DNA from: Parvicella tangerina
GTDB lineage: Bacteria > Bacteroidota > Bacteroidia > Flavobacteriales_D > Parvicellaceae
Assembly: GCF_907165195.1 (NCBI RefSeq)
Contig: NZ_OU015584.1
Span: 1-64,000, forward strand
Reading direction: 5' to 3'
DNA: 64,000 nt
The translations under genes and the position numbers were made by a program. Below, in pieces: positions 1 to 64,000 of this stretch (the first letter of the stretch is position 1; each line of letters starts with the position of its first letter). The notes beneath the pieces were generated by a model. It was not told where the DNA came from and ran no database searches. It saw only the letters and a program-made list of their open reading frames with translations.

Positions 1-490
1 AATAGTTATAGCGCCAATGTACATCTCCTGAAGCGTAAAACTCTTTCGAAACACCTTGCCTTAAATTGTTGGCGTATTGTTCTTCTAACTTGATATTACC
101 AGATGTATCGAACTTCAATACCGCTCCATTCTTAAGTCCATTTCTATAATTGATGGCCTGGGTAATATTTCCTTTTTCACTGTAAAAATTCCAGGTACTA
201 TCTAATTCGAAGTTTTTTCGATTACCTTCTGTTTTCTTGACACCACTTTCATAATAAGTGATCCAATATCCGTTTGGTTTACCATTTTCTAAATATCCTT
301 CGCTGCTTTTTTGACCGTTTGGATAGTAAAAGACGTTGTAGCCGTTCGGATCTACTTCGTCTTTTTGACTGAAAAAATCATTTGAAAAAGGGATTTGAAC
401 AATTCCTATAAATAGAAATAAGAAGATCTTTAAAAAAGAAAATTTACTATTGTTATTAGTCTGTTGATATGGTTGAAAGAAAATGATCAA
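1..490 (-). CDS. YwqK/MORN-type repeat protein, C-terminus cut by window edge
   Basis: A reverse-strand reading frame stays open from the window edge to about 490. It begins with a hydrophobic stretch like a signal peptide (KIFLFLFIGIV) and continues with repeats such as GYLENGKPNGYW, YYESGVKKTEG and NYRNGLKNGAVLKF. This pattern of aromatic-x-NG-x-K-x-G is typical of MORN-like repeats in proteins named toxin-antitoxin system YwqK family antitoxin, widespread in Bacteroidota and usually of unknown function. No ATG lies in frame upstream of the signal peptide; the best start I see is TTG at 490, preceded by AAGGA very close to the start, so the exact start is uncertain. The protein is probably exported. 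The 3' end lies outside the window. Confidence 0.7.
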   Translation of the reverse strand, partial: MIIFFQPYQQTNNNSKFSFLKIFLFLFIGIVQIPFSNDFFSQKDEVDPNGYNVFYYPNGQKSSEGYLENGKPNGYWITYYESGVKKTEGNRKNFELDSTWNFYSEKGNITQAINYRNGLKNGAVLKFDTSGNIKLEEQYANNLRQGVSKEFYASGDVHWRYNY

Positions 491-879
491 ATCCTTATGA
501 ATTAAAAGTAATTAATATTTAGTAACAATTAATTAACATCGTTTATTCAGGTAACCTCCTGATTGTAAAATTACTATTTAAAATGTTAACAAAACACAAC
601 AAGGAGGTATTTCCGTTTATCATGAATATCTTTTTCAATTTTCAGACCAAATTGTTGTGAGTTATCTATGTAAAAGTGTTGGTTAACTTATCAGTAACTA
701 ATTTTGAAATGACATAATTGTTTCTGTATGCAATTATTTTAGAGAATTACAAGTAAAACTTCTTACAAAGAACTAACAACAATTAACAGGTTTATCAAAC
801 AAAAAAAGCAATGTTGTTAATAACGTGGTAAACCTCCGATAAAGCTAACTATATTTGTGCTAACAAAACTTTAAAGTAA
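491..879. other. AT-rich intergenic region
   Basis: This 389-base gap separates a reverse-strand gene from rpiB and is rich in AACAATTAAC-like words. I see no convincing ORF or RNA gene in it. An ACCTCCT near 553-559 and an AGGAGGT near 602-608 form a short inverted repeat, and a promoter-like TATATTTG sits at 850-857. Both divergent promoters should lie here. Confidence 0.6.
850..857 (+). promoter_or_regulatory. Candidate -7 element for rpiB operon
   Basis: TATATTTG matches the Bacteroidota primary-sigma -7 consensus TAnnTTTG and lies 22 bases before the rpiB ATG. No clear TTG is found about 20 bases further upstream, so the assignment is tentative. Confidence 0.4.
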
Positions 880-1308
880 ATGAGAATAGCTATAGGAAGT
901 GACCATGCTGGATTTAAACTAAAAGCACGGATTATTGATTTATTGACTACTGCAGGAAATGAGGTAGAAGATTTTGGTTGTTTTTCGGAAGAAAGTATGG
1001 ATTATCCAGATGTTGCGCATCCTGTATGTGAAAGTATTGAAGGAAAGCAAAATGAAATGGGTATTTTGATTTGTGGAAGTGGAAATGGAATAAGTATGAC
1101 AGCGAATAAGCATCAAGGCATTAGAGCTGCTCTTTGTTGGACGGCAGAAATAGCTGAATTAGCGCGATTGCACAATGATGCGAATATTTTATCGTTGCCC
1201 GCTAGGTTTATTACAGAAGAGGAAGCTTTAAATTGTGTAAACACCTTTTTTAAAACAGAATTTGAAGGAGGAAGGCATCAAAGAAGGGTAGATAAAATAA
1301 GTTGCTAA
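880..1308 (+). CDS. rpiB: Ribose-5-phosphate isomerase B
   Basis: A cytoplasmic enzyme of the non-oxidative pentose phosphate pathway that interconverts ribose 5-phosphate and ribulose 5-phosphate. The 142-residue protein has the family length and motifs: GSDHAG at residues 6-11, the catalytic cysteine in CGSGNGIS (C65), IRAALC at 81-86 and HND at 98-100. The CGSGNG form instead of CGTGIG is common in Bacteroidota members. The TAA stop shares a base with the ATG of the following M28 peptidase (TAATG), which suggests translational coupling. Some RpiB/LacAB homologues act on other sugar phosphates such as allose 6-phosphate; the plain genomic context favours the housekeeping role. Confidence 0.93.
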   Translation: MRIAIGSDHAGFKLKARIIDLLTTAGNEVEDFGCFSEESMDYPDVAHPVCESIEGKQNEMGILICGSGNGISMTANKHQGIRAALCWTAEIAELARLHNDANILSLPARFITEEEALNCVNTFFKTEFEGGRHQRRVDKISC

Positions 1309-2798
1309 TGCGGAATTTCGTCATATTCATTATTATCGTTCTTGGAATTAGTTCTTGTGTTATTTTCAACAAGAAAGGAAGTATAGAACTGGAGACACTG
1401 CCAAATGATCTTGCACAGAAATATGCAGCATCCATAACAGAAAAAGATTTAGAAAAACACCTTACTGTACTAGCTTCTGATGAATACGAGGGTAGAGAAA
1501 CTGCTATGCCTGGCCAAAAGAAGGCAGCAAAGTACATAGAGAATCACTTTAGCGCAATTGGGTTAGCTCCTGGACTCAGTGATGATTCCTATCAACAAAG
1601 TTTTCCGGTTGAATTGAAGGATCCTTCAAAAGTGGAATTTAAAATTAATGGTACGGAATTAACTTTTCTGGATCACTTCTATTATTTAGGAAACCTAAAC
1701 GACACTGTTTATAATCAGGTTGAAGTAGTAGAATTAGGATTTGGTGTGGACGCTGAAACATATTCAGACTATAAAAATAAGGATGTAGCGGGTAAGTTTA
1801 TTTTAATAAAAGAAGGTATTCCTGAAAAAATTGAGCTGAGTGCAGCCTGGGGCAGTTGGAGGAATAAACTTGATGCTGCTGCAAATCATGGTGCGTTAGG
1901 GATGATTACGATTCAAAATAAATTTGATGATCGAGTAGATCAAATCAGAATGTTTGTTGAGAATCCTCGAATGCAACTGCACGATAAAGGAAATCAACAG
2001 TATAATTATTCCATCCCTAACATTTATGTCTCAGACTCCTTGGTAAATGCCTATGAATGGAATGGTGAAATGACGGTAGATCTAGCTATTCAAACCAAGG
2101 AACTCCTGAGCTCAGAAAATGTTCTTGGTTTTATGGAAGGAACGGATTTGAAAGAAGAAATTGTTGTGATTACAGCGCATTATGACCATATTGGCTATGA
2201 TAATGGAGAAATTTGTAACGGAGCAGATGATGATGGCAGTGGTACAGTTTCTCTTTTGGAGATAGCTGAGGCATTTACATTAGCCAAATCAGCGGGTAAT
2301 GGTCCAAGAAGAAGTATTTTATTTATGACGGTTTCTGGAGAGGAGAAGGGGTTATTAGGTTCTCAGTATTACTCTGAACATCCTGTTTATCCATTAGAAA
2401 ATACAGTGGTTGATCTCAATATTGATATGATTGGAAGAAAGGATAGCCTTCACGATAATGATCAATATGTCTATTTGATCGGAGCAGATAGGATCAGTAA
2501 AGACTTGCACTATATTAGTGAAGAGGTAAATAAGGAGTTAATCGATTTTTATTTGGATTATACGTATAATGAAGAAGATGATCCAAACCACTTTTACTAC
2601 CGATCTGATCACTATAACTTCGCAAAGCATAACATCCCTGTGATCTTTTATTTTAGTGGTGTTCATGAGGATTATCATAAGCCTACAGATGATGTCGACA
2701 AAATTTTATTTCCAAAGTTGGCAAAAACAGCAAAACTGATATTTTATACAGCTTGGGAGATAGCAAATAGAACAGAAAGAATAAGAAAAAACGCATAG
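1308..2798 (+). CDS. M28-family zinc metallopeptidase, lipoprotein
   Basis: A probable outer-envelope aminopeptidase of family M28. With the ATG at 1308, overlapping the rpiB stop, the protein has 496 residues and opens with a short lipoprotein signal ending GISSC. A protease-associated-like insert occupies roughly residues 120-240. The catalytic part carries AHYDHIG (zinc ligand H, near 291), GADDDGSG (bridging Asp near 306), SGEEKGLLGS (catalytic Glu and metal Glu near 345), IDMIGR and HEDYHKPTDD (last His ligand near 457). All five expected metal and catalytic positions seem present, so it should be active. An upstream in-frame TTG at 1302 is a less likely start. It lies between rpiB and idi, 6 bases before idi, in an apparent operon. 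Confidence 0.88.
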   Translation: MRNFVIFIIIVLGISSCVIFNKKGSIELETLPNDLAQKYAASITEKDLEKHLTVLASDEYEGRETAMPGQKKAAKYIENHFSAIGLAPGLSDDSYQQSFPVELKDPSKVEFKINGTELTFLDHFYYLGNLNDTVYNQVEVVELGFGVDAETYSDYKNKDVAGKFILIKEGIPEKIELSAAWGSWRNKLDAAANHGALGMITIQNKFDDRVDQIRMFVENPRMQLHDKGNQQYNYSIPNIYVSDSLVNAYEWNGEMTVDLAIQTKELLSSENVLGFMEGTDLKEEIVVITAHYDHIGYDNGEICNGADDDGSGTVSLLEIAEAFTLAKSAGNGPRRSILFMTVSGEEKGLLGSQYYSEHPVYPLENTVVDLNIDMIGRKDSLHDNDQYVYLIGADRISKDLHYISEEVNKELIDFYLDYTYNEEDDPNHFYYRSDHYNFAKHNIPVIFYFSGVHEDYHKPTDDVDKILFPKLAKTAKLIFYTAWEIANRTERIRKNA

Positions 2799-2804
2799 AC
2801 AAAC

Positions 2805-3317
2805 ATGAGTGAAGAGTACGTAATATTAGTGGATGAAAATGATCAGGAAGTAGGGCAAATGGAAAAGATGGAGGCGCATGAGAAAGCTTTGCTGCATCGT
2901 GCTTTTTCAGTGTTTGTGTTTGACAAATCGGGTAAGTTTCTTTTGCAGAGACGGGCTTTAGAAAAATATCATTCAGGTGGTTTATGGACCAACGCATGTT
3001 GTAGTCATCCAAGGGCTGGAGAAACTACAAAAGAAGCTGCTATGAGAAGATTAAATGAAGAACTTGGCTTTACAGTAGATGTGGAAGAACAGTTCTCATT
3101 TATTTATAAGAGCGAGTTAGATAAAGGGTTAACAGAACATGAGTTTGACCATGTGTTTTTCGCTACTTACGAAGGTGAAATGAACCCAAATCCAGCGGAG
3201 GTTATGGAGGTGAAATACGTGGAACTTGAGGAATTAAAACGTGATATGAAAGATTCTCCAGAAAATTACACAGAATGGTTTAAAATCTGTTTCAACGAAG
3301 TGTTGGAAAACCTTTGA
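2805..3317 (+). CDS. idi: Isopentenyl-diphosphate delta-isomerase, type 1
   Basis: Converts isopentenyl diphosphate to dimethylallyl diphosphate for isoprenoid synthesis. The 170-residue Nudix-fold protein shows the type-1 signature: NACCSHP with the catalytic cysteine (C65 or C66) and metal-binding His, a Nudix-like segment around 71-90 containing RRLNEELGF, and the E-H-E-x-D motif at 111-115 that holds the catalytic Glu. Its length matches short bacterial Idi-1 enzymes. It begins 6 bases after the M28 peptidase and ends just before a strong terminator. An IS1595-type element is inserted directly after that terminator but does not touch the coding region. Confidence 0.94.
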   Translation: MSEEYVILVDENDQEVGQMEKMEAHEKALLHRAFSVFVFDKSGKFLLQRRALEKYHSGGLWTNACCSHPRAGETTKEAAMRRLNEELGFTVDVEEQFSFIYKSELDKGLTEHEFDHVFFATYEGEMNPNPAEVMEVKYVELEELKRDMKDSPENYTEWFKICFNEVLENL

Positions 3318-3334
3318 TCAAAAGCAAGTGCATA

Positions 3335-3366
3335 AAAAAAGGCTGGAAGTAATTCCAGCCTTTTTT
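3335..3366. terminator. Bidirectional intrinsic terminator after idi
   Basis: An A-run, a perfect 8-bp stem GGCTGGAA/TTCCAGCC with a GTAA loop, and a T-run form a symmetrical hairpin that can end transcription from both strands. It once probably lay between idi and the convergent lipoprotein gene now at 6486; the mobile element has split the pair. Confidence 0.9.
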
Positions 3367-3372
3367 GTTATA
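3365..3372. repeat. Target-site duplication, left copy
   Basis: TTGTTATA lies directly outside the left inverted repeat and is identical to 6466-6473. An 8-bp duplication is what the IS1595 family makes. It overlaps the last bases of the terminator T-run. Confidence 0.95.
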
Positions 3373-3397
3373 AGCACTGTCCTAAATTAGCGGTGCT
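3373..3397 (+). repeat. Left terminal inverted repeat
   Basis: 25 bases starting AGCACTGTCC and ending GCGGTGCT, an exact reverse complement of 6441-6465. The repeat is itself partly palindromic (AGCAC at one end, GTGCT at the other). Confidence 0.97.
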
Positions 3398-3610
3398 TTA
3401 ATTTTCATCATCCAATAAATCATTAATTGTTCTGTTTCTAATAGCTTTACTAAAAAATTCAAGTAGAAAATTAAGTATCTCTTCGTTACTTCTATGAGAT
3501 TTTTCCATTTCCTCAATTGACTCGATTAATTCATTGGACTCGGTAGTATTACTCTCTTTGATAAACTTTTTAATCTCTTGTATTTTTCGATATGCAGTAC
3601 TTTCATTCAT
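3398..3610 (-). CDS. Small helical protein of unknown function, IS passenger
   Basis: A 70-residue, charged, mostly helical-looking protein with no signal peptide, membrane segment or cysteine. It is rich in Glu, Lys, Asn and Ser (for example SNELIESIEEMEKSHRSNEE). I do not recognise a family. Its TAA stop begins at the first base inside the left inverted repeat, so it fills the element end completely. It is divergent from the transposase, with 158 bases between the starts that include a 17-bp palindrome. Such a position would suit a regulator or accessory factor of transposition, but this is inference only. It could also be a chance ORF. Confidence 0.55.
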   Translation of the reverse strand: MNESTAYRKIQEIKKFIKESNTTESNELIESIEEMEKSHRSNEEILNFLLEFFSKAIRNRTINDLLDDEN

Positions 3611-3706
3611 TTAGCAACCCTACACCTTTAAAACCGTTCTACCAAGGGTCGGGAAGGATAATAATTTGGTCCAACTTTTATCGGAAAATTCCATATAAAT
3701 AATGGT

Positions 3707-3723
3707 TTACATTCAGAATGTAA
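3707..3723. promoter_or_regulatory. 17-bp palindrome upstream of transposase
   Basis: TTACATTCAGAATGTAA is a perfect inverted repeat (8-bp arms around a single A). It lies 45 bases before the transposase ATG and between divergent genes, as expected for an operator. The binding protein is unknown. Confidence 0.5.
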
Positions 3724-3768
3724 CGAAGGACGTAAATAGTTTATGTTCTGGTATGATATATTAGCTGT

Positions 3769-4827
3769 ATGGAAAGTTTCAAAGACATAGAATATTTTGT
3801 GAATGCTTTATCAGGTGAGCGATTGACTTATTTGAAAAGTTATATCAAATCATTAGTTCCAAATTTGCTAGAAGTTCGAGAAGAGCAAGTAGAAAACTTG
3901 TGTTGCCCAGATTGCGGTAGCGATAAATTGAAAAAGAATGGAAACTACGGTGACAAACAGAAATTCGTTTGTAAAGCTTGTAATAGAGGTTTTGGCATAT
4001 TGAGTGGAACATGCGTTCATGGTCTTCATAAGCGTGAATTATGGACACGGTTTATTGAATTTACATTAGAGAGTATGTCAATTCGTAAAATCTGTGAAGA
4101 GTTAAATATATCACGTCAAACTTGTTTGGATTGGAGACACAAGTTGTTGACTAGTATTAACGAAGTATTTACTAAAGAATTTCACGGTATCGTAGAAATG
4201 GACGATATGTTAATGAGATTAAATCAGAAAGGACGTAGAGAGGATTTCATTGAAGAATCTCGTAGAACTAAAACAATTACAAACCGATATGGAAATAGAG
4301 TTTCAATGAGGTTGAAAGGAAATCGTAAACGTGGTATCAGTCGTGACCAAGTTTCTGTATTGTTAACTGTTGACCGATACGGAACTGTCGGAACAGGGAT
4401 GTTGAAACGTGGTAAGATGGATTCTAACAGTTTAAATCGTGTGTTTGGAAATGGTCTATTATCAAGATTAAACAGCGATAATACAATCGTTACAGATGAA
4501 GCTAAAGCGTATGTATCGGTATTGAACGCTTGTGGATTCGACCACGAACATATTAACGCTGGAAACAAACAATGGACTAAAGGAATTTACCACTTAAACA
4601 CATTAAATAATGCTGATGGTCGATTTAAAAAGTGGATTAAGTATCACTTCTCTAGTGTTTCAACAAAGTACCTTCACAACTACTTAGGTTACTTCAAGAT
4701 GCTATTCTTTGTGTTGAAAAGTGGTGAGAAGATGGAAGAGTTCCTGAGATTTTCATTGATTGATATAACTTCCAATTTTAGGTTTAGAAATATCGAAAAT
4801 CAGTATCAGACATTCTTGAAGTATTAA
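3769..4827 (+). CDS. IS1595-family (ISXO2-like) transposase
   Basis: A 352-residue DDE-type transposase. It has an N-terminal zinc ribbon (CPDC at 46-49 and CKAC at 68-71), a helix-turn-helix-like stretch around 103-125 (SIRKICEELNISRQTCLDW), and an ISXO2-like catalytic region: VEMDD at 142-146, TDEAKAY at 242-248 and HLNTLNNADGRFKKW at 275-289 followed by HNYLGYF, which matches the usual N-terminal acidic, middle Asp and late Asn/Lys pattern of this family. The length is at the long end for the family. It appears intact. Its stop codon overlaps that of the convergent gene at 4824 in the palindrome TTAA. Perfect terminal repeats and an 8-bp duplication support the family call. Confidence 0.92.
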   Translation: MESFKDIEYFVNALSGERLTYLKSYIKSLVPNLLEVREEQVENLCCPDCGSDKLKKNGNYGDKQKFVCKACNRGFGILSGTCVHGLHKRELWTRFIEFTLESMSIRKICEELNISRQTCLDWRHKLLTSINEVFTKEFHGIVEMDDMLMRLNQKGRREDFIEESRRTKTITNRYGNRVSMRLKGNRKRGISRDQVSVLLTVDRYGTVGTGMLKRGKMDSNSLNRVFGNGLLSRLNSDNTIVTDEAKAYVSVLNACGFDHEHINAGNKQWTKGIYHLNTLNNADGRFKKWIKYHFSSVSTKYLHNYLGYFKMLFFVLKSGEKMEEFLRFSLIDITSNFRFRNIENQYQTFLKY

Positions 4828-5195
4828 GCTGATTTCATTCTAATTTCAAAATATGAAGATAATTCATCCTCATAGTGCCTAATTGCTTTAGTCAAATTTA
4901 AAATGGTCGAACCTAAGATGTCCATGTGTATAATATCAGTGCTAACAAATAATATTTGAAGGCTTCCTTTAGAATAATCTAAGTCAAAAGTTAATTGTTT
5001 ACCATCAATAAAAGTCAGCAAATATTGAACTTTTGAAATTTCAGAACTATTTACAGATAATGTTGCTCTGTAATTTACATCTAAATTGGTTAGTACCTTT
5101 CTTTGAATTAAATCGTCTATGCTATTCGTCATTTGTTTTGTTTTTAAACCTTTGAGAATCAAAGATAGCATGAACCTTAAAAATCGTTGAAACAT
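4824..5195 (-). CDS. Unknown protein with basic hydrophobic N-terminus, IS passenger
   Basis: A 123-residue protein of no family I recognise. The first 20 residues (MFQRFLRFMLSLILKG) are basic and amphipathic or hydrophobic, like a membrane-associating helix; an internal Met at residue 22 offers a shorter alternative that would lack it. The rest alternates strands and acidic helices (SSEISKVQYLLTFIDGKQLTFDLDY). It is the last gene of the reverse-strand passenger group, 36 bases after the 71-residue gene, and converges on the transposase with overlapping stop codons. The conserved-looking compact arrangement suggests real cargo rather than debris, but its role is unknown. Confidence 0.6.
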   Translation of the reverse strand: MFQRFLRFMLSLILKGLKTKQMTNSIDDLIQRKVLTNLDVNYRATLSVNSSEISKVQYLLTFIDGKQLTFDLDYSKGSLQILFVSTDIIHMDILGSTILNLTKAIRHYEDELSSYFEIRMKSA

Positions 5196-5231
5196 AATAC
5201 TACATACTTATTTTGTAGTATATAGTAATTT

Positions 5232-5447
5232 CTAATCTTCCTCCGAACCGAGAATTGAATCAATTTTACCGTTGATTAAATACTTTCGGTAATCCGCCTT
5301 TGAAATTAATATTTTCTTTGCAGGAACAACAACATCATAAGTGATTTCGATATTATCATCACTACTTGCATCAACTTCATGAATATTGATAATTGAGGGG
5401 TCTTTTTCAGCTATAATTTCCGCCAAAATGTGAATATTTATTTTCAT
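5232..5447 (-). CDS. Small unknown protein, IS passenger
   Basis: A 71-residue acidic protein with no recognisable domain. It contains an NIHEVDASSDDNIEITYDVVVP segment-like strand-rich middle and a KADYRKYLINGKID helix. The ATG overlaps the TGA stop of the upstream 218-residue gene by one base (TGATG), which indicates translational coupling and a shared function. No signal peptide or membrane segment is visible. Confidence 0.6.
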   Translation of the reverse strand: MKINIHILAEIIAEKDPSIINIHEVDASSDDNIEITYDVVVPAKKILISKADYRKYLINGKIDSILGSEED

Positions 5448-6103
5448 CAGCTATCGAAGAAATGACTTAGTTTATGATACCATTTTGGTTTCAATTTATT
5501 GACTTGTTCTTCAAATATTGAAGCTGATGTGCTACCATTTTGTTTAAGACGATTTAACGCTAACAGAGACTTGTTATATACTGCTTTTCTTATCTGTAGC
5601 TGTGATGATGGTATAGTGCTACCGTATGATAAAAGTTCACTTAATTGATTCTCTAATTCATCTTTATCAGTTGATAATTGAATATTTGATATTTCATCAA
5701 CCTTACCACCGATAAATGCTTTCTCCCTTTCTTCTTTCGCTTCTTCCTCAGCATTTATCTTATCCATTTGATTACTGATACCTTTACCAATGGATGAAAG
5801 ACCACTACCAATTAGTGATGACTTTGTATTTCTACTTTCGTTTGAAACCGATTCTGAATTATTGGAGTTAGTTAACTCACTTGATTTCTTAACTCTGATA
5901 CTCCAAATTCGGTCAGCTATTTCACCAGTATTTGAACTTATAAGAATTTTTAATCTTTCTTCAAGTTTAGAATTATTTGGCAGTCTTTTTAAATCCTCAT
6001 CTAAAACCAATTCAATTTCTTTATATCCACTCGAACCACCATTTTGTACTTCGGGTCCTTTTAGATGTACTCGATACTCAACTATATTACTGTATTTACT
6101 CAT
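5447..6103 (-). CDS. Unknown 218-residue protein, first gene of IS passenger operon
   Basis: I do not recognise this protein. The first 85 residues look like a small beta-rich domain (VEYRVHLKGPEV, KEIELVLDEDLKRLP, ADRIWSIRVKK). A Ser/Asn-rich linker (about 86-105) leads to a glycine-containing stretch (SLIGSGLSSIGKGIS) and a long acidic coiled-coil-like helix (about 115-150) followed by another helical part ending KWYHKLSHFFDS. No signal peptide is seen. It is the first gene of a coupled pair with the 71-residue protein. Its promoter is flanked by two copies of a palindromic operator, and the XRE gene diverges from it, so it is probably repressed by that regulator. Function unknown. Confidence 0.65.
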   Translation of the reverse strand: MSKYSNIVEYRVHLKGPEVQNGGSSGYKEIELVLDEDLKRLPNNSKLEERLKILISSNTGEIADRIWSIRVKKSSELTNSNNSESVSNESRNTKSSLIGSGLSSIGKGISNQMDKINAEEEAKEEREKAFIGGKVDEISNIQLSTDKDELENQLSELLSYGSTIPSSQLQIRKAVYNKSLLALNRLKQNGSTSASIFEEQVNKLKPKWYHKLSHFFDS

Positions 6104-6106
6104 GTC

Positions 6107-6124
6107 GTCATAACTAATTATGAC
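6107..6124. promoter_or_regulatory. Operator copy A
   Basis: GTCATAACTAATTATGAC has perfect 7-bp arms. It starts 4 bases upstream of the 218-residue gene's ATG and covers the transcription start predicted from the -7 element at 6124-6131. It is an inverted copy of the core at 6148-6165. Confidence 0.7.
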
Positions 6125-6131
6125 AAATATA
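6124..6131 (-). promoter_or_regulatory. Candidate -7 element of passenger operon
   Basis: On the reverse strand this reads TATATTTG, matching TAnnTTTG. The region where the upstream -33 element would lie is inside operator copy B, and the start point falls inside copy A. A bound dimer at either site should block the promoter. Confidence 0.5.
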
Positions 6132-6144
6132 GCAAAGTTTTTAA

Positions 6145-6168
6145 ATCGTCATAATTAGTTATGACGAT
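6145..6168. promoter_or_regulatory. Operator copy B
   Basis: Perfect 10-bp arms ATCGTCATAA and TTATGACGAT around TTAG. Its reverse complement repeats about 20 bases of copy A with the same CTAA centre, so the two sites are inverted copies of one operator. The likely binder is the adjacent XRE protein. Confidence 0.72.
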
Positions 6169-6208
6169 ATTTTAATCACGCAAGGTCACCTTTGTGTCAT
6201 AATAAAAA

Positions 6209-6442
6209 TTGACACAATTAGTGCTTTCAAAACAAGAATTATCAGCTAAAATTGGTGACCGAATTAAAAAGATTCGACACGAAAAAGGTATATCACAGGC
6301 TGAACTTGGAAGAATGTGTGAAAAAGATAAGCAACATATTGAACTGATAGAAAATAATAAAGTATCTCCGAACATCTTTACACTTTATATTATCGCAACT
6401 GCACTTGAAATTGAACTCAAAGAATTACTTGATATTTCATAG
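6209..6442 (+). CDS. XRE-family helix-turn-helix regulator, IS passenger
   Basis: A small Cro/CI-type DNA-binding protein. The HTH_3 domain covers nearly the whole protein, with GDRIKKIRHEKGISQAELG as first helices and turn, the recognition helix around DKQHIELIENNKVSP, and the closing helices LYIIATALEIELKELLDIS. There is no ATG in frame before the domain; TTG at 6209 gives 77 residues and GTG at 6221 gives 73. The TTG lies within an inverted repeat (TTGTGTCA at 6192-6199, TGACACAA at 6210-6217), which may allow autoregulation. The gene diverges from the 218-residue gene across two operator copies. Its TAG stop is completed by the right inverted repeat. It most likely represses the passenger operon. 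Confidence 0.82.
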   Translation: MTQLVLSKQELSAKIGDRIKKIRHEKGISQAELGRMCEKDKQHIELIENNKVSPNIFTLYIIATALEIELKELLDIS

Positions 6443-6465
6443 CACCGCTAATTTAGGACAGTGCT
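6441..6465 (-). repeat. Right terminal inverted repeat
   Basis: Exact 25-base reverse complement of the left repeat at 3373-3397. Its first two bases complete the XRE stop codon. Confidence 0.97.
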
Positions 6466-6473
6466 TTGTTATA
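6466..6473. repeat. Target-site duplication, right copy
   Basis: TTGTTATA, identical to 3365-3372, directly outside the right inverted repeat. Confidence 0.95.
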
Positions 6474-6485
6474 ATAATGTTCTAA

Positions 6486-7457
6486 TTACTTTTCAAAGTA
6501 GATAGAGTAACCGTCAGAGAAGTTAGCTTGTCTAACACTCATTCCGTTGATTGTCCACTCTGTAGCAGCATCTTCGTAATCTCCATCTTTTTCTCCTGTA
6601 ACACCAAGACCAGTATTGATTTCTTCAGTAAGGTCTTCTTTGTCCATGTCTAAAAGAGACAAAGCACCATCACAATCGTAGAAATAGTCTAACGTGATAG
6701 AAGAAAGAACATCTCCATTGTAAGAGAAGTATCCTGATACTCTAAGGCCATCGTATTCTTTATCAAAACCAGTTTCATCACCAGTAATAGCAGCCATTTC
6801 TGATTTAGTAGTAGATCCTAATTCAATTGATCCATTTTTAACGTTAGTCAAGAAAAGGTCAGTAAGATCTTTTTTCAAGTTGTAGAAATCACCTACACAA
6901 CCTTCTTCTGATGAACCAATATCACTACCTGAAGCAGGATCGATATAAAGAGAGTATCCATCATCGTAAATGCTGAATGAGATCTCAAGATCACCATAAG
7001 TCCAATCGAAGTAAGTATCACTACTAGATTCAGACTTTCCTAAAAGACCTTCAAGGTATTCCAATACTTCTTTTGAATCTTTTTCTGCAGCTTCTTCTGC
7101 ATCATCATCATAGAAAGTATTACAAGAAACGCTTGCTAATGCTCCATCTTCCATTGTGAAGTTAGCATCAAAGTCATATCCTTTAAACTCTTTATCAAGA
7201 GAGATATAATCGTCATCATCAGAATCGATGTCCATTGCTTTCTTAACATCGTCAGCACTAGAAACATTCATTTCCAGGTCTCCGTTATCGAAAGCGTCCA
7301 TCATTTGCTTAACTAGCGCTTGCCCGTTATCTTTTGATGATTTTTCCTCTTTTTTGTCTTTTTCATCTTTCTCTTCACCACCTCCGCAAGATGTGAATGT
7401 TGCCATACTACCTGCTAGAAGCAATGTAGAAACTGTAAGTAATCTTAACTTTTTCAT
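6486..7457 (-). CDS. Lipoprotein with two related domains, paralogue 1
   Basis: A 323-residue acidic lipoprotein: signal peptide ending TFTSC (Cys24), then a Gly/Glu/Asp/Lys-rich linker. Two domains follow, roughly residues 45-175 and 188-323. Each ends with a similar strand pair: DYFDWTYGDLEISFSIYDDG-like in the first, and EWTINGMSVRQANFSDG in the second. The second domain opens CVGDFYNLKKDLTDLF and aligns by eye with the genes at 8471 and 7601. The family is unknown to me. It probably sits on the periplasmic face or cell surface. It converged on idi across a shared terminator before the IS insertion; that terminator is now 3.1 kb away, so its mRNA may read into the element. Confidence 0.8.
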   Translation of the reverse strand: MKKLRLLTVSTLLLAGSMATFTSCGGGEEKDEKDKKEEKSSKDNGQALVKQMMDAFDNGDLEMNVSSADDVKKAMDIDSDDDDYISLDKEFKGYDFDANFTMEDGALASVSCNTFYDDDAEEAAEKDSKEVLEYLEGLLGKSESSSDTYFDWTYGDLEISFSIYDDGYSLYIDPASGSDIGSSEEGCVGDFYNLKKDLTDLFLTNVKNGSIELGSTTKSEMAAITGDETGFDKEYDGLRVSGYFSYNGDVLSSITLDYFYDCDGALSLLDMDKEDLTEEINTGLGVTGEKDGDYEDAATEWTINGMSVRQANFSDGYSIYFEK

Positions 7458-7600
7458 TTTTATTTGATATTAACTAGTATTTTTTGTGTCCGCACGAAAG
7501 TATTACATTTTTTTGTTTTAATAAAGTTCGTCCTTATAAAATTGGTTGATTGAACGGGAAATAGTTTCAATTTATCCTAAGAATTGATGAATTAATCTGT

Positions 7601-8443
7601 CTAATGGATGAAATGGAATGCAAAACCTTTTTCCATTTCTTCTAATTGTAACTCACCATTGGAATAAGACCAAAATAACATACCATCTTTAACGGTTGAT
7701 TTTGAATTAAATAAGCTATTAAGCCGCTTTTCGATAGATAATGCATCAAGCATTTTTAGCTTTTTACTTACTGAACAATTATAGATCAGTTGAATCTGAC
7801 CTTCTTGACAATTGACGGTGATACCCCCGAATGTTTTTGCATTAAGTGTATCTAATAAAATGCTATTGTTAAGTTTTTGTTGAATCAGCCCTGCCAGATA
7901 ATCTTGTGCAGAATAGAGGTCTCCTACACAATCCGTGTTTCCGGAATTAACAGATTTGGAAATAATCAAGTCAATGCCCTCTTCGGGATAGATTTTCAAT
8001 TGATAACTAATTCCCTGATGTTCCCACTTATTGGTATAAAGCGTAGAATCTTTTGTAGAGGCAGTCAGGAGGTTTGATATGTCCGATTTCAGCGCATTAA
8101 GTTCTTGGATGCTTTTTATCATTCCAGCCGAATCGGTATATGTGGCATATTTGATGGCCTCGAGTTGTCCTTCGTTAAAATAAAAAGTTCGTTTTAGAGA
8201 GACTTGATCAAGTTCAATGGTGTCTTCATGACCTTCTGGTAAGTTAAAGTGTTGCTGAATGTCTTCAAGGCTAATACTGTCCAAACCATTTTCATAAACG
8301 TATTGACAAACCAGTAAGCCATGATCACTTAGGGTTAGCGGAGCTGAAGGTGTTGAATTTGAAGAAGCTGCTTCTTCTTTGTTTTCAGATTGACAGGAGA
8401 ACAGTAGAAAGCTCAGTGGAATTATGAAGATATACTTAATCAT
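7601..8443 (-). CDS. Lipoprotein with two related domains, paralogue 2
   Basis: A 280-residue lipoprotein with signal peptide ending LLFSC (Cys17). The second half starts CVGDLYSAQDYLAGLIQQKL and has the same order of segments as the neighbouring paralogues (GGITVNCQEGQIQLIYNC, a leucine-rich helix, a W-x-Y-x-N-G-x-L strand pair). The N-terminal half again resembles the first domain of the 6486 protein (LKRTFYFNEGQLEAIKYATY and KWEHQGISYQLKIYPEEG). It is more diverged than the other two. It starts 27 bases after the 8471 gene, probably in one operon. No function is known to me. Confidence 0.75.
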   Translation of the reverse strand: MIKYIFIIPLSFLLFSCQSENKEEAASSNSTPSAPLTLSDHGLLVCQYVYENGLDSISLEDIQQHFNLPEGHEDTIELDQVSLKRTFYFNEGQLEAIKYATYTDSAGMIKSIQELNALKSDISNLLTASTKDSTLYTNKWEHQGISYQLKIYPEEGIDLIISKSVNSGNTDCVGDLYSAQDYLAGLIQQKLNNSILLDTLNAKTFGGITVNCQEGQIQLIYNCSVSKKLKMLDALSIEKRLNSLFNSKSTVKDGMLFWSYSNGELQLEEMEKGFAFHFIH

Positions 8444-8470
8444 GGTTATTCCCGCTAAGGTAATTGTTTC

Positions 8471-9034
8471 TTATAAGTTGGCATCAATATAGATACCATA
8501 ACCGTCTTCAAAATTGGTTTTTCGAATCGTCATACCGTTAAAGTTCCAACTCACGCTTTTTGCATCAGAATCATTATCAGTTGCCCCTTTTTCTCCGATA
8601 GCTTTGTTAAGTGCGTTCGTGATAGCTGCTTGATCAACAGGTAACAATTCTAAAGCTTCTTCGCATTGATAGAAACAATCGATCGCAATGGACTTCAAAA
8701 CATCGTCTTCGTAGGTATAGAAAGCCGTTAATTCGATTCCATTATAATCTTTGGTTAACTTGTCTGCATGACCAGTAAGTTCTTTCATCTCCTCTTTGGT
8801 TGTTTTTCCCAGGAGTATTTCCTCTTGTTTTAACGGACCAATAAACAGTTGATTAATATCCTTTTGGAGTTCAACATAATCACCTAAACAGTCATCATAG
8901 GTTAATATTTCTTCATGTTCTTGTTCGCTTTTAGAGGGTTCTTTTTCTTCCTTTTGACTGGTAGTATTGTTGCATGAAGTGAGCACTCCAAATATAGAAG
9001 CGAGCGTTAAGAGTGAAATGATTGAATTCCTCAT
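8471..9034 (-). CDS. Single-domain lipoprotein, paralogue 3
   Basis: A 187-residue lipoprotein: signal peptide ending LTSC, a Lys/Glu-rich linker, then one domain beginning CLGDYVELQKDINQLF. It aligns through its length with the C-terminal domain of the 6486 protein: GKTTKEEMKELTGHADKL against GSTTKSEMAAITGDETGF, IAIDCFYQCEEALELL against ITLDYFYDCDGALSLL, and SWNFNGMTIRKTNFEDG against EWTINGMSVRQANFSDG. A tandem duplication explains the cluster. Conserved cysteines in C-x-G-D and in FYxC may pair. It is the first gene of the pair with 7601. Confidence 0.78.
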   Translation of the reverse strand: MRNSIISLLTLASIFGVLTSCNNTTSQKEEKEPSKSEQEHEEILTYDDCLGDYVELQKDINQLFIGPLKQEEILLGKTTKEEMKELTGHADKLTKDYNGIELTAFYTYEDDVLKSIAIDCFYQCEEALELLPVDQAAITNALNKAIGEKGATDNDSDAKSVSWNFNGMTIRKTNFEDGYGIYIDANL

Positions 9035-9127
9035 GATTATGGTTGTATAACTTTATAACCGTAAAAATAGAGAATTAACCAGATCAGTTTACGAGATACC
9101 TTACTTCTTTACAAGATATTAATTGAA

Positions 9128-11566
9128 TTAGAATAAAATCTTGTACTGCGCAATGGGAAGAAAGCCTGTTTGATATCGCTTTAAAATGGATTCACTGGCT
9201 GGATCATAAACTTGCTGGAATATATTCTTTCGATTTGTTAAGTTTTGAAAATTAATACTCCATTCCTGAGTGATCTTGGCTCCATTCCGTTTATATCCCA
9301 CTTTTAAGTCTGTTCTGAAATAGTCTTTATATTGTTTTGAGTAGGCATTTTCAAAATCGTATACAGCCTCGTTAGCAGCATTACTTGCTTCAAGGTCTAT
9401 TGGAATATAGCGTTGTCCTCCGTTGAGTGTCCACTTAAAGTCAAGGACCAAAGTATTTTTTGCTTTTGCATTTTCTTTTTTGGTGAACAACTGAAACTCT
9501 TTTCCGATCAAAAAGTTAGTTGTGTAATTTCCATTAAAGGCAGTACTTCGTTCAACACCATCACTTCCTTTATAGGTCGACTGATAAAGAGACCCTGTGA
9601 AAAGGTAATAGAAACCTTCATGTAAAAACCGTTCTACGGTAATTTCAATACCATAATTAGCACCTGTTCCCTCATTAACAAGTGTATCTGGAAATACAAG
9701 ATCAAAGTTAGCTCCATAATTTAAGGTGCTATAAAATGAACTGACAATTTCTACAGGTGCGTTGTCGATGAGTTGATAATAGACCTCTGTTTTAATCCTG
9801 GAATGCGGTCCGGTACTTTGATCATACCCCAGTACAAAATGATTACTTCTGATCATTCCCAATTCCCTGTTTGGAATAACTGCATTGCCGTTATCATCGA
9901 GAATTGTATTCCCTTCATCATCAGAAATTTGCCTAAAAAACAAACGGCTGGGTGGTAGTTGGTTGTGCATTCCATAAGCCACAGATAGTGATGCTTTTTT
10001 CGCGACTTGATATTTAAATCCAACTCTCGGTTCAATAGCAAATGTATTGTTGAGGAAGAAGTATTGACCGTGGATGCCTGTGTTTAAAGTTGCTTTTTCA
10101 TTGATTCTAAACTGCCATTGTGCAAAGGGTTGGACAAAGTAAGTAGCACCATTATTATTGGTAATGTTGTACCAATAGGGTGAAGTGATCAACGTGTCAA
10201 AAGTGGGTGGAATAAGAAAGGTGTCGGGTCTGATGTGAACACTATCTTTCAGGTTGTAATACCTTCTTTGGCTGTAGATACCTGTTTTAAGGAGGTGCCT
10301 AGCGTTAAGTTTGTTTTGATAAACAAGATTGAGAGACTGTTTACCCTCCAGTGAGGTGTTTCGATAAAATGGATGATACGCTCCTGTTGAGCTATTAAGG
10401 GTGTCATTACTAATTTCATTAAAAGTACCATCAATTGAGAAACTTGTTTTAATGAATGAACTTTTATTTAATCGAAAGGTATTAGAAATCCCTGCTGCTC
10501 CAATATTTGAAGTGAAAATGAGGTCTTCACCATTATCTGCATAAAGGTTGGGGTCTTCATTTTCACTATCCAGAAACTTAACGGCAGATAAACCTCCGAT
10601 TCCCCAAACTGTAAACTTACCTTTCTTATTGGGCAAATTAATTTTAAAAGATAAATCTTGGTAGTCTGGAACAGAAGTTCCTGTTCCAAAATTAATTCCC
10701 ATCAACTGAAAGACTTGTAACGTTGAATATCGGTAACTGATTAAATACGAAGAGAACTTTTCTTTACTAATTGGTCCTTCAGCCATAAACTCTAAGCCAT
10801 TAAAACCTAATTGCCCTAGGAATTCATGCTTTTGGTTGTTTCCAGACCGCATCTTGAGATCAAATACACCTGCGAGCGCATTTCCGTATTCGGCAGGAAA
10901 AGCACCGGTCATAAAATCGCTGTTATCTAGGACGTTGTTGTTTAGAATACTAACAGGACCCCCGGTAGTTCCATTTAAGGCAAAGTGATTGGGGTTGGGA
11001 ATATCAATATCTTCAAATCGAAAGAGAACGCCAGTAGGACTATTTCCTCTGATAATGATATCGTTTCTGCTGTCGTCAGCGCCTTGAACGCCAGCAAAGT
11101 TTTGTGCCATTCTAGCAACATCATTCAAGCTACCAGCATATCGCATACTTTCCTCAATTGAAAATGTTCGTGCGCTGACGGTAGTCATTTCGTTTTGCGC
11201 TTTTTCCTTTTTGTTTTCTGCAGCAACAATAACTTCGTCCATCACGATACTTTCCCTGAGCTCTATATTCAGAATGAGCTCTTTTCCAGAAGAAAGTTCT
11301 ACATTGGAAATACTTTTTGGTTCGTAGCCCACGTATGATATGGTAAGGTCCACCCTACCTACTGGAATATCCTTTATGGTAAAATTTCCATTAACATCTG
11401 TTGCTGCTCCTATCGTGTTTTCGAGATTAGTTACCAATATGTTTGCACCAATCAATGGGGTTTTAGTATCCATATCAATGATTGTTCCTCTTATGTTTTG
11501 CGTGATCTGTGCAGACAAAGGCAGAATAGTGAACAAAATCAATAGGAATGCGATGAGGTGTTTCAT
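9128..11566 (-). CDS. TonB-dependent receptor with carboxypeptidase-regulatory-like domain
   Basis: An 812-residue outer-membrane transporter. A signal peptide ends at LSAQ (about residue 19), followed by a CarboxypepD_reg-like domain (about 22-110: IRGTIIDMDTKTPLIGANI, FTIKDIPVGRVDLTISYVGY). The plug domain has RNDIIIRGNSPTGVLFRFE and PAEYGNALAGVFDLKMRSG; the rest is beta-barrel ending in aromatic LF. No SusD partner is adjacent, so it is not a standard glycan-uptake SusCD pair; such receptors often serve peptides, metals or proteins, and the substrate here cannot be told. The only close same-strand neighbour is the LytTR regulator 130 bases upstream, which might control it. Confidence 0.9.
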   Translation of the reverse strand: MKHLIAFLLILFTILPLSAQITQNIRGTIIDMDTKTPLIGANILVTNLENTIGAATDVNGNFTIKDIPVGRVDLTISYVGYEPKSISNVELSSGKELILNIELRESIVMDEVIVAAENKKEKAQNEMTTVSARTFSIEESMRYAGSLNDVARMAQNFAGVQGADDSRNDIIIRGNSPTGVLFRFEDIDIPNPNHFALNGTTGGPVSILNNNVLDNSDFMTGAFPAEYGNALAGVFDLKMRSGNNQKHEFLGQLGFNGLEFMAEGPISKEKFSSYLISYRYSTLQVFQLMGINFGTGTSVPDYQDLSFKINLPNKKGKFTVWGIGGLSAVKFLDSENEDPNLYADNGEDLIFTSNIGAAGISNTFRLNKSSFIKTSFSIDGTFNEISNDTLNSSTGAYHPFYRNTSLEGKQSLNLVYQNKLNARHLLKTGIYSQRRYYNLKDSVHIRPDTFLIPPTFDTLITSPYWYNITNNNGATYFVQPFAQWQFRINEKATLNTGIHGQYFFLNNTFAIEPRVGFKYQVAKKASLSVAYGMHNQLPPSRLFFRQISDDEGNTILDDNGNAVIPNRELGMIRSNHFVLGYDQSTGPHSRIKTEVYYQLIDNAPVEIVSSFYSTLNYGANFDLVFPDTLVNEGTGANYGIEITVERFLHEGFYYLFTGSLYQSTYKGSDGVERSTAFNGNYTTNFLIGKEFQLFTKKENAKAKNTLVLDFKWTLNGGQRYIPIDLEASNAANEAVYDFENAYSKQYKDYFRTDLKVGYKRNGAKITQEWSINFQNLTNRKNIFQQVYDPASESILKRYQTGFLPIAQYKILF

Positions 11567-11696
11567 GTTTCAGCGTTTTCTCGACACAAAGAAAAAAAGG
11601 TTTTTGATGGGGTTATGAGGTTTTGGTAGGAATGGTGTGGTTTTGTGATGTTTGACAAACATGATTTTTCCAGAATCAACCTTTTTATTCGTTGCA

Positions 11697-12563
11697 TCAT
11701 TTATAGTAAGCGTCAAAAGTGGTGATATTTGATCGAGACACTGGAATAGTTTTTTCATCAAATCCGAGTAAGTGCAATTGATAACCCTGAGCATTTCCTG
11801 TAACCTTACCAACCTTACTGAGGTTGACAATAAAACTGCGATGTGTTTTCAAAATAGCGTCTGCAGGGAGTGTATTAACAAACGATGCAAGGGCAGATCG
11901 AAATGTTACTTTCTTAATTTGCTCATTTTCGAGATAGTAGATATCACAATAATTCCCTATACTTTCTATAAATAGGAGATTACTGAGTTTTAGGTCAATG
12001 GATTCATACTTTCCGCTACCCGTGAGTTGATAGGTCGTTTCTCCAATGGAGTTTGACTTTTTATGAATATGCTCATTAACTGCAAGAGCGCTTTCTATAT
12101 TTTTATTCTGATGAAAATATAGGTAAAAAGTAACAACAACGATCATAGGAATTACACCCACAATGAATGTAGCTAGTATTACCTTCAAAAGGGTAACAAT
12201 ATTAAAGCTACTATTCGGGTAGAAAACTTCTCTACCAATAAAAAAGTTTGCAATAGCGATGGAAAGTAGTATAATGAATAACATTAAGATCTCTTTGCCA
12301 ACGGTCCATGATGAAGTATTAAATGCTTTGGGAAAGATCCTCGTCAAAATATTGGTGTACGTAAAGGAAACACCAAAGGTTATTGCGGCAAATAATATTG
12401 AATCAAGAAAGCTGTAGGAAACATTTTCGCTAAAAAATAGGCTTGGCTTAAATACATACAAGATGAAAAATACGACCAGCGCAACTGTCACGTTTATGAT
12501 TGTCGATTTGCGGTAGCCTTCTTCAATAATAGAAGGATAAGGTTTGTATAAATAACTTAACAC
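11697..12563 (-). CDS. Membrane-anchored LytTR transcriptional regulator
   Basis: A 288-residue protein with four predicted membrane helices in its first half (about residues 22-41, 52-74, 90-110 and 120-150) and a LytTR DNA-binding domain at about 190-288 (LLFIESIGNYCDIYYLENEQ, LPADAILKTHRSFIVNLSKV). There is no receiver domain, so a membrane signal rather than phosphorylation probably controls it. The start is GTG at 12563, as no ATG precedes the first helix. It lies upstream of the TonB receptor on the same strand and divergent to gpsA with 46 bases between. Regulation of the receptor gene is plausible but is inference. Confidence 0.85.
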   Translation of the reverse strand: MLSYLYKPYPSIIEEGYRKSTIINVTVALVVFFILYVFKPSLFFSENVSYSFLDSILFAAITFGVSFTYTNILTRIFPKAFNTSSWTVGKEILMLFIILLSIAIANFFIGREVFYPNSSFNIVTLLKVILATFIVGVIPMIVVVTFYLYFHQNKNIESALAVNEHIHKKSNSIGETTYQLTGSGKYESIDLKLSNLLFIESIGNYCDIYYLENEQIKKVTFRSALASFVNTLPADAILKTHRSFIVNLSKVGKVTGNAQGYQLHLLGFDEKTIPVSRSNITTFDAYYK

Positions 12564-12609
12564 AATGCAAAATTAAGAATATTGTACATTAGCTTTATAT
12601 TTAAAGATT

Positions 12610-13587
12610 ATGAAAGTAGGAATTCTTGGAGGTGGTTCATGGGCAACTGCAATAGCAAAAATATTAACGGATAATGGAGCAAAGATCAACTGGTGGGTTA
12701 GAAGTGTAGAACAAGCTGATCATATCAAGGAACATAAACATAACCCTAGATACTTAAGGTCGGTTGAGTTTTTGGATGGTGAACTAGAACTTTATACAGA
12801 CTTAGATAAGTTTCTGGAATGTACAGAAGTGATAATAGTTGCCACTCCGTCCGCATTTATTCACTCCGTATTGGCTGCTAAGAGCCTGAGTGATAAAAAA
12901 ATTGTTTCGGCAGTAAAGGGAATTATTCCAGAATACAATCTGATTCCGGCCCATTATTTTTCTGAATACCATAAAATCCCAATGAATGACATTGCCATTA
13001 TTAGTGGTCCTTGTCATGCAGAGGAAGTAGCTATGGAAAAGCTGTCTTATTTAACGATTGCAAGTGAGGACTCTGCTCTGTCCAAATTAGTTGCAGATAA
13101 AATGGATGGACGATATATTCGTTGTAGTGTCTCAGAAGACCTGGTTGGTACAGAAATTTCTGCTGTGTTGAAGAATGTTTATGCTTTAGCATGTGGTATC
13201 GCTCACGGCTTGGGTTATGGAGATAATTATATGGCGGTGCTGGTGAGTAATGCTATACAGGAAATAGAGCAGTTTATTGATCACGCCTATCCGCTACATA
13301 GAGATGTTAAGCAATCTGCTTATTTGGGAGATTTATTGGTAACCGCATATTCCTTGCACAGTAGAAACAGACGCTTTGGGAACCTTTTGGGAAAAGGATA
13401 TTCCTTGAATACGGTTAAACAAGAAATGAATATGGTAGCAGAAGGTTATTATGCTGCGGCATGCATAAATGAATTAGCGGCTCAACATAATGTTGAGTTG
13501 ACAATCGCAAATACGGTTTATGAAATTTTGTATAAGCAAGTTAACCCAAGATCAGCATTTATAGATTTGAGTAAAAAACTGTACTAA
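12610..13587 (+). CDS. gpsA: NAD(P)H-dependent glycerol-3-phosphate dehydrogenase
   Basis: Makes sn-glycerol 3-phosphate from dihydroxyacetone phosphate for phospholipid synthesis. The 325-residue protein has the N-terminal dinucleotide-binding motif GILGGGSWATA (4-14), the segment SGPCHAEEV typical of GpsA, the catalytic lysine region in AVLKNVYALACGI (about 191-203) and the substrate-binding HSRNRRFGNLLGKG late in the protein. Length and motif order are normal. It is a single gene, divergent from the LytTR gene; the next gene downstream is convergent, 153 bases away. Confidence 0.95.
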   Translation: MKVGILGGGSWATAIAKILTDNGAKINWWVRSVEQADHIKEHKHNPRYLRSVEFLDGELELYTDLDKFLECTEVIIVATPSAFIHSVLAAKSLSDKKIVSAVKGIIPEYNLIPAHYFSEYHKIPMNDIAIISGPCHAEEVAMEKLSYLTIASEDSALSKLVADKMDGRYIRCSVSEDLVGTEISAVLKNVYALACGIAHGLGYGDNYMAVLVSNAIQEIEQFIDHAYPLHRDVKQSAYLGDLLVTAYSLHSRNRRFGNLLGKGYSLNTVKQEMNMVAEGYYAAACINELAAQHNVELTIANTVYEILYKQVNPRSAFIDLSKKLY

Positions 13588-13740
13588 AATTAGGTTTTTA
13601 CTTGATGACTCATTTTAAGTCTCTGAAAATCAAAGGAAAACAAAAAACTTTAGCAAACACACCTATAAACTAACATCATGAAGTTTTAGGGGTACAACAC
13701 TGCTGAGAGCAAAAAATTGCTTAAATCGTTTAAAAAAGGC

Positions 13741-14568
13741 TTATTTGTTCCTAAATTTCTTAATGAACGTGATTAAGCCATTTGGCAACACCTTATTGGC
13801 AAAATTGACCGTTTTATTATAACGCGTCATCGACTTGCTGTCGATACCTTTTCGTTCGGCAAAAGTTGTCGTCACTCTGCCGCGATCTTTTCCTTGAACT
13901 TCGTTTTCAGGACGAGTTTCTGTATAGTAATATAATGCAAGTGATTTTCTGCTCCTATCTTCAGGGCATGTCAATGGGTCAGGATGACCGTGCCACGAAT
14001 CTCCTGTTGTAGAGAACATCGCCATACGATTAAAGATGGGAAGTATTTTAACCGCTGATTTGCTCATGTCTTTTTCCCAAAGTTCAAAATGGCCACCATA
14101 CGATTCTTCCCAATCTTTGTTCAAGTAAATCAGGAGGTTCAATCTTCTATGAAGATCTAGCTTACGGTGCTTATGAAAGTCAACATGGATTTTTAAGAAT
14201 CCTCCTGGCTTAATTTGATGAAAGCCTCCTCCTTCGAAATGAGGATCAGCAAGTAACGGCTCTTTTATGCCAGTCAACTTATTCAGGAAGTCTCTGAACT
14301 CCTGAGAGTTTAAATATTCAACCAGCTTTTTGGTGTTTGGTCCGAACAGTTCATCTCCCTTTGTTGCATGCTTGTCTTCGTTCGGGTTTTTATAATAGAT
14401 CTGATCTGGTTTTTTGTCCAGATCGGGAAACTCATCCAATACTTTATTCAATAGATCCTCATCTATAAAATCATCTATTGAACCATGAGGAAAAGGTTTT
14501 GCATTTTGATAATCATCAGCATACTTTGCCAAAAGATCGTCTAAACTTCCATGTTTCTTGTTTAACAT
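13741..14568 (-). CDS. 2-oxoglutarate/Fe(II)-dependent oxygenase, prolyl-hydroxylase-like
   Basis: A 275-residue protein with the P4Hc-type double-stranded beta-helix. The metal triad is visible: HVDFH (His and Asp, about residues 128-131) and the distal His in DSWHGHPDPL (about 194), with the 2-oxoglutarate-binding Arg in DRSRKSLALYYY. FELWEKD and RLNLLIYLNKDW are typical of the family members found in surface-polysaccharide and small-molecule clusters. No signal peptide, so it acts in the cytoplasm. It follows a class I methyltransferase by 6 bases and is last in the mnmG cluster. The substrate is unknown; protein, sugar or lipid-linked targets are possible. Confidence 0.85.
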   Translation of the reverse strand: MLNKKHGSLDDLLAKYADDYQNAKPFPHGSIDDFIDEDLLNKVLDEFPDLDKKPDQIYYKNPNEDKHATKGDELFGPNTKKLVEYLNSQEFRDFLNKLTGIKEPLLADPHFEGGGFHQIKPGGFLKIHVDFHKHRKLDLHRRLNLLIYLNKDWEESYGGHFELWEKDMSKSAVKILPIFNRMAMFSTTGDSWHGHPDPLTCPEDRSRKSLALYYYTETRPENEVQGKDRGRVTTTFAERKGIDSKSMTRYNKTVNFANKVLPNGLITFIKKFRNK

Positions 14569-14574
14569 AATTAA

Positions 14575-15474
14575 TTATTTCTTAGCTTTTTTAATAACGT
14601 AAATCTGACTGGAGTAGGTTCCGTTTTTTGCCTTGAGGTTAGAGATTAGGCCAAACCAAAATCCTTTCACCAAATTTACAAAACTAAATTCAGAATTACC
14701 TGATTTATACTTCTCACTTTCCAAACTGATCCAGAAAGCATCGAACTTCATTGGAATCATCTCTACAACTTCAAAACCCTCCTTTTCAAACAGTAACTTG
14801 ATGTCTGAAGGTGTAAAGTGATAGAGGTGAATGGGTAAGTCGTATGCTGACCAAAATTCTTTGTATTTTTTTGCGTCCGGTGAGCTGCAATTTGGAACTG
14901 CGATAAACAGTGTTCCGTCATCCGTAAGAATGCGCCTAAACTGTCGGATATCTTCCTTTAAATTGTAAAGATGCTCCAAAACGTGCCACAAGGTAATTGT
15001 ATCATAAGAACCATCAGGAATCGTATGAACTTCGTCTGGAGTACGCATCTCGATGTTAGATTTGTTAATGGCTAGTTGACGAGCGCTATCATCCGGTTCA
15101 ACTCCTTTTACCTTCCACCCTTTTTCCTTGACGTAATTCAAAAAGACACCCGATCCTGCACCAAAATCTAATAATGATTTGTTGCTGGAATAGCGATTAA
15201 TGAGTTTAAACTTTTGGGACAACGTTCTTTTGCGTACAACATGAAATAAGAAGTTGACGAGTCCTTTTTTAGTTTCCGTATGAGATATGTAGTTTTCGGT
15301 GTTGTAGTACGCTCCTATCTCATCTTCGCTTGGTAGAGGATTGGTAAACCGAAACCCACAAGAGGCACATTGCTCTATGGTAAAAGGCGTGTTGTTTATC
15401 CTGAAGTTTTTAGACTGCAGGAAGTGTTTGATTTCTTCCCCTTCACATATCGGGCATGCTTTAATTTGAATCAT
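14575..15474 (-). CDS. Class I SAM-dependent methyltransferase with N-terminal zinc-binding segment
   Basis: A 299-residue protein. An N-terminal CPIC (8-11) and CASCGF (about 36-41) form a probable zinc site, as in sugar C-methyltransferases and related enzymes. The Rossmann motif I is LLDFGAGSGVFLNYV, the acidic loop is VKGVEPDD, and LWHVLEHLYN is the motif shared by Methyltransf_23-type enzymes. It lies 34 bases after mnmG and just before the 2OG oxygenase. The pair may modify one small molecule or a surface glycan, but no glycosyltransferase is nearby to support this. It is not a GidB (RsmG) protein, despite lying next to mnmG. Confidence 0.85.
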   Translation of the reverse strand: MIQIKACPICEGEEIKHFLQSKNFRINNTPFTIEQCASCGFRFTNPLPSEDEIGAYYNTENYISHTETKKGLVNFLFHVVRKRTLSQKFKLINRYSSNKSLLDFGAGSGVFLNYVKEKGWKVKGVEPDDSARQLAINKSNIEMRTPDEVHTIPDGSYDTITLWHVLEHLYNLKEDIRQFRRILTDDGTLFIAVPNCSSPDAKKYKEFWSAYDLPIHLYHFTPSDIKLLFEKEGFEVVEMIPMKFDAFWISLESEKYKSGNSEFSFVNLVKGFWFGLISNLKAKNGTYSSQIYVIKKAKK

Positions 15475-15494
15475 AATTACTTCCTTTTTGAAAA

Positions 15495-15510
15495 TGTTCC
15501 ACGTGGAACT
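15495..15510. promoter_or_regulatory. parS-like site 2
   Basis: TGTTCCACGTGGAACT keeps the CACGTG core-type palindrome and differs at one end base from a perfect 16-bp palindrome of the ParB/Spo0J parS type. It overlaps the mnmG stop codon. Confidence 0.72.
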
Positions 15511-17383
15511 ATCTACCTAATTTGATTAATAAAACAGATATGTCACTCGGTTTAATACCGCTAATTCTTGACGCCTGACCTATGGTTTTGGGTTGTATCT
15601 TTTTAAGTTTCTCTTTACTCTCGTTAGAGAAAGTCGGAAAATCATCATAGTTAATATCTGGCGGTATTTCTACATACTCGAGTCGTTCGATTTTTTCTGC
15701 AACATCCTTTTCTCTACTAATGTATCCCTCGTATTTTATTTGAATCTCTGCTTGTTGTTCTATTTCGGGAGTGATGTTTTCATGGTTAGTGAGGTACGAG
15801 TATAAGCTTTTTGATCCCTCTTTTAAGGTGTGAATTGAAACGTTTGGTCTGGTAAGCACCGTGTTCATTTTAACTTTTTGCTTAATCGGTGAGTCCCCTA
15901 GTTTTTCAAGAACAGGATTCATTTCGTCTGGCTTCAAGGAAGTCTTTTTGATATAATCTATCAGTTGTTCCGTTTCTGAAATTTTCTGTTCAACTGCCTT
16001 TAAGCGATCATCAGAAGCTAGTCCGATTCGATGTGATAATTCAGTAAGGCGCATATCTGCATTATCGTTTCTCAAAAGAATCCTGTACTCAGCTCTTGAG
16101 GTAAACATTCGGTAAGGTTCCTCGGTTCCTTTAGTAATTAAATCATCGATTAGCACACCGATATAGGCTTGACTTCTATTGAGGATAAAAGGATCCTTTT
16201 CTTGCAACTTAAGGCTCGCATTAATACCCGCCATAAGACCTTGTGAAGCTGCTTCTTCATAACCTGTTGTTCCGTTGATTTGTCCTGAAAAGTACAATCC
16301 GTCAACGAGCTTTGTTTCTAAGGTATGCTTCAGTTGGGTGGGTGGAAAATAATCGTACTCAATAGCGTATCCTGGCCTGAACATTTTAGCTTTCTCAAGT
16401 CCTGGAATTTTGTGAAGTGCGTCCAACTGAACTTCTTCTGGTAATGATGTGCTAAAACCGTTGATGTAGTACTCTATAGTGTTCCAACCTTCTGGCTCAG
16501 CAAATATTTGGTGTCTTTCCCGGTGTGCGAACCGATGTATCTTATCTTCTATAGATGGACAGTACCTTGGACCAACACTTTTAATAGCTCCATTGAACAT
16601 AGGGCTACGATCAAATCCTGTGCGCAGCATGTCATGAACTTCTTCATTGGTGTAAGTGATCCAACATGACTTTTGTTTTGTCAATGGCGTTGTCTCTGGA
16701 CTAAATGAAAATTTTCCAGGATTTTCGTCTCCGGGCTGTTCGATCATCTTGCTGAAGTCAATGGTTCTACCATCGACCCTTGGGGGAGTACCAGTTTTCA
16801 TTCTTCCTGACTCAAAACCTAATTCTTCCAATTCCTTGGTGATACCAAACGCTGCGCGCTCTCCCATTCTTCCTCCTCCAAATTGTTTTTCTCCCAGGTG
16901 AATTATACCATTGAGGAAAGTGCCGCTGTTAAGAATAACGGCTTTGGCTTTAATCTCCAGTCCCATGCTTGTTTTTACACCTGTAACTTTACCTGATTGA
17001 GTGGTAATGCCAGTTACCATGTCTTGCCAGAAATCAAGGTTTTTCAACCCTTCTAATGTTAGTCTCCATGTTTGTGAGAACAACATTCTGTCATTTTGAG
17101 CTCTTGGGCTCCACATGGCGGGTCCTTTGCTTAGGTTAAGTAATTTAAATTGAATCGCGCTCTTATCGGTTATTATTCCAGTGTACCCACCTAGTGCGTC
17201 AATCTCGCGTACGATTTGTCCTTTAGCTATACCTCCAATCGCTGGATTGCAACTCATTTGACCCATGGTTTCCATATTCATGGTTACCAACAAAGTCTTT
17301 GATCCCAAGTTTGCAGCAGCAGCAGCAGCCTCGTTACCTGCGTGTCCTGCACCTACTACTATAATGTCATATTCTTGTAGCAT
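15509..17383 (-). CDS. mnmG: tRNA uridine-5-carboxymethylaminomethyl modification enzyme MnmG
   Basis: The FAD-dependent partner of MnmE that installs carboxymethylaminomethyl groups at U34 of certain tRNAs. The 624-residue protein has the N-terminal FAD motif [35 protein letters not shown], a GTFLNG segment, [19 protein letters not shown] and [16 protein letters not shown], all standard for the family, and a C-terminal helical domain (MnmE- and tRNA-binding) ending [14 protein letters not shown]. Length is typical. It follows ybeY by 53 bases. parS-like palindromes lie immediately upstream of its start and over its stop, which fits the frequent location of mnmG near the replication origin. 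Confidence 0.96.
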
Positions 17384-17388
17384 GATTC

Positions 17389-17404
17389 TGTTTCACGTGA
17401 AACA
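17389..17404. promoter_or_regulatory. parS site 1 (perfect consensus)
   Basis: TGTTTCACGTGAAACA is the perfect 16-bp parS palindrome bound by ParB/Spo0J. It begins 5 bases upstream of the mnmG start, in the ybeY-mnmG gap. parS sites normally cluster near oriC. Confidence 0.88.
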
Positions 17405-17436
17405 ACCGCAATTCACTGAATAACAGTTGCTTGTGT

Positions 17437-17853
17437 TTAAAATGATCGCAAATTTAGGTAATAATCTTCCTTTTCGCGCATTAATTCTTCGTCTTTCTTT
17501 GATTTGTCTTTGTATCCACACAAATGGAGGACACCATGTATCATTACACGATGGAGTTCATCAAGAAACGTTACTCCTAACTTATTAGCATTGTCCTCTA
17601 CCCTTTCAATAGAAATAAATAAATCACCAGAGACGATATTTTCCTCACAATAGTCAAACGTGATAATGTCGGTATAATAGTCGTGATTTAGAGCTGAACG
17701 ATTCAATTCTAAAAGATACTGATCGGAACAAAATATATACGTAATGGCACTTGGGGTCTTGCCTTCTGCTTTAATAGCTTCATTGATCCATTTTCGCAAA
17801 GAAAGTTTGTTCTTTACGTCAAATGCAATGTCTTCTTGATGATAATAAATCAT
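17437..17853 (-). CDS. ybeY: Endoribonuclease YbeY (rRNA maturation)
   Basis: A small zinc-dependent RNase involved in 16S rRNA 3'-end maturation and ribosome quality control. The metal motif HGVLHLCGYKDK preceded by LHRVM is the UPF0054 signature, slightly changed at the end (K-D-K rather than D-H-x-x-x-x-x), so the third ligand needs a look; SGDLFIS is also typical. The ATG at 17853 is chosen because it gives the usual 138-residue protein starting MIYYHQED and lies 2 bases after the upstream lipoprotein stop; a longer frame extends to 17889. It is followed by mnmG. Confidence 0.88.
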   Translation of the reverse strand: MIYYHQEDIAFDVKNKLSLRKWINEAIKAEGKTPSAITYIFCSDQYLLELNRSALNHDYYTDIITFDYCEENIVSGDLFISIERVEDNANKLGVTFLDELHRVMIHGVLHLCGYKDKSKKDEELMREKEDYYLNLRSF

Positions 17854-17855
17854 GA

Positions 17856-18230
17856 TTAATTGTTTGGAGCCCCATCGGAAGCCCAACATTCTATGACCTG
17901 AATCAGTGAATCAGACAACTTGGGCAATTGATACGGCATGGGTGTTTTTCCTGCCTCATGATTAATTGCGGTCAAAATAGCATCGATATTAGCCGCAATC
18001 TCAGCATGTGTTTCCCAACTTTGACCATTTGCCTGATTATTGCTTGAATTGTGACAAACAACACAGTTATCATTAAAAATGGGCTGAACATCTGTAGCAA
18101 ATGATTTGGGAATCGAATCACATACGTCTGGTTCTATTACTTCTGGAGCAGGTGTTGTATCTTTAGCACAACTACTTATTAATAGAAGTATTAATGGTAA
18201 TATGAGTAGTTTTTTCATAGGTTTGATCAT
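17856..18230 (-). CDS. Lipoprotein with a single c-type haem motif
   Basis: A 124-residue (or 120 from the Met at 18218) lipoprotein with signal peptide ending LISSC. It carries CVVCH, the covalent haem-binding motif, in DVQPIFNDNCVVCHNSSNNQ, and a possible Met ligand in GKTPMPYQLPKLSD; this arrangement is like the small cytochrome-c-like domains of Bacteroidota. It is probably an electron carrier or a structural haem protein facing the periplasm. It directly precedes ybeY with 2 bases between, and diverges from the CxxCH-containing secreted protein at 18260, only 29 bases away. Confidence 0.82.
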   Translation of the reverse strand: MIKPMKKLLILPLILLLISSCAKDTTPAPEVIEPDVCDSIPKSFATDVQPIFNDNCVVCHNSSNNQANGQSWETHAEIAANIDAILTAINHEAGKTPMPYQLPKLSDSLIQVIECWASDGAPNN

Positions 18231-18259
18231 TAACAGTGAACTAAAATAGCAAAAACAAG

Positions 18260-19102
18260 ATGAAAAGATCGATATACATTGTGTTAATATTAGCTTTCGT
18301 TGTGTTGCACTCTTTTAAGCCGAGTTCGCTAAAGCCATCTTATTGTGATGAAATGGAGGAAGACTTTAGTAGTAATCCCCCTGCCGCTACAACCGGAGCA
18401 CCAGGTGAGGTGACTTGTGTGAATTGTCACTCGGGCTCTACCCTACCCGCCTCTGGAATTGTTACTTTTTCCTTTTCTGGAGCAAATGATAAGTATGCAA
18501 CTGGAGAGTCGTATATCATAACAATTGGAAAGTCTGGATCTGTAAAAACGGGATTTGAAATGACAGCACTAGATGATAACAACAATGCTGCAGGAGATTT
18601 TACTGCTGGTGCAAATACTTCGCTCACTTCACATTCAGGCAGGAACTATATAAGACACTCAGCGTCAGCTGGTATCAGTTCATGGTCCTTTACCTGGAAT
18701 GCTCCAAGCACTTCATTGGGTGATGTAACATTCTACTATTCATTAAATGAATCCAATAATGATAACAATAGCCAGGGAGACCAAATTTATTTAGGCTCAA
18801 ACACTATTTCCTATGATTTGGCAAGTGGGGTAGTTGAGAACAAGAAAAGAGCGGAAGCTGTAGAGGTTTCATTGAATAGTGGTCAACTGGTTGTTAACTT
18901 GAACCTTCCAGAAACAGCGTCAATTTATTATACTTCTCAGAATTTAAGTGGCAGGCAAATTGACTTTCATAGTTTTGGTCAAAAACAACAAGGGAATCAC
19001 GTTTTAACCATTCATTTGGGGGATAAGTACACTGCTGGGTTTTACTTATTCACTATTTTCATAGATAACAAACCTTATACTTCAAAGATCGTATTACCAT
19101 AA
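18260..19102 (+). CDS. Secreted choice-of-anchor V protein with CxxCH motif
   Basis: A 280-residue exported protein with an N-terminal signal (about 1-20). Residues 45-60 contain TGAPGEVTCVNCHSG, the beginning typical of the choice-of-anchor V domain; CVNCH is a possible c-haem site. The middle is a reelin-like beta-domain (ATGESYIITIGKSG, FEMTALDDNNNAAGDF). The C-terminus (TAGFYLFTIFIDNKPYTSKIVLP) resembles a type-A T9SS sorting domain, so the protein is probably sent to the surface. The partner lipoprotein with CVVCH is divergent, 29 bases away. Function unknown. Confidence 0.8.
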   Translation: MKRSIYIVLILAFVVLHSFKPSSLKPSYCDEMEEDFSSNPPAATTGAPGEVTCVNCHSGSTLPASGIVTFSFSGANDKYATGESYIITIGKSGSVKTGFEMTALDDNNNAAGDFTAGANTSLTSHSGRNYIRHSASAGISSWSFTWNAPSTSLGDVTFYYSLNESNNDNNSQGDQIYLGSNTISYDLASGVVENKKRAEAVEVSLNSGQLVVNLNLPETASIYYTSQNLSGRQIDFHSFGQKQQGNHVLTIHLGDKYTAGFYLFTIFIDNKPYTSKIVLP

Positions 19103-19167
19103 ATAATGATGAGAGGCTGTTCTATTTCATTCGAATAAAGTAGTTTCGCATTAAATTCCTTTTACTA

Positions 19168-20166
19168 ATGGATATTAGAGACATATTAGCAGACCGTATT
19201 TTAGTACTTGATGGGGCTATGGGAACCATGATCCAGCGATATAACCTGACCGAAGAAGACTTTAGAAAAGGTCGATTTGAAGATCACCCGCATGACCTTA
19301 AAGGAAACAATGATATCCTGGTCTTAACACGTCCGGATGTGATCAAAGAGATCCATTCCGCTTATTTAGAAGCGGGTGCAGACATTTTGGAGACCAACAC
19401 GTTTGGTGGAACTTCAGTCGCTCAAGCGGATTATCATTTGGAAGATGCCGTTTACGATATCAACTATTTTGGTGCGAAGATCGCGAAAGAGGTAGCAACG
19501 GAATTCACGGCCAAAAACCAAGATAAGCCTCGTTTTGTTGCAGGTTCGATGGGGCCAACCACAAAACTTTCTTCCATGTCTCCTGATGTAAATGATCCAG
19601 GGTTCAGAGCAATCACTTTTGATGAGTTAGTAATAGCTTTTGAAGAACAAGCCTCCGGATTGATCGATGGGGGAGCGGACTTGTTATTAGTAGAAACAGT
19701 GACGGATACCTTAAATGCAAAAGCGGCTTTGTTTGCGATCCAGAATGTATTTGAAAAGAAAGGCGTAGAGTTGCCAATTATGGTTTCAGGAACGATTACG
19801 GATGCGAGTGGCAGAACGTTAACCGGTCAAACTACAGAGGCTTTTTTAGTGTCGATCAGTCACATGCCGTTGCTAAGTGTGGGGCTGAACTGTGCTTTGG
19901 GCGCTGAGGATATGAAGCCTTACCTTAAAGTAATGGCAGATAAAAGTGATTTCTTCGTAAGTGCACACCCAAACGCAGGACTCCCAAATGAGCTTGGAGC
20001 TTACGATGAAACACCAGAAATGATGGCGGGATACATCAAAGCTTTCCTAGATGAAAACTACGTAAATATCGTAGGAGGTTGTTGTGGAACTACCCCAGAT
20101 CACATCAAGGCGATCGCTGAAGTAGCGGCTACTTATCAACCGAGAAGAGTAGGGGAGAAGGTATGA
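19168..20166 (+). CDS. Homocysteine S-methyltransferase module of split MetH
   Basis: A 332-residue protein matching the N-terminal homocysteine-binding module of cobalamin-dependent methionine synthase: [14 protein letters not shown] (14-27), [15 protein letters not shown], the first zinc Cys in GLNCALG and the Cys pair in [11 protein letters not shown]. It ends after this barrel, so the folate, B12 and activation domains of full-length MetH (about 1200 residues) are missing. Bacteroidota often encode MetH as two polypeptides; the partner is not in this window. The next gene begins 154 bases later and is unrelated, so this looks like a genuine separate gene rather than a truncation. The start is preceded by a TAGTTTCG close to the -7 consensus. 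Confidence 0.9.
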
Positions 20167-20320
20167 TTCGTTCTGAAGTATAGAATTCATCAGGCAATAA
20201 ATTGATCCTATACCGTTTGGTATCAATGTCATTCAGGTAGCGTTTCGGGTTTTTCCTTCCTTTCATTAAAGGAGGAAAGTATTTGTCTTTCCTACCATTA
20301 TATTTACTACTTTAGAAGGG

Positions 20321-22576
20321 GTGAAGTGGATTAAACTTAAAATAGCACTTCTGGGATTATGGTCCTTTGGTCACAGCCTATTAGCGCAGGACCATAAGAA
20401 AATCGAAGACCTGTATGACCAGTTTCTCGTTTTAGAATTCGAGCAAGCTGATTCGGCATTTACCCTGCTTCAAGAAGGCCTTCAGCTGGCAAAATCGCAA
20501 CAAAACAAGGAGCTAATTGGTTTGGGGTATAAATACATGTCATGGTATTATCAAGACATTGATGAACTGTCTGTTTCGCTAAAGTATGCTGATTCTTGTA
20601 TTCAAATTGGAGAACAGATCAACGACAAGGAAAGTTTGGTTGATGCTTATAATCAGATGGGAAACCTGCTATCAGATCAGGCGTTGCTGGATTCTAGTCT
20701 GTTTTGGTATCAAAAAGGTCTTAATCTCTCTAAAAGTCTCAACGATATCCAAGGCGTTGCTAAGGTCAGCAATAATATGGCACTGGCCTTTGTCGATCAG
20801 GGAGAGTACTTGAAGGCGATCGACCATTATCACCTGTCTATTGAAATGAGCGAAAAAATAGGGGATACCCAATCCGTTGGAGATGCATACAATAACTTGG
20901 GAACCCTCTTTGTTCAAATTGAAGACTTTGAACAAGCGCTGGATTATCACGAAAAGGCTTTTGAGATTAGAAAATCAACTGGTGATCCAGTTGGAATGAG
21001 CTCTGTTCAGCTCAATATAGGTAGGATCTATTTGGCTAGGAAACAGTTCGGAGTGGCAAGAGACTACTTTTTTAAATCTTTAGCAATAGATCAAGAGATC
21101 AAAGATCTAGGGGGAATAGCTTTGAACTATAACAATATAGGCCTTTCTTATTTTAGAGAAGGGATTCTAGATTCTGCAATTTACTATTACGAAGCTTCAC
21201 TCAAGATAAGAATCGAAATAGGAGATCCTTTCGGTCAGGCACTCACATACACGAACATTGGTGAGTATTATCTAGAGCAAGGTAAGCCAGATAAGGCCAT
21301 AGAAAATTGCTCATCTTCTTATCAAATTGCGAATAGCAAGGATATTCCCTACGAAAAGTTAGCTTCTTGTGAGTGTTTATACCAAGCTTATCAAGAAAAG
21401 AAAAACTTCTCATTGGCTTATAAGTTTTTGAAAGAAGCCGTTGAGATAGAGGCTAGCTTAAACTCTGAGGAGAACAATAAGGCAATGACCAAAAAAGAAA
21501 TGCAGTTTGTGTTTCATTATCAAGCGCTTGAAGATAGCCTAAAACAGGCTGAAATAATGGCTCAAAAAGAGGCAGAAGCACAGTTCTTAATCAAAACGGC
21601 AGAGCTTGAAAAAGATAAAATTGCAACAGAGAAAAATAATCAATTGTGGCTATTCTCGTTGATCGGATTTTTCATTGCGGTTATCGGAATTATTATCTAT
21701 GTGCAACTAAGAAGGCAAAAAACGGTAAACAAACTCATTCAAGAACAAAAAGAGTTCATTCAGTATCAAAAGCACGAAATTGAGCAAAGTATTGCGTATG
21801 CTCAAGAGATACAAGATACTTCCCTGCCGAGCAAAAGTATTCAATCCCTATTTAGGGATACGCTTTTGATCTATTTGCCAAGAGATGTGGTGAGTGGAGA
21901 TTTTTATTGGTTGGAGGATGATGAAGAATATGTTTACTTCGCTGCTGCTGATTGCACAGGCCACGGTATACCTGGGGCTTTTATTTCTATGATGGGAACG
22001 ATTCTTCTCAACGAAATCTATAACTCAAAAGAACTCAGAAAGCCAGGGGAAATTCTTGATGAATTGAATAGGCTTGTACAGTTAACACTCATGAGCCGAA
22101 CAGGTAAACAAATGAAAGATGGTATGGATATTTCCTTTTGCCGCTTGAATAAGCAATCAGCTATTCTTGAGTATGCAGGAGCAAATAATCCCGTTTGGAT
22201 CATTTCAGGTTCAGACCAAATAAAGGTTAATGGAGAAATGATAGCACCCAACCTCGTTGGCGAGTCAAACCTTTTTGAAGTCAAAGCAGATAAGCAACCC
22301 ATTGGTAAGTATGCGGATGAAAGCCGATCATTCAAAACTAATACGATCCAATTAAGCGAGAACGATCAGGTTTATTTGTTTTCTGATGGTTTTGCAGATC
22401 AATTTGGAGGAGAAAAGGGAAAGAAGTTTAAGTATAAACCGTTCAAGGAACTCTTGATAAGGACTTCAAAATTATCAGGAGAAGATCAACGTAAACACAT
22501 CATTCAGGTTTTTGAGGCCTGGAAAGGCGATTATGATCAAATTGATGACGTATGTGTTTTGGGCATAAGGGTATAA
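20321..22576 (+). CDS. TPR-repeat membrane protein with SpoIIE phosphatase domain, paralogue 1
   Basis: A 751-residue signalling protein. After a signal peptide ending LLAQ come about seven TPR repeats of roughly 40 residues (residues 50-370; for example AYNNLGTLFVQIEDFEQALDY), a coiled coil, one membrane helix (about 443-463), another coiled coil and a C-terminal SpoIIE/PP2C-like domain (about 510-751) with GDFYWLEDDEEYVYFAAADC, TGHGIPGAF, GAN NPVW-type and FSDGFADQFGG motifs. The Asp residues of the metal site are in place. It likely senses something outside and dephosphorylates a cytoplasmic Ser/Thr-phosphorylated partner. The start is GTG at 20321. A second copy of the architecture lies at 26113. 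Confidence 0.9.
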   Translation: MKWIKLKIALLGLWSFGHSLLAQDHKKIEDLYDQFLVLEFEQADSAFTLLQEGLQLAKSQQNKELIGLGYKYMSWYYQDIDELSVSLKYADSCIQIGEQINDKESLVDAYNQMGNLLSDQALLDSSLFWYQKGLNLSKSLNDIQGVAKVSNNMALAFVDQGEYLKAIDHYHLSIEMSEKIGDTQSVGDAYNNLGTLFVQIEDFEQALDYHEKAFEIRKSTGDPVGMSSVQLNIGRIYLARKQFGVARDYFFKSLAIDQEIKDLGGIALNYNNIGLSYFREGILDSAIYYYEASLKIRIEIGDPFGQALTYTNIGEYYLEQGKPDKAIENCSSSYQIANSKDIPYEKLASCECLYQAYQEKKNFSLAYKFLKEAVEIEASLNSEENNKAMTKKEMQFVFHYQALEDSLKQAEIMAQKEAEAQFLIKTAELEKDKIATEKNNQLWLFSLIGFFIAVIGIIIYVQLRRQKTVNKLIQEQKEFIQYQKHEIEQSIAYAQEIQDTSLPSKSIQSLFRDTLLIYLPRDVVSGDFYWLEDDEEYVYFAAADCTGHGIPGAFISMMGTILLNEIYNSKELRKPGEILDELNRLVQLTLMSRTGKQMKDGMDISFCRLNKQSAILEYAGANNPVWIISGSDQIKVNGEMIAPNLVGESNLFEVKADKQPIGKYADESRSFKTNTIQLSENDQVYLFSDGFADQFGGEKGKKFKYKPFKELLIRTSKLSGEDQRKHIIQVFEAWKGDYDQIDDVCVLGIRV

Positions 22577-22598
22577 TGTTAATCCTTACTACTATAGA

Positions 22599-24206
22599 TT
22601 ACTCCTTCATCATCTTCCCAGATTCCATTGTTCCATCAATAAAAATACGGTAGGCGTATGCCCCAGAAGACAGACGATTCTGCCCAGGAATTTGGAGCGT
22701 ATGCAACCCTTTGCTATAATATTCATTATTCGTGGAGATCACTTTCTTACCAGTCAAATCATACACCTCAAGTTTTACGGTGCTACTTTTTGGTAAACTC
22801 AGAATGATCACAGCTTTGTTATTGTTATAACGTAATTGGTGTAAGTGTTGAATAGAACTAATTTCATCTACACCAATAGAAGAACAATCAAAACCTAAAG
22901 CAAGTTTAGTATATGATGCGCCCAGAATAGTATCTGAGGTTAACTCGTTAACACACATCCAATCTTGTAAAATCGTGGTGTAAACATCTCTAAAATCTGT
23001 AGTATGCTGTAGGTTTCCGAACAGGTCTAAGTTGCTTAAGTCAACATCAGTTCCTACGAAGCCATTTCCGTTTACAGCAGGACCAAACAGCATTAATGGT
23101 GCGGCAGTTCCGTGATCCGTTCCCATGGAGGCGTTGTCATTTACTCGTCTTCCGAACTCAGAGAAAGTCATGGTCAACACCTCATTGTCCTTACCTCCTG
23201 CCTGAAGGTCATCGTAGAAGGCTTTTACAGAATCACCTAACTCAACCAATAGATCTTCGTGTCTAGTATCCTGCTGCGCATGTGTATCAAACCCATCCAA
23301 TGTCAGCATATAGATTTTAGTTTCTAACCCCCCCTGAATCAGTCTTGAAACCAAACTCAAAGAATCTCCTAGTCCGCTTGGAAAGGTTACAGCATTTGTA
23401 GCGTTGTTATAGGCAATCTGAATCGCTTCCGATTGATAATAGGTACTGTTGATCATGCTTTTCATGAAATCCAGCTGATCATCATAATAGCACGATTGAT
23501 TTCCAATAACATTGTATAAAGAACCAGTTTGTGCGATCTGATAAAGGGAATCAGGGTCTACGACATTCATTGCCATATTTAAGTCATCCTCGTTAAAGAA
23601 CAAAATATTGCCATCACCACCAATTTGAATTGCTAACGGATCAGTTGGTGGGTTGGTCACAAAGTCTGGGTTTTGATCCCACAAATATCTTCCCAGCCAA
23701 CCTGAAGCGTCTGATTGTCCGATTTGTGCCGAATCCCAGATATCAGTCGAAGTAAAATGGCTAAGGTCTGGATTGTCATATCCAACGTTTTGAACTACTT
23801 TCATCTTGCCGTTGTCCCAAAGATCCTTTAAGGAAGAAGCATAATTGGGAACTGAATACATTGAATTGAGTGACAATAAATCTGATTGATTAATGGCAAG
23901 GTTCGGACGATAACCAGCATAAGTTCCGTAGTCAAAAACGGGCACAAATGTGTTAAGCCCATCGTTACCTCCCTTTAAACGAATGATAACCAGTACACGA
24001 TCGCCCGCTGATTTTAGGGCATTTTGTACCATAGGTGAGGCCATTAAACTATTAAAAGGTAGTGCAGATAAAGCGACTGTCCCGGCAGTTACGAGACCCA
24101 GGTTCTTGATAAAGTCTCTTCTTCCAATACCTTGGTTATGGTGTTCGTCATGCAAATGTCCATCTTCAAGACGACTACCTTCTGGAATGTTTTTATGTTT
24201 ACTCAT
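22599..24206 (-). CDS. DUF1501 protein with Tat signal and T9SS sorting domain
   Basis: A 535-residue exported protein. The N-terminus has a twin-arginine signal (GRRDFIKNLGLVTAG, about 28-42). The DUF1501 core follows (VLVIIRLKGGNDGLNTFVP, DLSHFTSTDIWDSA, GFDTHAQQDTRHEDLL, FSEFGRRVNDN, GTDHGTAAPLMLFG); these are the alkaline-phosphatase-superfamily-like motifs of this family, with several His and Asp possibly binding metal. The last 80 residues form a type-A Por sorting domain (VKLEVYDLTGKKVIS ... LSSGAYAYRIFIDG). It follows the DUF1800 gene by 28 bases; the two families usually occur together. The biochemical role of the pair is not established. Confidence 0.92.
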   Translation of the reverse strand: MSKHKNIPEGSRLEDGHLHDEHHNQGIGRRDFIKNLGLVTAGTVALSALPFNSLMASPMVQNALKSAGDRVLVIIRLKGGNDGLNTFVPVFDYGTYAGYRPNLAINQSDLLSLNSMYSVPNYASSLKDLWDNGKMKVVQNVGYDNPDLSHFTSTDIWDSAQIGQSDASGWLGRYLWDQNPDFVTNPPTDPLAIQIGGDGNILFFNEDDLNMAMNVVDPDSLYQIAQTGSLYNVIGNQSCYYDDQLDFMKSMINSTYYQSEAIQIAYNNATNAVTFPSGLGDSLSLVSRLIQGGLETKIYMLTLDGFDTHAQQDTRHEDLLVELGDSVKAFYDDLQAGGKDNEVLTMTFSEFGRRVNDNASMGTDHGTAAPLMLFGPAVNGNGFVGTDVDLSNLDLFGNLQHTTDFRDVYTTILQDWMCVNELTSDTILGASYTKLALGFDCSSIGVDEISSIQHLHQLRYNNNKAVIILSLPKSSTVKLEVYDLTGKKVISTNNEYYSKGLHTLQIPGQNRLSSGAYAYRIFIDGTMESGKMMKE

Positions 24207-24234
24207 AGCTGTTGAGTTAAGTCCTATTTATGGG

Positions 24235-25680
24235 TTATGACAATTGGAATTCAGGTCTTCTAAAGATCCAGAGCATCAAGTTATACACTTGCTCAGGAAC
24301 ATATTGAAACGTAAGGTCCCATAAACCAAGGTCAAAATAGTTCTGTGGAACAGTAGCCTTAAGTTCAATGGTGGCTTGAGAATAATGTGCAGGGTCTTCC
24401 AAACCTTTCGGTATAAAATAATCTGTGATCGCTTGTGCAACAACTGCTACGTCATTTGAGTTGTTGGAAACATCAATGGCTAATTGTCGCATGTCTTCTT
24501 TATCGAGTGAAGTCAGTACATAACCTACATAGTCGTCAAGCATCTTCCACCGTTTCGTGATTGATGTACCGTTAATCCAGGATCTATTTCCTGCCCACCC
24601 AGAGACATCCGTTGGGCTAAATAGCTGCTGTCCTTGGTCTACCGTTAGCATACCCACTAGTTGCATTACAGTAGTGTCGTGACCGTAGTTACTCTCCTTT
24701 ATTGTTGAAATAAGCACTTCCACTGGGCTTTTTATCTGAACACTGATGGCGTCATCTTCAAAGAAGTGCTCACTCTTAAAAAGTTCCAGCAGTACAGGCT
24801 CAATTTCAAAATTGTTGGCAACAAAGGTGCTTGCCATACCATCAATAATCGTTTGGTTAGGCAATGGGTGTACAAAATGGGTATAGATTTTCGTGCAGAT
24901 ATGATTGGATACCTCAGTAGGACGCTCTTGAAAGATCAGATCATGCACCCCATCAAAGTCATAGTTTCCAGTTTGTCCAAAAATTGTTTTCGAGCCTGAG
25001 TCAAAGTGTGTGGCATTAAAACTGATTGGCGCACAGTCTTCGGTTACATCAACATAACCCGTTAGCGCTCGAGCAGCTTCTGTAATATCTTGTTGCGTGT
25101 AATTATTGTTAACACCTAAAGTGAACAGTTCCAATAATTCTCTAGCATAATTCTCGTTGGGAAAAGTTGAGTAGTTCAATACACTATCCAGGAACTTCAA
25201 CATCGCAGGGTTTTTACCCATGTCTTTGGTGAATGTTTGGAAATTTCCAAAAGCGTGCTGCTGCAAAAGCTTATGATACTCGTACAGATAACTCGGACAA
25301 AGATAGTCTACGTAACGTGTTACAAAATGGTTGTGCCAGAAAAGCGCAAACTTTTCCCGAACTCCTGTATCCAGCATTTCGCTTAACCACTCCATATACC
25401 ATTCGATGTATTGGTCAGTAGATTCCATGGTAAAATCAGTGTAGTTACTATCACTCCAGTTATACCATGAAGGAGCAGTAGGTAGTGGGGCCGCTTTTGC
25501 ATCATTGATTAAATTATCGATCAATTGACTGGGAGTAAGTAATAGTCCTGCTTGAATTTCGCTGTAATTACCGCCAAACCCAAGGCGTCTATAAACGTGC
25601 TGAACGCGTAAACTATTCCATGGTTTGCTCGCATCAGGAATGTAGGCAGCAAGCGTTCCGCCTGCACAGTTTTGTGCCAT
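24235..25680 (-). CDS. DUF1800 protein
   Basis: A 481-residue protein of the DUF1800 family, nearly always paired with DUF1501. Family motifs include HVYRRLGFGG near the N-terminus, KFALFWHNHFVT, PSYLYEYHKLLQQHAFGNF, NENYARELLELFTLGVNNNYTQQDI and REFQL-type end WIFRRPEFQLS. The ATG at 25680 is chosen: it opens MAQNCAGGTL, close before the conserved domain; a longer frame up to 25770 adds a poor leader. Neither start gives a clear signal peptide, which is odd because the DUF1501 partner is exported. It is first in the two-gene operon. Confidence 0.9.
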   Translation of the reverse strand: MAQNCAGGTLAAYIPDASKPWNSLRVQHVYRRLGFGGNYSEIQAGLLLTPSQLIDNLINDAKAAPLPTAPSWYNWSDSNYTDFTMESTDQYIEWYMEWLSEMLDTGVREKFALFWHNHFVTRYVDYLCPSYLYEYHKLLQQHAFGNFQTFTKDMGKNPAMLKFLDSVLNYSTFPNENYARELLELFTLGVNNNYTQQDITEAARALTGYVDVTEDCAPISFNATHFDSGSKTIFGQTGNYDFDGVHDLIFQERPTEVSNHICTKIYTHFVHPLPNQTIIDGMASTFVANNFEIEPVLLELFKSEHFFEDDAISVQIKSPVEVLISTIKESNYGHDTTVMQLVGMLTVDQGQQLFSPTDVSGWAGNRSWINGTSITKRWKMLDDYVGYVLTSLDKEDMRQLAIDVSNNSNDVAVVAQAITDYFIPKGLEDPAHYSQATIELKATVPQNYFDLGLWDLTFQYVPEQVYNLMLWIFRRPEFQLS

Positions 25681-25961
25681 AGCATTGGTTTTAAATGAGT
25701 TACTAAATGTAAGACTTTTTTTTGTAGGAAAACAATGTTGTTCGTGAAAAAAGGGGAAATATAGGTTCATCTGACCCTAACCCAATACGTTTTTACTATA
25801 TACTAGGGATTAATATACTTTAATAGTATCCTACCCGCTCTTCAGTTACTTAAACATATTTGCAGATTATGCATAACAGAAAAATGACAGCGTTCGAACC
25901 CCTAGAGCAAATCTGAGTTCTCTGCTACCCCAAAAAACAACAAAGGTTTTAGAGAAAAATA

Positions 25962-26001
25962 AAAGCGGAGAATCTGTTGATTATCAACAAATCTCCGCTT
26001 T
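25962..26001 (-). terminator. Intrinsic terminator of tRNA-Arg
   Basis: On the reverse strand, directly after the tRNA, a long hairpin (AAAGCGGAGA ... TCTCCGCTTT, with a second TGTTGA/TCAACA stem above a small mismatch) is followed by TTATTTTT. It fits a rho-independent terminator. Confidence 0.8.
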
Positions 26002-26077
26002 GGTGACCCCGGAAGGATTCGAACCCTCAACCCTCAGAGCCGAAATCTGATGTTCTATCCAGTTGAACTACGGAGCC
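26001..26077 (-). tRNA. tRNA-Arg (anticodon TCG), CCA encoded
   Basis: The reverse strand gives a full cloverleaf: acceptor GGCTCCG/CGGGGTC, D-arm GTTCAACTGGATAGAAC, anticodon stem TCAGA/TCTGA with loop TTTCGGC (anticodon TCG), T-arm GAGGG-TTCGAAT-CCTTC, discriminator A and an encoded CCA. It reads CGA and other CGN codons. It lies between the DUF1800 gene and a TPR-SpoIIE gene, followed by its own terminator. Confidence 0.97.
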
Positions 26078-26112
26078 AAAACAGTTGCAAATATAACGAC
26101 ATTTAGGATTCA

Positions 26113-28206
26113 TTAAACACGTACACCAACAATACAAACATCATCGAGCTGCTCATGTTCTCCTTTCCAGACTTCAAACTCTTGCTGAATCAGGTTTTTT
26201 TGTTCTTCCATTGACATTGAAGATAAGTTTCCCAATAACTTTTTAAACGGTTTGTATTTGTATTTTTTGTTTTTTGCCCCCCCGAATTGATCAGCATAAC
26301 CATCACTAAATAGGTACACCATATCTGATTCTATCAATTGAAACTTTTGATTAGTAAAGGGTTGCGAAGAGAATGAATAGCCAATCGGCTGTTTATCAGG
26401 TTTGAATTCTAGTAGTTGATACTCTTCATCCTTGACCAGATTAAAGCGGTCACTGTTTTCTGTAAGAAGTTCTTTTTGGGAGTCTCTGATAATCCAAAGA
26501 GGATTGTTTGCACCTGCCCACTCTAGTTCGAGGGTCTTGAGATTGATTTTCACCAAGGAAATATCCATACCATCTTTTGAGGATTCTGATTGACCATCCT
26601 GACTGAGTTCAGCAATGACTTTTTGCCTGAGCGTGTTCAGTATTTCTGCAGGAGAAAGGTGATTGGCTGCGGTATTACAAATGTCGTTCAAAAAAGAGAT
26701 ACCCAGCATAGTCAAAAATGCCCCTGGCACACCGTGACCAGTACAATCACCCACTGCCATGTAAAGTTGATTCCCTTTTTCCAAGACCCAATAGAAATCT
26801 CCAGAAACAATGTCTTTTGGGAGGAATAACACAAAATGGGAGGGTAAGTGGGTTGATTCGTGTTCTTCTGACTTTAAAAGCGCCTGTTGAATCCGCTGAG
26901 CATAATTAATGCTGTCAATGATGTTGTTGTTTTTTTCTTCTAGCTGTAAAAAAGTGTGGTGAAGTTTATTCTTTTGATCTTGAATTACTTTATTCTGGGA
27001 TTGCAAAAGCTTGTTCGCTTTCTTCTTATTGACGAAGCTGAGATAAGCTACTAATCCAACAAGTCCTGCTGCAATGAGGCCAATAAAAAGGTAGATCATT
27101 CTGCTTTTTTGTTCATTGATCTCTTCCTCATGCTTAAGCTGCGTAATCTCGGAATCTTTCTTGAGTAGTTCAATCTCCTTCTGTTTCTGATTGGTTTGAA
27201 ACTTGGTTTCAAGCTCATGCTGAATCTTAGCGTTTTCCCTGTTGAATATAGAGTCTTCAAGCGCCTTGTATTCTTTGAAGCTTTTGAGGGAGCTTTCGTA
27301 ATCACCAATCTTTTGATATAGTTCAGAAAGTATTCTATAGGACTCAGAGAGTTCGGGTATAGCTCCAATTGAATCAGCGATGATTCTACTTTGTTGTGTG
27401 AAACCAATGGCAATATCTAGCTTCCCCTGAGCTTCATAAAGGTTTGCCAGTCCTCTTAGCGGGTTAGTCATGCCCCAGAGATCATGATCTTTCTCCGCAA
27501 CAGACAAGGAAAGCAGTAAAATTGAGTCAGCTTTGGCATAATTTCCTAAGTACGTGTACGTTTCACCCAAGTTGCCTAAAGTAATCGCCATTCCCTCTGT
27601 ATCATTTTCTGCAGAATCCAATTGATAAGCCTTGTAGTAGTATTCAGCAGCAACCCCAAGTTCCCCCTTATCGAAATAAATGTTAGCTACATTGTTAAAG
27701 TACATGGAGACTCCTGATTCATCCTGAAGTTGTTGGAAGTAGTCGTATGAATTTTCCAGATATTCTAGAGCTGCGTCATACTCCCCATTGTAGTAATGAA
27801 AAACGCCAATATCGTTGTAAGAATATGCGATGCCAGATGAATCATTCAACGTCAAATAGATTTCTAATGCATCATGACTGGCTGCTGCTCCACTTGGATA
27901 ATCTCCGAAACAATCGTAAATCAATGATATCGTGGTGTATAAATCTGCTGATTTTGCTTGATCAAGTACTTTGTAAATTTCGTTTGCATCAAGGGCGTGG
28001 TCAAGTGCTTGATTGTAATATTCTAATTCGTAAAAGTAGTCAGCTGCAGTAGCAAGATTATCTGCTAACGTTAAACTATCAGCTCTGGTTATAGGGTTTA
28101 TCTGAAGTGTATTCAACAAAGAATCGATTTCATCATTTACTTGTCCCCACGAAAAGTGTGAAAAAGCAATAAGGATTGAAACAGCGATGAAATCAAGAAG
28201 TTTCAT
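26113..28206 (-). CDS. TPR-repeat membrane protein with SpoIIE phosphatase domain, paralogue 2
   Basis: A 697-residue protein with the same design as the 20321 gene: signal peptide ending SWGQ, six or so TPR repeats (about 45-320; for example IAYSYNDIGVFHYYNGEYDAAL), a coiled coil, one membrane helix (MIYLFIGLIAAGLVGLVAYL), a second coiled coil and a SpoIIE domain with GDFYWVLEKGNQLYMAVGDC, TGHGVPGAF and FSDGYADQFGGAKN. The C-termini of the paralogues are almost the same (DDVCIVGVRV against DDVCVLGIRV). It is 35 bases upstream of the tRNA on the same strand and divergent from the VOC gene. Confidence 0.9.
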   Translation of the reverse strand: MKLLDFIAVSILIAFSHFSWGQVNDEIDSLLNTLQINPITRADSLTLADNLATAADYFYELEYYNQALDHALDANEIYKVLDQAKSADLYTTISLIYDCFGDYPSGAAASHDALEIYLTLNDSSGIAYSYNDIGVFHYYNGEYDAALEYLENSYDYFQQLQDESGVSMYFNNVANIYFDKGELGVAAEYYYKAYQLDSAENDTEGMAITLGNLGETYTYLGNYAKADSILLLSLSVAEKDHDLWGMTNPLRGLANLYEAQGKLDIAIGFTQQSRIIADSIGAIPELSESYRILSELYQKIGDYESSLKSFKEYKALEDSIFNRENAKIQHELETKFQTNQKQKEIELLKKDSEITQLKHEEEINEQKSRMIYLFIGLIAAGLVGLVAYLSFVNKKKANKLLQSQNKVIQDQKNKLHHTFLQLEEKNNNIIDSINYAQRIQQALLKSEEHESTHLPSHFVLFLPKDIVSGDFYWVLEKGNQLYMAVGDCTGHGVPGAFLTMLGISFLNDICNTAANHLSPAEILNTLRQKVIAELSQDGQSESSKDGMDISLVKINLKTLELEWAGANNPLWIIRDSQKELLTENSDRFNLVKDEEYQLLEFKPDKQPIGYSFSSQPFTNQKFQLIESDMVYLFSDGYADQFGGAKNKKYKYKPFKKLLGNLSSMSMEEQKNLIQQEFEVWKGEHEQLDDVCIVGVRV

Positions 28207-28243
28207 ACGTGAAGATAGTAAAATTGACTAAACAATTAAATTC

Positions 28244-28251
28244 TAACTTTG
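28244..28251 (+). promoter_or_regulatory. Candidate promoter of VOC gene
   Basis: TAACTTTG matches TAnnTTTG, with TTG at 28224-28226, 17 bases upstream. The predicted start point lies about 12 bases before the VOC protein ATG. Confidence 0.5.
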
Positions 28252-28269
28252 GGCAATAAATGAACTTGT

Positions 28270-28656
28270 ATGAAAAAAGTAACAGGAATTGGAGGAGTTT
28301 TCTTTAAGTCTAGAGACCCACAGGCAGCTAAAGATTGGTACGCAAAACACCTTGGGTTCAACACGGATGAATATGGAGCAACCTTTCAATTCAGAGAGTT
28401 GGATGCTCCTGAAAAAGTTGGAAATTTACAGTGGAGCCCTTTTAAAGATGATACAGATTATTTTGAGCCTTCCCAAAAAGAGTTTATGGTCAATTTTAGG
28501 GTTGATAACCTGGAAGCTTTGATGGAAGAGTTAAAGAGAGAAGGGGTTACGATTTGCGATGAAATCGCTACCTACGAATATGGCAAGTTCCTCCATATCA
28601 TGGACAATGATGGAAATAAAATTGAGCTTTGGGAACCCATTGATGAAGCACTGTAA
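28270..28656 (+). CDS. VOC-family (glyoxalase/bleomycin resistance-like) protein
   Basis: A 128-residue cytoplasmic protein with two beta-alpha-beta-beta-beta modules of the vicinal-oxygen-chelate fold. GGVFFKSRDPQAAKDWYAKHLGF begins the first module; FRVDNLEALMEELKREGV and YGKFLHIMDNDGNKIELWEP form the second and carry the usual metal-ligand Glu in IELWEP. The family includes glyoxalase I, dioxygenases and antibiotic-binding proteins; the substrate cannot be told. It is followed by a lipoprotein gene after 22 bases. Confidence 0.85.
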   Translation: MKKVTGIGGVFFKSRDPQAAKDWYAKHLGFNTDEYGATFQFRELDAPEKVGNLQWSPFKDDTDYFEPSQKEFMVNFRVDNLEALMEELKREGVTICDEIATYEYGKFLHIMDNDGNKIELWEPIDEAL

Positions 28657-28678
28657 AATCGAAATAAAAATAATGAAT

Positions 28679-29182
28679 ATGAAAAAACTATTTACATCAA
28701 TACTTCTACTAACGATCGCTTTGAGTTCCTGCTCTGAAAGTGAGGAAAGAACAGAGGGTAGTATGGAAACTAGTTCGGAAGACGAAGTTGAAAACAGTGA
28801 TGTCACTCCTGAAACTAACGATACTGAGCCGGTCGAAGAAGAAATACAGTCCAAGTATGCGTATGATCAAGATTGGGAAATGATTAAAGAGGCCATCATT
28901 AATCAAGACATCTCTGGCTTGGGTGCGTGGGCAGGAAATGACGCCTTTGATGCGGAACTGTTCATTGAAATGGCACAAGAGGACTGGGTCTTAGATGCCC
29001 TCAAGAATACTTCATACGATGATCTAGAAGTGGAAGAAATGGATAGTGGGGTGTTTTTAGTCTTCTATGCTGACATTACTGGCGTAGATGCAGAAGGCGA
29101 TGAATATGGAAGTAGCATGACGCTTTATATGAGTCAAGGTGATCCAAACTTAATGGTAGAATATTTTATTGCAGCCGGTTAA
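28679..29182 (+). CDS. Lipoprotein of unknown function
   Basis: A 167-residue protein with a lipoprotein signal peptide ending ALSSC and an acidic Ser/Glu linker (about 20-50). The folded part contains QDWEMIKEAIINQDISGLGAWAG and FLVFYADITGVDAEGDEYGSSM, which recalls the helix-plus-sheet layout of DUF4348- or NTF2-like lipoproteins, but I cannot name the family. The start chosen is the ATG at 28679 next to the signal peptide; ATG at 28673 is equally possible. It ends 4 bases inside the end of the convergent aldehyde dehydrogenase gene. Confidence 0.75.
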   Translation: MKKLFTSILLLTIALSSCSESEERTEGSMETSSEDEVENSDVTPETNDTEPVEEEIQSKYAYDQDWEMIKEAIINQDISGLGAWAGNDAFDAELFIEMAQEDWVLDALKNTSYDDLEVEEMDSGVFLVFYADITGVDAEGDEYGSSMTLYMSQGDPNLMVEYFIAAG

Positions 29183-30621
29183 AGACTTAAGCAAACATTA
29201 GTGGGTTCCGTAAAGAAGTTAAAGGCGTTAAAGCCACCTTCTCTTCCAACCCCAGAGCTTTTCATCCCCCCAAAAGGGGTTCTTAAGTCACGTACAAGCC
29301 AGCAGTTCACCCATACAATACCGCTATCGATTTTAGCAGCCATCCGATTGGCTTTACGTACATTTTCTGTCCAAACAGTTGCAGCAAGACCATATTCGGT
29401 ACTATTTGCATACATCAACACCTCTTCCTCTGTATCAAACGGCATTATCGTAACAACTGGTCCGAAAATTTCTTCTTGATTCGTTCTACAGGAATAACTT
29501 AACCCTTCAATAATAGTTGGTCTAACATAGTAACCTTCAGCAAACTCACCTTCTAAGCTCACTTCATGTCCTCCTGTAAGGATCGTTCCTCCTTCTTTTT
29601 TTGCTAATTCGATATAGCTCAGGATCTTTTCTTTGTGATCTTTAGAAACGATGGCACCAATTCTAGTGTTTGGATCATTCGGATCTCCTACAGTCAATTG
29701 ATTGGTTTTCTCTACGAAGGCATCTCGAAACTTCTCATAAATAGGTCTTTCAACAAAAATTCTAGATCCACACAAGCAAATCTGCCCCTGATTAGCGAAC
29801 GAACTGAGCATCGTAGTTTTTAGCGCTTTATCGAAGTCACAATCTGCAAAGATGATGTTGGGGTTTTTTCCACCTAATTCGAGGCTTAGTTTTTTGAATT
29901 TTGGTGCGGCCTTGCTAGCTATGATCTTTCCTGTTGTCGTTCCTCCGGTAAAAGAAATTGCTTTGATACCGTCATTATCTGTTATCGCATTACCCACTTT
30001 GGCTCCGAGTCCATGGACAATGTTCAGCACACCTTTTGGCAAGCCCGCTTCGATGCAGAGTTTAGAGAATAAATAAGCTGTCATAGGTGTTATCTCGGAA
30101 GGCTTAGCTACTACGCAGTTTCCACTGGCCAAGGCTGGTGCAATCTTCCATGTAAAGAGGTAAAGCGGCAAATTCCAGGGAGAAATACAACCCACTACAC
30201 CAATTGGTTTTCTTAGGGTGTAATTAATGAATTTCCCATCCATATCATGACTTTCAGAAGCCCAATGCAAAATAGCTGTTGCAAAAAATCGCATATTAGA
30301 TGATGCTCTTGGGATATCTACAGAACTTGCAAGTTTTAGAGGTTTTCCGTTGTCAATACTTTCTGCTTTTGCTAATTCGTGATGATTTTTTTCTATGAGA
30401 TCAGCAATGCGCATCATGATGTCAGAACGTTCCTGTTTGGAAGTTTTTGCCCAAAGATCTTTGGCAGCTTCAGCAGCTTTCTGGGCAGCAGTAATATCCT
30501 GCTCATCAGAGTCTGGAATTTTGCTATACACTTTGCCAATCGCAGGATTGAAGTTATCGAGGTAGTTCCCTGATTTTGGAGCAACAAGCTCCCCATTGAT
30601 GTAATTCTGAATTGTGATCAT
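29179..30621 (-). CDS. Aldehyde dehydrogenase, ALDH8A1-like
   Basis: A 480-residue NAD(P)-dependent aldehyde dehydrogenase. The catalytic Cys lies in NQGQICLCGSRIFV, the general base Glu in LELGGKNP, and ISPWNLPL and FTGGTTTG are the cofactor motifs. By eye it resembles human ALDH8A1 (2-aminomuconate semialdehyde dehydrogenase) closely, for example YTLRKPIGVVGCISPWNLPL, ICLC and WVNCWLVRDLRTPFGGMKSS, so a role in tryptophan (kynurenine) breakdown is likely; no other gene of that pathway is nearby. The ATG at 30621 starts the conserved MITIQNYING; a longer frame to 30690 overlaps the CotH gene and is rejected. Confidence 0.88.
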   Translation of the reverse strand: MITIQNYINGELVAPKSGNYLDNFNPAIGKVYSKIPDSDEQDITAAQKAAEAAKDLWAKTSKQERSDIMMRIADLIEKNHHELAKAESIDNGKPLKLASSVDIPRASSNMRFFATAILHWASESHDMDGKFINYTLRKPIGVVGCISPWNLPLYLFTWKIAPALASGNCVVAKPSEITPMTAYLFSKLCIEAGLPKGVLNIVHGLGAKVGNAITDNDGIKAISFTGGTTTGKIIASKAAPKFKKLSLELGGKNPNIIFADCDFDKALKTTMLSSFANQGQICLCGSRIFVERPIYEKFRDAFVEKTNQLTVGDPNDPNTRIGAIVSKDHKEKILSYIELAKKEGGTILTGGHEVSLEGEFAEGYYVRPTIIEGLSYSCRTNQEEIFGPVVTIMPFDTEEEVLMYANSTEYGLAATVWTENVRKANRMAAKIDSGIVWVNCWLVRDLRTPFGGMKSSGVGREGGFNAFNFFTEPTNVCLSL

Positions 30622-30679
30622 CCTTCTTGTGAAATGCTTTCTCACAAAGATAAAAGGATTGGCGAAAGGTAGCACTAAT

Positions 30680-33049
30680 CTAAGCTTCAACTTTCTGCTC
30701 GATCATTTGACTTTTTCCTTTGCTTTTTTTTTTGACCGTGACCCCAAGGAGCACAAAAATCAGAATACCGCCTAATCCTCCGATTACCCACCAGGGGTTG
30801 AGTTCGATCTCTTCTCCGGTACCAGCTTTTTTCGGGATACCTTTAAAACCATCATTCTGTGCTCCAGGTGTAACTAAGGCTGCAACTTGCCATTCAGCTA
30901 GTTGAGGATTAACTCGCTCTAAATTGCGAGGTACCGAGTCTTTGATTGTAGGGAAATCCTTCTTCACCTTGTACTTAAGGCTGTCAACAGGGTTTTTGTC
31001 AGCATCCCAAAGCTTGATGTGGTCTTTTTTACTGCTGAAGCCAAAATCCATGTCTCCCTGAACTAACAGGTCTTCTGATAAGTTGTATACTGACTGAAAG
31101 TCGTCTTTTCGTTTACAAACGACTAAATAGCCGTGAGCTCCTATGGTTGATCCTTCAGGAAGTTTGAACTTCTCTTTATCTTTTGTGGTAATGTACCAAC
31201 CACTCAAATCTTGCTGGTCAGCAGAAATATTGGCTAGTTCAATCCAGTCTTCACTTGGAGTTAGAGAGTCTTGTTTGATAGAGACCTCATTAATAAAGAT
31301 AGTTCCACTGAGTTCGCTAGTAGGTTTTCGCTTAAAAATTGGAGTAATGCTGATGGCCTCTGTTAATGTTATGGTCAACTTGCGATCAGTGGACTCCAGA
31401 CCTTCCCACTTAACAAATTCATATCCCATTTTTGGCTTAGCCTTGATCGTAATCGGTACATCTGTAAAATACCATCCTTCAAATGGTTTTTTCAGTTTCA
31501 ATGAATTGAGCTTGACTTTCCCCATTTTCTTGTCAAAAGCGCCAATGCTTACTTTCACGGTATCGTTCAAGTTGAACTTTTGCATGATGTAGGTTCGCAG
31601 GTAATAGGGTCGTTTAGTTGCAAACTCCCTCATTCGATCTACCCGAATGTTCCATTTTTCCATGCTGGTGTGCCATCGTTCAGCATGATAAGGCATTTCA
31701 TCCTTGATCATATTGTAAATAGAGTCGAGTTTGAAATTGACATTTTTTTCGCTAAAGATGGTATTGAGGTGATCAGCGAAACGATTAATATAAATGTTTC
31801 GAATACTATCATTTTCTAGTAGCTTCCGAATAATAAAAGTACTCCAGGCAGGGTTGGGCCATTTTTCATTACTCAGTGTAGTCATCTGATGCAAGGTGTT
31901 CTCTTTATAGGCTGTTTTGCTGCCAATTCCAAAGCTGAGGTCTAGATCGAATAAGATCCATCGCCATCTAGCACCAGCCTTCTGTTCTTTCCAGTAGCGA
32001 ATATTTCCTCCCGCATCACCATTGTCAACATAGATCTCAGTGATGTTATAGTCGATATAATTGTCGATATCCATGATAGAATCGAGTTCCTCTATTTTTT
32101 CATTGGATTCGAAAGAATTATCGTTCAGGAACTTTAAAAGTTTCTTGTATTCCTTGGTAGTTCCGCATTGGGCATCCCCTCGATGTTTTAAAAGGTCTAC
32201 GGAGTCCTTATCAATATTGTGATTGTCATCTAAGTAATGCTCATTAATCTTTTCGCGTACGTTGTGAATACCCCAGTATTGACCATTGATATAAAGTACG
32301 CATGGCCTATAGGCTTGAATATCCATGTCAATGGGTTCGGTGAGGTCGGTCAAAAGTGCATCTCTGAAGTGAGTGTTGTTGAAGTCACCTCCCGAGTTTC
32401 TTAGCACAAATGAGTTGAACTTTTTGATTTTCTTATTTGGAAATATTCTGTATTTGAACTTGTCATGACCATATTTCTTTTTTGAAATGATGGCAAGAGA
32501 CTTCATTGGAAGACCTTTGCTAAAGCCTCCGAATATCCTGCATGCTGCCTCTTGATTAAATCCAAGGGTGTTATCTGGCTCATAGAATTCAATATTGATC
32601 TCGCGTTCCCAGCCTTTCCAGAAGTTAGCCCCAAGGTAGGGAGGTACTGAATCAGCACAACAACCCTTAACATAAATTCCTCGACTATAGCTAAAGAAGT
32701 CTGCAGTGTCTACAGCAATAGAAACAACGGCCATGTTAAATGTTCTCCCGATAATATAGGATTGCGTGGTCTCCCCAATTTTGTTCCCTTTTTGGTAGAA
32801 GAGAGCACGGATAACAGTTGGCTCAGTCAATTCAAATGGTTCACCATGATATTCCTTGGAGTAGGTGGATGGCCTCGATCCGCTCAGTGTATAAAAAACA
32901 CGGACATTGTTTGAGGTGTCGATCACGAGCTCCTGCGATGTTGAGTAGATCCCCCCTCTCAAACTGAACAAGGAATCAACATCGACTTCCTGCTGTGTTT
33001 TGAACGAGTTGATCAACAACAACAATATGGTGAAGATAGCATACCGCAT
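30680..33049 (-). CDS. CotH-kinase-like surface protein with lamin-tail domain and C-terminal membrane anchor
   Basis: A 789-residue exported protein. After the signal peptide comes a chitobiase C-terminal-like strand domain (VFYTLSGSRPSTYSKEY), then a CotH-type atypical kinase domain (about 130-480) with FRDALLTDLTEPIDMDIQAY, WGIHNVREKINEHYL and WRWILFDLDLSFGIG, where the Asp residues are the expected catalytic/metal positions. A short repeat like InlB B-repeats (GYEFVKWEG) and a lamin-tail domain (about 580-720: IFINEVSIKQDSLTPSEDWI) follow. It ends in a membrane helix and a basic tail rather than a T9SS domain. CotH kinases phosphorylate secreted proteins in other bacteria; the target here is unknown. 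Confidence 0.87.
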   Translation of the reverse strand: MRYAIFTILLLLINSFKTQQEVDVDSLFSLRGGIYSTSQELVIDTSNNVRVFYTLSGSRPSTYSKEYHGEPFELTEPTVIRALFYQKGNKIGETTQSYIIGRTFNMAVVSIAVDTADFFSYSRGIYVKGCCADSVPPYLGANFWKGWEREINIEFYEPDNTLGFNQEAACRIFGGFSKGLPMKSLAIISKKKYGHDKFKYRIFPNKKIKKFNSFVLRNSGGDFNNTHFRDALLTDLTEPIDMDIQAYRPCVLYINGQYWGIHNVREKINEHYLDDNHNIDKDSVDLLKHRGDAQCGTTKEYKKLLKFLNDNSFESNEKIEELDSIMDIDNYIDYNITEIYVDNGDAGGNIRYWKEQKAGARWRWILFDLDLSFGIGSKTAYKENTLHQMTTLSNEKWPNPAWSTFIIRKLLENDSIRNIYINRFADHLNTIFSEKNVNFKLDSIYNMIKDEMPYHAERWHTSMEKWNIRVDRMREFATKRPYYLRTYIMQKFNLNDTVKVSIGAFDKKMGKVKLNSLKLKKPFEGWYFTDVPITIKAKPKMGYEFVKWEGLESTDRKLTITLTEAISITPIFKRKPTSELSGTIFINEVSIKQDSLTPSEDWIELANISADQQDLSGWYITTKDKEKFKLPEGSTIGAHGYLVVCKRKDDFQSVYNLSEDLLVQGDMDFGFSSKKDHIKLWDADKNPVDSLKYKVKKDFPTIKDSVPRNLERVNPQLAEWQVAALVTPGAQNDGFKGIPKKAGTGEEIELNPWWVIGGLGGILIFVLLGVTVKKKSKGKSQMIEQKVEA

Positions 33050-33149
33050 TATACAAAAGTGTGATAATTTGTTTCAACTAAGCTAAGGCTAAGAAAAGAT
33101 TAATTAATAGAGGATTGTTAATTCGTAGGGAGCGAGTTATTATTTGAGA

Positions 33150-33812
33150 TTACAGGTAAAGTTCTCGGATAATGATCACAAATGAAACGCCAAACCCTAA
33201 AATAGTTCCTGCCAAAACTTGTGGCAAACTATGTGCTTTATCATAAAGTCTGGCAAAACCAACTAACCCAACCGCTCCAATTGCAAGAGAGTTGTACAAC
33301 ACCATTTCTTCCAGATTTAAAAGTGGATCCAGATGTGCTGTTAGCCCAACGAAGCAACCAGCTAATCCAGCGATTCCAATGGCGTGCATGCTGATTTTCC
33401 AGAAGTAACTAATTCCTGCAGCGATGATAGCCAAAACAATCCCACTCATAATCACCCCAAAGAAAGCATGAAACAGCTGGATGTGATCGTTGTTCGCCTC
33501 AATGTAGTAAAGAACGTAATACAAGCAGCCCAAAAATAGCGCAGAAAAGAGAAGCACAGGTACGCGTTCTTGATGCTTTTTTAACTCCCAATCGCTAACA
33601 ATACCAACCGTGATCATTCCATTCATGGCGATCAATGGCATCAAAAAACTAAAAAGACCAACTGCACTAAAGATCATCCAAAACCCATTATCTGTTAAAT
33701 TCAACATTTGAAAAACCGTGTAATGCTCTATCTGCAAATAGAGAAAAAAGGCCATCATTGGAATAAAGATGGGGTGGAAAATGATTGATATTCCTTTACT
33801 AACGTATTTCAA
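33150..33812 (-). CDS. PAP2-like integral membrane protein
   Basis: A 220-residue protein with six likely membrane helices. KISMHAIG and ARLYDKAHSLPQVLAG resemble the second and third motifs of membrane phosphatidic-acid phosphatase (PAP2) enzymes (S-x-H and R-x5-H). The first motif (K-x6-RP) is not obvious, but KKHQERVPVL may be its remnant, so activity is uncertain. It could act on undecaprenyl or other lipid phosphates. It starts 2 bases after the rpoN stop codon, so it belongs to the asnS-rpoN operon. Confidence 0.72.
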   Translation of the reverse strand: MKYVSKGISIIFHPIFIPMMAFFLYLQIEHYTVFQMLNLTDNGFWMIFSAVGLFSFLMPLIAMNGMITVGIVSDWELKKHQERVPVLLFSALFLGCLYYVLYYIEANNDHIQLFHAFFGVIMSGIVLAIIAAGISYFWKISMHAIGIAGLAGCFVGLTAHLDPLLNLEEMVLYNSLAIGAVGLVGFARLYDKAHSLPQVLAGTILGFGVSFVIIIRELYL

Positions 33813-33814
33813 GT

Positions 33815-35260
33815 TTAAATCTCTTTTCGCAACCTAGCTACAGGAATCCCCAATTGTTCACGATACTTTGCCACCGTTCTACGCGCAATATTATAACCTT
33901 TATCTTTTAGATGATTCATTAACTTTTCATCTGTTAGAGGCTTCTTCTTGTCTTCATTATCAACGGCTTCTTGTAGGATTTTTTTCACCTCTCTGGTAGA
34001 AACCTCCTCTCCGCTTTCGGTGCTTAAAGATTCGCTGAAGAAATACTTCAGTAAGAAGATACCATAAGGTGTTTCAACATATTTGGAGTTAGCGACACGA
34101 GAAACGGTACTAATATCCATTTCAACAATATCTGCGATGTCCTTAAGAATCATTGGTCTAATATTGGTTTCATCACCAGTAAGGAAAAATTCTTTTTGGT
34201 AATTCATAATCGCATCCATAGTAATCAGAAGCGTATGTTGTCTTTGCCTGATGGCATCGATAAACCATTTAGCTGCATCGATCTTTTGTTTAACGAACAT
34301 CACTGCATCCTTATCTGATTTAGTCTTTTTGCTATCTCCATACGCTCGAAGCATCTCGGCATACTCCTTACTAACCTTTAAGCGAGGTGCGTTTCTAGCA
34401 TTTAACGTAAGCTCAAGTTGTCCATCTTCTTCTCGGATGATAAAGTCAGGAATAATTTGCTGCATTGTCTTGTTAGACTGCAGCGCAGCACCTCCAGGCT
34501 TAGGATTTAACTTAACAATTTCATTGATGGCTGTTCGAAGGTCATCTTCCTCAATTTCCAGTTTTTTAAGGATTTTCTTGTAGTGTTTCTTGGTGAACTC
34601 ATCAAAGCATTTTTCTAAAATTGCCTGAGCTGTTCTGATCGTGACCGTTGGAGCTTTTCGTTCTAATTGAAGCAACAAGCACTCCTTCAGGTCTCTTGCG
34701 CCTACACCTGCAGGTTCCAAATCCTGCACGATTTCAAGACCTTCCAATAACTCCTCCTCAGTAACCATGATGTTTTGAGAAAAGGCTAGGTCATCGATCA
34801 TGTTTTCGATTTCTCTTCTCAAATAACCACTTTCATCCAGATTGCCGATAATCGTTTTGGCGATCTCTCTCATCTTTTCGTCACGAACGCGTAGTCCAAT
34901 TTGTGAGATCAATAAATCTTGAAAAGACTGCCCTCCTGATAATGGTATAGCTTTTTCATCGTTATCAGCTCCATGATTTCTAACGGAGAGTTTATAGTCT
35001 GGAGTGTCATCATCCAGGTAGTCACTCACATCAAAATCCTCGCGAGAGTCATCAACATCGTTTTCCCAATCCTCTTCTTCCCGATCCAGATCACGGTCTA
35101 TTTCTTCTGCACCCTCCTCCAGAGCAGGGTTATCTTCAATTTCTTGTTTGATCCGTTGTTCCAACTCCACAGTAGGCACCTGCAATAACTTCATCAGCTG
35201 GATTTGCTGAGGAGATAGTTTCTGCAGTAACTTATGTTGTAATGACTGTCTTAATGCCAT
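33815..35260 (-). CDS. rpoN: RNA polymerase sigma-54 factor
   Basis: The alternative sigma factor that needs enhancer-binding ATPases. The 481-residue protein has all three regions: the Gln/Leu-rich N-terminal activator region (QSLQHKLLQKLSPQQIQLM), an acidic region II (about 50-90), the core-binding domain (about 120-280), and a C-terminal domain with the HTH (ISTVSRVANSKYVETPYG) and the RpoN box ARRTVAKYREQLGIP. Length is normal. It is located between asnS and the PAP2 gene. No sigma-54 activator gene is seen in the window. Confidence 0.96.
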   Translation of the reverse strand: MALRQSLQHKLLQKLSPQQIQLMKLLQVPTVELEQRIKQEIEDNPALEEGAEEIDRDLDREEEDWENDVDDSREDFDVSDYLDDDTPDYKLSVRNHGADNDEKAIPLSGGQSFQDLLISQIGLRVRDEKMREIAKTIIGNLDESGYLRREIENMIDDLAFSQNIMVTEEELLEGLEIVQDLEPAGVGARDLKECLLLQLERKAPTVTIRTAQAILEKCFDEFTKKHYKKILKKLEIEEDDLRTAINEIVKLNPKPGGAALQSNKTMQQIIPDFIIREEDGQLELTLNARNAPRLKVSKEYAEMLRAYGDSKKTKSDKDAVMFVKQKIDAAKWFIDAIRQRQHTLLITMDAIMNYQKEFFLTGDETNIRPMILKDIADIVEMDISTVSRVANSKYVETPYGIFLLKYFFSESLSTESGEEVSTREVKKILQEAVDNEDKKKPLTDEKLMNHLKDKGYNIARRTVAKYREQLGIPVARLRKEI

Positions 35261-35346
35261 GCTTACTCACTTAGTATCTTAAAATTTCGGGGCGATGAAA
35301 ACATCAATCCGTATAAAGTTAAAACTTTTCTTTAATATTTTCCGAA

Positions 35347-36801
35347 TTAAAATTCAGCGTTTTTAGGCGTTCTAGGGAATGGTATCACATCTCGGATGTT
35401 CGTCATTCCAGTTACAAACATGATCAGTCTCTCAAATCCCAGGCCAAAACCTGCGTGAGGAACCGTTCCAAACCTTCTTGTATCCAAGTACCACCAAACA
35501 TGGTCCTCTGGAATATTGAAGTCTGCACACTTCTGTTTTAATACATCAAAACGCTCCTCTCTTTGAGAACCTCCGATGATTTCACCAATGCCAGGAAATA
35601 AAACATCCATGGCAGCTACCGTTTTTCTTCCTTCTTCATCTGGCTCGTTATTGCGCATGTAGAAGGCTTTGATGTCAGCAGGGTAATTGTAAAGGATCAC
35701 AGGTTTCTTGAAGTGCTTTTCAACCAAAAACCTTTCGTGTTCAGAAGCGAGGTCAACCCCCCATTCAACAGGGAACTTAAATTTATTCTTTTTATATGGC
35801 TTTGAATTTCGAAGGATCTCAATCGCCCGAGTGTAAGTAATTCTCTCAAAGTCATTTTCTAAAACAAACTTCATTCGATCAATCAGCGGAAGCTCATTTC
35901 TTTCCGCTTGAGGCTTCTGACTATCTAGTTTCACTTCTCTGTCATGTAAAAACTGAAGGTCTTCCATACAGTTTTCTAGTGCATATCTGATGACATATTT
36001 CAAGAAATCTTCACCTAAATCCATATCATCGTCTAAATCTGCAAAAGCAATTTCAGGTTCGATCATCCAGAATTCAGCCAAGTGGCGAGAGGTGTTCGAG
36101 TTTTCTGCTCTGAAGGTAGGTCCAAAAGTATATACTTGACCAAGTGCTGTCGCTCCTAGCTCAGCCTCTAACTGCCCAGATACCGTTAGGTTGGTTTCTT
36201 TCCCAAAGAAATCTTCTTTTACGTCAATGTGTCCTTCTTCTGTTCTAGGGATATTGTCTAAATCGAAATTTGTTACACGAAACATTTCTCCAGCTCCTTC
36301 AGCATCACTACCCGTAATGATCGGAGAGTGCAAGTAGAAGAACCCATTATCATTAAAATATTTATGAATGGCAAACGCCATAGCGTGTCTTATTCTAAAA
36401 ACAGCAGAGAATGTTTGCGTTCTAAACCTTAAGTGTGCCTGCTCTCTCAAAAGCTCGAGACTATGTCTTTTGGGCTGTAGAATGGTTTTTGAAACCTCAT
36501 CAGGATTCGCAGTTCCCAATATTTCAATCGTGTCTGCAATGACTTCAACGGCTTGTCCTTTTCCTTGTGATTCAACGAGGTTTCCTTCTACACTTATTGC
36601 AGCTCCAACGGTCACGTCTTTGAGGATTTTCTCGTCAAAATTTTCAAAATCTACCACCACTTGAAGGTTATTCAAACAGGACCCATCATTTAAAGCGATA
36701 AATCGATTGCTTCTAAAAGCTCTAACCCATCCTTTTACGGTGATTCTTTCTCCTGGAGCACTTTTTAGTGCATCTATAATTTTCGTTCTACTCATGACCA
36801 T
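35347..36801 (-). CDS. asnS: Asparaginyl-tRNA synthetase
   Basis: Class II synthetase charging tRNA-Asn. The 484-residue protein has an N-terminal OB-fold anticodon-binding domain (about 15-110: [20 protein letters not shown]), class II motif 2 ([19 protein letters not shown]) and motif 3 ([15 protein letters not shown]). [11 protein letters not shown] and [12 protein letters not shown] are typical of AsnS rather than AspS. Two ATG codons (36801 and 36795) are both possible; the second gives [10 protein letters not shown]. Upstream of rpoN by 86 bases, probably in one transcript. Confidence 0.96.
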
Positions 36802-36864
36802 TCATTTTCTAACACAAAAAAAAGAACTTTTAGTTAGCTTATTGCTATTAGAATGGAAAAAGTT

Positions 36865-39291
36865 TTAAAAGTTCAACCCAAAGGTGAAATAGAAATTTCG
36901 TGGTGCAGCAGTAATAATTCCAGGCCCTGGATATGCGGTGGCTCTTCTGGTGAAATAAATCTCATTGAGAAGGTTATTCATCCCACACCTGAAGTTAAGT
37001 TCTTCGTAAGAGTAGCTAAGACTTAAGTCAAGGATGTCATAAGTAGGAATGACCCCATTGACGGCATTGGGTTGAGAGAGTGAGTTACTAGCATCGCTAT
37101 ACTGCCAGTGAACCCAACTATACTGTAAAGATAACAGTAGGTCTGAATAACCAATTTGCGTTATTAACTTCCAGTTCACAGGGGGGACTAATTCTACAAA
37201 CTTATTCGCATAAACTCCTTCTGCATCAAGGTATCTTGACCAGGTATAGCTGTAGTTTCCTAAAGTGTTTAGTTTCCACTTGGTTTCTGGTTTGGAGCCT
37301 AGCCAGTTAACTTGAATTACTCCTTCGAAACCTAAAGACAGTGATTGAGAAATATTGGTTCGATATTGATAGGTGCTGAACAAAATTGAGTCCTTTTCAA
37401 TGGTGGTTCCGATTCGATTATTGTAGAACAATCCATACACAGAGAGGTCGTAGTACAGTAGATTATTAATAAACCCTTTGACGCCAATGTCAGAATTAAA
37501 GCCTCTCTCATCTTCTAAATCTGGATCGATTCTGAAGTTTGGATTAACGATCTGCATATCTGTAAAGTTAATGCTTCGGTAGTTTTGAGAAAAGTTGGCG
37601 TATAGGTGGGTGGTGTCTTGTTTAAATGCGTGATCAAGGCCTATACCAAAAATAACAAAAGAGCGCTCGTTTTCTCTTGACGCATAATAAGTCGTGTTGT
37701 CAATTATATTATCTGCGAGATCATAAGTAATTGAATTGTAAGACCCTTCTGCTTTTGTTGAAATCCATTCTGCACGGATACCAGGAACGATACTCGTTTT
37801 TTCATTTAACCTAAAAATATTTTCAACGAAAATGGCTGCATTTTTACTTGGAAAGCTATAATCCGAGAACTCTAATTCAGTATGGTTTATAAAATAGAAG
37901 TCAGGGCTTTTTGATGAGGTTCCAAAACCTTGTTGACCAGTGCTGTTTCCACGGTATAAACGGACTCCCATCAACAATGCCTGGGGAATTTCGTTAATGT
38001 CATAGAGTTTCAGATACTTAGACTCCACCCCAATATTATTAAAGTTTCCTACAATTAAGTTGCGCTCCTGCATGGGATCAACTCGGTTGATTTGGCCTAA
38101 AAACCCCAGAGCTTTTCTGGAGGCAATTAGTCCAAAAACTTTAGTGTTAAGTATGTTTTTAGAATTGAAACTATGCTTATGGTTTATACTCCACAAGTTC
38201 CAGTCTACTTGGAACCAGTTCCGCTCTCTTTTGGAAATAAAGGGAGTCGTATTGAACTCGTAGTCCGTTAATCCTCCGGGTTGCTGGGCAAGATAACTCA
38301 TTTTGGTGAATTCAAAGTTAATTAAGCTGTTTTCCGTGATGTAATAATGAATATTTGCGCCAGCAGTAATTACCTCGTAGGCTGAGTTTGGTCGCCACTC
38401 ATTTCCTTTTTTCCAGTTAAAGAAACCATAGTATTGAACCCTTTTTTTCTTGCCTCCTACCTCTAAGAAAGAAGTGTTTACACCGAAAGAGCCAAAGGTT
38501 TTTTGGTAGCTCCCAGAAAATGGTCGATACCTGTTTCCTTTTTTTAGTTTAAAATTTATAACACCACCAAACTGGGGACCATATTGCAATGAACCGGCTC
38601 CTTTGATAAACTGAACTTGATCAATTGCTTGAGAGGGCGGGGTATAGTAACTCTCTGGATAGCCGAGCGCGTCCGCAGAAATGTCATAGCCGTTTTGGCG
38701 CGTGTTGTAATTGGCTGTTCTGCTCGGGCTTAAGCCTCTACCTCCAATTCCGAGTTGAATTCCAGCGCCATCACTTTCCCAAATATTTAGTCCCGGAATG
38801 GATGAGTAGATTTGACGGGCGTTGTTAGTAGCAACATTTCCTGCTACGTAGCTAAGGTTGATCACATCCGCTTTCTTTCCCTGCGCGATCATCACTCCTT
38901 CAATAGGTTTGATTCTGCCAATTGCTCCCACATGTTGCTTGTTTGCTACCACCGTGTGTGGACCGATTGTATAAAATATTGGCGCTAATTCAATATTGTG
39001 TTTCAAAATTGGCTCACTCAACAAAATCGAGAGCGTATCCAGTCCGTAACCAACGTTTGAGATCACAAAGTGGTATTCTCCAAAACTGAGGATGGGAGTT
39101 TTGAAAAAGCCATTTTCATCTGAAATAAACTGGTCTCCAGATTCAATAATCTTGATGTGACAAAATGGGATTTTCTCATTTGATTGAGCAACAAGTACAA
39201 ACCCTTGAATATGCCCTTTTTGTCCTTCTTGAGCAACAGAAAGAAAAGACATAAAAAAACAGATGAATATGCACAACCAACTATTCTTCAT
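36865..39291 (-). CDS. FecA-like TonB-dependent receptor
   Basis: An 808-residue outer-membrane receptor. The signal peptide ends at SVAQ, followed by a carboxypeptidase-regulatory-like domain (about 28-105). The plug (about 120-240) has INLSYVAGNVATNNARQIYS, IGGRGLSPSRTANYNTRQNGY and QVQFIKGAGSLQYGPQFGGV, which is the FecA/iron-dicitrate-type layout (the RGLSPSR motif). The barrel ends in a typical aromatic FGLNF. It is the last gene of the four-gene operon with DUF4856, imelysin-like and HTTM proteins, and overlaps the HTTM gene by 11 bases. The iron-related relatives and a Fur-like operator upstream suggest iron or another metal complex as substrate. Confidence 0.9.
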   Translation of the reverse strand: MKNSWLCIFICFFMSFLSVAQEGQKGHIQGFVLVAQSNEKIPFCHIKIIESGDQFISDENGFFKTPILSFGEYHFVISNVGYGLDTLSILLSEPILKHNIELAPIFYTIGPHTVVANKQHVGAIGRIKPIEGVMIAQGKKADVINLSYVAGNVATNNARQIYSSIPGLNIWESDGAGIQLGIGGRGLSPSRTANYNTRQNGYDISADALGYPESYYTPPSQAIDQVQFIKGAGSLQYGPQFGGVINFKLKKGNRYRPFSGSYQKTFGSFGVNTSFLEVGGKKKRVQYYGFFNWKKGNEWRPNSAYEVITAGANIHYYITENSLINFEFTKMSYLAQQPGGLTDYEFNTTPFISKRERNWFQVDWNLWSINHKHSFNSKNILNTKVFGLIASRKALGFLGQINRVDPMQERNLIVGNFNNIGVESKYLKLYDINEIPQALLMGVRLYRGNSTGQQGFGTSSKSPDFYFINHTELEFSDYSFPSKNAAIFVENIFRLNEKTSIVPGIRAEWISTKAEGSYNSITYDLADNIIDNTTYYASRENERSFVIFGIGLDHAFKQDTTHLYANFSQNYRSINFTDMQIVNPNFRIDPDLEDERGFNSDIGVKGFINNLLYYDLSVYGLFYNNRIGTTIEKDSILFSTYQYRTNISQSLSLGFEGVIQVNWLGSKPETKWKLNTLGNYSYTWSRYLDAEGVYANKFVELVPPVNWKLITQIGYSDLLLSLQYSWVHWQYSDASNSLSQPNAVNGVIPTYDILDLSLSYSYEELNFRCGMNNLLNEIYFTRRATAYPGPGIITAAPRNFYFTFGLNF

Positions 39292-40630
39292 AAGGTAAAA
39301 TCCAATTTCTGGGAGCTAAATTATACGGTTGTGCAGCTAAATCTACAGAAGGATCAATAAAAGTTCTACTCCCTTTATTGAATAAAGATACTTTTGAGTC
39401 CACAAATACCTGAGGCGTGCCCATTTCAATTTCTAAATCACCCTCAATAATCGTCTTGTCTTTATATTGATCTCTTAAATGATGAGCAAACTGCAAGATC
39501 ATGTCTGGCTGGGTTGACATTTGCTTGAGTTGTTGCTCTGTTAAGTAATATGTTGGTTCAATTATTTTCTTGTAGGAACCTGATTCAGGGGAAACATAAA
39601 AAGTACAGTACCCAACCTTTTCTATCAACATAACGCGCCAACCAAATCGGAAAGCCTGTTCGGTCCAAAATAACTTACCTGGGTACAGCAAGTATCTCAT
39701 TGGAATAAGCAATTGTAAAAGGATGTATATGATTAAAGCGTATTTCGTTATTGAGCGGATTTGAATTGTATTTTGACCAACCGATGAAACTTGAAGCTTA
39801 CTGAGCAACAGGTTATGAAATCTTGTGCTAAAAAACACTGTAGTGAGCACAATCATGGCCCAAGGAAAGATACCGATTGGGAACATTGCTCCTGTTACCA
39901 CATGAAAAAAGATAACGGCTAAATAAGCAAACAACCTCGTCTTCCTTATCGACAATAAAAAGGGAACAGATAAGTCGAAAAGACAACCTGCCCAAGAGAA
40001 GACGAATGCTATCCAATTCTCCCCAACAAATTGCCCAAGAACAGGAAGGTCTGATTGATGCTTCAACCAGTTGATTAGGGGTTGAGCTTCAAATAACCAA
40101 TGATAATTAACTTTCGCAACTCCAGCAAAAAAGTAGACAACCCCGAGTTGAAACTTGAATATGTTGATTGTCCATGCTGGGACACTTGAAGCTGCTTTTG
40201 TCAAGCCTAGCTTTGCATCCAATGAATAGTTCTTGTTAGCGGGGACAAAAATCAATAAAAAAGCAACAAGACTGATAAAATAATAATGGTTTAAATAGTT
40301 TGTTTTATCGATAAGCTCTACATAGGTGAACGAAAGAAAGAACAAAATTGCTGAGACTCGATAAAATAATCCCAGTGCAATTAACAGTGCCGAGATACCC
40401 ATCACTAAAAAGGTAATATACATTCCTGTTGAGCTCAGGGGAGTTACCCAGTCAAACCCATAGTAAGTGAAAAAGAATTTTGGTGTAATGTAAAGGTCCT
40501 CAATCCATCCTTTGTGCGCGAAGCGCATTACACCAAAAAGCATTAAGATACCAAAGAGTATCCTAAACCAAGCAAGTGAAACAATGTTCTCTTTCTTCCA
40601 AAATAGTCTATGGTAAAACTGTCGTATCAA
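39281..40630 (-). CDS. HTTM (vitamin K-dependent gamma-carboxylase-like) membrane protein
   Basis: A 449-residue polytopic protein with about seven membrane helices (for example FRILFGILMLFGVMRF, VSAILFFLSFTYVELIDKTNYLNH within segment ends, PWAMIVLTTVFFST) and a periplasmic C-terminal part. LIDKTNYLNHYYF and VVYFFAGVAKVNYHWL are typical of the HTTM family, which includes vertebrate gamma-glutamyl carboxylase and bacterial homologues of unknown substrate. The Lys in AKVNYHW corresponds to the conserved family motif around the catalytic Lys. It overlaps the imelysin-like gene by 4 bases and the receptor gene by 11, so it should be made together with them. Confidence 0.87.
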   Translation of the reverse strand: MIRQFYHRLFWKKENIVSLAWFRILFGILMLFGVMRFAHKGWIEDLYITPKFFFTYYGFDWVTPLSSTGMYITFLVMGISALLIALGLFYRVSAILFFLSFTYVELIDKTNYLNHYYFISLVAFLLIFVPANKNYSLDAKLGLTKAASSVPAWTINIFKFQLGVVYFFAGVAKVNYHWLFEAQPLINWLKHQSDLPVLGQFVGENWIAFVFSWAGCLFDLSVPFLLSIRKTRLFAYLAVIFFHVVTGAMFPIGIFPWAMIVLTTVFFSTRFHNLLLSKLQVSSVGQNTIQIRSITKYALIIYILLQLLIPMRYLLYPGKLFWTEQAFRFGWRVMLIEKVGYCTFYVSPESGSYKKIIEPTYYLTEQQLKQMSTQPDMILQFAHHLRDQYKDKTIIEGDLEIEMGTPQVFVDSKVSLFNKGSRTFIDPSVDLAAQPYNLAPRNWILPYEE

Positions 40631-41769
40631 TCTCCATCATTGTCTTGATAAGTTACAATTACACCAAGGGCTGAAGTAAGATCGACCTTTAAATAAGGAA
40701 TGAGTTTCTGATACTCTGTGTAAATTGCTTGCGAGGTCACGGGGTCTTGAACGACCATTTCGGCCCATGATAGTCCATTGGTTTCAGAGATGTTCATGAT
40801 CACATCTAGTTGAGAATTAATCACTTGAGACAATCGGTCACCATCAATTGTAGCTTCTACATAATCTCCATAGTCTAATAAACCTAAACCATCCGTTGTT
40901 CCTTCATAGTTCATCCCGTTAAGAAACCTTTTGAGGTAGGAAACATTTTGTCTGGCCAGGTCTAACTTGTCTTCCATGAAATAACCTTCTGCATTAGCAG
41001 GCATGGGCTGCTGACTAAACCCGTTAAACACTCCTGCAGGCAATCCAATCTTTCCTTTTCTCGTATATATTTCGTAGCTCTGAATCACCGCATTCATTAG
41101 TTCGCTTACAGAGCTCCCCGTAGCATTAGATAGATTATTATCAATAAATTCAGTTTTGTAAGTTGACCATGAGTTAATTACATATCGCGTGTTCAGTTGA
41201 ATGTCATCAATAACATCAGCGATATACACTACAATATTTGGATCTGAATTCAGGTAGTCCAAGCAGCCTTGCAAATCAGATTCTTTGAATAGCAAATAGT
41301 CAAGGCTTTGCCACCCTTTCGCTACGTATTGATTTCCAGCTGCTAAACTATAGCCCCCCTGGGTAATATTCGTTTGGATTAGCGTTGTGTCAACTGGGTA
41401 GGTGTTGGTTTGAGCAACTAATGCAACCACATTCGCAGGTCCAAAATCGAGAAAACTAACGGTTTGCCAACTTTTTAAGGTCACTATGTACTGATCCCGA
41501 AGTTCTTGAACAGTTGCTAGCGTAGGGGAGGAGTTAAAACGAAGTAATGCTCCTTCAAGCGAGTCGACTTCAGTAACGTAGCTATTGTAACCAGGAATAA
41601 TGTATTCACTCGCAATGTTCTTTAGCATAGCCTCACGGTCGAAATCATCCGCATAAACATTATCCTCCGGTTCTTTGATGCATGAGACCAAAGAACCGAG
41701 GATCAACAAAAGAAATGATATTAGAACTGAATTTTTCAATGTTGAGTTCAAATATTTATTACAGGTCAT
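40627..41769 (-). CDS. Imelysin-like lipoprotein
   Basis: A 380-residue lipoprotein with signal peptide ending LGSLVSC. The helical layout (FLDFGPANVVALVAQTNTYPVDTT, QSLDYLLFKE, PAGVFNGFSQQPMPANAEGYF) matches the imelysin/insulin-cleaving membrane protease family, which is now seen as part of iron-uptake systems. The family GxHxxE motif is replaced by GWQSLD, so the metal-binding His is missing and metal-dependent activity is doubtful. The ends overlap the DUF4856 gene by 11 bases and the HTTM gene by 4, implying one transcript. It likely acts on the outer-membrane periplasmic or surface face. Confidence 0.85.
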   Translation of the reverse strand: MTCNKYLNSTLKNSVLISFLLLILGSLVSCIKEPEDNVYADDFDREAMLKNIASEYIIPGYNSYVTEVDSLEGALLRFNSSPTLATVQELRDQYIVTLKSWQTVSFLDFGPANVVALVAQTNTYPVDTTLIQTNITQGGYSLAAGNQYVAKGWQSLDYLLFKESDLQGCLDYLNSDPNIVVYIADVIDDIQLNTRYVINSWSTYKTEFIDNNLSNATGSSVSELMNAVIQSYEIYTRKGKIGLPAGVFNGFSQQPMPANAEGYFMEDKLDLARQNVSYLKRFLNGMNYEGTTDGLGLLDYGDYVEATIDGDRLSQVINSQLDVIMNISETNGLSWAEMVVQDPVTSQAIYTEYQKLIPYLKVDLTSALGVIVTYQDNDGD

Positions 41770-42973
41770 TTTTGACGTCTGTTAACCCTGTAGCCGATGC
41801 GATTGCATCTATAGCCATATTCATACCTGTTACACCAACAGTATTAAAGTCTTCGAAATAGGCCAGCGCAGCGTCAATTTGACTTGCAGTCATTCCATCT
41901 CCTGATATGCAATTATAGCCATATCTCATTCCGTCCAAGAAAGCCCAAGCTTCACTAAGAACGTGATTTCTCGCTGTTGCATTGCCTGATGCCAGGTAGC
42001 TCTTTGCAGCGTTAAGGTAATGAATAGCTGTTCCTGCAGCTATTTTCTCTAGCTCATCACGGATAATTTTGATTTGAGCATCTCTCGTTTCATAATCTAG
42101 GTTGTCGATTGCTGCTCTTCCAGTTCTGAAAGCAGTGCTGATCTTAGTAGCAGAATTTAAAACCGATTCTCTTCCGTCTGCATACTCACCCCAGAACCTG
42201 TCGGTGCCATTTGACGGGTAATCAACAGATTCTGTAAAGTATCCATAAGCTTCATCCCAATGGTGTTGCATATCCGTATAGTTTTCACCAGTAACCAAAG
42301 TGGAGTTATCATCATTTGTAACAAGCTCTAGATATTGAACAGTAATCTGACTTGCAAAGACAGCAGACATTAACCCCTTTTCTATTAACTGAGTATATTC
42401 TCTTCCATCACCATCCATTAAATAGGGTCCTTTTTCACCATCATTTGGCCAAACTCCTGCAACTCCAACAGACCCAGTTTGATTGTAATTACTGATAATA
42501 TCCAAACTGTCCATATAAGCTTCAAATAAGGCTTGTACTCCAGCGTCAGCTGAACCGCCTGCAGAAGCATAAGCCGTTTTGTTTTTTAATTGCTTTGTAG
42601 AACCAGTCATTCCAAGAGAGTTGTTATCGGTCCAGGTATAGCTGTTATTCTCATACATGTCTTTTAGCGTTTGTGCATCTACAAATACTCCCTGAGTATT
42701 AGCCGTCTTCATATATGTAATCATTTCACTGAGCATGTCTAACCTTTGAAATTGACCAGAATAACTAACCGTAGAGTTGCCATCAGCATCCACAAATGCA
42801 TAAGTGGATGGAACAGTATATGAATCTGGATCTTCATACTCGCATGAGTTATCATCTTTTTTTGCTCGTTCGTCAAAGTTAGTAGCCGATGGGTCTGTAC
42901 ACCCTTTTTTACAACTGTTTAATCCAAGTGCGGTAATGGCTATACTCATGACTAGAGCCTTATATTTCTTCAT
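41759..42973 (-). CDS. DUF4856 lipoprotein
   Basis: A 404-residue lipoprotein with signal ending LGLNSC. Residues 24-45 contain a Cys-flanked D-P-S-A-T-N-F motif (CTDPSATNFD to DDNSC), a small module frequent on Bacteroidota surface proteins. The DUF4856 domain follows (about 50-404), with TYAFVDADGNSTVSYSGQFQ near its start and a helical, imelysin-like character (HHWDEAYGYFTESVDYPSN, RDELEKIAAGTAIHYLNAAK). The domain is usually next to imelysin genes, as here. It is the first gene of the operon and has a promoter with a palindromic operator upstream. Confidence 0.88.
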   Translation of the reverse strand: MKKYKALVMSIAITALGLNSCKKGCTDPSATNFDERAKKDDNSCEYEDPDSYTVPSTYAFVDADGNSTVSYSGQFQRLDMLSEMITYMKTANTQGVFVDAQTLKDMYENNSYTWTDNNSLGMTGSTKQLKNKTAYASAGGSADAGVQALFEAYMDSLDIISNYNQTGSVGVAGVWPNDGEKGPYLMDGDGREYTQLIEKGLMSAVFASQITVQYLELVTNDDNSTLVTGENYTDMQHHWDEAYGYFTESVDYPSNGTDRFWGEYADGRESVLNSATKISTAFRTGRAAIDNLDYETRDAQIKIIRDELEKIAAGTAIHYLNAAKSYLASGNATARNHVLSEAWAFLDGMRYGYNCISGDGMTASQIDAALAYFEDFNTVGVTGMNMAIDAIASATGLTDVKNDL

Positions 42974-42993
42974 CTTTTTAGGTTTTTATTATT

Positions 42994-43006
42994 TAGAATA
43001 ATTCTA
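42994..43006. promoter_or_regulatory. Fur-box-like palindrome upstream of DUF4856 operon
   Basis: TAGAATAATTCTA is a perfect palindrome about one central base. It lies between the -7 element (43012-43019) and the start codon, over the likely transcription start, as a repressor site would. Similarity to Fur boxes is by eye; Fur binding is inference from the iron-uptake-like operon. Confidence 0.5.
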
Positions 43007-43011
43007 CACTG

Positions 43012-43042
43012 CAAATGTATGGGCGCAGCAAAAACACTACAA
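43012..43042 (-). promoter_or_regulatory. Promoter of DUF4856-imelysin-HTTM-receptor operon
   Basis: On the reverse strand TTG (43042-43040) and TACATTTG (43019-43012) are separated by 20 bases, a good match to the Bacteroidota TTG-N19/20-TAnnTTTG promoter. Confidence 0.65.
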
Positions 43043-43160
43043 TACCCAAAAAGAGGTATTTTCAGAATAAGTGTTATTAAGATGCGGTCGTTTAAATGTA
43101 TTGATAACGAATGTTCCTTTGTTTGGAGAAGCCATTATTTTTACGTGAATAGTTTATAAT

Positions 43161-44003
43161 ATGTTCAAACTAATTGCAGATAGCGGCTCTACGAAAACGG
43201 ACTGGGTGTTAACCGAGAATGGTGTGGTCATCAAAAAAGTGAGGACAGTTGGCCTCAATCCTTATCTAAATACAAAGGGAGCTATTACAACAGCTATACG
43301 GACAGAGCTTTTGCCTTCTCTGTCTTCTGCTAAGATTAAAGGAACACGAGAGGTGGAGTTCTATGGAGCGGGTTGCAGTAATGATGAGAAAAAGAATGTT
43401 ATCGCTAGCTGTATTAGAAGTTTTTTTCCGCTTGCAGATGTTGTAGTAGAACATGACTTATTGGGTGCTGCAAAAGCCGTTTGTAACAATCAGCCAGGTA
43501 TTGCCGCAATTTTGGGTACGGGTTCAAATAGCTGTTATTTTGATGGCGAAAAGATCGTAAGAAATGTAATCTCTTTAGGATTTATCCTAGGGGATGAAGG
43601 GAGTGGATGCTATATCGGTAAGCAGTTGATTGCAGATTTTCTAAACGAAGAAATGCCTGAAGAACTCAACGAGCATTTGAGGAATGATATGGGGCTTTGC
43701 AAGGATCAAATTTTTGACAATGTTTATAAGAAACCTCGTCCCAATCCATACTTGGCATCATTTACCAAGTGGATTGATAACTATTATGATGACTTTGACT
43801 ATTTGCATGAACTCATTAAAAGGTCGTTTACGGATTTCTTTGTAAAGAGCATTCTAAAGTATGAAAACCATGAGTCAATACCCATTAACGTTGTGGGTTC
43901 GGTAGGCCATAGGTTCAGAGATGAGCTTGAAGAAGTTGCCAAACGACACTCCTGTAATCTGGGAACAGTTATTAAGTCACCCATTGATGGATTAATAAAG
44001 TAA
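43161..44003 (+). CDS. ASKHA-family sugar kinase, N-acetylglucosamine kinase-like (BadF/BadG)
   Basis: A 280-residue cytoplasmic kinase of the BadF/BadG/BcrA/BcrD ATPase family. Phosphate-1 motif is DSGSTKTDWVLT (7-18), phosphate-2 motif AAILGTGSNSCYFDG, with LGDEGSGCYIGKQLI and VVGSVGHRFRDEL as the adenosine motif. Bacteroidota homologues are annotated N-acetylglucosamine kinases, probably used in peptidoglycan or amino-sugar recycling. It starts a three-gene group with the 44009 and PhnA genes, 5 bases apart at the first junction. It diverges from the DUF4856 operon. Confidence 0.87.
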   Translation: MFKLIADSGSTKTDWVLTENGVVIKKVRTVGLNPYLNTKGAITTAIRTELLPSLSSAKIKGTREVEFYGAGCSNDEKKNVIASCIRSFFPLADVVVEHDLLGAAKAVCNNQPGIAAILGTGSNSCYFDGEKIVRNVISLGFILGDEGSGCYIGKQLIADFLNEEMPEELNEHLRNDMGLCKDQIFDNVYKKPRPNPYLASFTKWIDNYYDDFDYLHELIKRSFTDFFVKSILKYENHESIPINVVGSVGHRFRDELEEVAKRHSCNLGTVIKSPIDGLIK

Positions 44004-44008
44004 AAAAA

Positions 44009-44407
44009 GTGAATGAGGAACTGAGTAGCGTGGATTTGAGAAGTGCAAGGATTGAATTGAGACCAGATGGGGTTTTGCATATTGATATAAAATTAGATCA
44101 GGTTTTTGAGATAGAGGACTCCATTGCGATTATAGAGGCGAGGACTAAACTGGTAAATGGCAAGAGAACACCCATTGTGTATACATGCACTGAATTTGTT
44201 ATCCCTTCTAAGGAGGTTCGGGAATTTGTGGCTTCAGAAAAAAGGTCTGAACTTGTCATTGCTGATGCCTTTGTGGTTAATTCGTTGCCTCAAAAGCTGG
44301 TAGCTAACCTCTTCATCAAAATAAACAAACCTGTAAGACCCACCAAAGTATTTTCTAACTTTGACGAGGCCTGTGAGTGGGCAAAAACCTTTATACCTAT
44401 GTTATGA
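44009..44407 (+). CDS. Unknown 132-residue protein
   Basis: A cytoplasmic protein of 132 residues with a GTG start. Order of secondary structure looks like beta-alpha repeats (ARIELRPDGVLHIDIKLD, AIIEARTKLVNGKRTPIVY, SELVIADAFVVNSLPQKLVANLF, FDEACEWAKTF), recalling STAS- or DUF7793-like domains found in Bacteroidota. I cannot assign a role. It overlaps the next gene, phnA-like, by 4 bases (ATGA), which suggests coupled translation. Confidence 0.72.
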   Translation: MNEELSSVDLRSARIELRPDGVLHIDIKLDQVFEIEDSIAIIEARTKLVNGKRTPIVYTCTEFVIPSKEVREFVASEKRSELVIADAFVVNSLPQKLVANLFIKINKPVRPTKVFSNFDEACEWAKTFIPML

Positions 44408-44982
44408 AATTAGAAGAAAGACTAAAAGAACGATCAAATGATCAATGTGAACTATGTTCTGGAACAAATGCGCTATCAGTGTATATGGTTCCTCCTTATG
44501 AGGACGATTCTTATGACAGACATGCTTATATCTGCTCCGTTTGTAAAGAACAGATTGAAGATGCAGATAAAACAGCGGCAAATCATTGGAGATGTCTTAA
44601 CGATAGTATGTGGAGTGAGGTGCCTGCAGTAAAGGTGTTGGCGTACAGAATGCTAATGAGGTTGCGCCCTGAAGGGTGGCCACAAGATTTACTGGATATG
44701 ATCTATTTAACGGATGAAGAGTTGGCTTGGGCAAAGTCGTATGGCGATGGAATTGCTGACGAGGACAAAGTAATTCATAAAGATTGTAATGGTGCAGTGT
44801 TGTCAGCTGGAGATACGGTTACCTTGATTAAGGACCTGAATGTTAAAGGCGGAGGGTTCACCGCCAAGAGAGGAACAGCTGTTCGAAACATAACGTTAGA
44901 TCCGGAAAATGATCAGTATATCGAGGGGAAAGTAGATGGTCAGAAGATCGTGATCATTACAGAGTATGTAAAAAAGCAATAG
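44404..44982 (+). CDS. PhnA-family zinc-ribbon protein
   Basis: A 192-residue PhnA-domain protein. The N-terminal zinc ribbon uses CELC (about 15-18) and CSVC (about 46-49); the C-terminal PhnA domain has VIHKDCNGAVLSAGDTVTLIKDLNVKG within its core strands and ends VDGQKIVIITEYVKK. The name comes from a phosphonate locus in E. coli, but the function is unclear and it does not cleave phosphonates by itself. The ATG at 44404 is chosen as it overlaps the upstream stop codon; a longer frame begins at 44377. It converges on the BtuG-like gene with 2 bases between. Confidence 0.87.
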   Translation: MKLEERLKERSNDQCELCSGTNALSVYMVPPYEDDSYDRHAYICSVCKEQIEDADKTAANHWRCLNDSMWSEVPAVKVLAYRMLMRLRPEGWPQDLLDMIYLTDEELAWAKSYGDGIADEDKVIHKDCNGAVLSAGDTVTLIKDLNVKGGGFTAKRGTAVRNITLDPENDQYIEGKVDGQKIVIITEYVKKQ

Positions 44983-44984
44983 TT

Positions 44985-46013
44985 CTATTTAAACCAGATT
45001 GCCTGAGGAATGATTCCTGTGCTAAAGGTATCAACGGGGTGGTAAAGCGAGTCAAACCTCAGAACACGACCAGACTGAACATAATCAACAGCATCTGTGA
45101 TGTAGATATCACGGTTATTAGGGTCTATACCTAAACCATAGAAAGTAGCATTGGTGCTATTGATAACAGGGATGGATGGAAGAGAGCTACTTGTTAACTC
45201 AAGAGTAAAGAGTCCGTCATTGAGGTAAAAAAGCCGATCGTGGATTGAATCGTAAGTGAGCATCGAAGGATTATCAGTTATTGAACCGAATGAGAGTGTT
45301 TTACTAATGGTTGTCCCATCGTATTCATGAAGCGTTGGAATTTCTTCCTGATATCCCCCAGAGCATAACATCCAGAGATTTCCATTGTTCACTTTGACGA
45401 TCTTTCCTGGAGATTTTCCTATGACCATAGTATCAACATACCCTTCAGTAGTTAGATCGTATTTCAGCACCCAATTAGTATCAGGACAAGCAATATAGAG
45501 CATGTTGTTGTCAATGAGCAAATGCTCTGACCATCGGCCCACAGGAATAGTGTCGACCACTTGATTGGCGCCAAGATCTACAATTGAAATGCCATTACTG
45601 TAGAGGTCAGAAATATAGCCTCTTGTCCCATGAGTGACCATAAAACGCGGACTGTTTAAACCAGTAATTGCACCAACATGAGTGTAAGATGCAGTATCAA
45701 TAACTTCTACTTTCCCTGAATTATTGATAATAAGGTAAAGCTTGTCCTGATATATACAGAAGCTTTGTAGAACATCTCCTAAAGAAAAGCCATTTATACT
45801 TTGAAAAACCTGTTGAGAAACGACTTTAGAAACTGGTTCATATTTTGTTATGCTTGCGTTTCCCCATCCGAAATTTCCCTCGCAACCAATAAGAACATCC
45901 GTAGTTGTCGCAGAAACTTCACTTTCACAACTCGGACATTGTGGACCGATCTCCTCCTTTTTACAAGAGAAAAGAATCAATGCAACAAGGATGGAGTAGA
46001 TGAATCTATTCAT
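44985..46013 (-). CDS. BtuG-like beta-propeller lipoprotein (cobalamin capture)
   Basis: A 342-residue lipoprotein with signal ending LILFSC; the start is the ATG at 46013. The chain contains repeated propeller blades (SVSQQVFQ, KVEVIDTASYTHVGAITGL, GISIVDLGANQVVDTIPVG, NWVLKYDLTTEGYVDTMVIG), the DUF5074/YVTN-like layout of BtuG, the surface protein that binds vitamin B12 with very high affinity in Bacteroides. Its gene overlaps the BtuB-like receptor gene by 8 bases and is last in the cobalamin-riboswitch operon. B12 binding is inferred from fold and context. Confidence 0.86.
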   Translation of the reverse strand: MNRFIYSILVALILFSCKKEEIGPQCPSCESEVSATTTDVLIGCEGNFGWGNASITKYEPVSKVVSQQVFQSINGFSLGDVLQSFCIYQDKLYLIINNSGKVEVIDTASYTHVGAITGLNSPRFMVTHGTRGYISDLYSNGISIVDLGANQVVDTIPVGRWSEHLLIDNNMLYIACPDTNWVLKYDLTTEGYVDTMVIGKSPGKIVKVNNGNLWMLCSGGYQEEIPTLHEYDGTTISKTLSFGSITDNPSMLTYDSIHDRLFYLNDGLFTLELTSSSLPSIPVINSTNATFYGLGIDPNNRDIYITDAVDYVQSGRVLRFDSLYHPVDTFSTGIIPQAIWFK

Positions 46014-47958
46014 GAGTATTCTTCCCATACGTCTTATTATTTAAATTAATTGACAATTCGATGGAGAGCCACCTGCCAGGCATCGGCTGATTCGCAACAA
46101 TTTGATAGGCCTCATCCCAAATATTATGAATGGTAACTCCCACAGTTAATCGAGTTGTAGAATAGTTTTCTTCATCGTCATGATGATATTTAATCGTAAG
46201 GTTTGCAGGAGCTGAATAGGGTAAATAGCTCAGGTTGCTTCTGTCTAAATAGAATTTGCTGGTAAGCGTTTGGTTATATCTAATCGCTAAGCATTTTAAT
46301 TGAACGAATCCATCAAGATTAATTATGTGATTTGGGGTATAGATCAATTGATTGCCGATTTCACTTTGATTTACTGTTGAAGCTGAAACTGTAGCGTTTA
46401 CCCAACGATAGTTTGAAGTAAACAAGAAGTAATTAGAAGAACTTAGCTTTTTTCTAAACTGCAGCATGACTTCCATTCCTTTTTTATTCACAGATTTTAC
46501 GTTTTCAGGAGTCCAGATGCTTTGACTATTCGGAATCCACTGAATCCAATTGGTAATATAGTCTTGGAAATACGTGAGCTGATACTCGAAAAGCCGATTG
46601 TTGTACTTCTCGATGGATCTGACTCCTAGCTCCAGATTCACAGAACGTTCTGGAAGTAGATTCGTGTTTCCTCCAACAGACCAGTATAGATCGTTTAAAG
46701 AGGGATATCTGTAGTTTGTCCCAGCATTTCCAAATACCTGATGACCATATTGACCAGTATAGAAGTTGGTATATGCACCCAAGTTTGCAATGATTGGAGA
46801 AAGTCGACTGTCAATCAATAGCTCTTGTAGCGTAAGCGAGATGAAACTTTTCTCCCACTGCTTTGAACCAATAACACTTCCAGAAAGTCGGTTTTGAAAG
46901 ATGAGTTCGTCAAATCCATCAGAGTCAGCTCTGTAGAGGTATTCATTCAGTTGCGTTCGAACAGCAAATTGTTTTTTGAGTTCAAAGGTGGATTGAGCTT
47001 GCACTGCAAGGGTGGTGTTTACGAATGCCGTTTGAACGCCTGTTGTTTTATTGTTATAATTCTGTTGATCATGCAACAAACTAACGCTGAACTGATAGGT
47101 GTTTGACTGGGGAGATACACCATCGTGGTTATGGTATTTTTTCTTGAGTAACTGCAAAGTAGTTTTAAAATTCCTGTCAAGCTGAGTGGCATCATTTTCT
47201 TGTACCCCAATTGCAGCAGGGATTCCTCTTTCAGTATCAAGATAGTTGGTGATCCATTTAATTTTGCCGAGTTTGCTCTTTAAACGGATATTTTCCTGAA
47301 TTCCCAGTTGTTTTATAGCTCCATTTTTTCTTTTTTCGATAGGCTTGTCAGGTTTAGAGTAGTTGATAAAAGGGTAGTCGTTTAGCGCTTCTTTCCTGAT
47401 GAGCGTTGTCTCTGAAAATAACTTGGCGTTTTTGGCAAATGAGAACTTTCCAGTAGTGTGATTCATGCCAAAGCTACCCACTTTTTTTTCGAATAATACG
47501 TTTCCGCCATAATCGTATTTGCGTTGAGCATGGAGCGAAACACTTCCGGCAAGACCGCCCATTCCAAACTGAGAAGATGCTCCAGAATGATTGATGTCAA
47601 CGCTTGAAAAGAATTCACTAGGTAGCAACGACAAGTCTGATTGTCCCAAAGTTGGGGAATTGATAGCAACACCTTCCCAAAAGAGTTGCGTTTGCCAGGC
47701 GGAACCACCGCGAATGGAAATACTCGCAATTCCTCCTGGTCCGTTTCGTTTAACGAAGTTAGGAGTCATGAATTGCAGCAACTCACCCAGGTTTTCTCCA
47801 TTCACTTTCCTGATAATCGCGGGCTCAATTTTATGTGTTGAATAGGCGCTACTAACTTCTTTGGTAAACGGTTTTAAAGTATCTGCGTCAACAGTCTGTC
47901 CCCAGCCTGAGAAGCCGACAAGAAATACGGTGAATGCGTATAGAAGGTAACCTCTCAA
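46006..47958 (-). CDS. BtuB-like TonB-dependent receptor for vitamin B12
   Basis: A 650-residue outer-membrane receptor with no N-terminal regulatory-like domain. Signal peptide ends at GWGQ; the plug (about 45-160) has ENLGELLQFMTPNFVKRNGP and ISIRGGSAWQTQLFWEGVAI (RGG..Q..L..G) and FGMGGLAGSVSLHAQ; the remainder is barrel. Cobalamin transport is supported by the riboswitch at the head of the operon and by BtuG- and BtuH-like partners. It overlaps the surface-protein gene at 47955 by 4 bases. Confidence 0.9.
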   Translation of the reverse strand: MRGYLLYAFTVFLVGFSGWGQTVDADTLKPFTKEVSSAYSTHKIEPAIIRKVNGENLGELLQFMTPNFVKRNGPGGIASISIRGGSAWQTQLFWEGVAINSPTLGQSDLSLLPSEFFSSVDINHSGASSQFGMGGLAGSVSLHAQRKYDYGGNVLFEKKVGSFGMNHTTGKFSFAKNAKLFSETTLIRKEALNDYPFINYSKPDKPIEKRKNGAIKQLGIQENIRLKSKLGKIKWITNYLDTERGIPAAIGVQENDATQLDRNFKTTLQLLKKKYHNHDGVSPQSNTYQFSVSLLHDQQNYNNKTTGVQTAFVNTTLAVQAQSTFELKKQFAVRTQLNEYLYRADSDGFDELIFQNRLSGSVIGSKQWEKSFISLTLQELLIDSRLSPIIANLGAYTNFYTGQYGHQVFGNAGTNYRYPSLNDLYWSVGGNTNLLPERSVNLELGVRSIEKYNNRLFEYQLTYFQDYITNWIQWIPNSQSIWTPENVKSVNKKGMEVMLQFRKKLSSSNYFLFTSNYRWVNATVSASTVNQSEIGNQLIYTPNHIINLDGFVQLKCLAIRYNQTLTSKFYLDRSNLSYLPYSAPANLTIKYHHDDEENYSTTRLTVGVTIHNIWDEAYQIVANQPMPGRWLSIELSINLNNKTYGKNTHE

Positions 47959-48920
47959 CGTTTAAAAAATTGAGCCGAGCCAAATTGAGTTCGAACGATG
48001 TATGACCCACTGCCCAAATGACTGAGCTGAATGGTCTTATTGGGAGCAAGTACGTCTTGACTCAAAATAATTCTACCATCCAGCGAAAAGATCATAATGC
48101 TACCCAACTTTTGTGATGTGCATGAAATATTCAATTGATCTTCAACAACACTGGGATAGATCACAAACGAGATATCATGTGTTCGTGCGCTAGCCGCTAA
48201 ATCCTGATGGATAACACCCACTGCATCCAGGTCAAAACCTCCAGCCGCAAAGTCAGTTGGATAAGGGTCGTTGATCTTGTTCCCATATTGATCGTAGGAA
48301 GCAAACGCCTCATCAATCGTGCCGATCACATCAATGACCTTTACATGAGTTACGCTATCCACATTTAACCCAGGAGTTCCAGACAATTCTTCAAGATCGA
48401 ATGGAGTCCCGTATCCTGCCTTATATTTTCCCGCTAAATTGTTGATCATGGTTGGGTCGGTATTTCCATAAGAGGCGGTTTGAATGGTGTCCTGGACCTC
48501 TGATGTTGATGGAAACCTAAAATAATTGACCCCATCAGAACTCACTTCTACATAAGCTAGCTCAAGAAACAACCCATCGAAGCTATTTTCAAACACGGCA
48601 AAATCCCACCCCGCTCCGTTAATGATGGGATAATCAAAAGTAAGAATGGCCTCGCCACCATCACCAAGAGTTACGGTTCCATTCGCACCACTCATTCCTG
48701 TAGCCATGTAGTCATCGCCTAAAGTGGTAACGGGGGATCCTGAAATAGCAATGTTTTGTGGGCCGCGACTCGTAGTGCAATTAGTTGCCCAACCGACAAA
48801 AACGCTGCTGTCTTTGTGAATAGCTGAAGTGCCAGGCTGACCAGCTCCTGGTGCAAATGATCCTTGTCCTGAGATGATTACAGGGATTATAAGGAGCAAG
48901 AAGAAAAACACTTTGATCAT
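47955..48920 (-). CDS. Secreted T9SS protein of the B12 operon, uncharacterised
   Basis: A 321-residue exported protein with a signal peptide ending IISGQ. The main domain (about 20-235) is beta-rich with Gly/Asp motifs (LGDGGEAILTFDYPIINGAG, DFAVFENSFDG, LELAYVEVSSDGVNYFRFPS, AGGFDLDAVGVIH), which resembles cell-surface or PEP-CTERM-like ligand domains. The last 75 residues are a type-A T9SS sorting domain (SIMIFSLDGRIILSQ, LGSGSYIVRTQFG). Genes of this family are found in B12 loci of related bacteria; a role in cobalamin binding is plausible, but not shown. It overlaps both neighbours by 4 bases. Confidence 0.8.
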   Translation of the reverse strand: MIKVFFFLLLIIPVIISGQGSFAPGAGQPGTSAIHKDSSVFVGWATNCTTSRGPQNIAISGSPVTTLGDDYMATGMSGANGTVTLGDGGEAILTFDYPIINGAGWDFAVFENSFDGLFLELAYVEVSSDGVNYFRFPSTSEVQDTIQTASYGNTDPTMINNLAGKYKAGYGTPFDLEELSGTPGLNVDSVTHVKVIDVIGTIDEAFASYDQYGNKINDPYPTDFAAGGFDLDAVGVIHQDLAASARTHDISFVIYPSVVEDQLNISCTSQKLGSIMIFSLDGRIILSQDVLAPNKTIQLSHLGSGSYIVRTQFGSAQFFKR

Positions 48921-49900
48921 AGCTTGATAATGGATTTAACAATGCTCGTTCCTTTCCCGATCACTTTGATGTAATAATTTCCTGATTTCAGATTATTCAG
49001 ATAAATATGTCCTGAACTGATCGGTTCTGTTCTGAGAATCTGTCCATCAATTGTAATGATCTGAAATTCATCAAACCTTTCGAAATGATCGATGAATAGT
49101 TCGTTGGTAGTTGGATTGGGGTAAAACCTTACGGTTTCGGTTTTAGCGTTCTCAACATTTGCAGAAGAAGCATAGGTGAGGTCATCTATGGCAAAGAAAG
49201 AAGGCGTGTTCATACCCCAAGCACCCATGTCTGATGAAGTCATTTCAAACCTCAAATAATCTGCCGTCCCCAAAGAGGAAATATCTACATTCACCCAATC
49301 CTTCACAACATAGTCTTGCGTGTTATTGGAAAACCGATAATCTGCTAAATATACCTCTACGCTGTCGTAGACTTGATCAATATCATTATGGGCATAAATG
49401 GTTAGTAAAAACCAATCTGGATCATCGCCCGATGTTCCGCCAAACTTCTTTGCGAATTGATCACCATTTAGCATAGAATGGGCTGCGTAATTACTGTTGG
49501 AGATTTGTACAGATTCAAAAAAATGATAGGATGACAATCGATGGATTTTACTGTTTTGCTGACCAATAGCATACTGAGCACTATCCGCTGCTCCTCCCGC
49601 ATAGGAGCTGTGTTGACCGTTTAAGCCAGTTAATGTATCAGACGTTTGATTGGAAAATGCCCACCCTGAAGACCAAATGCCGTAGGCTGCTCCCCAGGTT
49701 GTGTCGTAAACAGTATTGAACTGAAAATAATCTTCTGAAGCCGAAGATGAAAAAATACCAGTAGGGTTCTCGTTGCCAGTTAGATCAGAGCCATTCCAAA
49801 AACTCTCAGCTGATGGAATAGAAATGTTTTCAAAACTTACGTTTTGAGCAGTAGATGCAACTCCAGACAAGAGAGCTGCGATAAAATAAATGTTTTTCAT
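48917..49900 (-). CDS. DUF4465 (BtuH-like) T9SS surface protein
   Basis: A 327-residue exported protein; signal peptide to about residue 18. The DUF4465 domain (about 20-240) starts with VSFENISIPSAESFWNGSDLTG and includes GIWSSGWAFSNQTSDTLTG and SSYAGGAADSAQYAIG; it ends TPSFFAIDDLTY. This domain is the vitamin B12-binding fold of BtuH in Bacteroides. A type-A sorting domain (VRFYPNPTTNELFIDHF) closes the protein. It is the first gene after the cobalamin riboswitch, so it is B12-repressed. Confidence 0.9.
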   Translation of the reverse strand: MKNIYFIAALLSGVASTAQNVSFENISIPSAESFWNGSDLTGNENPTGIFSSSASEDYFQFNTVYDTTWGAAYGIWSSGWAFSNQTSDTLTGLNGQHSSYAGGAADSAQYAIGQQNSKIHRLSSYHFFESVQISNSNYAAHSMLNGDQFAKKFGGTSGDDPDWFLLTIYAHNDIDQVYDSVEVYLADYRFSNNTQDYVVKDWVNVDISSLGTADYLRFEMTSSDMGAWGMNTPSFFAIDDLTYASSANVENAKTETVRFYPNPTTNELFIDHFERFDEFQIITIDGQILRTEPISSGHIYLNNLKSGNYYIKVIGKGTSIVKSIIKL

Positions 49901-50010
49901 CCTTTTAATTTTAAGGTTTAATTAATTAAAAGAATAAAATCAATGAGAAAGTATTGGCCGAAAAGCCTTTAAATTCAGACATTGCTTTTATCCCGAAAGC
50001 GTGTTCTATG

Positions 50011-50182
50011 GCAATTAGGCAGGTCTTCTGACTTACTCCATACTTTGAACCCCTTCCCGCTCCGAAGGTTCGAAGCAGTGGTTTTAATTCAAAGCGTAAA
50101 GAGCTTACAGCTACGGGTATAGTTCTAGATTTTCACTAGATTCCCTTTTAATGTCAAACAACTGTCTGACAACCGTAATTAC
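50011..50182 (-). promoter_or_regulatory. Cobalamin riboswitch
   Basis: The reverse strand holds the B12 element: GGGAATCTAGTGAAAATC, CCCGTAGCTGTAAGC and the 3' GTCAGAAGACCTGCC, in correct order. It lies about 110 bases before the DUF4465 gene and controls the four-gene capture operon. Confidence 0.95.
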
Positions 50183-50186
50183 GGTG

Positions 50187-50218
50187 CAAATGTATAAAAA
50201 AAAAGCCTTGGTTCAAAA
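50187..50218 (-). promoter_or_regulatory. Promoter of B12 operon
   Basis: The reverse strand reads TTTTG (50218-50214), 19 bases, then TACATTTG (50194-50187), followed by the riboswitch. The -33 part is inside the loop and stem of the upstream terminator. Confidence 0.72.
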
Positions 50219-50230
50219 CCAAGGCTTTTT
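50200..50230. terminator. Intrinsic terminator of the YceI gene
   Basis: A-run, stem GCCTTGGTT/AACCAAGGC with a 3-base loop, and T-run; it works on both strands. It ends the 50268 gene on the reverse strand and supplies the -33 element of the next promoter. Confidence 0.88.
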
Positions 50231-50267
50231 ACACTATATACCTACAAAAGATGAAATAAGATATCTT

Positions 50268-50900
50268 TTACTTTGTAAAAGTCATATCTACTTCAACTAC
50301 GATAATTGGATCAGGTGATTGACCTTTGTCATCTCCTGTCGCTTTTTCTGATTCAATTAGGAAGGGCATATTGAATGTCAACATGTCTAATGTGGTTGAT
50401 CCTTCAAAAGTTACTTCGTCCTCAGAGAAAGCAGCAATTCCTTCCAGCGTCACGTCAGTCTTAATACCAATCAACTCAAGAGTACCCATAACTTTGTTCC
50501 CTTCAGAACCAGTAATGGTGAATTTCGCTGTTGGATAGATAGCAGTATTGAAAAAGGTTGAGTCTTGCAGATGACCTTCAAGCATTTGGTTGTACTCTGA
50601 GTCTCCTTCTTCATCTAGATTGAGGATATCAATATTGAATTCACCTCCTACAATTTTGTTATTGTCTACAACTAAATTTCCTGCAGTTGGAACAGTTCCA
50701 ACGTGAACATATTCGTCATCCTTGTAATGCTTAGCTTTCCAGGTAATTGCAGAACCATCAACGGTATTGTAAGTGCCTGAAATAGACGCAGGAGCTTCGT
50801 TTTCACTTTCTACTCCCTCAGCTTCTCCTTCTTGTTGGCTTTCGCAACTCACCATGGTAAGAGCTGCAAAAGCGAATACGGTATAAAAAAATTTCTTCAT
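50268..50900 (-). CDS. YceI-family lipoprotein
   Basis: A 210-residue lipoprotein (signal ending LTMVSC) with an acidic linker and a YceI-like lipocalin-type barrel (about 45-210). Features include SAITWKAKHYKDDEYVHVG, GGEFNIDILNLDEEG, LEGHLQDSTFFNTAIYPTAKF and GIKTDVTL, which are the family signatures. YceI proteins bind isoprenoid-type lipids, which are perhaps polyprenols or quinones. It is a single gene on the reverse strand, ended by the terminator above. Confidence 0.9.
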   Translation of the reverse strand: MKKFFYTVFAFAALTMVSCESQQEGEAEGVESENEAPASISGTYNTVDGSAITWKAKHYKDDEYVHVGTVPTAGNLVVDNNKIVGGEFNIDILNLDEEGDSEYNQMLEGHLQDSTFFNTAIYPTAKFTITGSEGNKVMGTLELIGIKTDVTLEGIAAFSEDEVTFEGSTTLDMLTFNMPFLIESEKATGDDKGQSPDPIIVVEVDMTFTK

Positions 50901-50989
50901 TGTTATTTTTATTGATTTTAAATACGAAGCAAATATAGATAAACTTAATTGTCTAACAATATTTTTTTATAAAATATTTTACACGGAAA

Positions 50990-51367
50990 CTAATTCCCTC
51001 TCATTCTATTGTACCAGGACCTAACATTTGACGCAGTTTCTGGACATGATGCTTCAACCCAAGTTAACGTTGCTTCTTCATTAGCTTGTTCAAGGGTTAC
51101 ATCTTCTTCAAGACCTTTTTGAAAGCATTCTGTAGCCTTTTTATGAGAGGTTGAATCAGTTGCATCATATTCAGTAAAGCAATCACAAAAGATATGGCCA
51201 AGCCTTTCTTCTGCGGGAAGATCTGCTTGCGGAGGTGCTTCTTTTGAACCGTTGGATTCCACATGATCTTCAGCAGAAACGTTGGAAGGGTTTGTCTTTC
51301 CAACTACACAGGAGACAAGAATCAAAAGGCTCAACAATGAACTTCCTATTCGAACAGAATATTTCAT
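50990..51367 (-). CDS. Small lipoprotein with CDCF motif
   Basis: A 125-residue lipoprotein, signal ending LILVSC. After a low-complexity linker come IFCDCFTEYDATDSTSHKKATECFQKG and CPETASN within a short helical domain; the four cysteines (C-D-C, EC, SC) suggest disulphides. The partial lipoprotein at 63762 has a similar CDCF...CF pattern. Family unknown. It starts 1 base after the fbp stop codon, so the two are co-transcribed. Confidence 0.72.
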   Translation of the reverse strand: MKYSVRIGSSLLSLLILVSCVVGKTNPSNVSAEDHVESNGSKEAPPQADLPAEERLGHIFCDCFTEYDATDSTSHKKATECFQKGLEEDVTLEQANEEATLTWVEASCPETASNVRSWYNRMRGN

Positions 51368-51368
51368 T

Positions 51369-52358
51369 TTAAAAAGTCAATAACTTGTCTACCATGTTTT
51401 TGCTGCCGACAATAAAAGGAACTCGTTGATGTAATTCAGTGGGCTGAATATCCATAATTCGTTGCTCTCCATCTGTTGCCTTACCTCCTGCTTGTTCTGC
51501 AATAAAAGCAAATGGATTACACTCGTAAAGTAGTCTTAATTTACCATTTGGAGCTTTAGCGGTTGATGGGTAGATATAAATTCCTCCTTTAATAAGGTTG
51601 CGATGAAAATCGGCTACCAGAGAGCCGATGTACCTGCCCGAATAAGGACGTTTTGTAGCCTTGTCACTCTCCTGACAATAGGCAACGTAGTTCTTAATGT
51701 TCTCAGGACAAGCCTTTAGGTTCCCTTCATTGATACTGTAGATTCTGCCATCATCAGGGATTCTCATATCTGGATGAGATAGAAAGAAAACGCCAATTCC
51801 CGGGTCGTAGGTAAATCCATTCACTCCATTTCCCGTTGTGTAAACAAGCATAGTTGAAGAGCCATAAACAACGTACCCAGCAGCAACCTGTTTGTTTCCT
51901 TCTTGAAGAAAGTCTTCTAATTGAACCGGTGTTCCAACGGGTGTAACTCGTTTGTAAACACTAAATATAGTTCCGATAGAAACGTTCACATCAATATTTG
52001 AAGAGCCATCCAGCGGATCAATCATCACCACATACTTAGCCGTTGGAATTGTTCCGTCAAAAGCTACGTAGTCATCATTTTCTTCAGATGCAATTCCACA
52101 AACAACGCCACGAGCTCTTAGTGCTTTAATGAATTGTTCGTCAGCATAAACATCCAGTTTTTGTTGTTCCTCTCCCTGGATATTCTCGCTCCCTGCGGCT
52201 CCTAAAATATGTTTCGCTAATCCAGCTTTGTTGATCTGTTGGTTGACGATCTTGGCAGCAAGACGTATGGAACTTAAAATTCTGGAAAGGTCTCCCGATG
52301 AACCTGGAAAATCTTCTTGTTTCTCTAAAATAAACTCCCCTAATGTGGTTGCTTTCAT
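51369..52358 (-). CDS. fbp: Class 1 fructose-1,6-bisphosphatase
   Basis: The gluconeogenic enzyme that removes the 1-phosphate of fructose 1,6-bisphosphate. The 329-residue protein shows the class 1 metal site (ASEENDD at about 100, [19 protein letters not shown]) and the substrate site ([33 protein letters not shown]), with [19 protein letters not shown]. Length is normal. It is followed by the CDCF lipoprotein; the next gene upstream is divergent GNAT, 95 bases away. Confidence 0.96.
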
Positions 52359-52453
52359 GGCGTTGTAAAAGTCGTTTGGTTAATAAAATGACTGTAAATA
52401 TCGAAGTTTTATCGAGATAAATACTCAAATTTGAGAAGTAATCTAAGAAGATC

Positions 52454-52909
52454 ATGAGCTCAGTACTGATAAGAAAAGCAGATAAAAGTGACGTACCTGC
52501 ATTATTGTCGCTTGTAAAGGAACTTGCAGACTATGAAAAGTGTCCGAATGAAGTAGAGGTGGATCGGACAGAGATGGAAGATGCAGGATTTGGACCAAAC
52601 AAAGTATTTGATGCTTTTGTTGCTGAAAGTAATAGTGAAGTAGTGGGCATGGCGATTTTTTACACGGGTTACTCTACCTGGAAGGGAAAAACACTCTATC
52701 TTGAGGACTTTTTGGTTACGGAGAATTGGAGGAGAAAAGGAATTGGCAAACTCCTTTTTGATCGGATCATTGAAGAAGCCAAATTGAGAAATGTAAGAAG
52801 AATGGACTGGCAAGTATTGGAGTGGAATCAGCCAGCCATTCAATTCTACAAGAAGTATGCTTGTGAGTTGGATCCTGAATGGATTAATGGTCGTATTAAA
52901 CTTAGTTAG
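52454..52909 (+). CDS. GNAT-family N-acetyltransferase, diamine acetyltransferase-like
   Basis: A 151-residue cytoplasmic GNAT protein. The acetyl-CoA site is RRKGIGKLLFDRI (about 97-109) after YLEDFLVTENW; it ends YKKYACELDPEWINGRI. The layout (LEDFLV, RxxGIG, WNxPAIxFYKK) is close to spermidine/spermine N1-acetyltransferases. A polyamine or amino-acid substrate is likely, but not proven. It directly abuts the aspartate kinase ATG, so they form one transcript. Confidence 0.86.
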   Translation: MSSVLIRKADKSDVPALLSLVKELADYEKCPNEVEVDRTEMEDAGFGPNKVFDAFVAESNSEVVGMAIFYTGYSTWKGKTLYLEDFLVTENWRRKGIGKLLFDRIIEEAKLRNVRRMDWQVLEWNQPAIQFYKKYACELDPEWINGRIKLS

Positions 52910-54172
52910 ATGAAGGTTTTTAAGTTTGGAGGTGCTTCAGTAAAGAATGCTGAAGCCGTTGAGAATGTAAGGCGAATTATTTCTAATACCAGTGATGATC
53001 TCATGGTCGTTATTTCGGCTATGGGCAAGATGACCAACGCTTTTGAAGAGCTGGTTGGCCGTTATTCCAAGGGAGAGGTTACGGGTCAGCAACTGGATAA
53101 AATCAGGGCTTATCACGATGAGATAGTGCATGATTTGAAACTACAGGAAGATGAGTTTTTTATGAGTCTCTACGAGCGTTTATTTGAGAAGTTATTGGGG
53201 AAGTTGTCTGAAGAGCCTTCGGCAAACTATGATTATGAATATGATCAAGTGGTTTCTTTTGGAGAGTTAATCTCAACGACTATTATTTCAGGCTTTCTTA
53301 ATGCTCAAGGAGTTGAAAATGAATGGATAGATGCCCGAAAGATCATTCGAACGGATGATACCTACCGTGAAGGCAAGGTAGATTGGGAGTTAACAGCTGC
53401 TTTGTTCAAAAGCAAAACAGGAGCACTGTATCAAGCCCAAGGGCGAACAATTTGCATTACTCAAGGTTTTTTAGGTCATACGGATACTGGACAAACCACA
53501 ACGCTTGGTAGAGAGGGATCAGACTACTCGGCTGGAATTGCTGCGTGGTGTTTAGATGCCGAAAGTGTTACTATTTGGAAGGATGTTCCAGGAATGCTGA
53601 ATGCAGATCCGAAGTTTTTTAATAATACGGAAAGGTTGCCCAAGATCTCGTTTCGCGAAGCAATTGAGTTAAGCTATTATGGCGCTTCGGTGATCCACCC
53701 AAAAACGATTAAACCTCTTCAAAACAAGGATATTCCGCTTTATGTGAAGTCATTTGTGGATCCAAATGCTGATGGAACTGAGATCCAAAGAGATATTACC
53801 TCTGACCATCTGATACCTTCGTATATTTTTAAGAATGACCAAACGTTGATATCCATATCTCCCAGAGATTTTTCCTTTATCGTTGAAGGGAATTTAAGGG
53901 ATATTTTTGATGCGCTTCATCAAAGTAAAACCAAGGTGAACTTGATGCAAAATTCGGCCATTAGTTTCTCCATTTGTGTTAATGAAGATGAAGAGAAACT
54001 CAACCTCCTGATGAACTTGTTGGGAGATGATTACGAAGTAAGGTATAACACGAACCTGCAGCTGATGACTGTTAGGCATTATAACGAGGAAATCTTGCAA
54101 TCGCTTAAAGGAGAGAAAGAGGTGTTGTTAGAACAAAAGAGCAGACATACTACCCGTTTCGTCATGCGATGA
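52910..54172 (+). CDS. Aspartate kinase
   Basis: Phosphorylates aspartate in the first step of lysine, threonine and methionine synthesis. The 420-residue monofunctional enzyme has KFGGASV at 4-10, the substrate motif TTLGREGSDYSAG and WKDVPGMLNADPK; a regulatory ACT region follows (about 310-400). It is not fused to homoserine dehydrogenase. The length agrees with the aspartate kinases that occur singly in Bacteroidota. The start is the base after the GNAT stop. Confidence 0.92.
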   Translation: MKVFKFGGASVKNAEAVENVRRIISNTSDDLMVVISAMGKMTNAFEELVGRYSKGEVTGQQLDKIRAYHDEIVHDLKLQEDEFFMSLYERLFEKLLGKLSEEPSANYDYEYDQVVSFGELISTTIISGFLNAQGVENEWIDARKIIRTDDTYREGKVDWELTAALFKSKTGALYQAQGRTICITQGFLGHTDTGQTTTLGREGSDYSAGIAAWCLDAESVTIWKDVPGMLNADPKFFNNTERLPKISFREAIELSYYGASVIHPKTIKPLQNKDIPLYVKSFVDPNADGTEIQRDITSDHLIPSYIFKNDQTLISISPRDFSFIVEGNLRDIFDALHQSKTKVNLMQNSAISFSICVNEDEEKLNLLMNLLGDDYEVRYNTNLQLMTVRHYNEEILQSLKGEKEVLLEQKSRHTTRFVMR

Positions 54173-54215
54173 TGAACATTTGTAAGTGTTTTATTAGATT
54201 GCAGACTAGATTTTA

Positions 54216-54223
54216 TATATTTG
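54216..54223 (+). promoter_or_regulatory. Candidate -7 element of 54258 gene
   Basis: TATATTTG, a match to TAnnTTTG, 34 bases before the ATG. A TTG occurs at 54199-54201, with a spacer shorter than usual. Confidence 0.42.
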
Positions 54224-54257
54224 TGAGGTAATCGTTTGAAAAGCAATATTTAATAAA

Positions 54258-54890
54258 ATGAAAAAATTTATTTTACCATTGGCTCTAGGAGCTGTCGTTG
54301 CATTGTCTTCTTGTGGAGATGGTGGAGGTGAGGAAAGTGAAGCTGAAGAAGGTGATTCAACTGTAGTGGCATCAACAGAGGTGGACCTTACTGGATTAAG
54401 AGAGTTTGATATGTCTCCGTATGACTTGAATGTGATTCTCTACATTCCAGAAAAATATTATCACGATGTTGAGGAACAAGTAGATAAATTTGTTCAGCCA
54501 GTGATTACACATAATGAGGGAGAGGCGCTTTGGGATATCACCATGCCCGGAGATAAGAACTTCCACATGATCATCGAAGACTGGGGAGACATTGAGCAAA
54601 CCATTGCTATGGAAAAGCAAGCGCATAAAGACCAAGGCGATATCTACGAGTTTGTTTACAATGAGGAGGGAGATGATTACATGCTTTTCTCACGAGTGCT
54701 CAAATCAGATAACACTACGTTAGATCCAGAGGATGTTAAATCATTACCGAATCATCACTTCTATGTGGTGAAGCAAATCGATGGATATTACATCACTGCG
54801 AAATCGTATACGATGCAAGACTATTATCAGGTCTCTGCAAGAACTATGATGAATTGTGCAAGAGGAATGAAATCTGCGAAAGCAAATTAA
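54258..54890 (+). CDS. Lipoprotein of unknown function
   Basis: A 210-residue lipoprotein with signal ending ALSSC and an acidic linker. The domain (about 45-210) is an alpha-beta fold with YDLNVILYIPEKYY, DKNFHMIIEDWGDI and HHFYVVKQIDGYYITAKSYTMQDYYQV; a fair number of His, Asp and Glu are present, but no family is recognised. Similar proteins are common in Bacteroidota. A single gene with a promoter and a terminator. Confidence 0.78.
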   Translation: MKKFILPLALGAVVALSSCGDGGGEESEAEEGDSTVVASTEVDLTGLREFDMSPYDLNVILYIPEKYYHDVEEQVDKFVQPVITHNEGEALWDITMPGDKNFHMIIEDWGDIEQTIAMEKQAHKDQGDIYEFVYNEEGDDYMLFSRVLKSDNTTLDPEDVKSLPNHHFYVVKQIDGYYITAKSYTMQDYYQVSARTMMNCARGMKSAKAN

Positions 54891-54910
54891 ATCTCATCAA
54901 AAAGAACTTC

Positions 54911-54940
54911 AAGCCTCAGTCAGTAGATTGGGGCTTTTTT
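54911..54940 (+). terminator. Intrinsic terminator
   Basis: AAGCCTCAGTC pairs with GATTGGGGCTT (two G-T pairs) and is followed by TTTTTT. It ends the 54258 lipoprotein gene; the T-run reaches the stop codon of the convergent gene at 54939. Confidence 0.72.
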
Positions 54941-55556
54941 ATTTCATCTTATTATGAATTCGAAGTAAAGTCGTTAATTGTTGGGTTGACCGAATTCCCC
55001 GCACTTCAATTGACTTGATTCCAAAGGTTTGTTTAGGGATGATTTTTATCGTTCCTTTTTCTGATGATGCTTTTTGCATGTCAGACCAAGTCAGTAGGGT
55101 AGGACGTAGTTTACTGCCAGTAACCACACCTTGGTCGGTGATGATTAATTGTCCATTTAGGAGATCATAAACCCAAATTCTTACCCCAAGTAGAAGACCA
55201 ATTCCATATTCGGTAAATAGCGGTCGAAAGGGCTTATTCTCAATAAAATAGAGATAAAAATGAAGGAGCGTAAAAAGCAGGATCAAACTGTTCGTGATAG
55301 CATAAAAAACGAGGTTTCTTTGGGTCTTGAAGTCACCCTTAATTGTAATGACGTGAATGATTTTTGCAATTTTCATAGATTGAACCTGATTCCTGAATAA
55401 CCAAATAATTCCAACACCACAAGAAGCTAATAGGATATAGCTATAGAAGCTCCATTCCGCCATAAAGTCGTAGGCAATATACCCAACGATGAGCAGGAGC
55501 ATCATACCTTGCATGGTCAATTCTTGTAGTAAACTATAATGTGGAAATTTTCTCAT
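54939..55556 (-). CDS. Unknown membrane protein with PH-like tail
   Basis: A 205-residue protein with four likely membrane helices (about 16-36, 38-55, 84-105 and 115-130). The remaining 75 residues (GQLIITDQGVVTGSKLRPTLLTWSD, KGTIKIIPKQTFGIKSIEV) resemble a small PH-like domain, as in other bacterial membrane proteins of the bPH type, facing the cytoplasm. No specific role is known. It diverges from the gene at 55587, 30 bases between the starts. Confidence 0.72.
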   Translation of the reverse strand: MRKFPHYSLLQELTMQGMMLLLIVGYIAYDFMAEWSFYSYILLASCGVGIIWLFRNQVQSMKIAKIIHVITIKGDFKTQRNLVFYAITNSLILLFTLLHFYLYFIENKPFRPLFTEYGIGLLLGVRIWVYDLLNGQLIITDQGVVTGSKLRPTLLTWSDMQKASSEKGTIKIIPKQTFGIKSIEVRGIRSTQQLTTLLRIHNKMK

Positions 55557-55586
55557 ATCTTGGAACTCATCAAATGTAAGCAGTTT

Positions 55587-55988
55587 ATGAGAATAGTATT
55601 GTGCTTAGTGGTCACATTTTTGTCTCAGTATCAATTTGCGCAGTTAGTACATCGCATCGAAACCTTTGAAGATTTGTCTGGTGTGGGAATTGACAGCATT
55701 AATACGTATGATAAGTGGCATACCACGATAAAACACTATCCTTCTGGTAGAAAACAAGATGAAGTCAGAGTGCTTATCTCTTCTGGCTGTGATACAGAAG
55801 AGAAGTGCAGAATCAACTATCAGCATCAGGTCTATTACGATGAAGAAACTTCAACAATAGCGGTCAAAGAAGGTAAGTATGTCGTGATTAAGAACGGACG
55901 GGCACGATACAGATATTATGGCTGGTGGTATACGAAAGATGGAAGGTGTTACCGTAAGATCAAGGAAAAAGCAACTAAACACCTCTAA
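55587..55988 (+). CDS. Small secreted protein of unknown function
   Basis: A 133-residue exported protein; the ATG at 55587 gives a signal peptide ending QYQFAQ. A longer frame from 55539 starts within the divergent gene. The chain holds one Cys pair (GCDTEEKCRI) and a basic, aromatic end (ARYRYYGWWYTKDGRCYRK). I do not recognise a family. It ends 14 bases inside the convergent threonine aldolase gene. Confidence 0.68.
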   Translation: MRIVLCLVVTFLSQYQFAQLVHRIETFEDLSGVGIDSINTYDKWHTTIKHYPSGRKQDEVRVLISSGCDTEEKCRINYQHQVYYDEETSTIAVKEGKYVVIKNGRARYRYYGWWYTKDGRCYRKIKEKATKHL

Positions 55989-56985
55989 GCACCGCACAGA
56001 CTTTCTGGATGTCGCTATCTGAGATATCAAGATGAGTTACCAGCCTCATCCTTTTTGGACCAAGAGCCATGCATAGTATGCCGTGATTTGCTAATTCATC
56101 TACCCACTCTTGTGCACTTCCAGAAGTATTGATCATAACAATGTTCGTTTCCACATTTTCTACGGATGCACATCTAGGGTTTTGTAGAGCTGCTTCACCA
56201 ATTTTACGAGCGTTTTCGTGGTCTATTGCTAGTCGAGAAATGTTATTTCTAATAGCATACAGTCCACCGGCAGCAATAATTCCAGCTTGACGCATACCTC
56301 CTCCCAACACCTTTCGAACTCTACGAGCTTTTGTGATGAATTCTTTCGACCCTAATAAAACAGACCCCACTGGAGCGCCAAGCCCCTTCGACAAACAAAT
56401 AGAAACACTGTCAAAGACTTGTCCATAATCTTGTGGGTTTTCTCCTTTTGCTACGATCGCATTAAATACTCTGGCACCATCCAGATGAAGCTTTAAACCA
56501 AAGTCATCACAGGCGTTTTTTATCTCTCTAAATGTGTTGAAATCATAGCACAAGCCTCCACCACGATTAGAAGTATTCTCTAAACTCACTAAAGAAGTAA
56601 GTGGTTTATGAACGTCTGCAGGGTCATTATAATTATCGATGACATCTTGAGCAGAGATCATTCCATCCAAACCAGGAATAAGTCGAGCTGAGGTCGCAGA
56701 GTTTACGGCAATTCCTCCACCCTCATAACGATAGATGTGAGATTCATAACTGCAGATGAGTTCATCACCAGGTTTGGTATGCACTTTAATGGCAATCTGG
56801 TTCGTCATGGTTCCAGAAGGAGCAAAAAGTCCTGCTTCAAATCCGAACATTTCAGCAGATTCTCTCTCTAACTCATTGATCGTAGGGTCTTCCCCAAAAA
56901 CATCGTCCCCCACGGGAGCTTTCATCATGAACTCCATCATTTCAGGAGTCGGTTTGGTTACGGTGTCGCTTCTAAGGTCTATCAT
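55975..56985 (-). CDS. ltaE: Low-specificity L-threonine aldolase
   Basis: A PLP enzyme that cleaves L-threonine or allo-threonine to glycine and acetaldehyde. The 336-residue protein (ATG at 56985; an alternative is 56997) has MIDLRSDTVTKPT at the start, GDDVFGEDPT, FAPSGTMTNQIA, HLDGARVFN and the Schiff-base Lys in SICLSKGLGAPVGS. All are typical of the type I fold aldolase family. It overlaps the upstream gene by a few bases. Confidence 0.93.
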   Translation of the reverse strand: MIDLRSDTVTKPTPEMMEFMMKAPVGDDVFGEDPTINELERESAEMFGFEAGLFAPSGTMTNQIAIKVHTKPGDELICSYESHIYRYEGGGIAVNSATSARLIPGLDGMISAQDVIDNYNDPADVHKPLTSLVSLENTSNRGGGLCYDFNTFREIKNACDDFGLKLHLDGARVFNAIVAKGENPQDYGQVFDSVSICLSKGLGAPVGSVLLGSKEFITKARRVRKVLGGGMRQAGIIAAGGLYAIRNNISRLAIDHENARKIGEAALQNPRCASVENVETNIVMINTSGSAQEWVDELANHGILCMALGPKRMRLVTHLDISDSDIQKVCAVLRGV

Positions 56986-57782
56986 ATTTTTCTCCAAATT
57001 CCCAGTTCATTGCCAAAATTAACATAAAAGATGGTTCTGTCCAGATGATCGGTATTGGGTTTTTTTGAGAATCCTTTCATCAATAAAGTTCCTTTCTCAT
57101 CATAGATTTCATACATTGTTTTGTCTGAAAACTCCAATGTATACCAATGGTTAGATAAGATTTTTACTTTTGGTTTTTTACAGTGTAACGAAATCTTATC
57201 ACTGATCTTTTTCTCATCATTCGAACCATACTGAACAATTCGAAACGTGTTTTCCCCAGCGTGAAGGTCGGGAACAAAGGAGTAGCAATTTTCTTCAGAT
57301 GTTCCGGTGCTTTTTACTTCACCTGATTTGATCCATTTATTCCAACGATACTGCTCAATCACATAGTCAAACTTTTGGTGTTCATTAGAAGAGCACCAGT
57401 GCAAAACGGTATCATTTTCGAACCAAATGGTGTCGATAGCGGCATTAGAAAATGGGGTTAGCCCCCCTGGATTAATGATCCTGGGTTGTTCAAAGCTATT
57501 GTAGTAGAATTGAATGGTGACGCTATCACCAATACTCAAATGGTGTTTGGAAAGATCAATCTTGAAAGCAGAACTAAAAACTTGTTCTGTAACCTGTTGA
57601 CCGTTTACTTGCACGTTCTTTACTGAAAATCCAATTCCATCCTGATCCAAAGGGTTTTGAACATATATATTTAATCCTTGGTACAGCCCCACAAAAGCGT
57701 AGGTACAACAATCATCACTAGATTGGGCGTGAGTAGTAATGCCGATTACGGATAATATGAATAAAAGATAAACTTTTATCAA
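56982..57782 (-). CDS. Secreted protein of unknown function
   Basis: About 266 residues when begun at the TTG at 57782, where a signal peptide follows (LIKVYLLFILSVIGITTHAQ). A TTG at 57842 gives a longer leader without a good signal, so I prefer the inner start. The remainder is beta-rich with several aromatic residues and Cys (DDCCTYAFVGLYQGL, WCSSNEHQKFDYVIEQYRW, LHCKKPKVKILSNHWYTLEF). An end resembling KxxIYDEKGxLLMKG hints at a type-A T9SS domain variant. No family is named. It follows the LamG-like gene. Confidence 0.65.
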   Translation of the reverse strand: MIKVYLLFILSVIGITTHAQSSDDCCTYAFVGLYQGLNIYVQNPLDQDGIGFSVKNVQVNGQQVTEQVFSSAFKIDLSKHHLSIGDSVTIQFYYNSFEQPRIINPGGLTPFSNAAIDTIWFENDTVLHWCSSNEHQKFDYVIEQYRWNKWIKSGEVKSTGTSEENCYSFVPDLHAGENTFRIVQYGSNDEKKISDKISLHCKKPKVKILSNHWYTLEFSDKTMYEIYDEKGTLLMKGFSKKPNTDHLDRTIFYVNFGNELGIWRKI

Positions 57783-57850
57783 TTGTGAGTCTTTCAATAT
57801 TGGTCGACAAAGAAAGAGATGATTTTCAAGTAATAGGAACAATTCTAAAA

Positions 57851-59743
57851 TTACTTGATAATTAGTTTCTCACTATAAATTAGGTTTTCAGACGAAGCGG
57901 TGATCAAATAGGTGCCAGGAGCTAGTTTTTTAGAAGGGTCTATTGCAATAATTTCATTCGCTGACGTTACAATTGTTATTTTCGAAAAATGCTCAGCTCC
58001 AGTGATATCTCTAAGAACCACTAGCACTTTTTTGCCAGAAAGTTCTCGTAAAGAAAGGTTGATGTTGTCTTGGCTGGTAGGGTTAGGGAAAAGTACCATA
58101 CTGCCCGACTCTTCCTCATTACTGATGTATACAGGTACGGGGTTATACGCTTTGAAATCACCGTTGTTGTCAAACTGAACAAGACGGTAAAAGGACTTGC
58201 CAGAATAAGGTTCATTATCGATGGTGTAATAGTCTATTTGTGATGTGCTGTTTCCTCCTGCGGCTACTTCTTCAACCTTTATCCACTCATCTCCATCTAC
58301 ACTTTTTTCGATGCGAAAATGACTGGTATTGGTTTCGCTGGAGGTAGACCAGAACAAATTTACTTGATGATCTTCTCCAATTGCCTCAAAACTCATCAAC
58401 TCAATTGGAAGAGGAGACCCTGAAAGGTTATTGGTGCCAAGGGTAAACCGCATGTTATTGTCAATTGCTGTAACACCAGAGAAACGAATAATGTTTGAGC
58501 CTAAATCCGTAGCCCCGAAAATTGGCGTTTCATCTGCAAAAACACCATCATTGTCCGTATCAACGATAAGTCCTATGTCAGCAACATTTGCGTAAGTCAT
58601 CCCTGTTAGATCAAAATCCATATCGATACTTCCAATATCAACACTAGACTTGGACGAGTTTACTTCTGATACTCTCCATTCTCTAAACCACCTTCCTTGA
58701 AGTCCAGAGGGGACGTCTCCATTTCCAAAAGTTCCTAAAACATCGTTGTTGTGACCAAAGAAAAAATACTCATCATCATCCAACCCACTGGGGTTGCTGA
58801 TTCTTAAAATGCCATTGCCTTGTGCTTCAGTATTAAAATTAGAGGCATCAATCCTTCCTATACCTACCATGTTATAATCGTAGTCTCCGTTTGCAGCATC
58901 GTCCTTATCGTATAGGTCGTTAGCGCTCAATGTTATGCCATATTTAGCCGAAAGGTAATTTTCAGTAATAATTCGTTCCGCATCATTTAGACTAACGTTG
59001 TGTACGATTAGTTCCGTGATTTCACCGTTGAGAGACTCATTGCCTTGACGCCCAATTCCAAAATCAGACCAGGACTTAAGTGTTCCATCGTAAGAAGTAC
59101 TCCCAGCAACTGTACCATTAACATATTGGGTGATGTTAGTTCCGTCATAATGCTGCTCTACGACATAAAACTGTCCTGTACTTAGAGCTGTTGTTTGCGG
59201 AATGTTTCTAGTCGTGTTGTTGGATTGAATACCTCGCCCCCAGAGGTTTCCATTACCAGTATTGACCCACATTCCGATATTTTTGTTACTGGTTACAGTT
59301 GTAAACGCATTACCGGCAGGACTACCTTGAATGATTCCATCATTATTGTTTGTCAGACCGTTCAACATCACCACTACAAAGATGGACACTTCACCGTTTG
59401 AGTTTAGCCCAGAAGAAAGTATTCTTGAAGATGATCCCTCAAAAACTAAAGAAGAAAAACCATTCGCTTTGTTGGTGCTTAATGTCGGTTGAAGTGAGGC
59501 ATTGGTCTGAGTAGCGTGATTCCCATTGCCGGAAATATCATTCCATTGTTGAATAGAATTACCATCTGTACCCAAAGATGTTCCAGCATCTGTGTAAGCA
59601 TTACCTTCAGTTACCAGCCATAACTCATTGGTAGCAGAACTACGAATACCTGCAGGACCTGTTTGAGCCAACAAAGAGGTGTCACCTAAAAGTAGGAAGA
59701 AAAATAAGGTCAGGTGTAGTGTTCCAAAGTAGTATCGTCTCAT
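57851..59743 (-). CDS. LamG-like domain T9SS surface protein
   Basis: A 630-residue exported protein with a signal peptide ending LLAQ. The N-terminal half (about 40-270) is a concanavalin/LamG-like jelly-roll (SIQQWNDISGNGNHATQTN, ITELIVHNVSLNDAERIITENYL, SAKYGITL). A beta-sandwich of the DUF8202-like type follows (about 275-450; DDDEYFFFGHNND). A fibronectin-like segment (LFWSTSSETNTSHFRIEKS) and a T9SS type-A domain (MVLFPNPTSQDNINLSLREL) close it. It could be an adhesin or glycan binder. Confidence 0.82.
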   Translation of the reverse strand: MRRYYFGTLHLTLFFFLLLGDTSLLAQTGPAGIRSSATNELWLVTEGNAYTDAGTSLGTDGNSIQQWNDISGNGNHATQTNASLQPTLSTNKANGFSSLVFEGSSSRILSSGLNSNGEVSIFVVVMLNGLTNNNDGIIQGSPAGNAFTTVTSNKNIGMWVNTGNGNLWGRGIQSNNTTRNIPQTTALSTGQFYVVEQHYDGTNITQYVNGTVAGSTSYDGTLKSWSDFGIGRQGNESLNGEITELIVHNVSLNDAERIITENYLSAKYGITLSANDLYDKDDAANGDYDYNMVGIGRIDASNFNTEAQGNGILRISNPSGLDDDEYFFFGHNNDVLGTFGNGDVPSGLQGRWFREWRVSEVNSSKSSVDIGSIDMDFDLTGMTYANVADIGLIVDTDNDGVFADETPIFGATDLGSNIIRFSGVTAIDNNMRFTLGTNNLSGSPLPIELMSFEAIGEDHQVNLFWSTSSETNTSHFRIEKSVDGDEWIKVEEVAAGGNSTSQIDYYTIDNEPYSGKSFYRLVQFDNNGDFKAYNPVPVYISNEEESGSMVLFPNPTSQDNINLSLRELSGKKVLVVLRDITGAEHFSKITIVTSANEIIAIDPSKKLAPGTYLITASSENLIYSEKLIIK

Positions 59744-59923
59744 ATTGAAGTAGGTTTAAATGGTAGGTCTACAGTTGTACTTTCAAGGATAGAAAAAAGT
59801 TTAGTAATAATTAGGAATTGATTTTATTGATCCACAAAAGTATCAATTTCATTGATGTATCGATCATTTTTGGTTATTCCGCACGACTTCAACAGTATTA
59901 TTTCTTCATTTAGCTGAGTTAAC

Positions 59924-59931
59924 TATTTTTG
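59924..59931 (+). promoter_or_regulatory. Candidate -7 element of prfC
   Basis: TATTTTTG fits TAnnTTTG and lies 18 bases before the prfC ATG. No clear TTG about 20 bases upstream. Confidence 0.4.
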
Positions 59932-59949
59932 CACTCTATTCAATTTACC

Positions 59950-61542
59950 ATGGGATTAAAAGAAGAGATCAGTAAAAGAAGAACCTTCGGGATTATCAGT
60001 CACCCGGATGCTGGAAAAACAACGTTAACGGAAAAGTTACTGCTGTTCGGAGGTGCTATTCAAACTGCTGGTGCTGTAAAGAATAATAAAATTAAGAAAT
60101 CAGCGACATCCGATTTCATGGAGATCGAGAAGCAAAGAGGGATCTCGGTTGCTACTTCTGTTATGGCGTTTCAATATGGAGGTAAACAGATTAATATCCT
60201 AGATACTCCCGGTCACAAGGACTTTGCAGAAGATACGTATCGTACGTTAACAGCTGTTGATAGCGTTATTTTGGTTATCGACTGCGCAAACGGGGTGGAA
60301 AGTCAAACGGAAAAACTGATGGAGGTGTGTAGAATGAGAAATACACCAGTGATCGTTTTCGTCAATAAAATGGATCGTGAAGGGAAAGAGGCGTTTGATC
60401 TCTTGGATGAATTAGAAGAGAAGTTAGACATTAAAGTTCGTCCGTTGAGTTGGCCAATTGGTATGGGAGATCGATTTAAAGGAGTGTACAATCTTCACAG
60501 GAAGAACCTCAATCTATTTGATGCGAATAAGACCAAGATTGAGCGAGACATCGTAAACATCGAAAACCTCGATGATCCAAAGCTGGAGGAAATTGTAGGA
60601 GAACAATTTGCTGGCGAACTGAGAGAAGAAGCGGAGTTAGTGGAAGGAGTTTACGAAGCTTTTGATAGAGATAAGTATTTAGCTGGAGAAGTTGCTCCGG
60701 TATTTTTCGGTTCGGCCTTAAATAACTTTGGGGTACAGGAGTTATTAGATACGTTCATTGAGATCTCTCCTGAGCCAAGAGGTAGAATGACGGATACGGA
60801 ATTGATCAAGCCTGACAATAAAAAATTCTCGGGATTTGTATTCAAAATCCATGCGAATATCGATCCGAAACATAGAGATAGAATTGCTTTCTTAAGGATT
60901 GTATCTGGAACGTTTGAAAGAAATACCTTTTATCAGCACGTTCGTTTAAATAAGAAGTTCAAGTTTGCTAACCCAACTTCATTTATGGCGCAAAGCAAAG
61001 AGGTGGTTGATGAAGCTTACCCTGGTGATGTTGTTGGTTTATATGACACGGGTAACTTTAAAATTGGAGATACGCTTACAGAAGGGGATGATTTCATGTT
61101 CAAAGGAATTCCTAGCTTTTCTCCTGAGATCTTTAAGGAGGTGCAAAACGATGACCCAATGAAGACGAAGCAGTTGGAAAAAGGAATTCAACAGTTAACG
61201 GATGAAGGAGTTGCTCAGTTGTTTACGATCCAACCCGGAAATAGAAAGGTAATTGGTACTGTTGGGGAACTTCAGTTTGAGGTGATTCAATATCGTTTAG
61301 AGCATGAGTACGGAGCAAAAGCGAGCTTTAAATTTAAGCCACATCATAAAGCCTGTTGGATGACAACCGATAATGAGGAAAAGTTAGATGAGTTCATCAA
61401 AAGAAAATTGAACAACATTGCTTACGACAAAGACGGGAATCCCGTTTTTCTAGCAGATTCTCCGTTTTTATTGACACAAGCCGAAACGGATTACCCCGAG
61501 ATCAAGTTCCACAGGACTTCTGAATTCAAGCTGGATAACTAG
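59950..61542 (+). CDS. prfC: Peptide chain release factor 3
   Basis: A translational GTPase that recycles RF1/RF2. The ATG at 59950 gives 530 residues beginning [14 protein letters not shown]; a TTG at 59929 is not needed. G1 is [15 protein letters not shown], switch region [11 protein letters not shown]3 [14 protein letters not shown], and G4 NKMDREG. The later domains include the RF3-specific segments ([35 protein letters not shown]). Length matches the family. Confidence 0.96.
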
Positions 61543-61544
61543 TC

Positions 61545-61958
61545 TTATTCGTCAATATCGGGAAAAACGTACGTATTGTAAGGGGTGAGACACAGAAATG
61601 AGATCGCAAAACCCTTTGTTGAATAGGCAAGAATTTCCTTTTTTTCCTTGTTGAACAAGTACATATACGTATTGCCAGCCTCACTGATTACAGTATAAAC
61701 GGGTTCTCCAGGCACCGATAGGTCGCGAGCTGTAATCTTATAGAGGCTCGTTACATTATCCGTAACGTGAATAAATTCGTTATCGTTGATAAACATAAAA
61801 AACTGGCAAACGACTTTCTTTTCGTATTCATTCGTGATGTTAAACTCTGCATCTACATCAAAATCCTGACGAGAGTCTACAGGCCAAATTTCTCCCATCT
61901 GCGAATAGCTCGTAAGCGTGATTACAACTCCAAGTAAAATAGTTATTAATGCTTTCAT
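61545..61958 (-). CDS. Small secreted protein of unknown function
   Basis: A 137-residue exported protein with signal peptide ending TLTSYSQ; the ATG at 61958 is preferred to a longer frame from 61976. The mature part is strand-rich (KVVCQFFMFINDNEFIHVTD, VSEAGNTYMYLF) with no family match. It converges on prfC with only 2 bases between the stop codons, so no terminator separates them. Confidence 0.7.
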   Translation of the reverse strand: MKALITILLGVVITLTSYSQMGEIWPVDSRQDFDVDAEFNITNEYEKKVVCQFFMFINDNEFIHVTDNVTSLYKITARDLSVPGEPVYTVISEAGNTYMYLFNKEKKEILAYSTKGFAISFLCLTPYNTYVFPDIDE

Positions 61959-62062
61959 AAAGTATGTTTTTGTCAAACATAGGATATTTGAGTATTTTGC
62001 AACTACGTAAATTTTCTTATTTCTTTCAATAGAGAAAAAACGCTTCTAAACGTAACTGAATA

Positions 62063-63751
62063 ATGGATAAAGAAACCAGACAAAATAAGGTGCTTTCTGG
62101 AGCCTATAAAAAGAGCAATAATTTTTTTGAAAGTGATGTAATGTTACATCATCATTTAGGGAAAATTTTAAGTGATGAAGCTAAGAATGCCATAGAGCAA
62201 AGGCTTTCTTGGATGGGGAATGTGGCCGCAAACGGAATGGATTTCCACTCGCTGAAAGCAGATAAGATGCCTCCAACGCTGGTAAAGCGAGATCAATGGG
62301 GTGAAGATATCGATCATATTGAGTTTCATCCAAGCTATTGGTTGTTGGTGGAGTATGCAGTTCGTTCGGGCATGTTTGCGGTAAAATGGCACCCTGAGTT
62401 TAGAGAGAAATTATCCGATCAGCTGAACAAAATGAGTTTTGGAATAAGCTATTTATATGCGATGGCCGAAACAGGCATTTATTGTCCACTTTGTATGACG
62501 GACGGTGTAGCTGTTTTAATTGACCGTTATTGTAAAGATGAAGATAAAGAACGTCTTCTGCCTAGTATTTATGCTTCAGCAATCGAAGATCTCAAAACAG
62601 GAGCGATGTACCTTACCGAGAAAGCGGGAGGATCTGATGTGGGTGCAAATTTAGTGACAGCAACTCATTATAGAGATGACCTATACCTACTGAATGGCGA
62701 GAAGTGGTTTTGCAGCAATGCGAATGGGGAGATAGCATTTGTGTTGGCAAGAACAAACCCAGAAATTACAGGCACAAAAGGATTGTCCATATTCCTGGTA
62801 GAAAAAACATTGCCAGATGGTTCTGCTAATCCGATGAACATTGTTCGATTAAAGGATAAGCTAGGCGTAAAATCGATGGCAAGTGCTGAGATCATTCTTA
62901 CCAATACTGTTGGGAAGTTGGTTGGGGAGGAATTCAAAGGGTTTAAGGTGATGACAGAAATGATTAACCTTTCTAGAGTTTATAATTCAGTAGCGGCACA
63001 AGCTGCTTCGCGTAGAGCACTATCAGAAGCATATCAGTTTTTGAGAGGTAGAGAAACCTTTGGAAAAAATGCTATGCAACATCCGCTGGTAAGAGTGAAA
63101 CTTGAGGAGTTAGGAGCGCTTAACGTGGCTAATTTCTATTTGACATGGAGAGCTGTGGAGGCTTTGGATAATGAGCATGACGAAAATGAACAACAACTAC
63201 TAAGATTGTTAACACCGATGGTGAAACGTTGGAGTGCAGACCGAGGGGTATATATTACACGGGAGTCGATGGAGTTGATGGGCGGTATAGGGTATATTGA
63301 AGATCAAGTGATGCCTAAATTAATGAGAGATATTATGGTATTGCCAATTTGGGAAGGAGCAGGTAATATTATGATTCTGGATATGCTGAGAGCAGCTGCC
63401 AAATCAAACGGTTTGACAGTAATGCTAAAGGAGATAATAGTAAATGCCGCAGACTCGGATTATGCGGAAACCCTTGGACTAGAAGTTCAGAAATTAAAAG
63501 CAACCGCTGAAGAGATCATGCGTTTTGACCAAGATGTTATGCAGGCAAGTTCGAAACCATTTTTTGACCGATTAACTACAGTATACCAAATGAGTTTGAT
63601 GGTTAAAAACTTGGATGGTACAAGTGAAAACTGGATGCTTCCTGCATTAGATTACTTTAAGAAGAATGTTTTGACCAAAAATGAAGAATTGGTGAACACG
63701 AATGTGCTATCACAAGAGGAAATCGACTTACTGCTTGCCTGGAAAGTTTAA
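62063..63751 (+). CDS. AidB-like acyl-CoA dehydrogenase family protein
   Basis: A 562-residue flavoprotein, longer than the usual 380-residue acyl-CoA dehydrogenase and of the AidB/IsoA type. Motifs: AMYLTEKAGGSDVGANLVTA, GEKWFCSNANGEIAF, TKGLSIFLVEKTL, RGRETFGKNAMQHPLVR and MELMGGIGYIEDQVMPKL. The C-terminal extension of about 130 residues is typical. The catalytic role in AidB is unclear (DNA-damage response or side activity). It precedes the lipoprotein at 63762 by 10 bases. Confidence 0.85.
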   Translation: MDKETRQNKVLSGAYKKSNNFFESDVMLHHHLGKILSDEAKNAIEQRLSWMGNVAANGMDFHSLKADKMPPTLVKRDQWGEDIDHIEFHPSYWLLVEYAVRSGMFAVKWHPEFREKLSDQLNKMSFGISYLYAMAETGIYCPLCMTDGVAVLIDRYCKDEDKERLLPSIYASAIEDLKTGAMYLTEKAGGSDVGANLVTATHYRDDLYLLNGEKWFCSNANGEIAFVLARTNPEITGTKGLSIFLVEKTLPDGSANPMNIVRLKDKLGVKSMASAEIILTNTVGKLVGEEFKGFKVMTEMINLSRVYNSVAAQAASRRALSEAYQFLRGRETFGKNAMQHPLVRVKLEELGALNVANFYLTWRAVEALDNEHDENEQQLLRLLTPMVKRWSADRGVYITRESMELMGGIGYIEDQVMPKLMRDIMVLPIWEGAGNIMILDMLRAAAKSNGLTVMLKEIIVNAADSDYAETLGLEVQKLKATAEEIMRFDQDVMQASSKPFFDRLTTVYQMSLMVKNLDGTSENWMLPALDYFKKNVLTKNEELVNTNVLSQEEIDLLLAWKV

Positions 63752-63761
63752 ACCTAAATAA

Positions 63762-64000
63762 ATGAACAGAAAGAATACACTACTAGTACTTGGAGCAACC
63801 ATTGCAATGATGAGTTGCTCTGAATCAAAAGAAGAAGAAAAAAAGGAGTTGTCATTCGATGAAAAAGTGACCGCTGTCTGCGATTGTTTTGATGAAAAAG
63901 CTGAAACAGGAGCACCGCCAAAAGACTGTTTCATGCTTCAAGGGGAATATGAATTAACTGTTGAAGAAGATAGAAGGATCGAGTTTATTCAAACGACCAA
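63762..64000 (+). CDS. Lipoprotein with CDCF motif, C-terminus beyond window
   Basis: The first 79 residues are visible. The lipoprotein signal ends AMMSC; a Lys/Glu linker is followed by VTAVCDCFDEKAETGAPPKDC with FMLQGEYELT, so two close Cys, then one more. The CDCF and later CF arrangement recalls the small lipoprotein at 50990. No family is assigned. The gene runs off the window end. Confidence 0.7.
   Translation, partial: MNRKNTLLVLGATIAMMSCSESKEEEKKELSFDEKVTAVCDCFDEKAETGAPPKDCFMLQGEYELTVEEDRRIEFIQTT

Follow-up and report, generated by a model that had tools for sequence, protein, structure and literature searches.

Two parS-like sites at the ends of mnmG in Parvicella tangerina and their recurrence at mnmG in other Bacteroidota

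Chromosomal ParABS centromeres such as those of Bacillus subtilis, Caulobacter and Pseudomonas consist of a 16-bp palindrome, parS, clustered near the replication origin, and a parA-parB pair whose ParB matches it. Livny and co-workers are said to have provided the founding survey of parS sites in 2007. Noc, a related protein family, also binds a 16-bp palindrome, NBS. Origins are often assigned by dnaA, which marks the origin in many bacteria. An ancestral origin cluster, with rnpA-rpmH, dnaA-dnaN, gidA-gidB and parA-parB, has been described, and a passage of PMC2099444 lists gidA (mnmG) among origin genes. According to a Hi-C study of 12 gut species, parS sites mostly cluster at the centre of the contact maps, origins were placed using skew together with the parS clusters and backed by read coverage, and dnaA is no constant origin marker (PMC10197239). 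The two Bacteroidetes of that study have no known condensin, and its main text mentions neither mnmG nor gidA (PMC10197239). Among the matches listed from the open-access literature, none described parS at mnmG or gidA in Bacteroidota; prior notice elsewhere is possible.

Here we describe two parS-like sites that bracket mnmG in Parvicella tangerina. The genome searched is a single contig of 3,980,026 bases (3.98 Mb), and the window is its bases 1-64000. We compare the locus with mnmG neighbourhoods in other genomes, and we weigh the readings under which such sites might be found at this gene.

The mnmG sites and the ParB protein

Both sites fit the 16-bp palindrome TGTTYCACGTGRAACA, with 0 and 1 mismatch (Table 1). 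An initial annotation of the window had called a perfect parS consensus just upstream of mnmG and a close relative over its stop codon, and both calls were borne out. Site 1 sits inside the 53-bp gap between ybeY and mnmG. Site 2 differs from the exact 16-mer of site 1 at three positions but from the degenerate consensus at only one, the last base, which falls within the mnmG TAG stop (15509-15511, minus strand). The order along the minus strand is ybeY, the gap with site 1, mnmG, site 2 over the stop, and a methyltransferase gene that Pfam and NCBIfam do not identify as gidB (rsmG).

Table 1. Features of the mnmG locus and of the neighbouring skew minimum (window coordinates)
Feature	Position	Strand	Description
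Class I SAM methyltransferase gene	14575..15474	-	Downstream neighbour; PF13489
parS site 2, TGTTCCACGTGGAACT	15495..15510	.	Shares 2 bp with the TAG stop codon of mnmG
mnmG (gidA)	15509..17383	-	tRNA U34 modification enzyme, 624 aa; PF01134/PF13932; TIGR00136, 836 bits
parS site 1, TGTTTCACGTGAAACA	17389..17404	.	Perfect consensus palindrome, 5 bp upstream of mnmG start codon
ybeY endoribonuclease gene	17437..17889	-	Upstream neighbour; PF02130
Flat minimum of cumulative GC skew	1..45000	.	Lowest at 316, second low at 43,047

At up to three mismatches the 64-kb window holds 3 matches against 0.54 expected, and none of 100 shuffles got to 3. Across the whole genome, TGTTNCACGTGNAACA occurs with at most one mismatch at three places, 17389 (0 mismatches), 15495 (1 mismatch) and 438131 (1 mismatch); a reversed control pattern gave one place. 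Two of the three near-matches are thus only 1.9 kb apart, at mnmG, and the genome-wide count that the initial annotation had proposed as a check found the 16-mer not scattered. We rejected 438131 as a third parS: it falls within a long repetitive ORF and looks like chance.

The whole genome gave one ParB_N match, at 2,878,511, in a protein of 301 aa, and a ParA-type ATPase gene adjoins this single parB gene. With the contig taken as a circle, parAB is 1.1 Mb from the mnmG sites, which therefore do not lie close to parA-parB. When the genome's own ParA and ParB were used as queries, nothing in the window scored better than E = 0.59, and the only DnaA match in the genome, at 462,448, also falls outside it; the annotation had been right that the window contains no parA, parB or dnaA. 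Aligned to Caulobacter ParB (6t1f), the protein has K-S-R at 171-173, N at 178, G at 201 and R at 204 (Caulobacter numbering, counted by hand along that alignment). R173 and G201 are given as absolutely conserved in ParB, with Q and R instead in Noc, in a passage of PMC7383237. Since our ParB has both R173 and G201, its sequence places it with proteins of the parS-reading kind. The protein does not fit nucleoid occlusion through Noc and NBS: Q173 and R201 are absent, R and G are present, and the protein scores 230 bits under the Noc model, below the cut-off of 315. Judged by their letters, the sites flanking mnmG are ordinary parS, and very probably they serve this chromosome as its centromere.

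Position of the origin, dnaA and parB

We sampled GC skew at 20 points round the contig. Every one of the 8 samples between 0.3 and 1.7 Mb had positive skew; of the 11 between 1.9 and 3.98 Mb, 9 were negative, the exceptions lying at 2.3 Mb (+0.050) and 2.9 Mb (+0.051); the sample at 0.1 Mb gave -0.016. Cumulative skew was computed over -200 to +284 kb about the contig join, with the contig assumed to be circular. Its lowest point is at the very start of the window and it stays flat to about 45 kb; hence, the window probably contains the origin or lies near it. A second, less deep local minimum is at -67 kb, and skew is reversed from about -68 to -36 kb. From GC skew, the origin probably lies somewhere from about -67 to +45 kb, with 0-45 kb the likeliest part. 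The suggestion that oriC may be close held up, in that the skew minimum is beside the sites. The further supposition that the origin is probably outside the window is unwarranted, as the window itself contains the skew minimum, though the local minimum at -67 kb keeps the interval wide.

Two features near the minimum deserve mention. The stretch at contig positions 3,916,000-3,944,000 (-64 to -36 kb) is low in GC, at 0.31-0.36 per 4 kb in surroundings of mostly 0.37-0.42, has reversed skew and includes one 20-kb block with one-sided gene orientation. It is possibly a recent insertion, and it blurs the origin estimate. Within the low-GC first 8 kb of the window, beside the skew minimum, an ORF at 3769-4827 has by eye the look of a zinc-ribbon transposase.

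The single dnaA is 445 kb from the mnmG sites. With dnaA at that distance and parAB 1.1 Mb off, neither marks the origin in this genome; the proposed check of GC skew against dnaA put the skew minimum at the window and left dnaA without value as a marker here. The annotation had seen no set of DnaA boxes, and we found 2 copies of TTATNCACA in the window against 3.25 expected, with no cluster. Nor was there a DnaA-box cluster anywhere in the 484 kb from -200 to +284 kb, and the 3.5 kb around dnaA contained no box. An origin at dnaA was rejected on the lack of nearby boxes and on the positive skew of the samples on both sides of 462 kb. Coding-strand bias, taken as another marker of the origin, gave a noisy signal with no clear turn at mnmG.

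We also followed mean skew across mnmG in nine relatives, using six 20-kb samples, three per side. The change from negative to positive was clear in five (G038, G078, G125, G034, G136), weak in two (G102, G141) and uninformative in two (G054, G114). With this genome included, 6 of 10 have a clear skew turn at mnmG; its own -80 kb sample is an exception (+0.060).

Wherever parB and mnmG were on one contig (this genome, 9 of the first draw described below and 15 of the second), some 300 kb or more separated the two genes (25/25), the nearest case being G038 at 299.6 kb. The position of dnaA varies. Among the 13 genomes of the class with dnaA and mnmG on one contig, the two genes are >300 kb apart in 12 and <=15 kb apart in G038. 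The 12 single-contig genomes from outside the class comprise four with dnaA <=26 kb from mnmG (G199, G188, G208, G171), three with the genes near opposite contig ends and so probably close if the contig is circular (G238, G210, G150), and five with dnaA 150 kb to 1 Mb away (G195, G243, G201, G181, G152). The simplest history would be that mnmG, parS and dnaA were once together at the origin, that parAB left, and that dnaA then left in most Bacteroidia.

Sites at mnmG in other genomes

Our first draw comprised 149 genomes of the class, of which 93 contained exact TGTTNCACGTGNAACA and 146 contained mnmG. The sites measured were the 75 listed, in 45 of those 93 genomes; G013, with 2 sites and no mnmG match, was left out. 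Among the listed sites of the other 44 genomes, 61 of 73 were <=3 kb from mnmG, and 42 of 44 genomes had at least one such site. Nine of the 12 sites away from mnmG are copies on other contigs of a single genome, G033, and the rest are in G055 (25 kb from mnmG) and in G095 and G126 (other contigs). In G200, as in G055 and G095, a site is either 25 kb away from mnmG or on a different contig. The G033 genome (locus L080) carries twelve exact parS sites on four contigs, many of them 98-99 bp apart.

We then considered neighbourhoods of mnmG in 60 of the 146 class genomes with the gene, extending about 2.5 kb on each side, less at contig ends. These genomes represent 57 families, usually one each (f59-f64 omitted; three genomes from f2 and two from f53). 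In 48 of the 60, mnmG or the roughly 2.5 kb to either side of it held a site with no more than one mismatch, against a mean of 0.045 genomes for 200 permuted palindromes of equal make-up, the largest value being 4. Within 500 bp of mnmG and at up to two mismatches, sites were present in 51 of 60: on both sides in 17, upstream only in 19, downstream only in 15, and on neither side in 9. Sites numbered 1.70 per kb up to 500 bp from mnmG versus 0.046 per kb beyond 1 kb, about 37-fold.

What of the nine genomes that lack a site within 500 bp (G005, G007, G015, G024, G028, G037, G039, G058, G120)? Four have exact sites elsewhere, G039 (from 607 bp on), G007, G028 and G037, and five have no exact site; in G015 the contig gives just 128 bp upstream of mnmG. 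A ParB scan of eight of the nine found the protein in seven. Hence, the absence of mnmG sites does not simply follow the loss of ParB. The remaining scanned genome, G024 (0.5 Mb), is the only one scanned without ParB; it has neither a ParB nor a DnaA match, and no site. It is a single case consistent with the pairing of parS and ParB.

A second set consisted of 80 named loci, the best 80 of 591 confirmed mnmG relatives, an uneven sample that by title is mostly Flavobacteria and Cytophaga relatives. The closest named mnmG found is 78% identical and comes from a MAG labelled Flavobacteriales; the remaining named relatives listed are Bacteroidota by title, except one labelled Limnohabitans. Sites were present within 500 bp of mnmG in 78 of 80 named loci at up to two mismatches: on both sides in 60, upstream only in 16, downstream only in 2, and on neither side in 2. 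In the mnmG neighbourhood, 74 of the 80 have a site at up to one mismatch. Density was 2.36 per kb within 500 bp versus 0.032 beyond 1 kb, about 74-fold. Of the 76 named loci with an upstream site within 1 kb, 70 have the nearest one <=75 bp from the start of mnmG. Downstream sites, counted up to 400 bp after mnmG, occur in 94 relatives (62 named and 32 class); they start 0-9 bp past the mnmG stop in 53 and overlap the stop in 8, 7 of these with TAG.

Some of the named loci stand out individually. Upstream of mnmG the usual number of sites is one or two; L167 (Flavobacterium sp. MC2016-06), L172 and L186 have 12, 7 and 6 parS-like sites there, and the spacing in the L167 array is partly about 117 bp. 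The MAG labelled Limnohabitans (L157, JASGCW010000006.1) has an mnmG that is 66% identical and is preceded by four parS sites; it is probably a mislabelled or mixed bin.

The second draw, from the phylum, comprised 118 genomes, with 75 sites listed in 44 of 87 genomes. Among the sites listed, 72 of 75 were <=3 kb from mnmG, and 41 of 44 genomes had one so placed. Nineteen of the 44 fall in the window's class, 16 of them with a site at mnmG; 12 of the 19 overlap the first survey. The other 25 listed genomes, from outside the class, come from a single family, f70 (two genera), and every one of them has sites 12-35 bp from the mnmG match. Exact sites flank mnmG on both sides in 14 of the 25, and an exact upstream site lies 14-17 bp before the mnmG match in all 18 listed genomes having one. 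Eight phylum-draw genomes (G222, G198, G202, G241, G181, G219, G244, G237) have an mnmG match with one stop codon, perhaps merely the terminal stop. Other families outside the class also carry exact TGTTNCACGTGNAACA sites; distances to mnmG were measured for f70 only. We conclude that parS at mnmG is general in the class and holds also in f70, the one outside family measured.

Readings of the mnmG sites and comparison with known systems

We consider it highly likely that the sites are chromosomal parS of an ordinary ParABS centromere whose placement at mnmG is unusually conserved. ParA and ParB would be made from the operon 1.1 Mb distant, and ParB would bind both 16-bp sites at the mnmG ends. 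Loaded there as a CTP-dependent clamp, ParB would slide into mnmG and the adjoining DNA, and the partition complex thus formed would be moved by ParA once this origin-proximal stretch is copied. Inheritance and selection would together keep the sites at mnmG, a member of the ancestral origin cluster; in most Bacteroidia measured, mnmG and parS would have stayed origin-proximal as dnaA and parAB moved off.

Could the conserved gene order alone have kept the sites where they are? On this account the sites are real parS, held at mnmG only through intact inheritance of the ybeY-mnmG-methyltransferase block, so that the choice of mnmG is meaningless. The account is compatible with the ParABS explanation and narrows it, and we regard it as possible, although we lean against it. 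The block is indeed well conserved. On the same strand as mnmG, 77 of the 80 named loci and 32 of the 60 class loci have a ybeY homologue upstream, and 71 and 30, respectively, have a methyltransferase homologue downstream. Among the 133 loci with enough sequence, 107 have ybeY upstream, and a parS-like site lies within 1 kb, to one side at least, in 106 of the 107. However, the site is still there in 18 of the 26 loci without a detectable upstream ybeY; hence, a conserved block alone does not explain it. Moreover, the bases flanking the 16-mer are merely A+T-rich, which argues that the 16-mer itself is under selection and against general conservation of the gap. The choice of mnmG over another gene could still be history.

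The palindromes might instead serve mainly to regulate mnmG, with ParB or another factor bound before the start codon repressing or timing the gene and segregation secondary. We think this improbable. The upstream sites are close to the mnmG start, as the named loci and the 14-17 bp spacing of f70 attest, and a clamp bound there could block mnmG transcription; in Pseudomonas aeruginosa, ParB near parS3 and parS4 is said to repress adjacent promoters (PMC5521831). However, a promoter operator would not explain the downstream-only sites of 15 of the 60 class genomes (one of which has just 220 bp of upstream sequence), and as many as 12 sites upstream of mnmG in one Flavobacterium are more centromere-like. 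Regulation of mnmG by ParB would in any case be an added role and not a true alternative.

That the palindromes are RNA hairpins, a leader before mnmG and a terminator after it, and not protein sites, is very improbable. Both are near-perfect inverted repeats and are probably co-transcribed with mnmG. Yet at positions 5 and 12, which the search pattern did not fix (C/T and A/G), the non-pairing combination C-A was seen 43 times among 189 upstream sites and 32 times among 125 downstream sites and is commoner than the wobble T-G (25 upstream, 17 downstream). The would-be loop, CACGTG, is nearly invariant, an invariance partly built in by selection at up to two mismatches. A terminator scan lists nothing at either site, and on that result and the C-A counts we rejected an intrinsic terminator or RNA hairpin.

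The idea of two chance palindromes with the origin at dnaA (462 kb) can claim one near-match 24 kb from dnaA and the fact that the reversed control also gave one place, but that near-match falls in the repetitive ORF, dnaA is without boxes amid positive skew, and recurrence across families excludes chance for the sites, which window shuffles, the genome-wide count and the recurrence in class, named and f70 genomes led us to reject; we give it almost no credence.

The ParABS reading can also be carried further, into a proposal that we put forward tentatively and think unlikely to hold as a whole. mnmG and its two parS sites may form an ancient Bacteroidota centromere cassette, in which selection would hold ParB loading at the ends of the gene. 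ParB occupancy and mnmG transcription might then influence each other, tying tRNA modification, and with it translation capacity, to segregation of the origin, and the cassette would mark the origin where dnaA and parAB do not. As it stands, mnmG could be a centromere marker in a group whose usual marker genes have often moved away, and a rare short mark recurring at mnmG could locate the origin region in Bacteroidota genomes and metagenome contigs. The placement also raises the question why centromere sites persist at one tRNA-modification gene when the genes for the binding protein have moved.

Compared with described systems, the locus is closest to the ParABS centromeres of Bacillus subtilis, Caulobacter and Pseudomonas, with which it shares the palindrome, a parA-parB pair with a matching ParB and origin-proximal clustering. 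It departs from them in that parB lies so far from mnmG in every genome measured and in that the sites abut the ends of mnmG, often at near-fixed spacing. With the ancestral origin cluster it shares gidA (mnmG), here near the skew minimum; it differs in that dnaA and parAB are far from the minimum and the gene after mnmG encodes a different methyltransferase. The locus differs from Noc/NBS in that the site is parS and the ParB has R and G in place of the Q and R of Noc. Its unusual aspect is that the sites stand at the mnmG ends, an arrangement recurring in most families examined, with the ParB gene far off.
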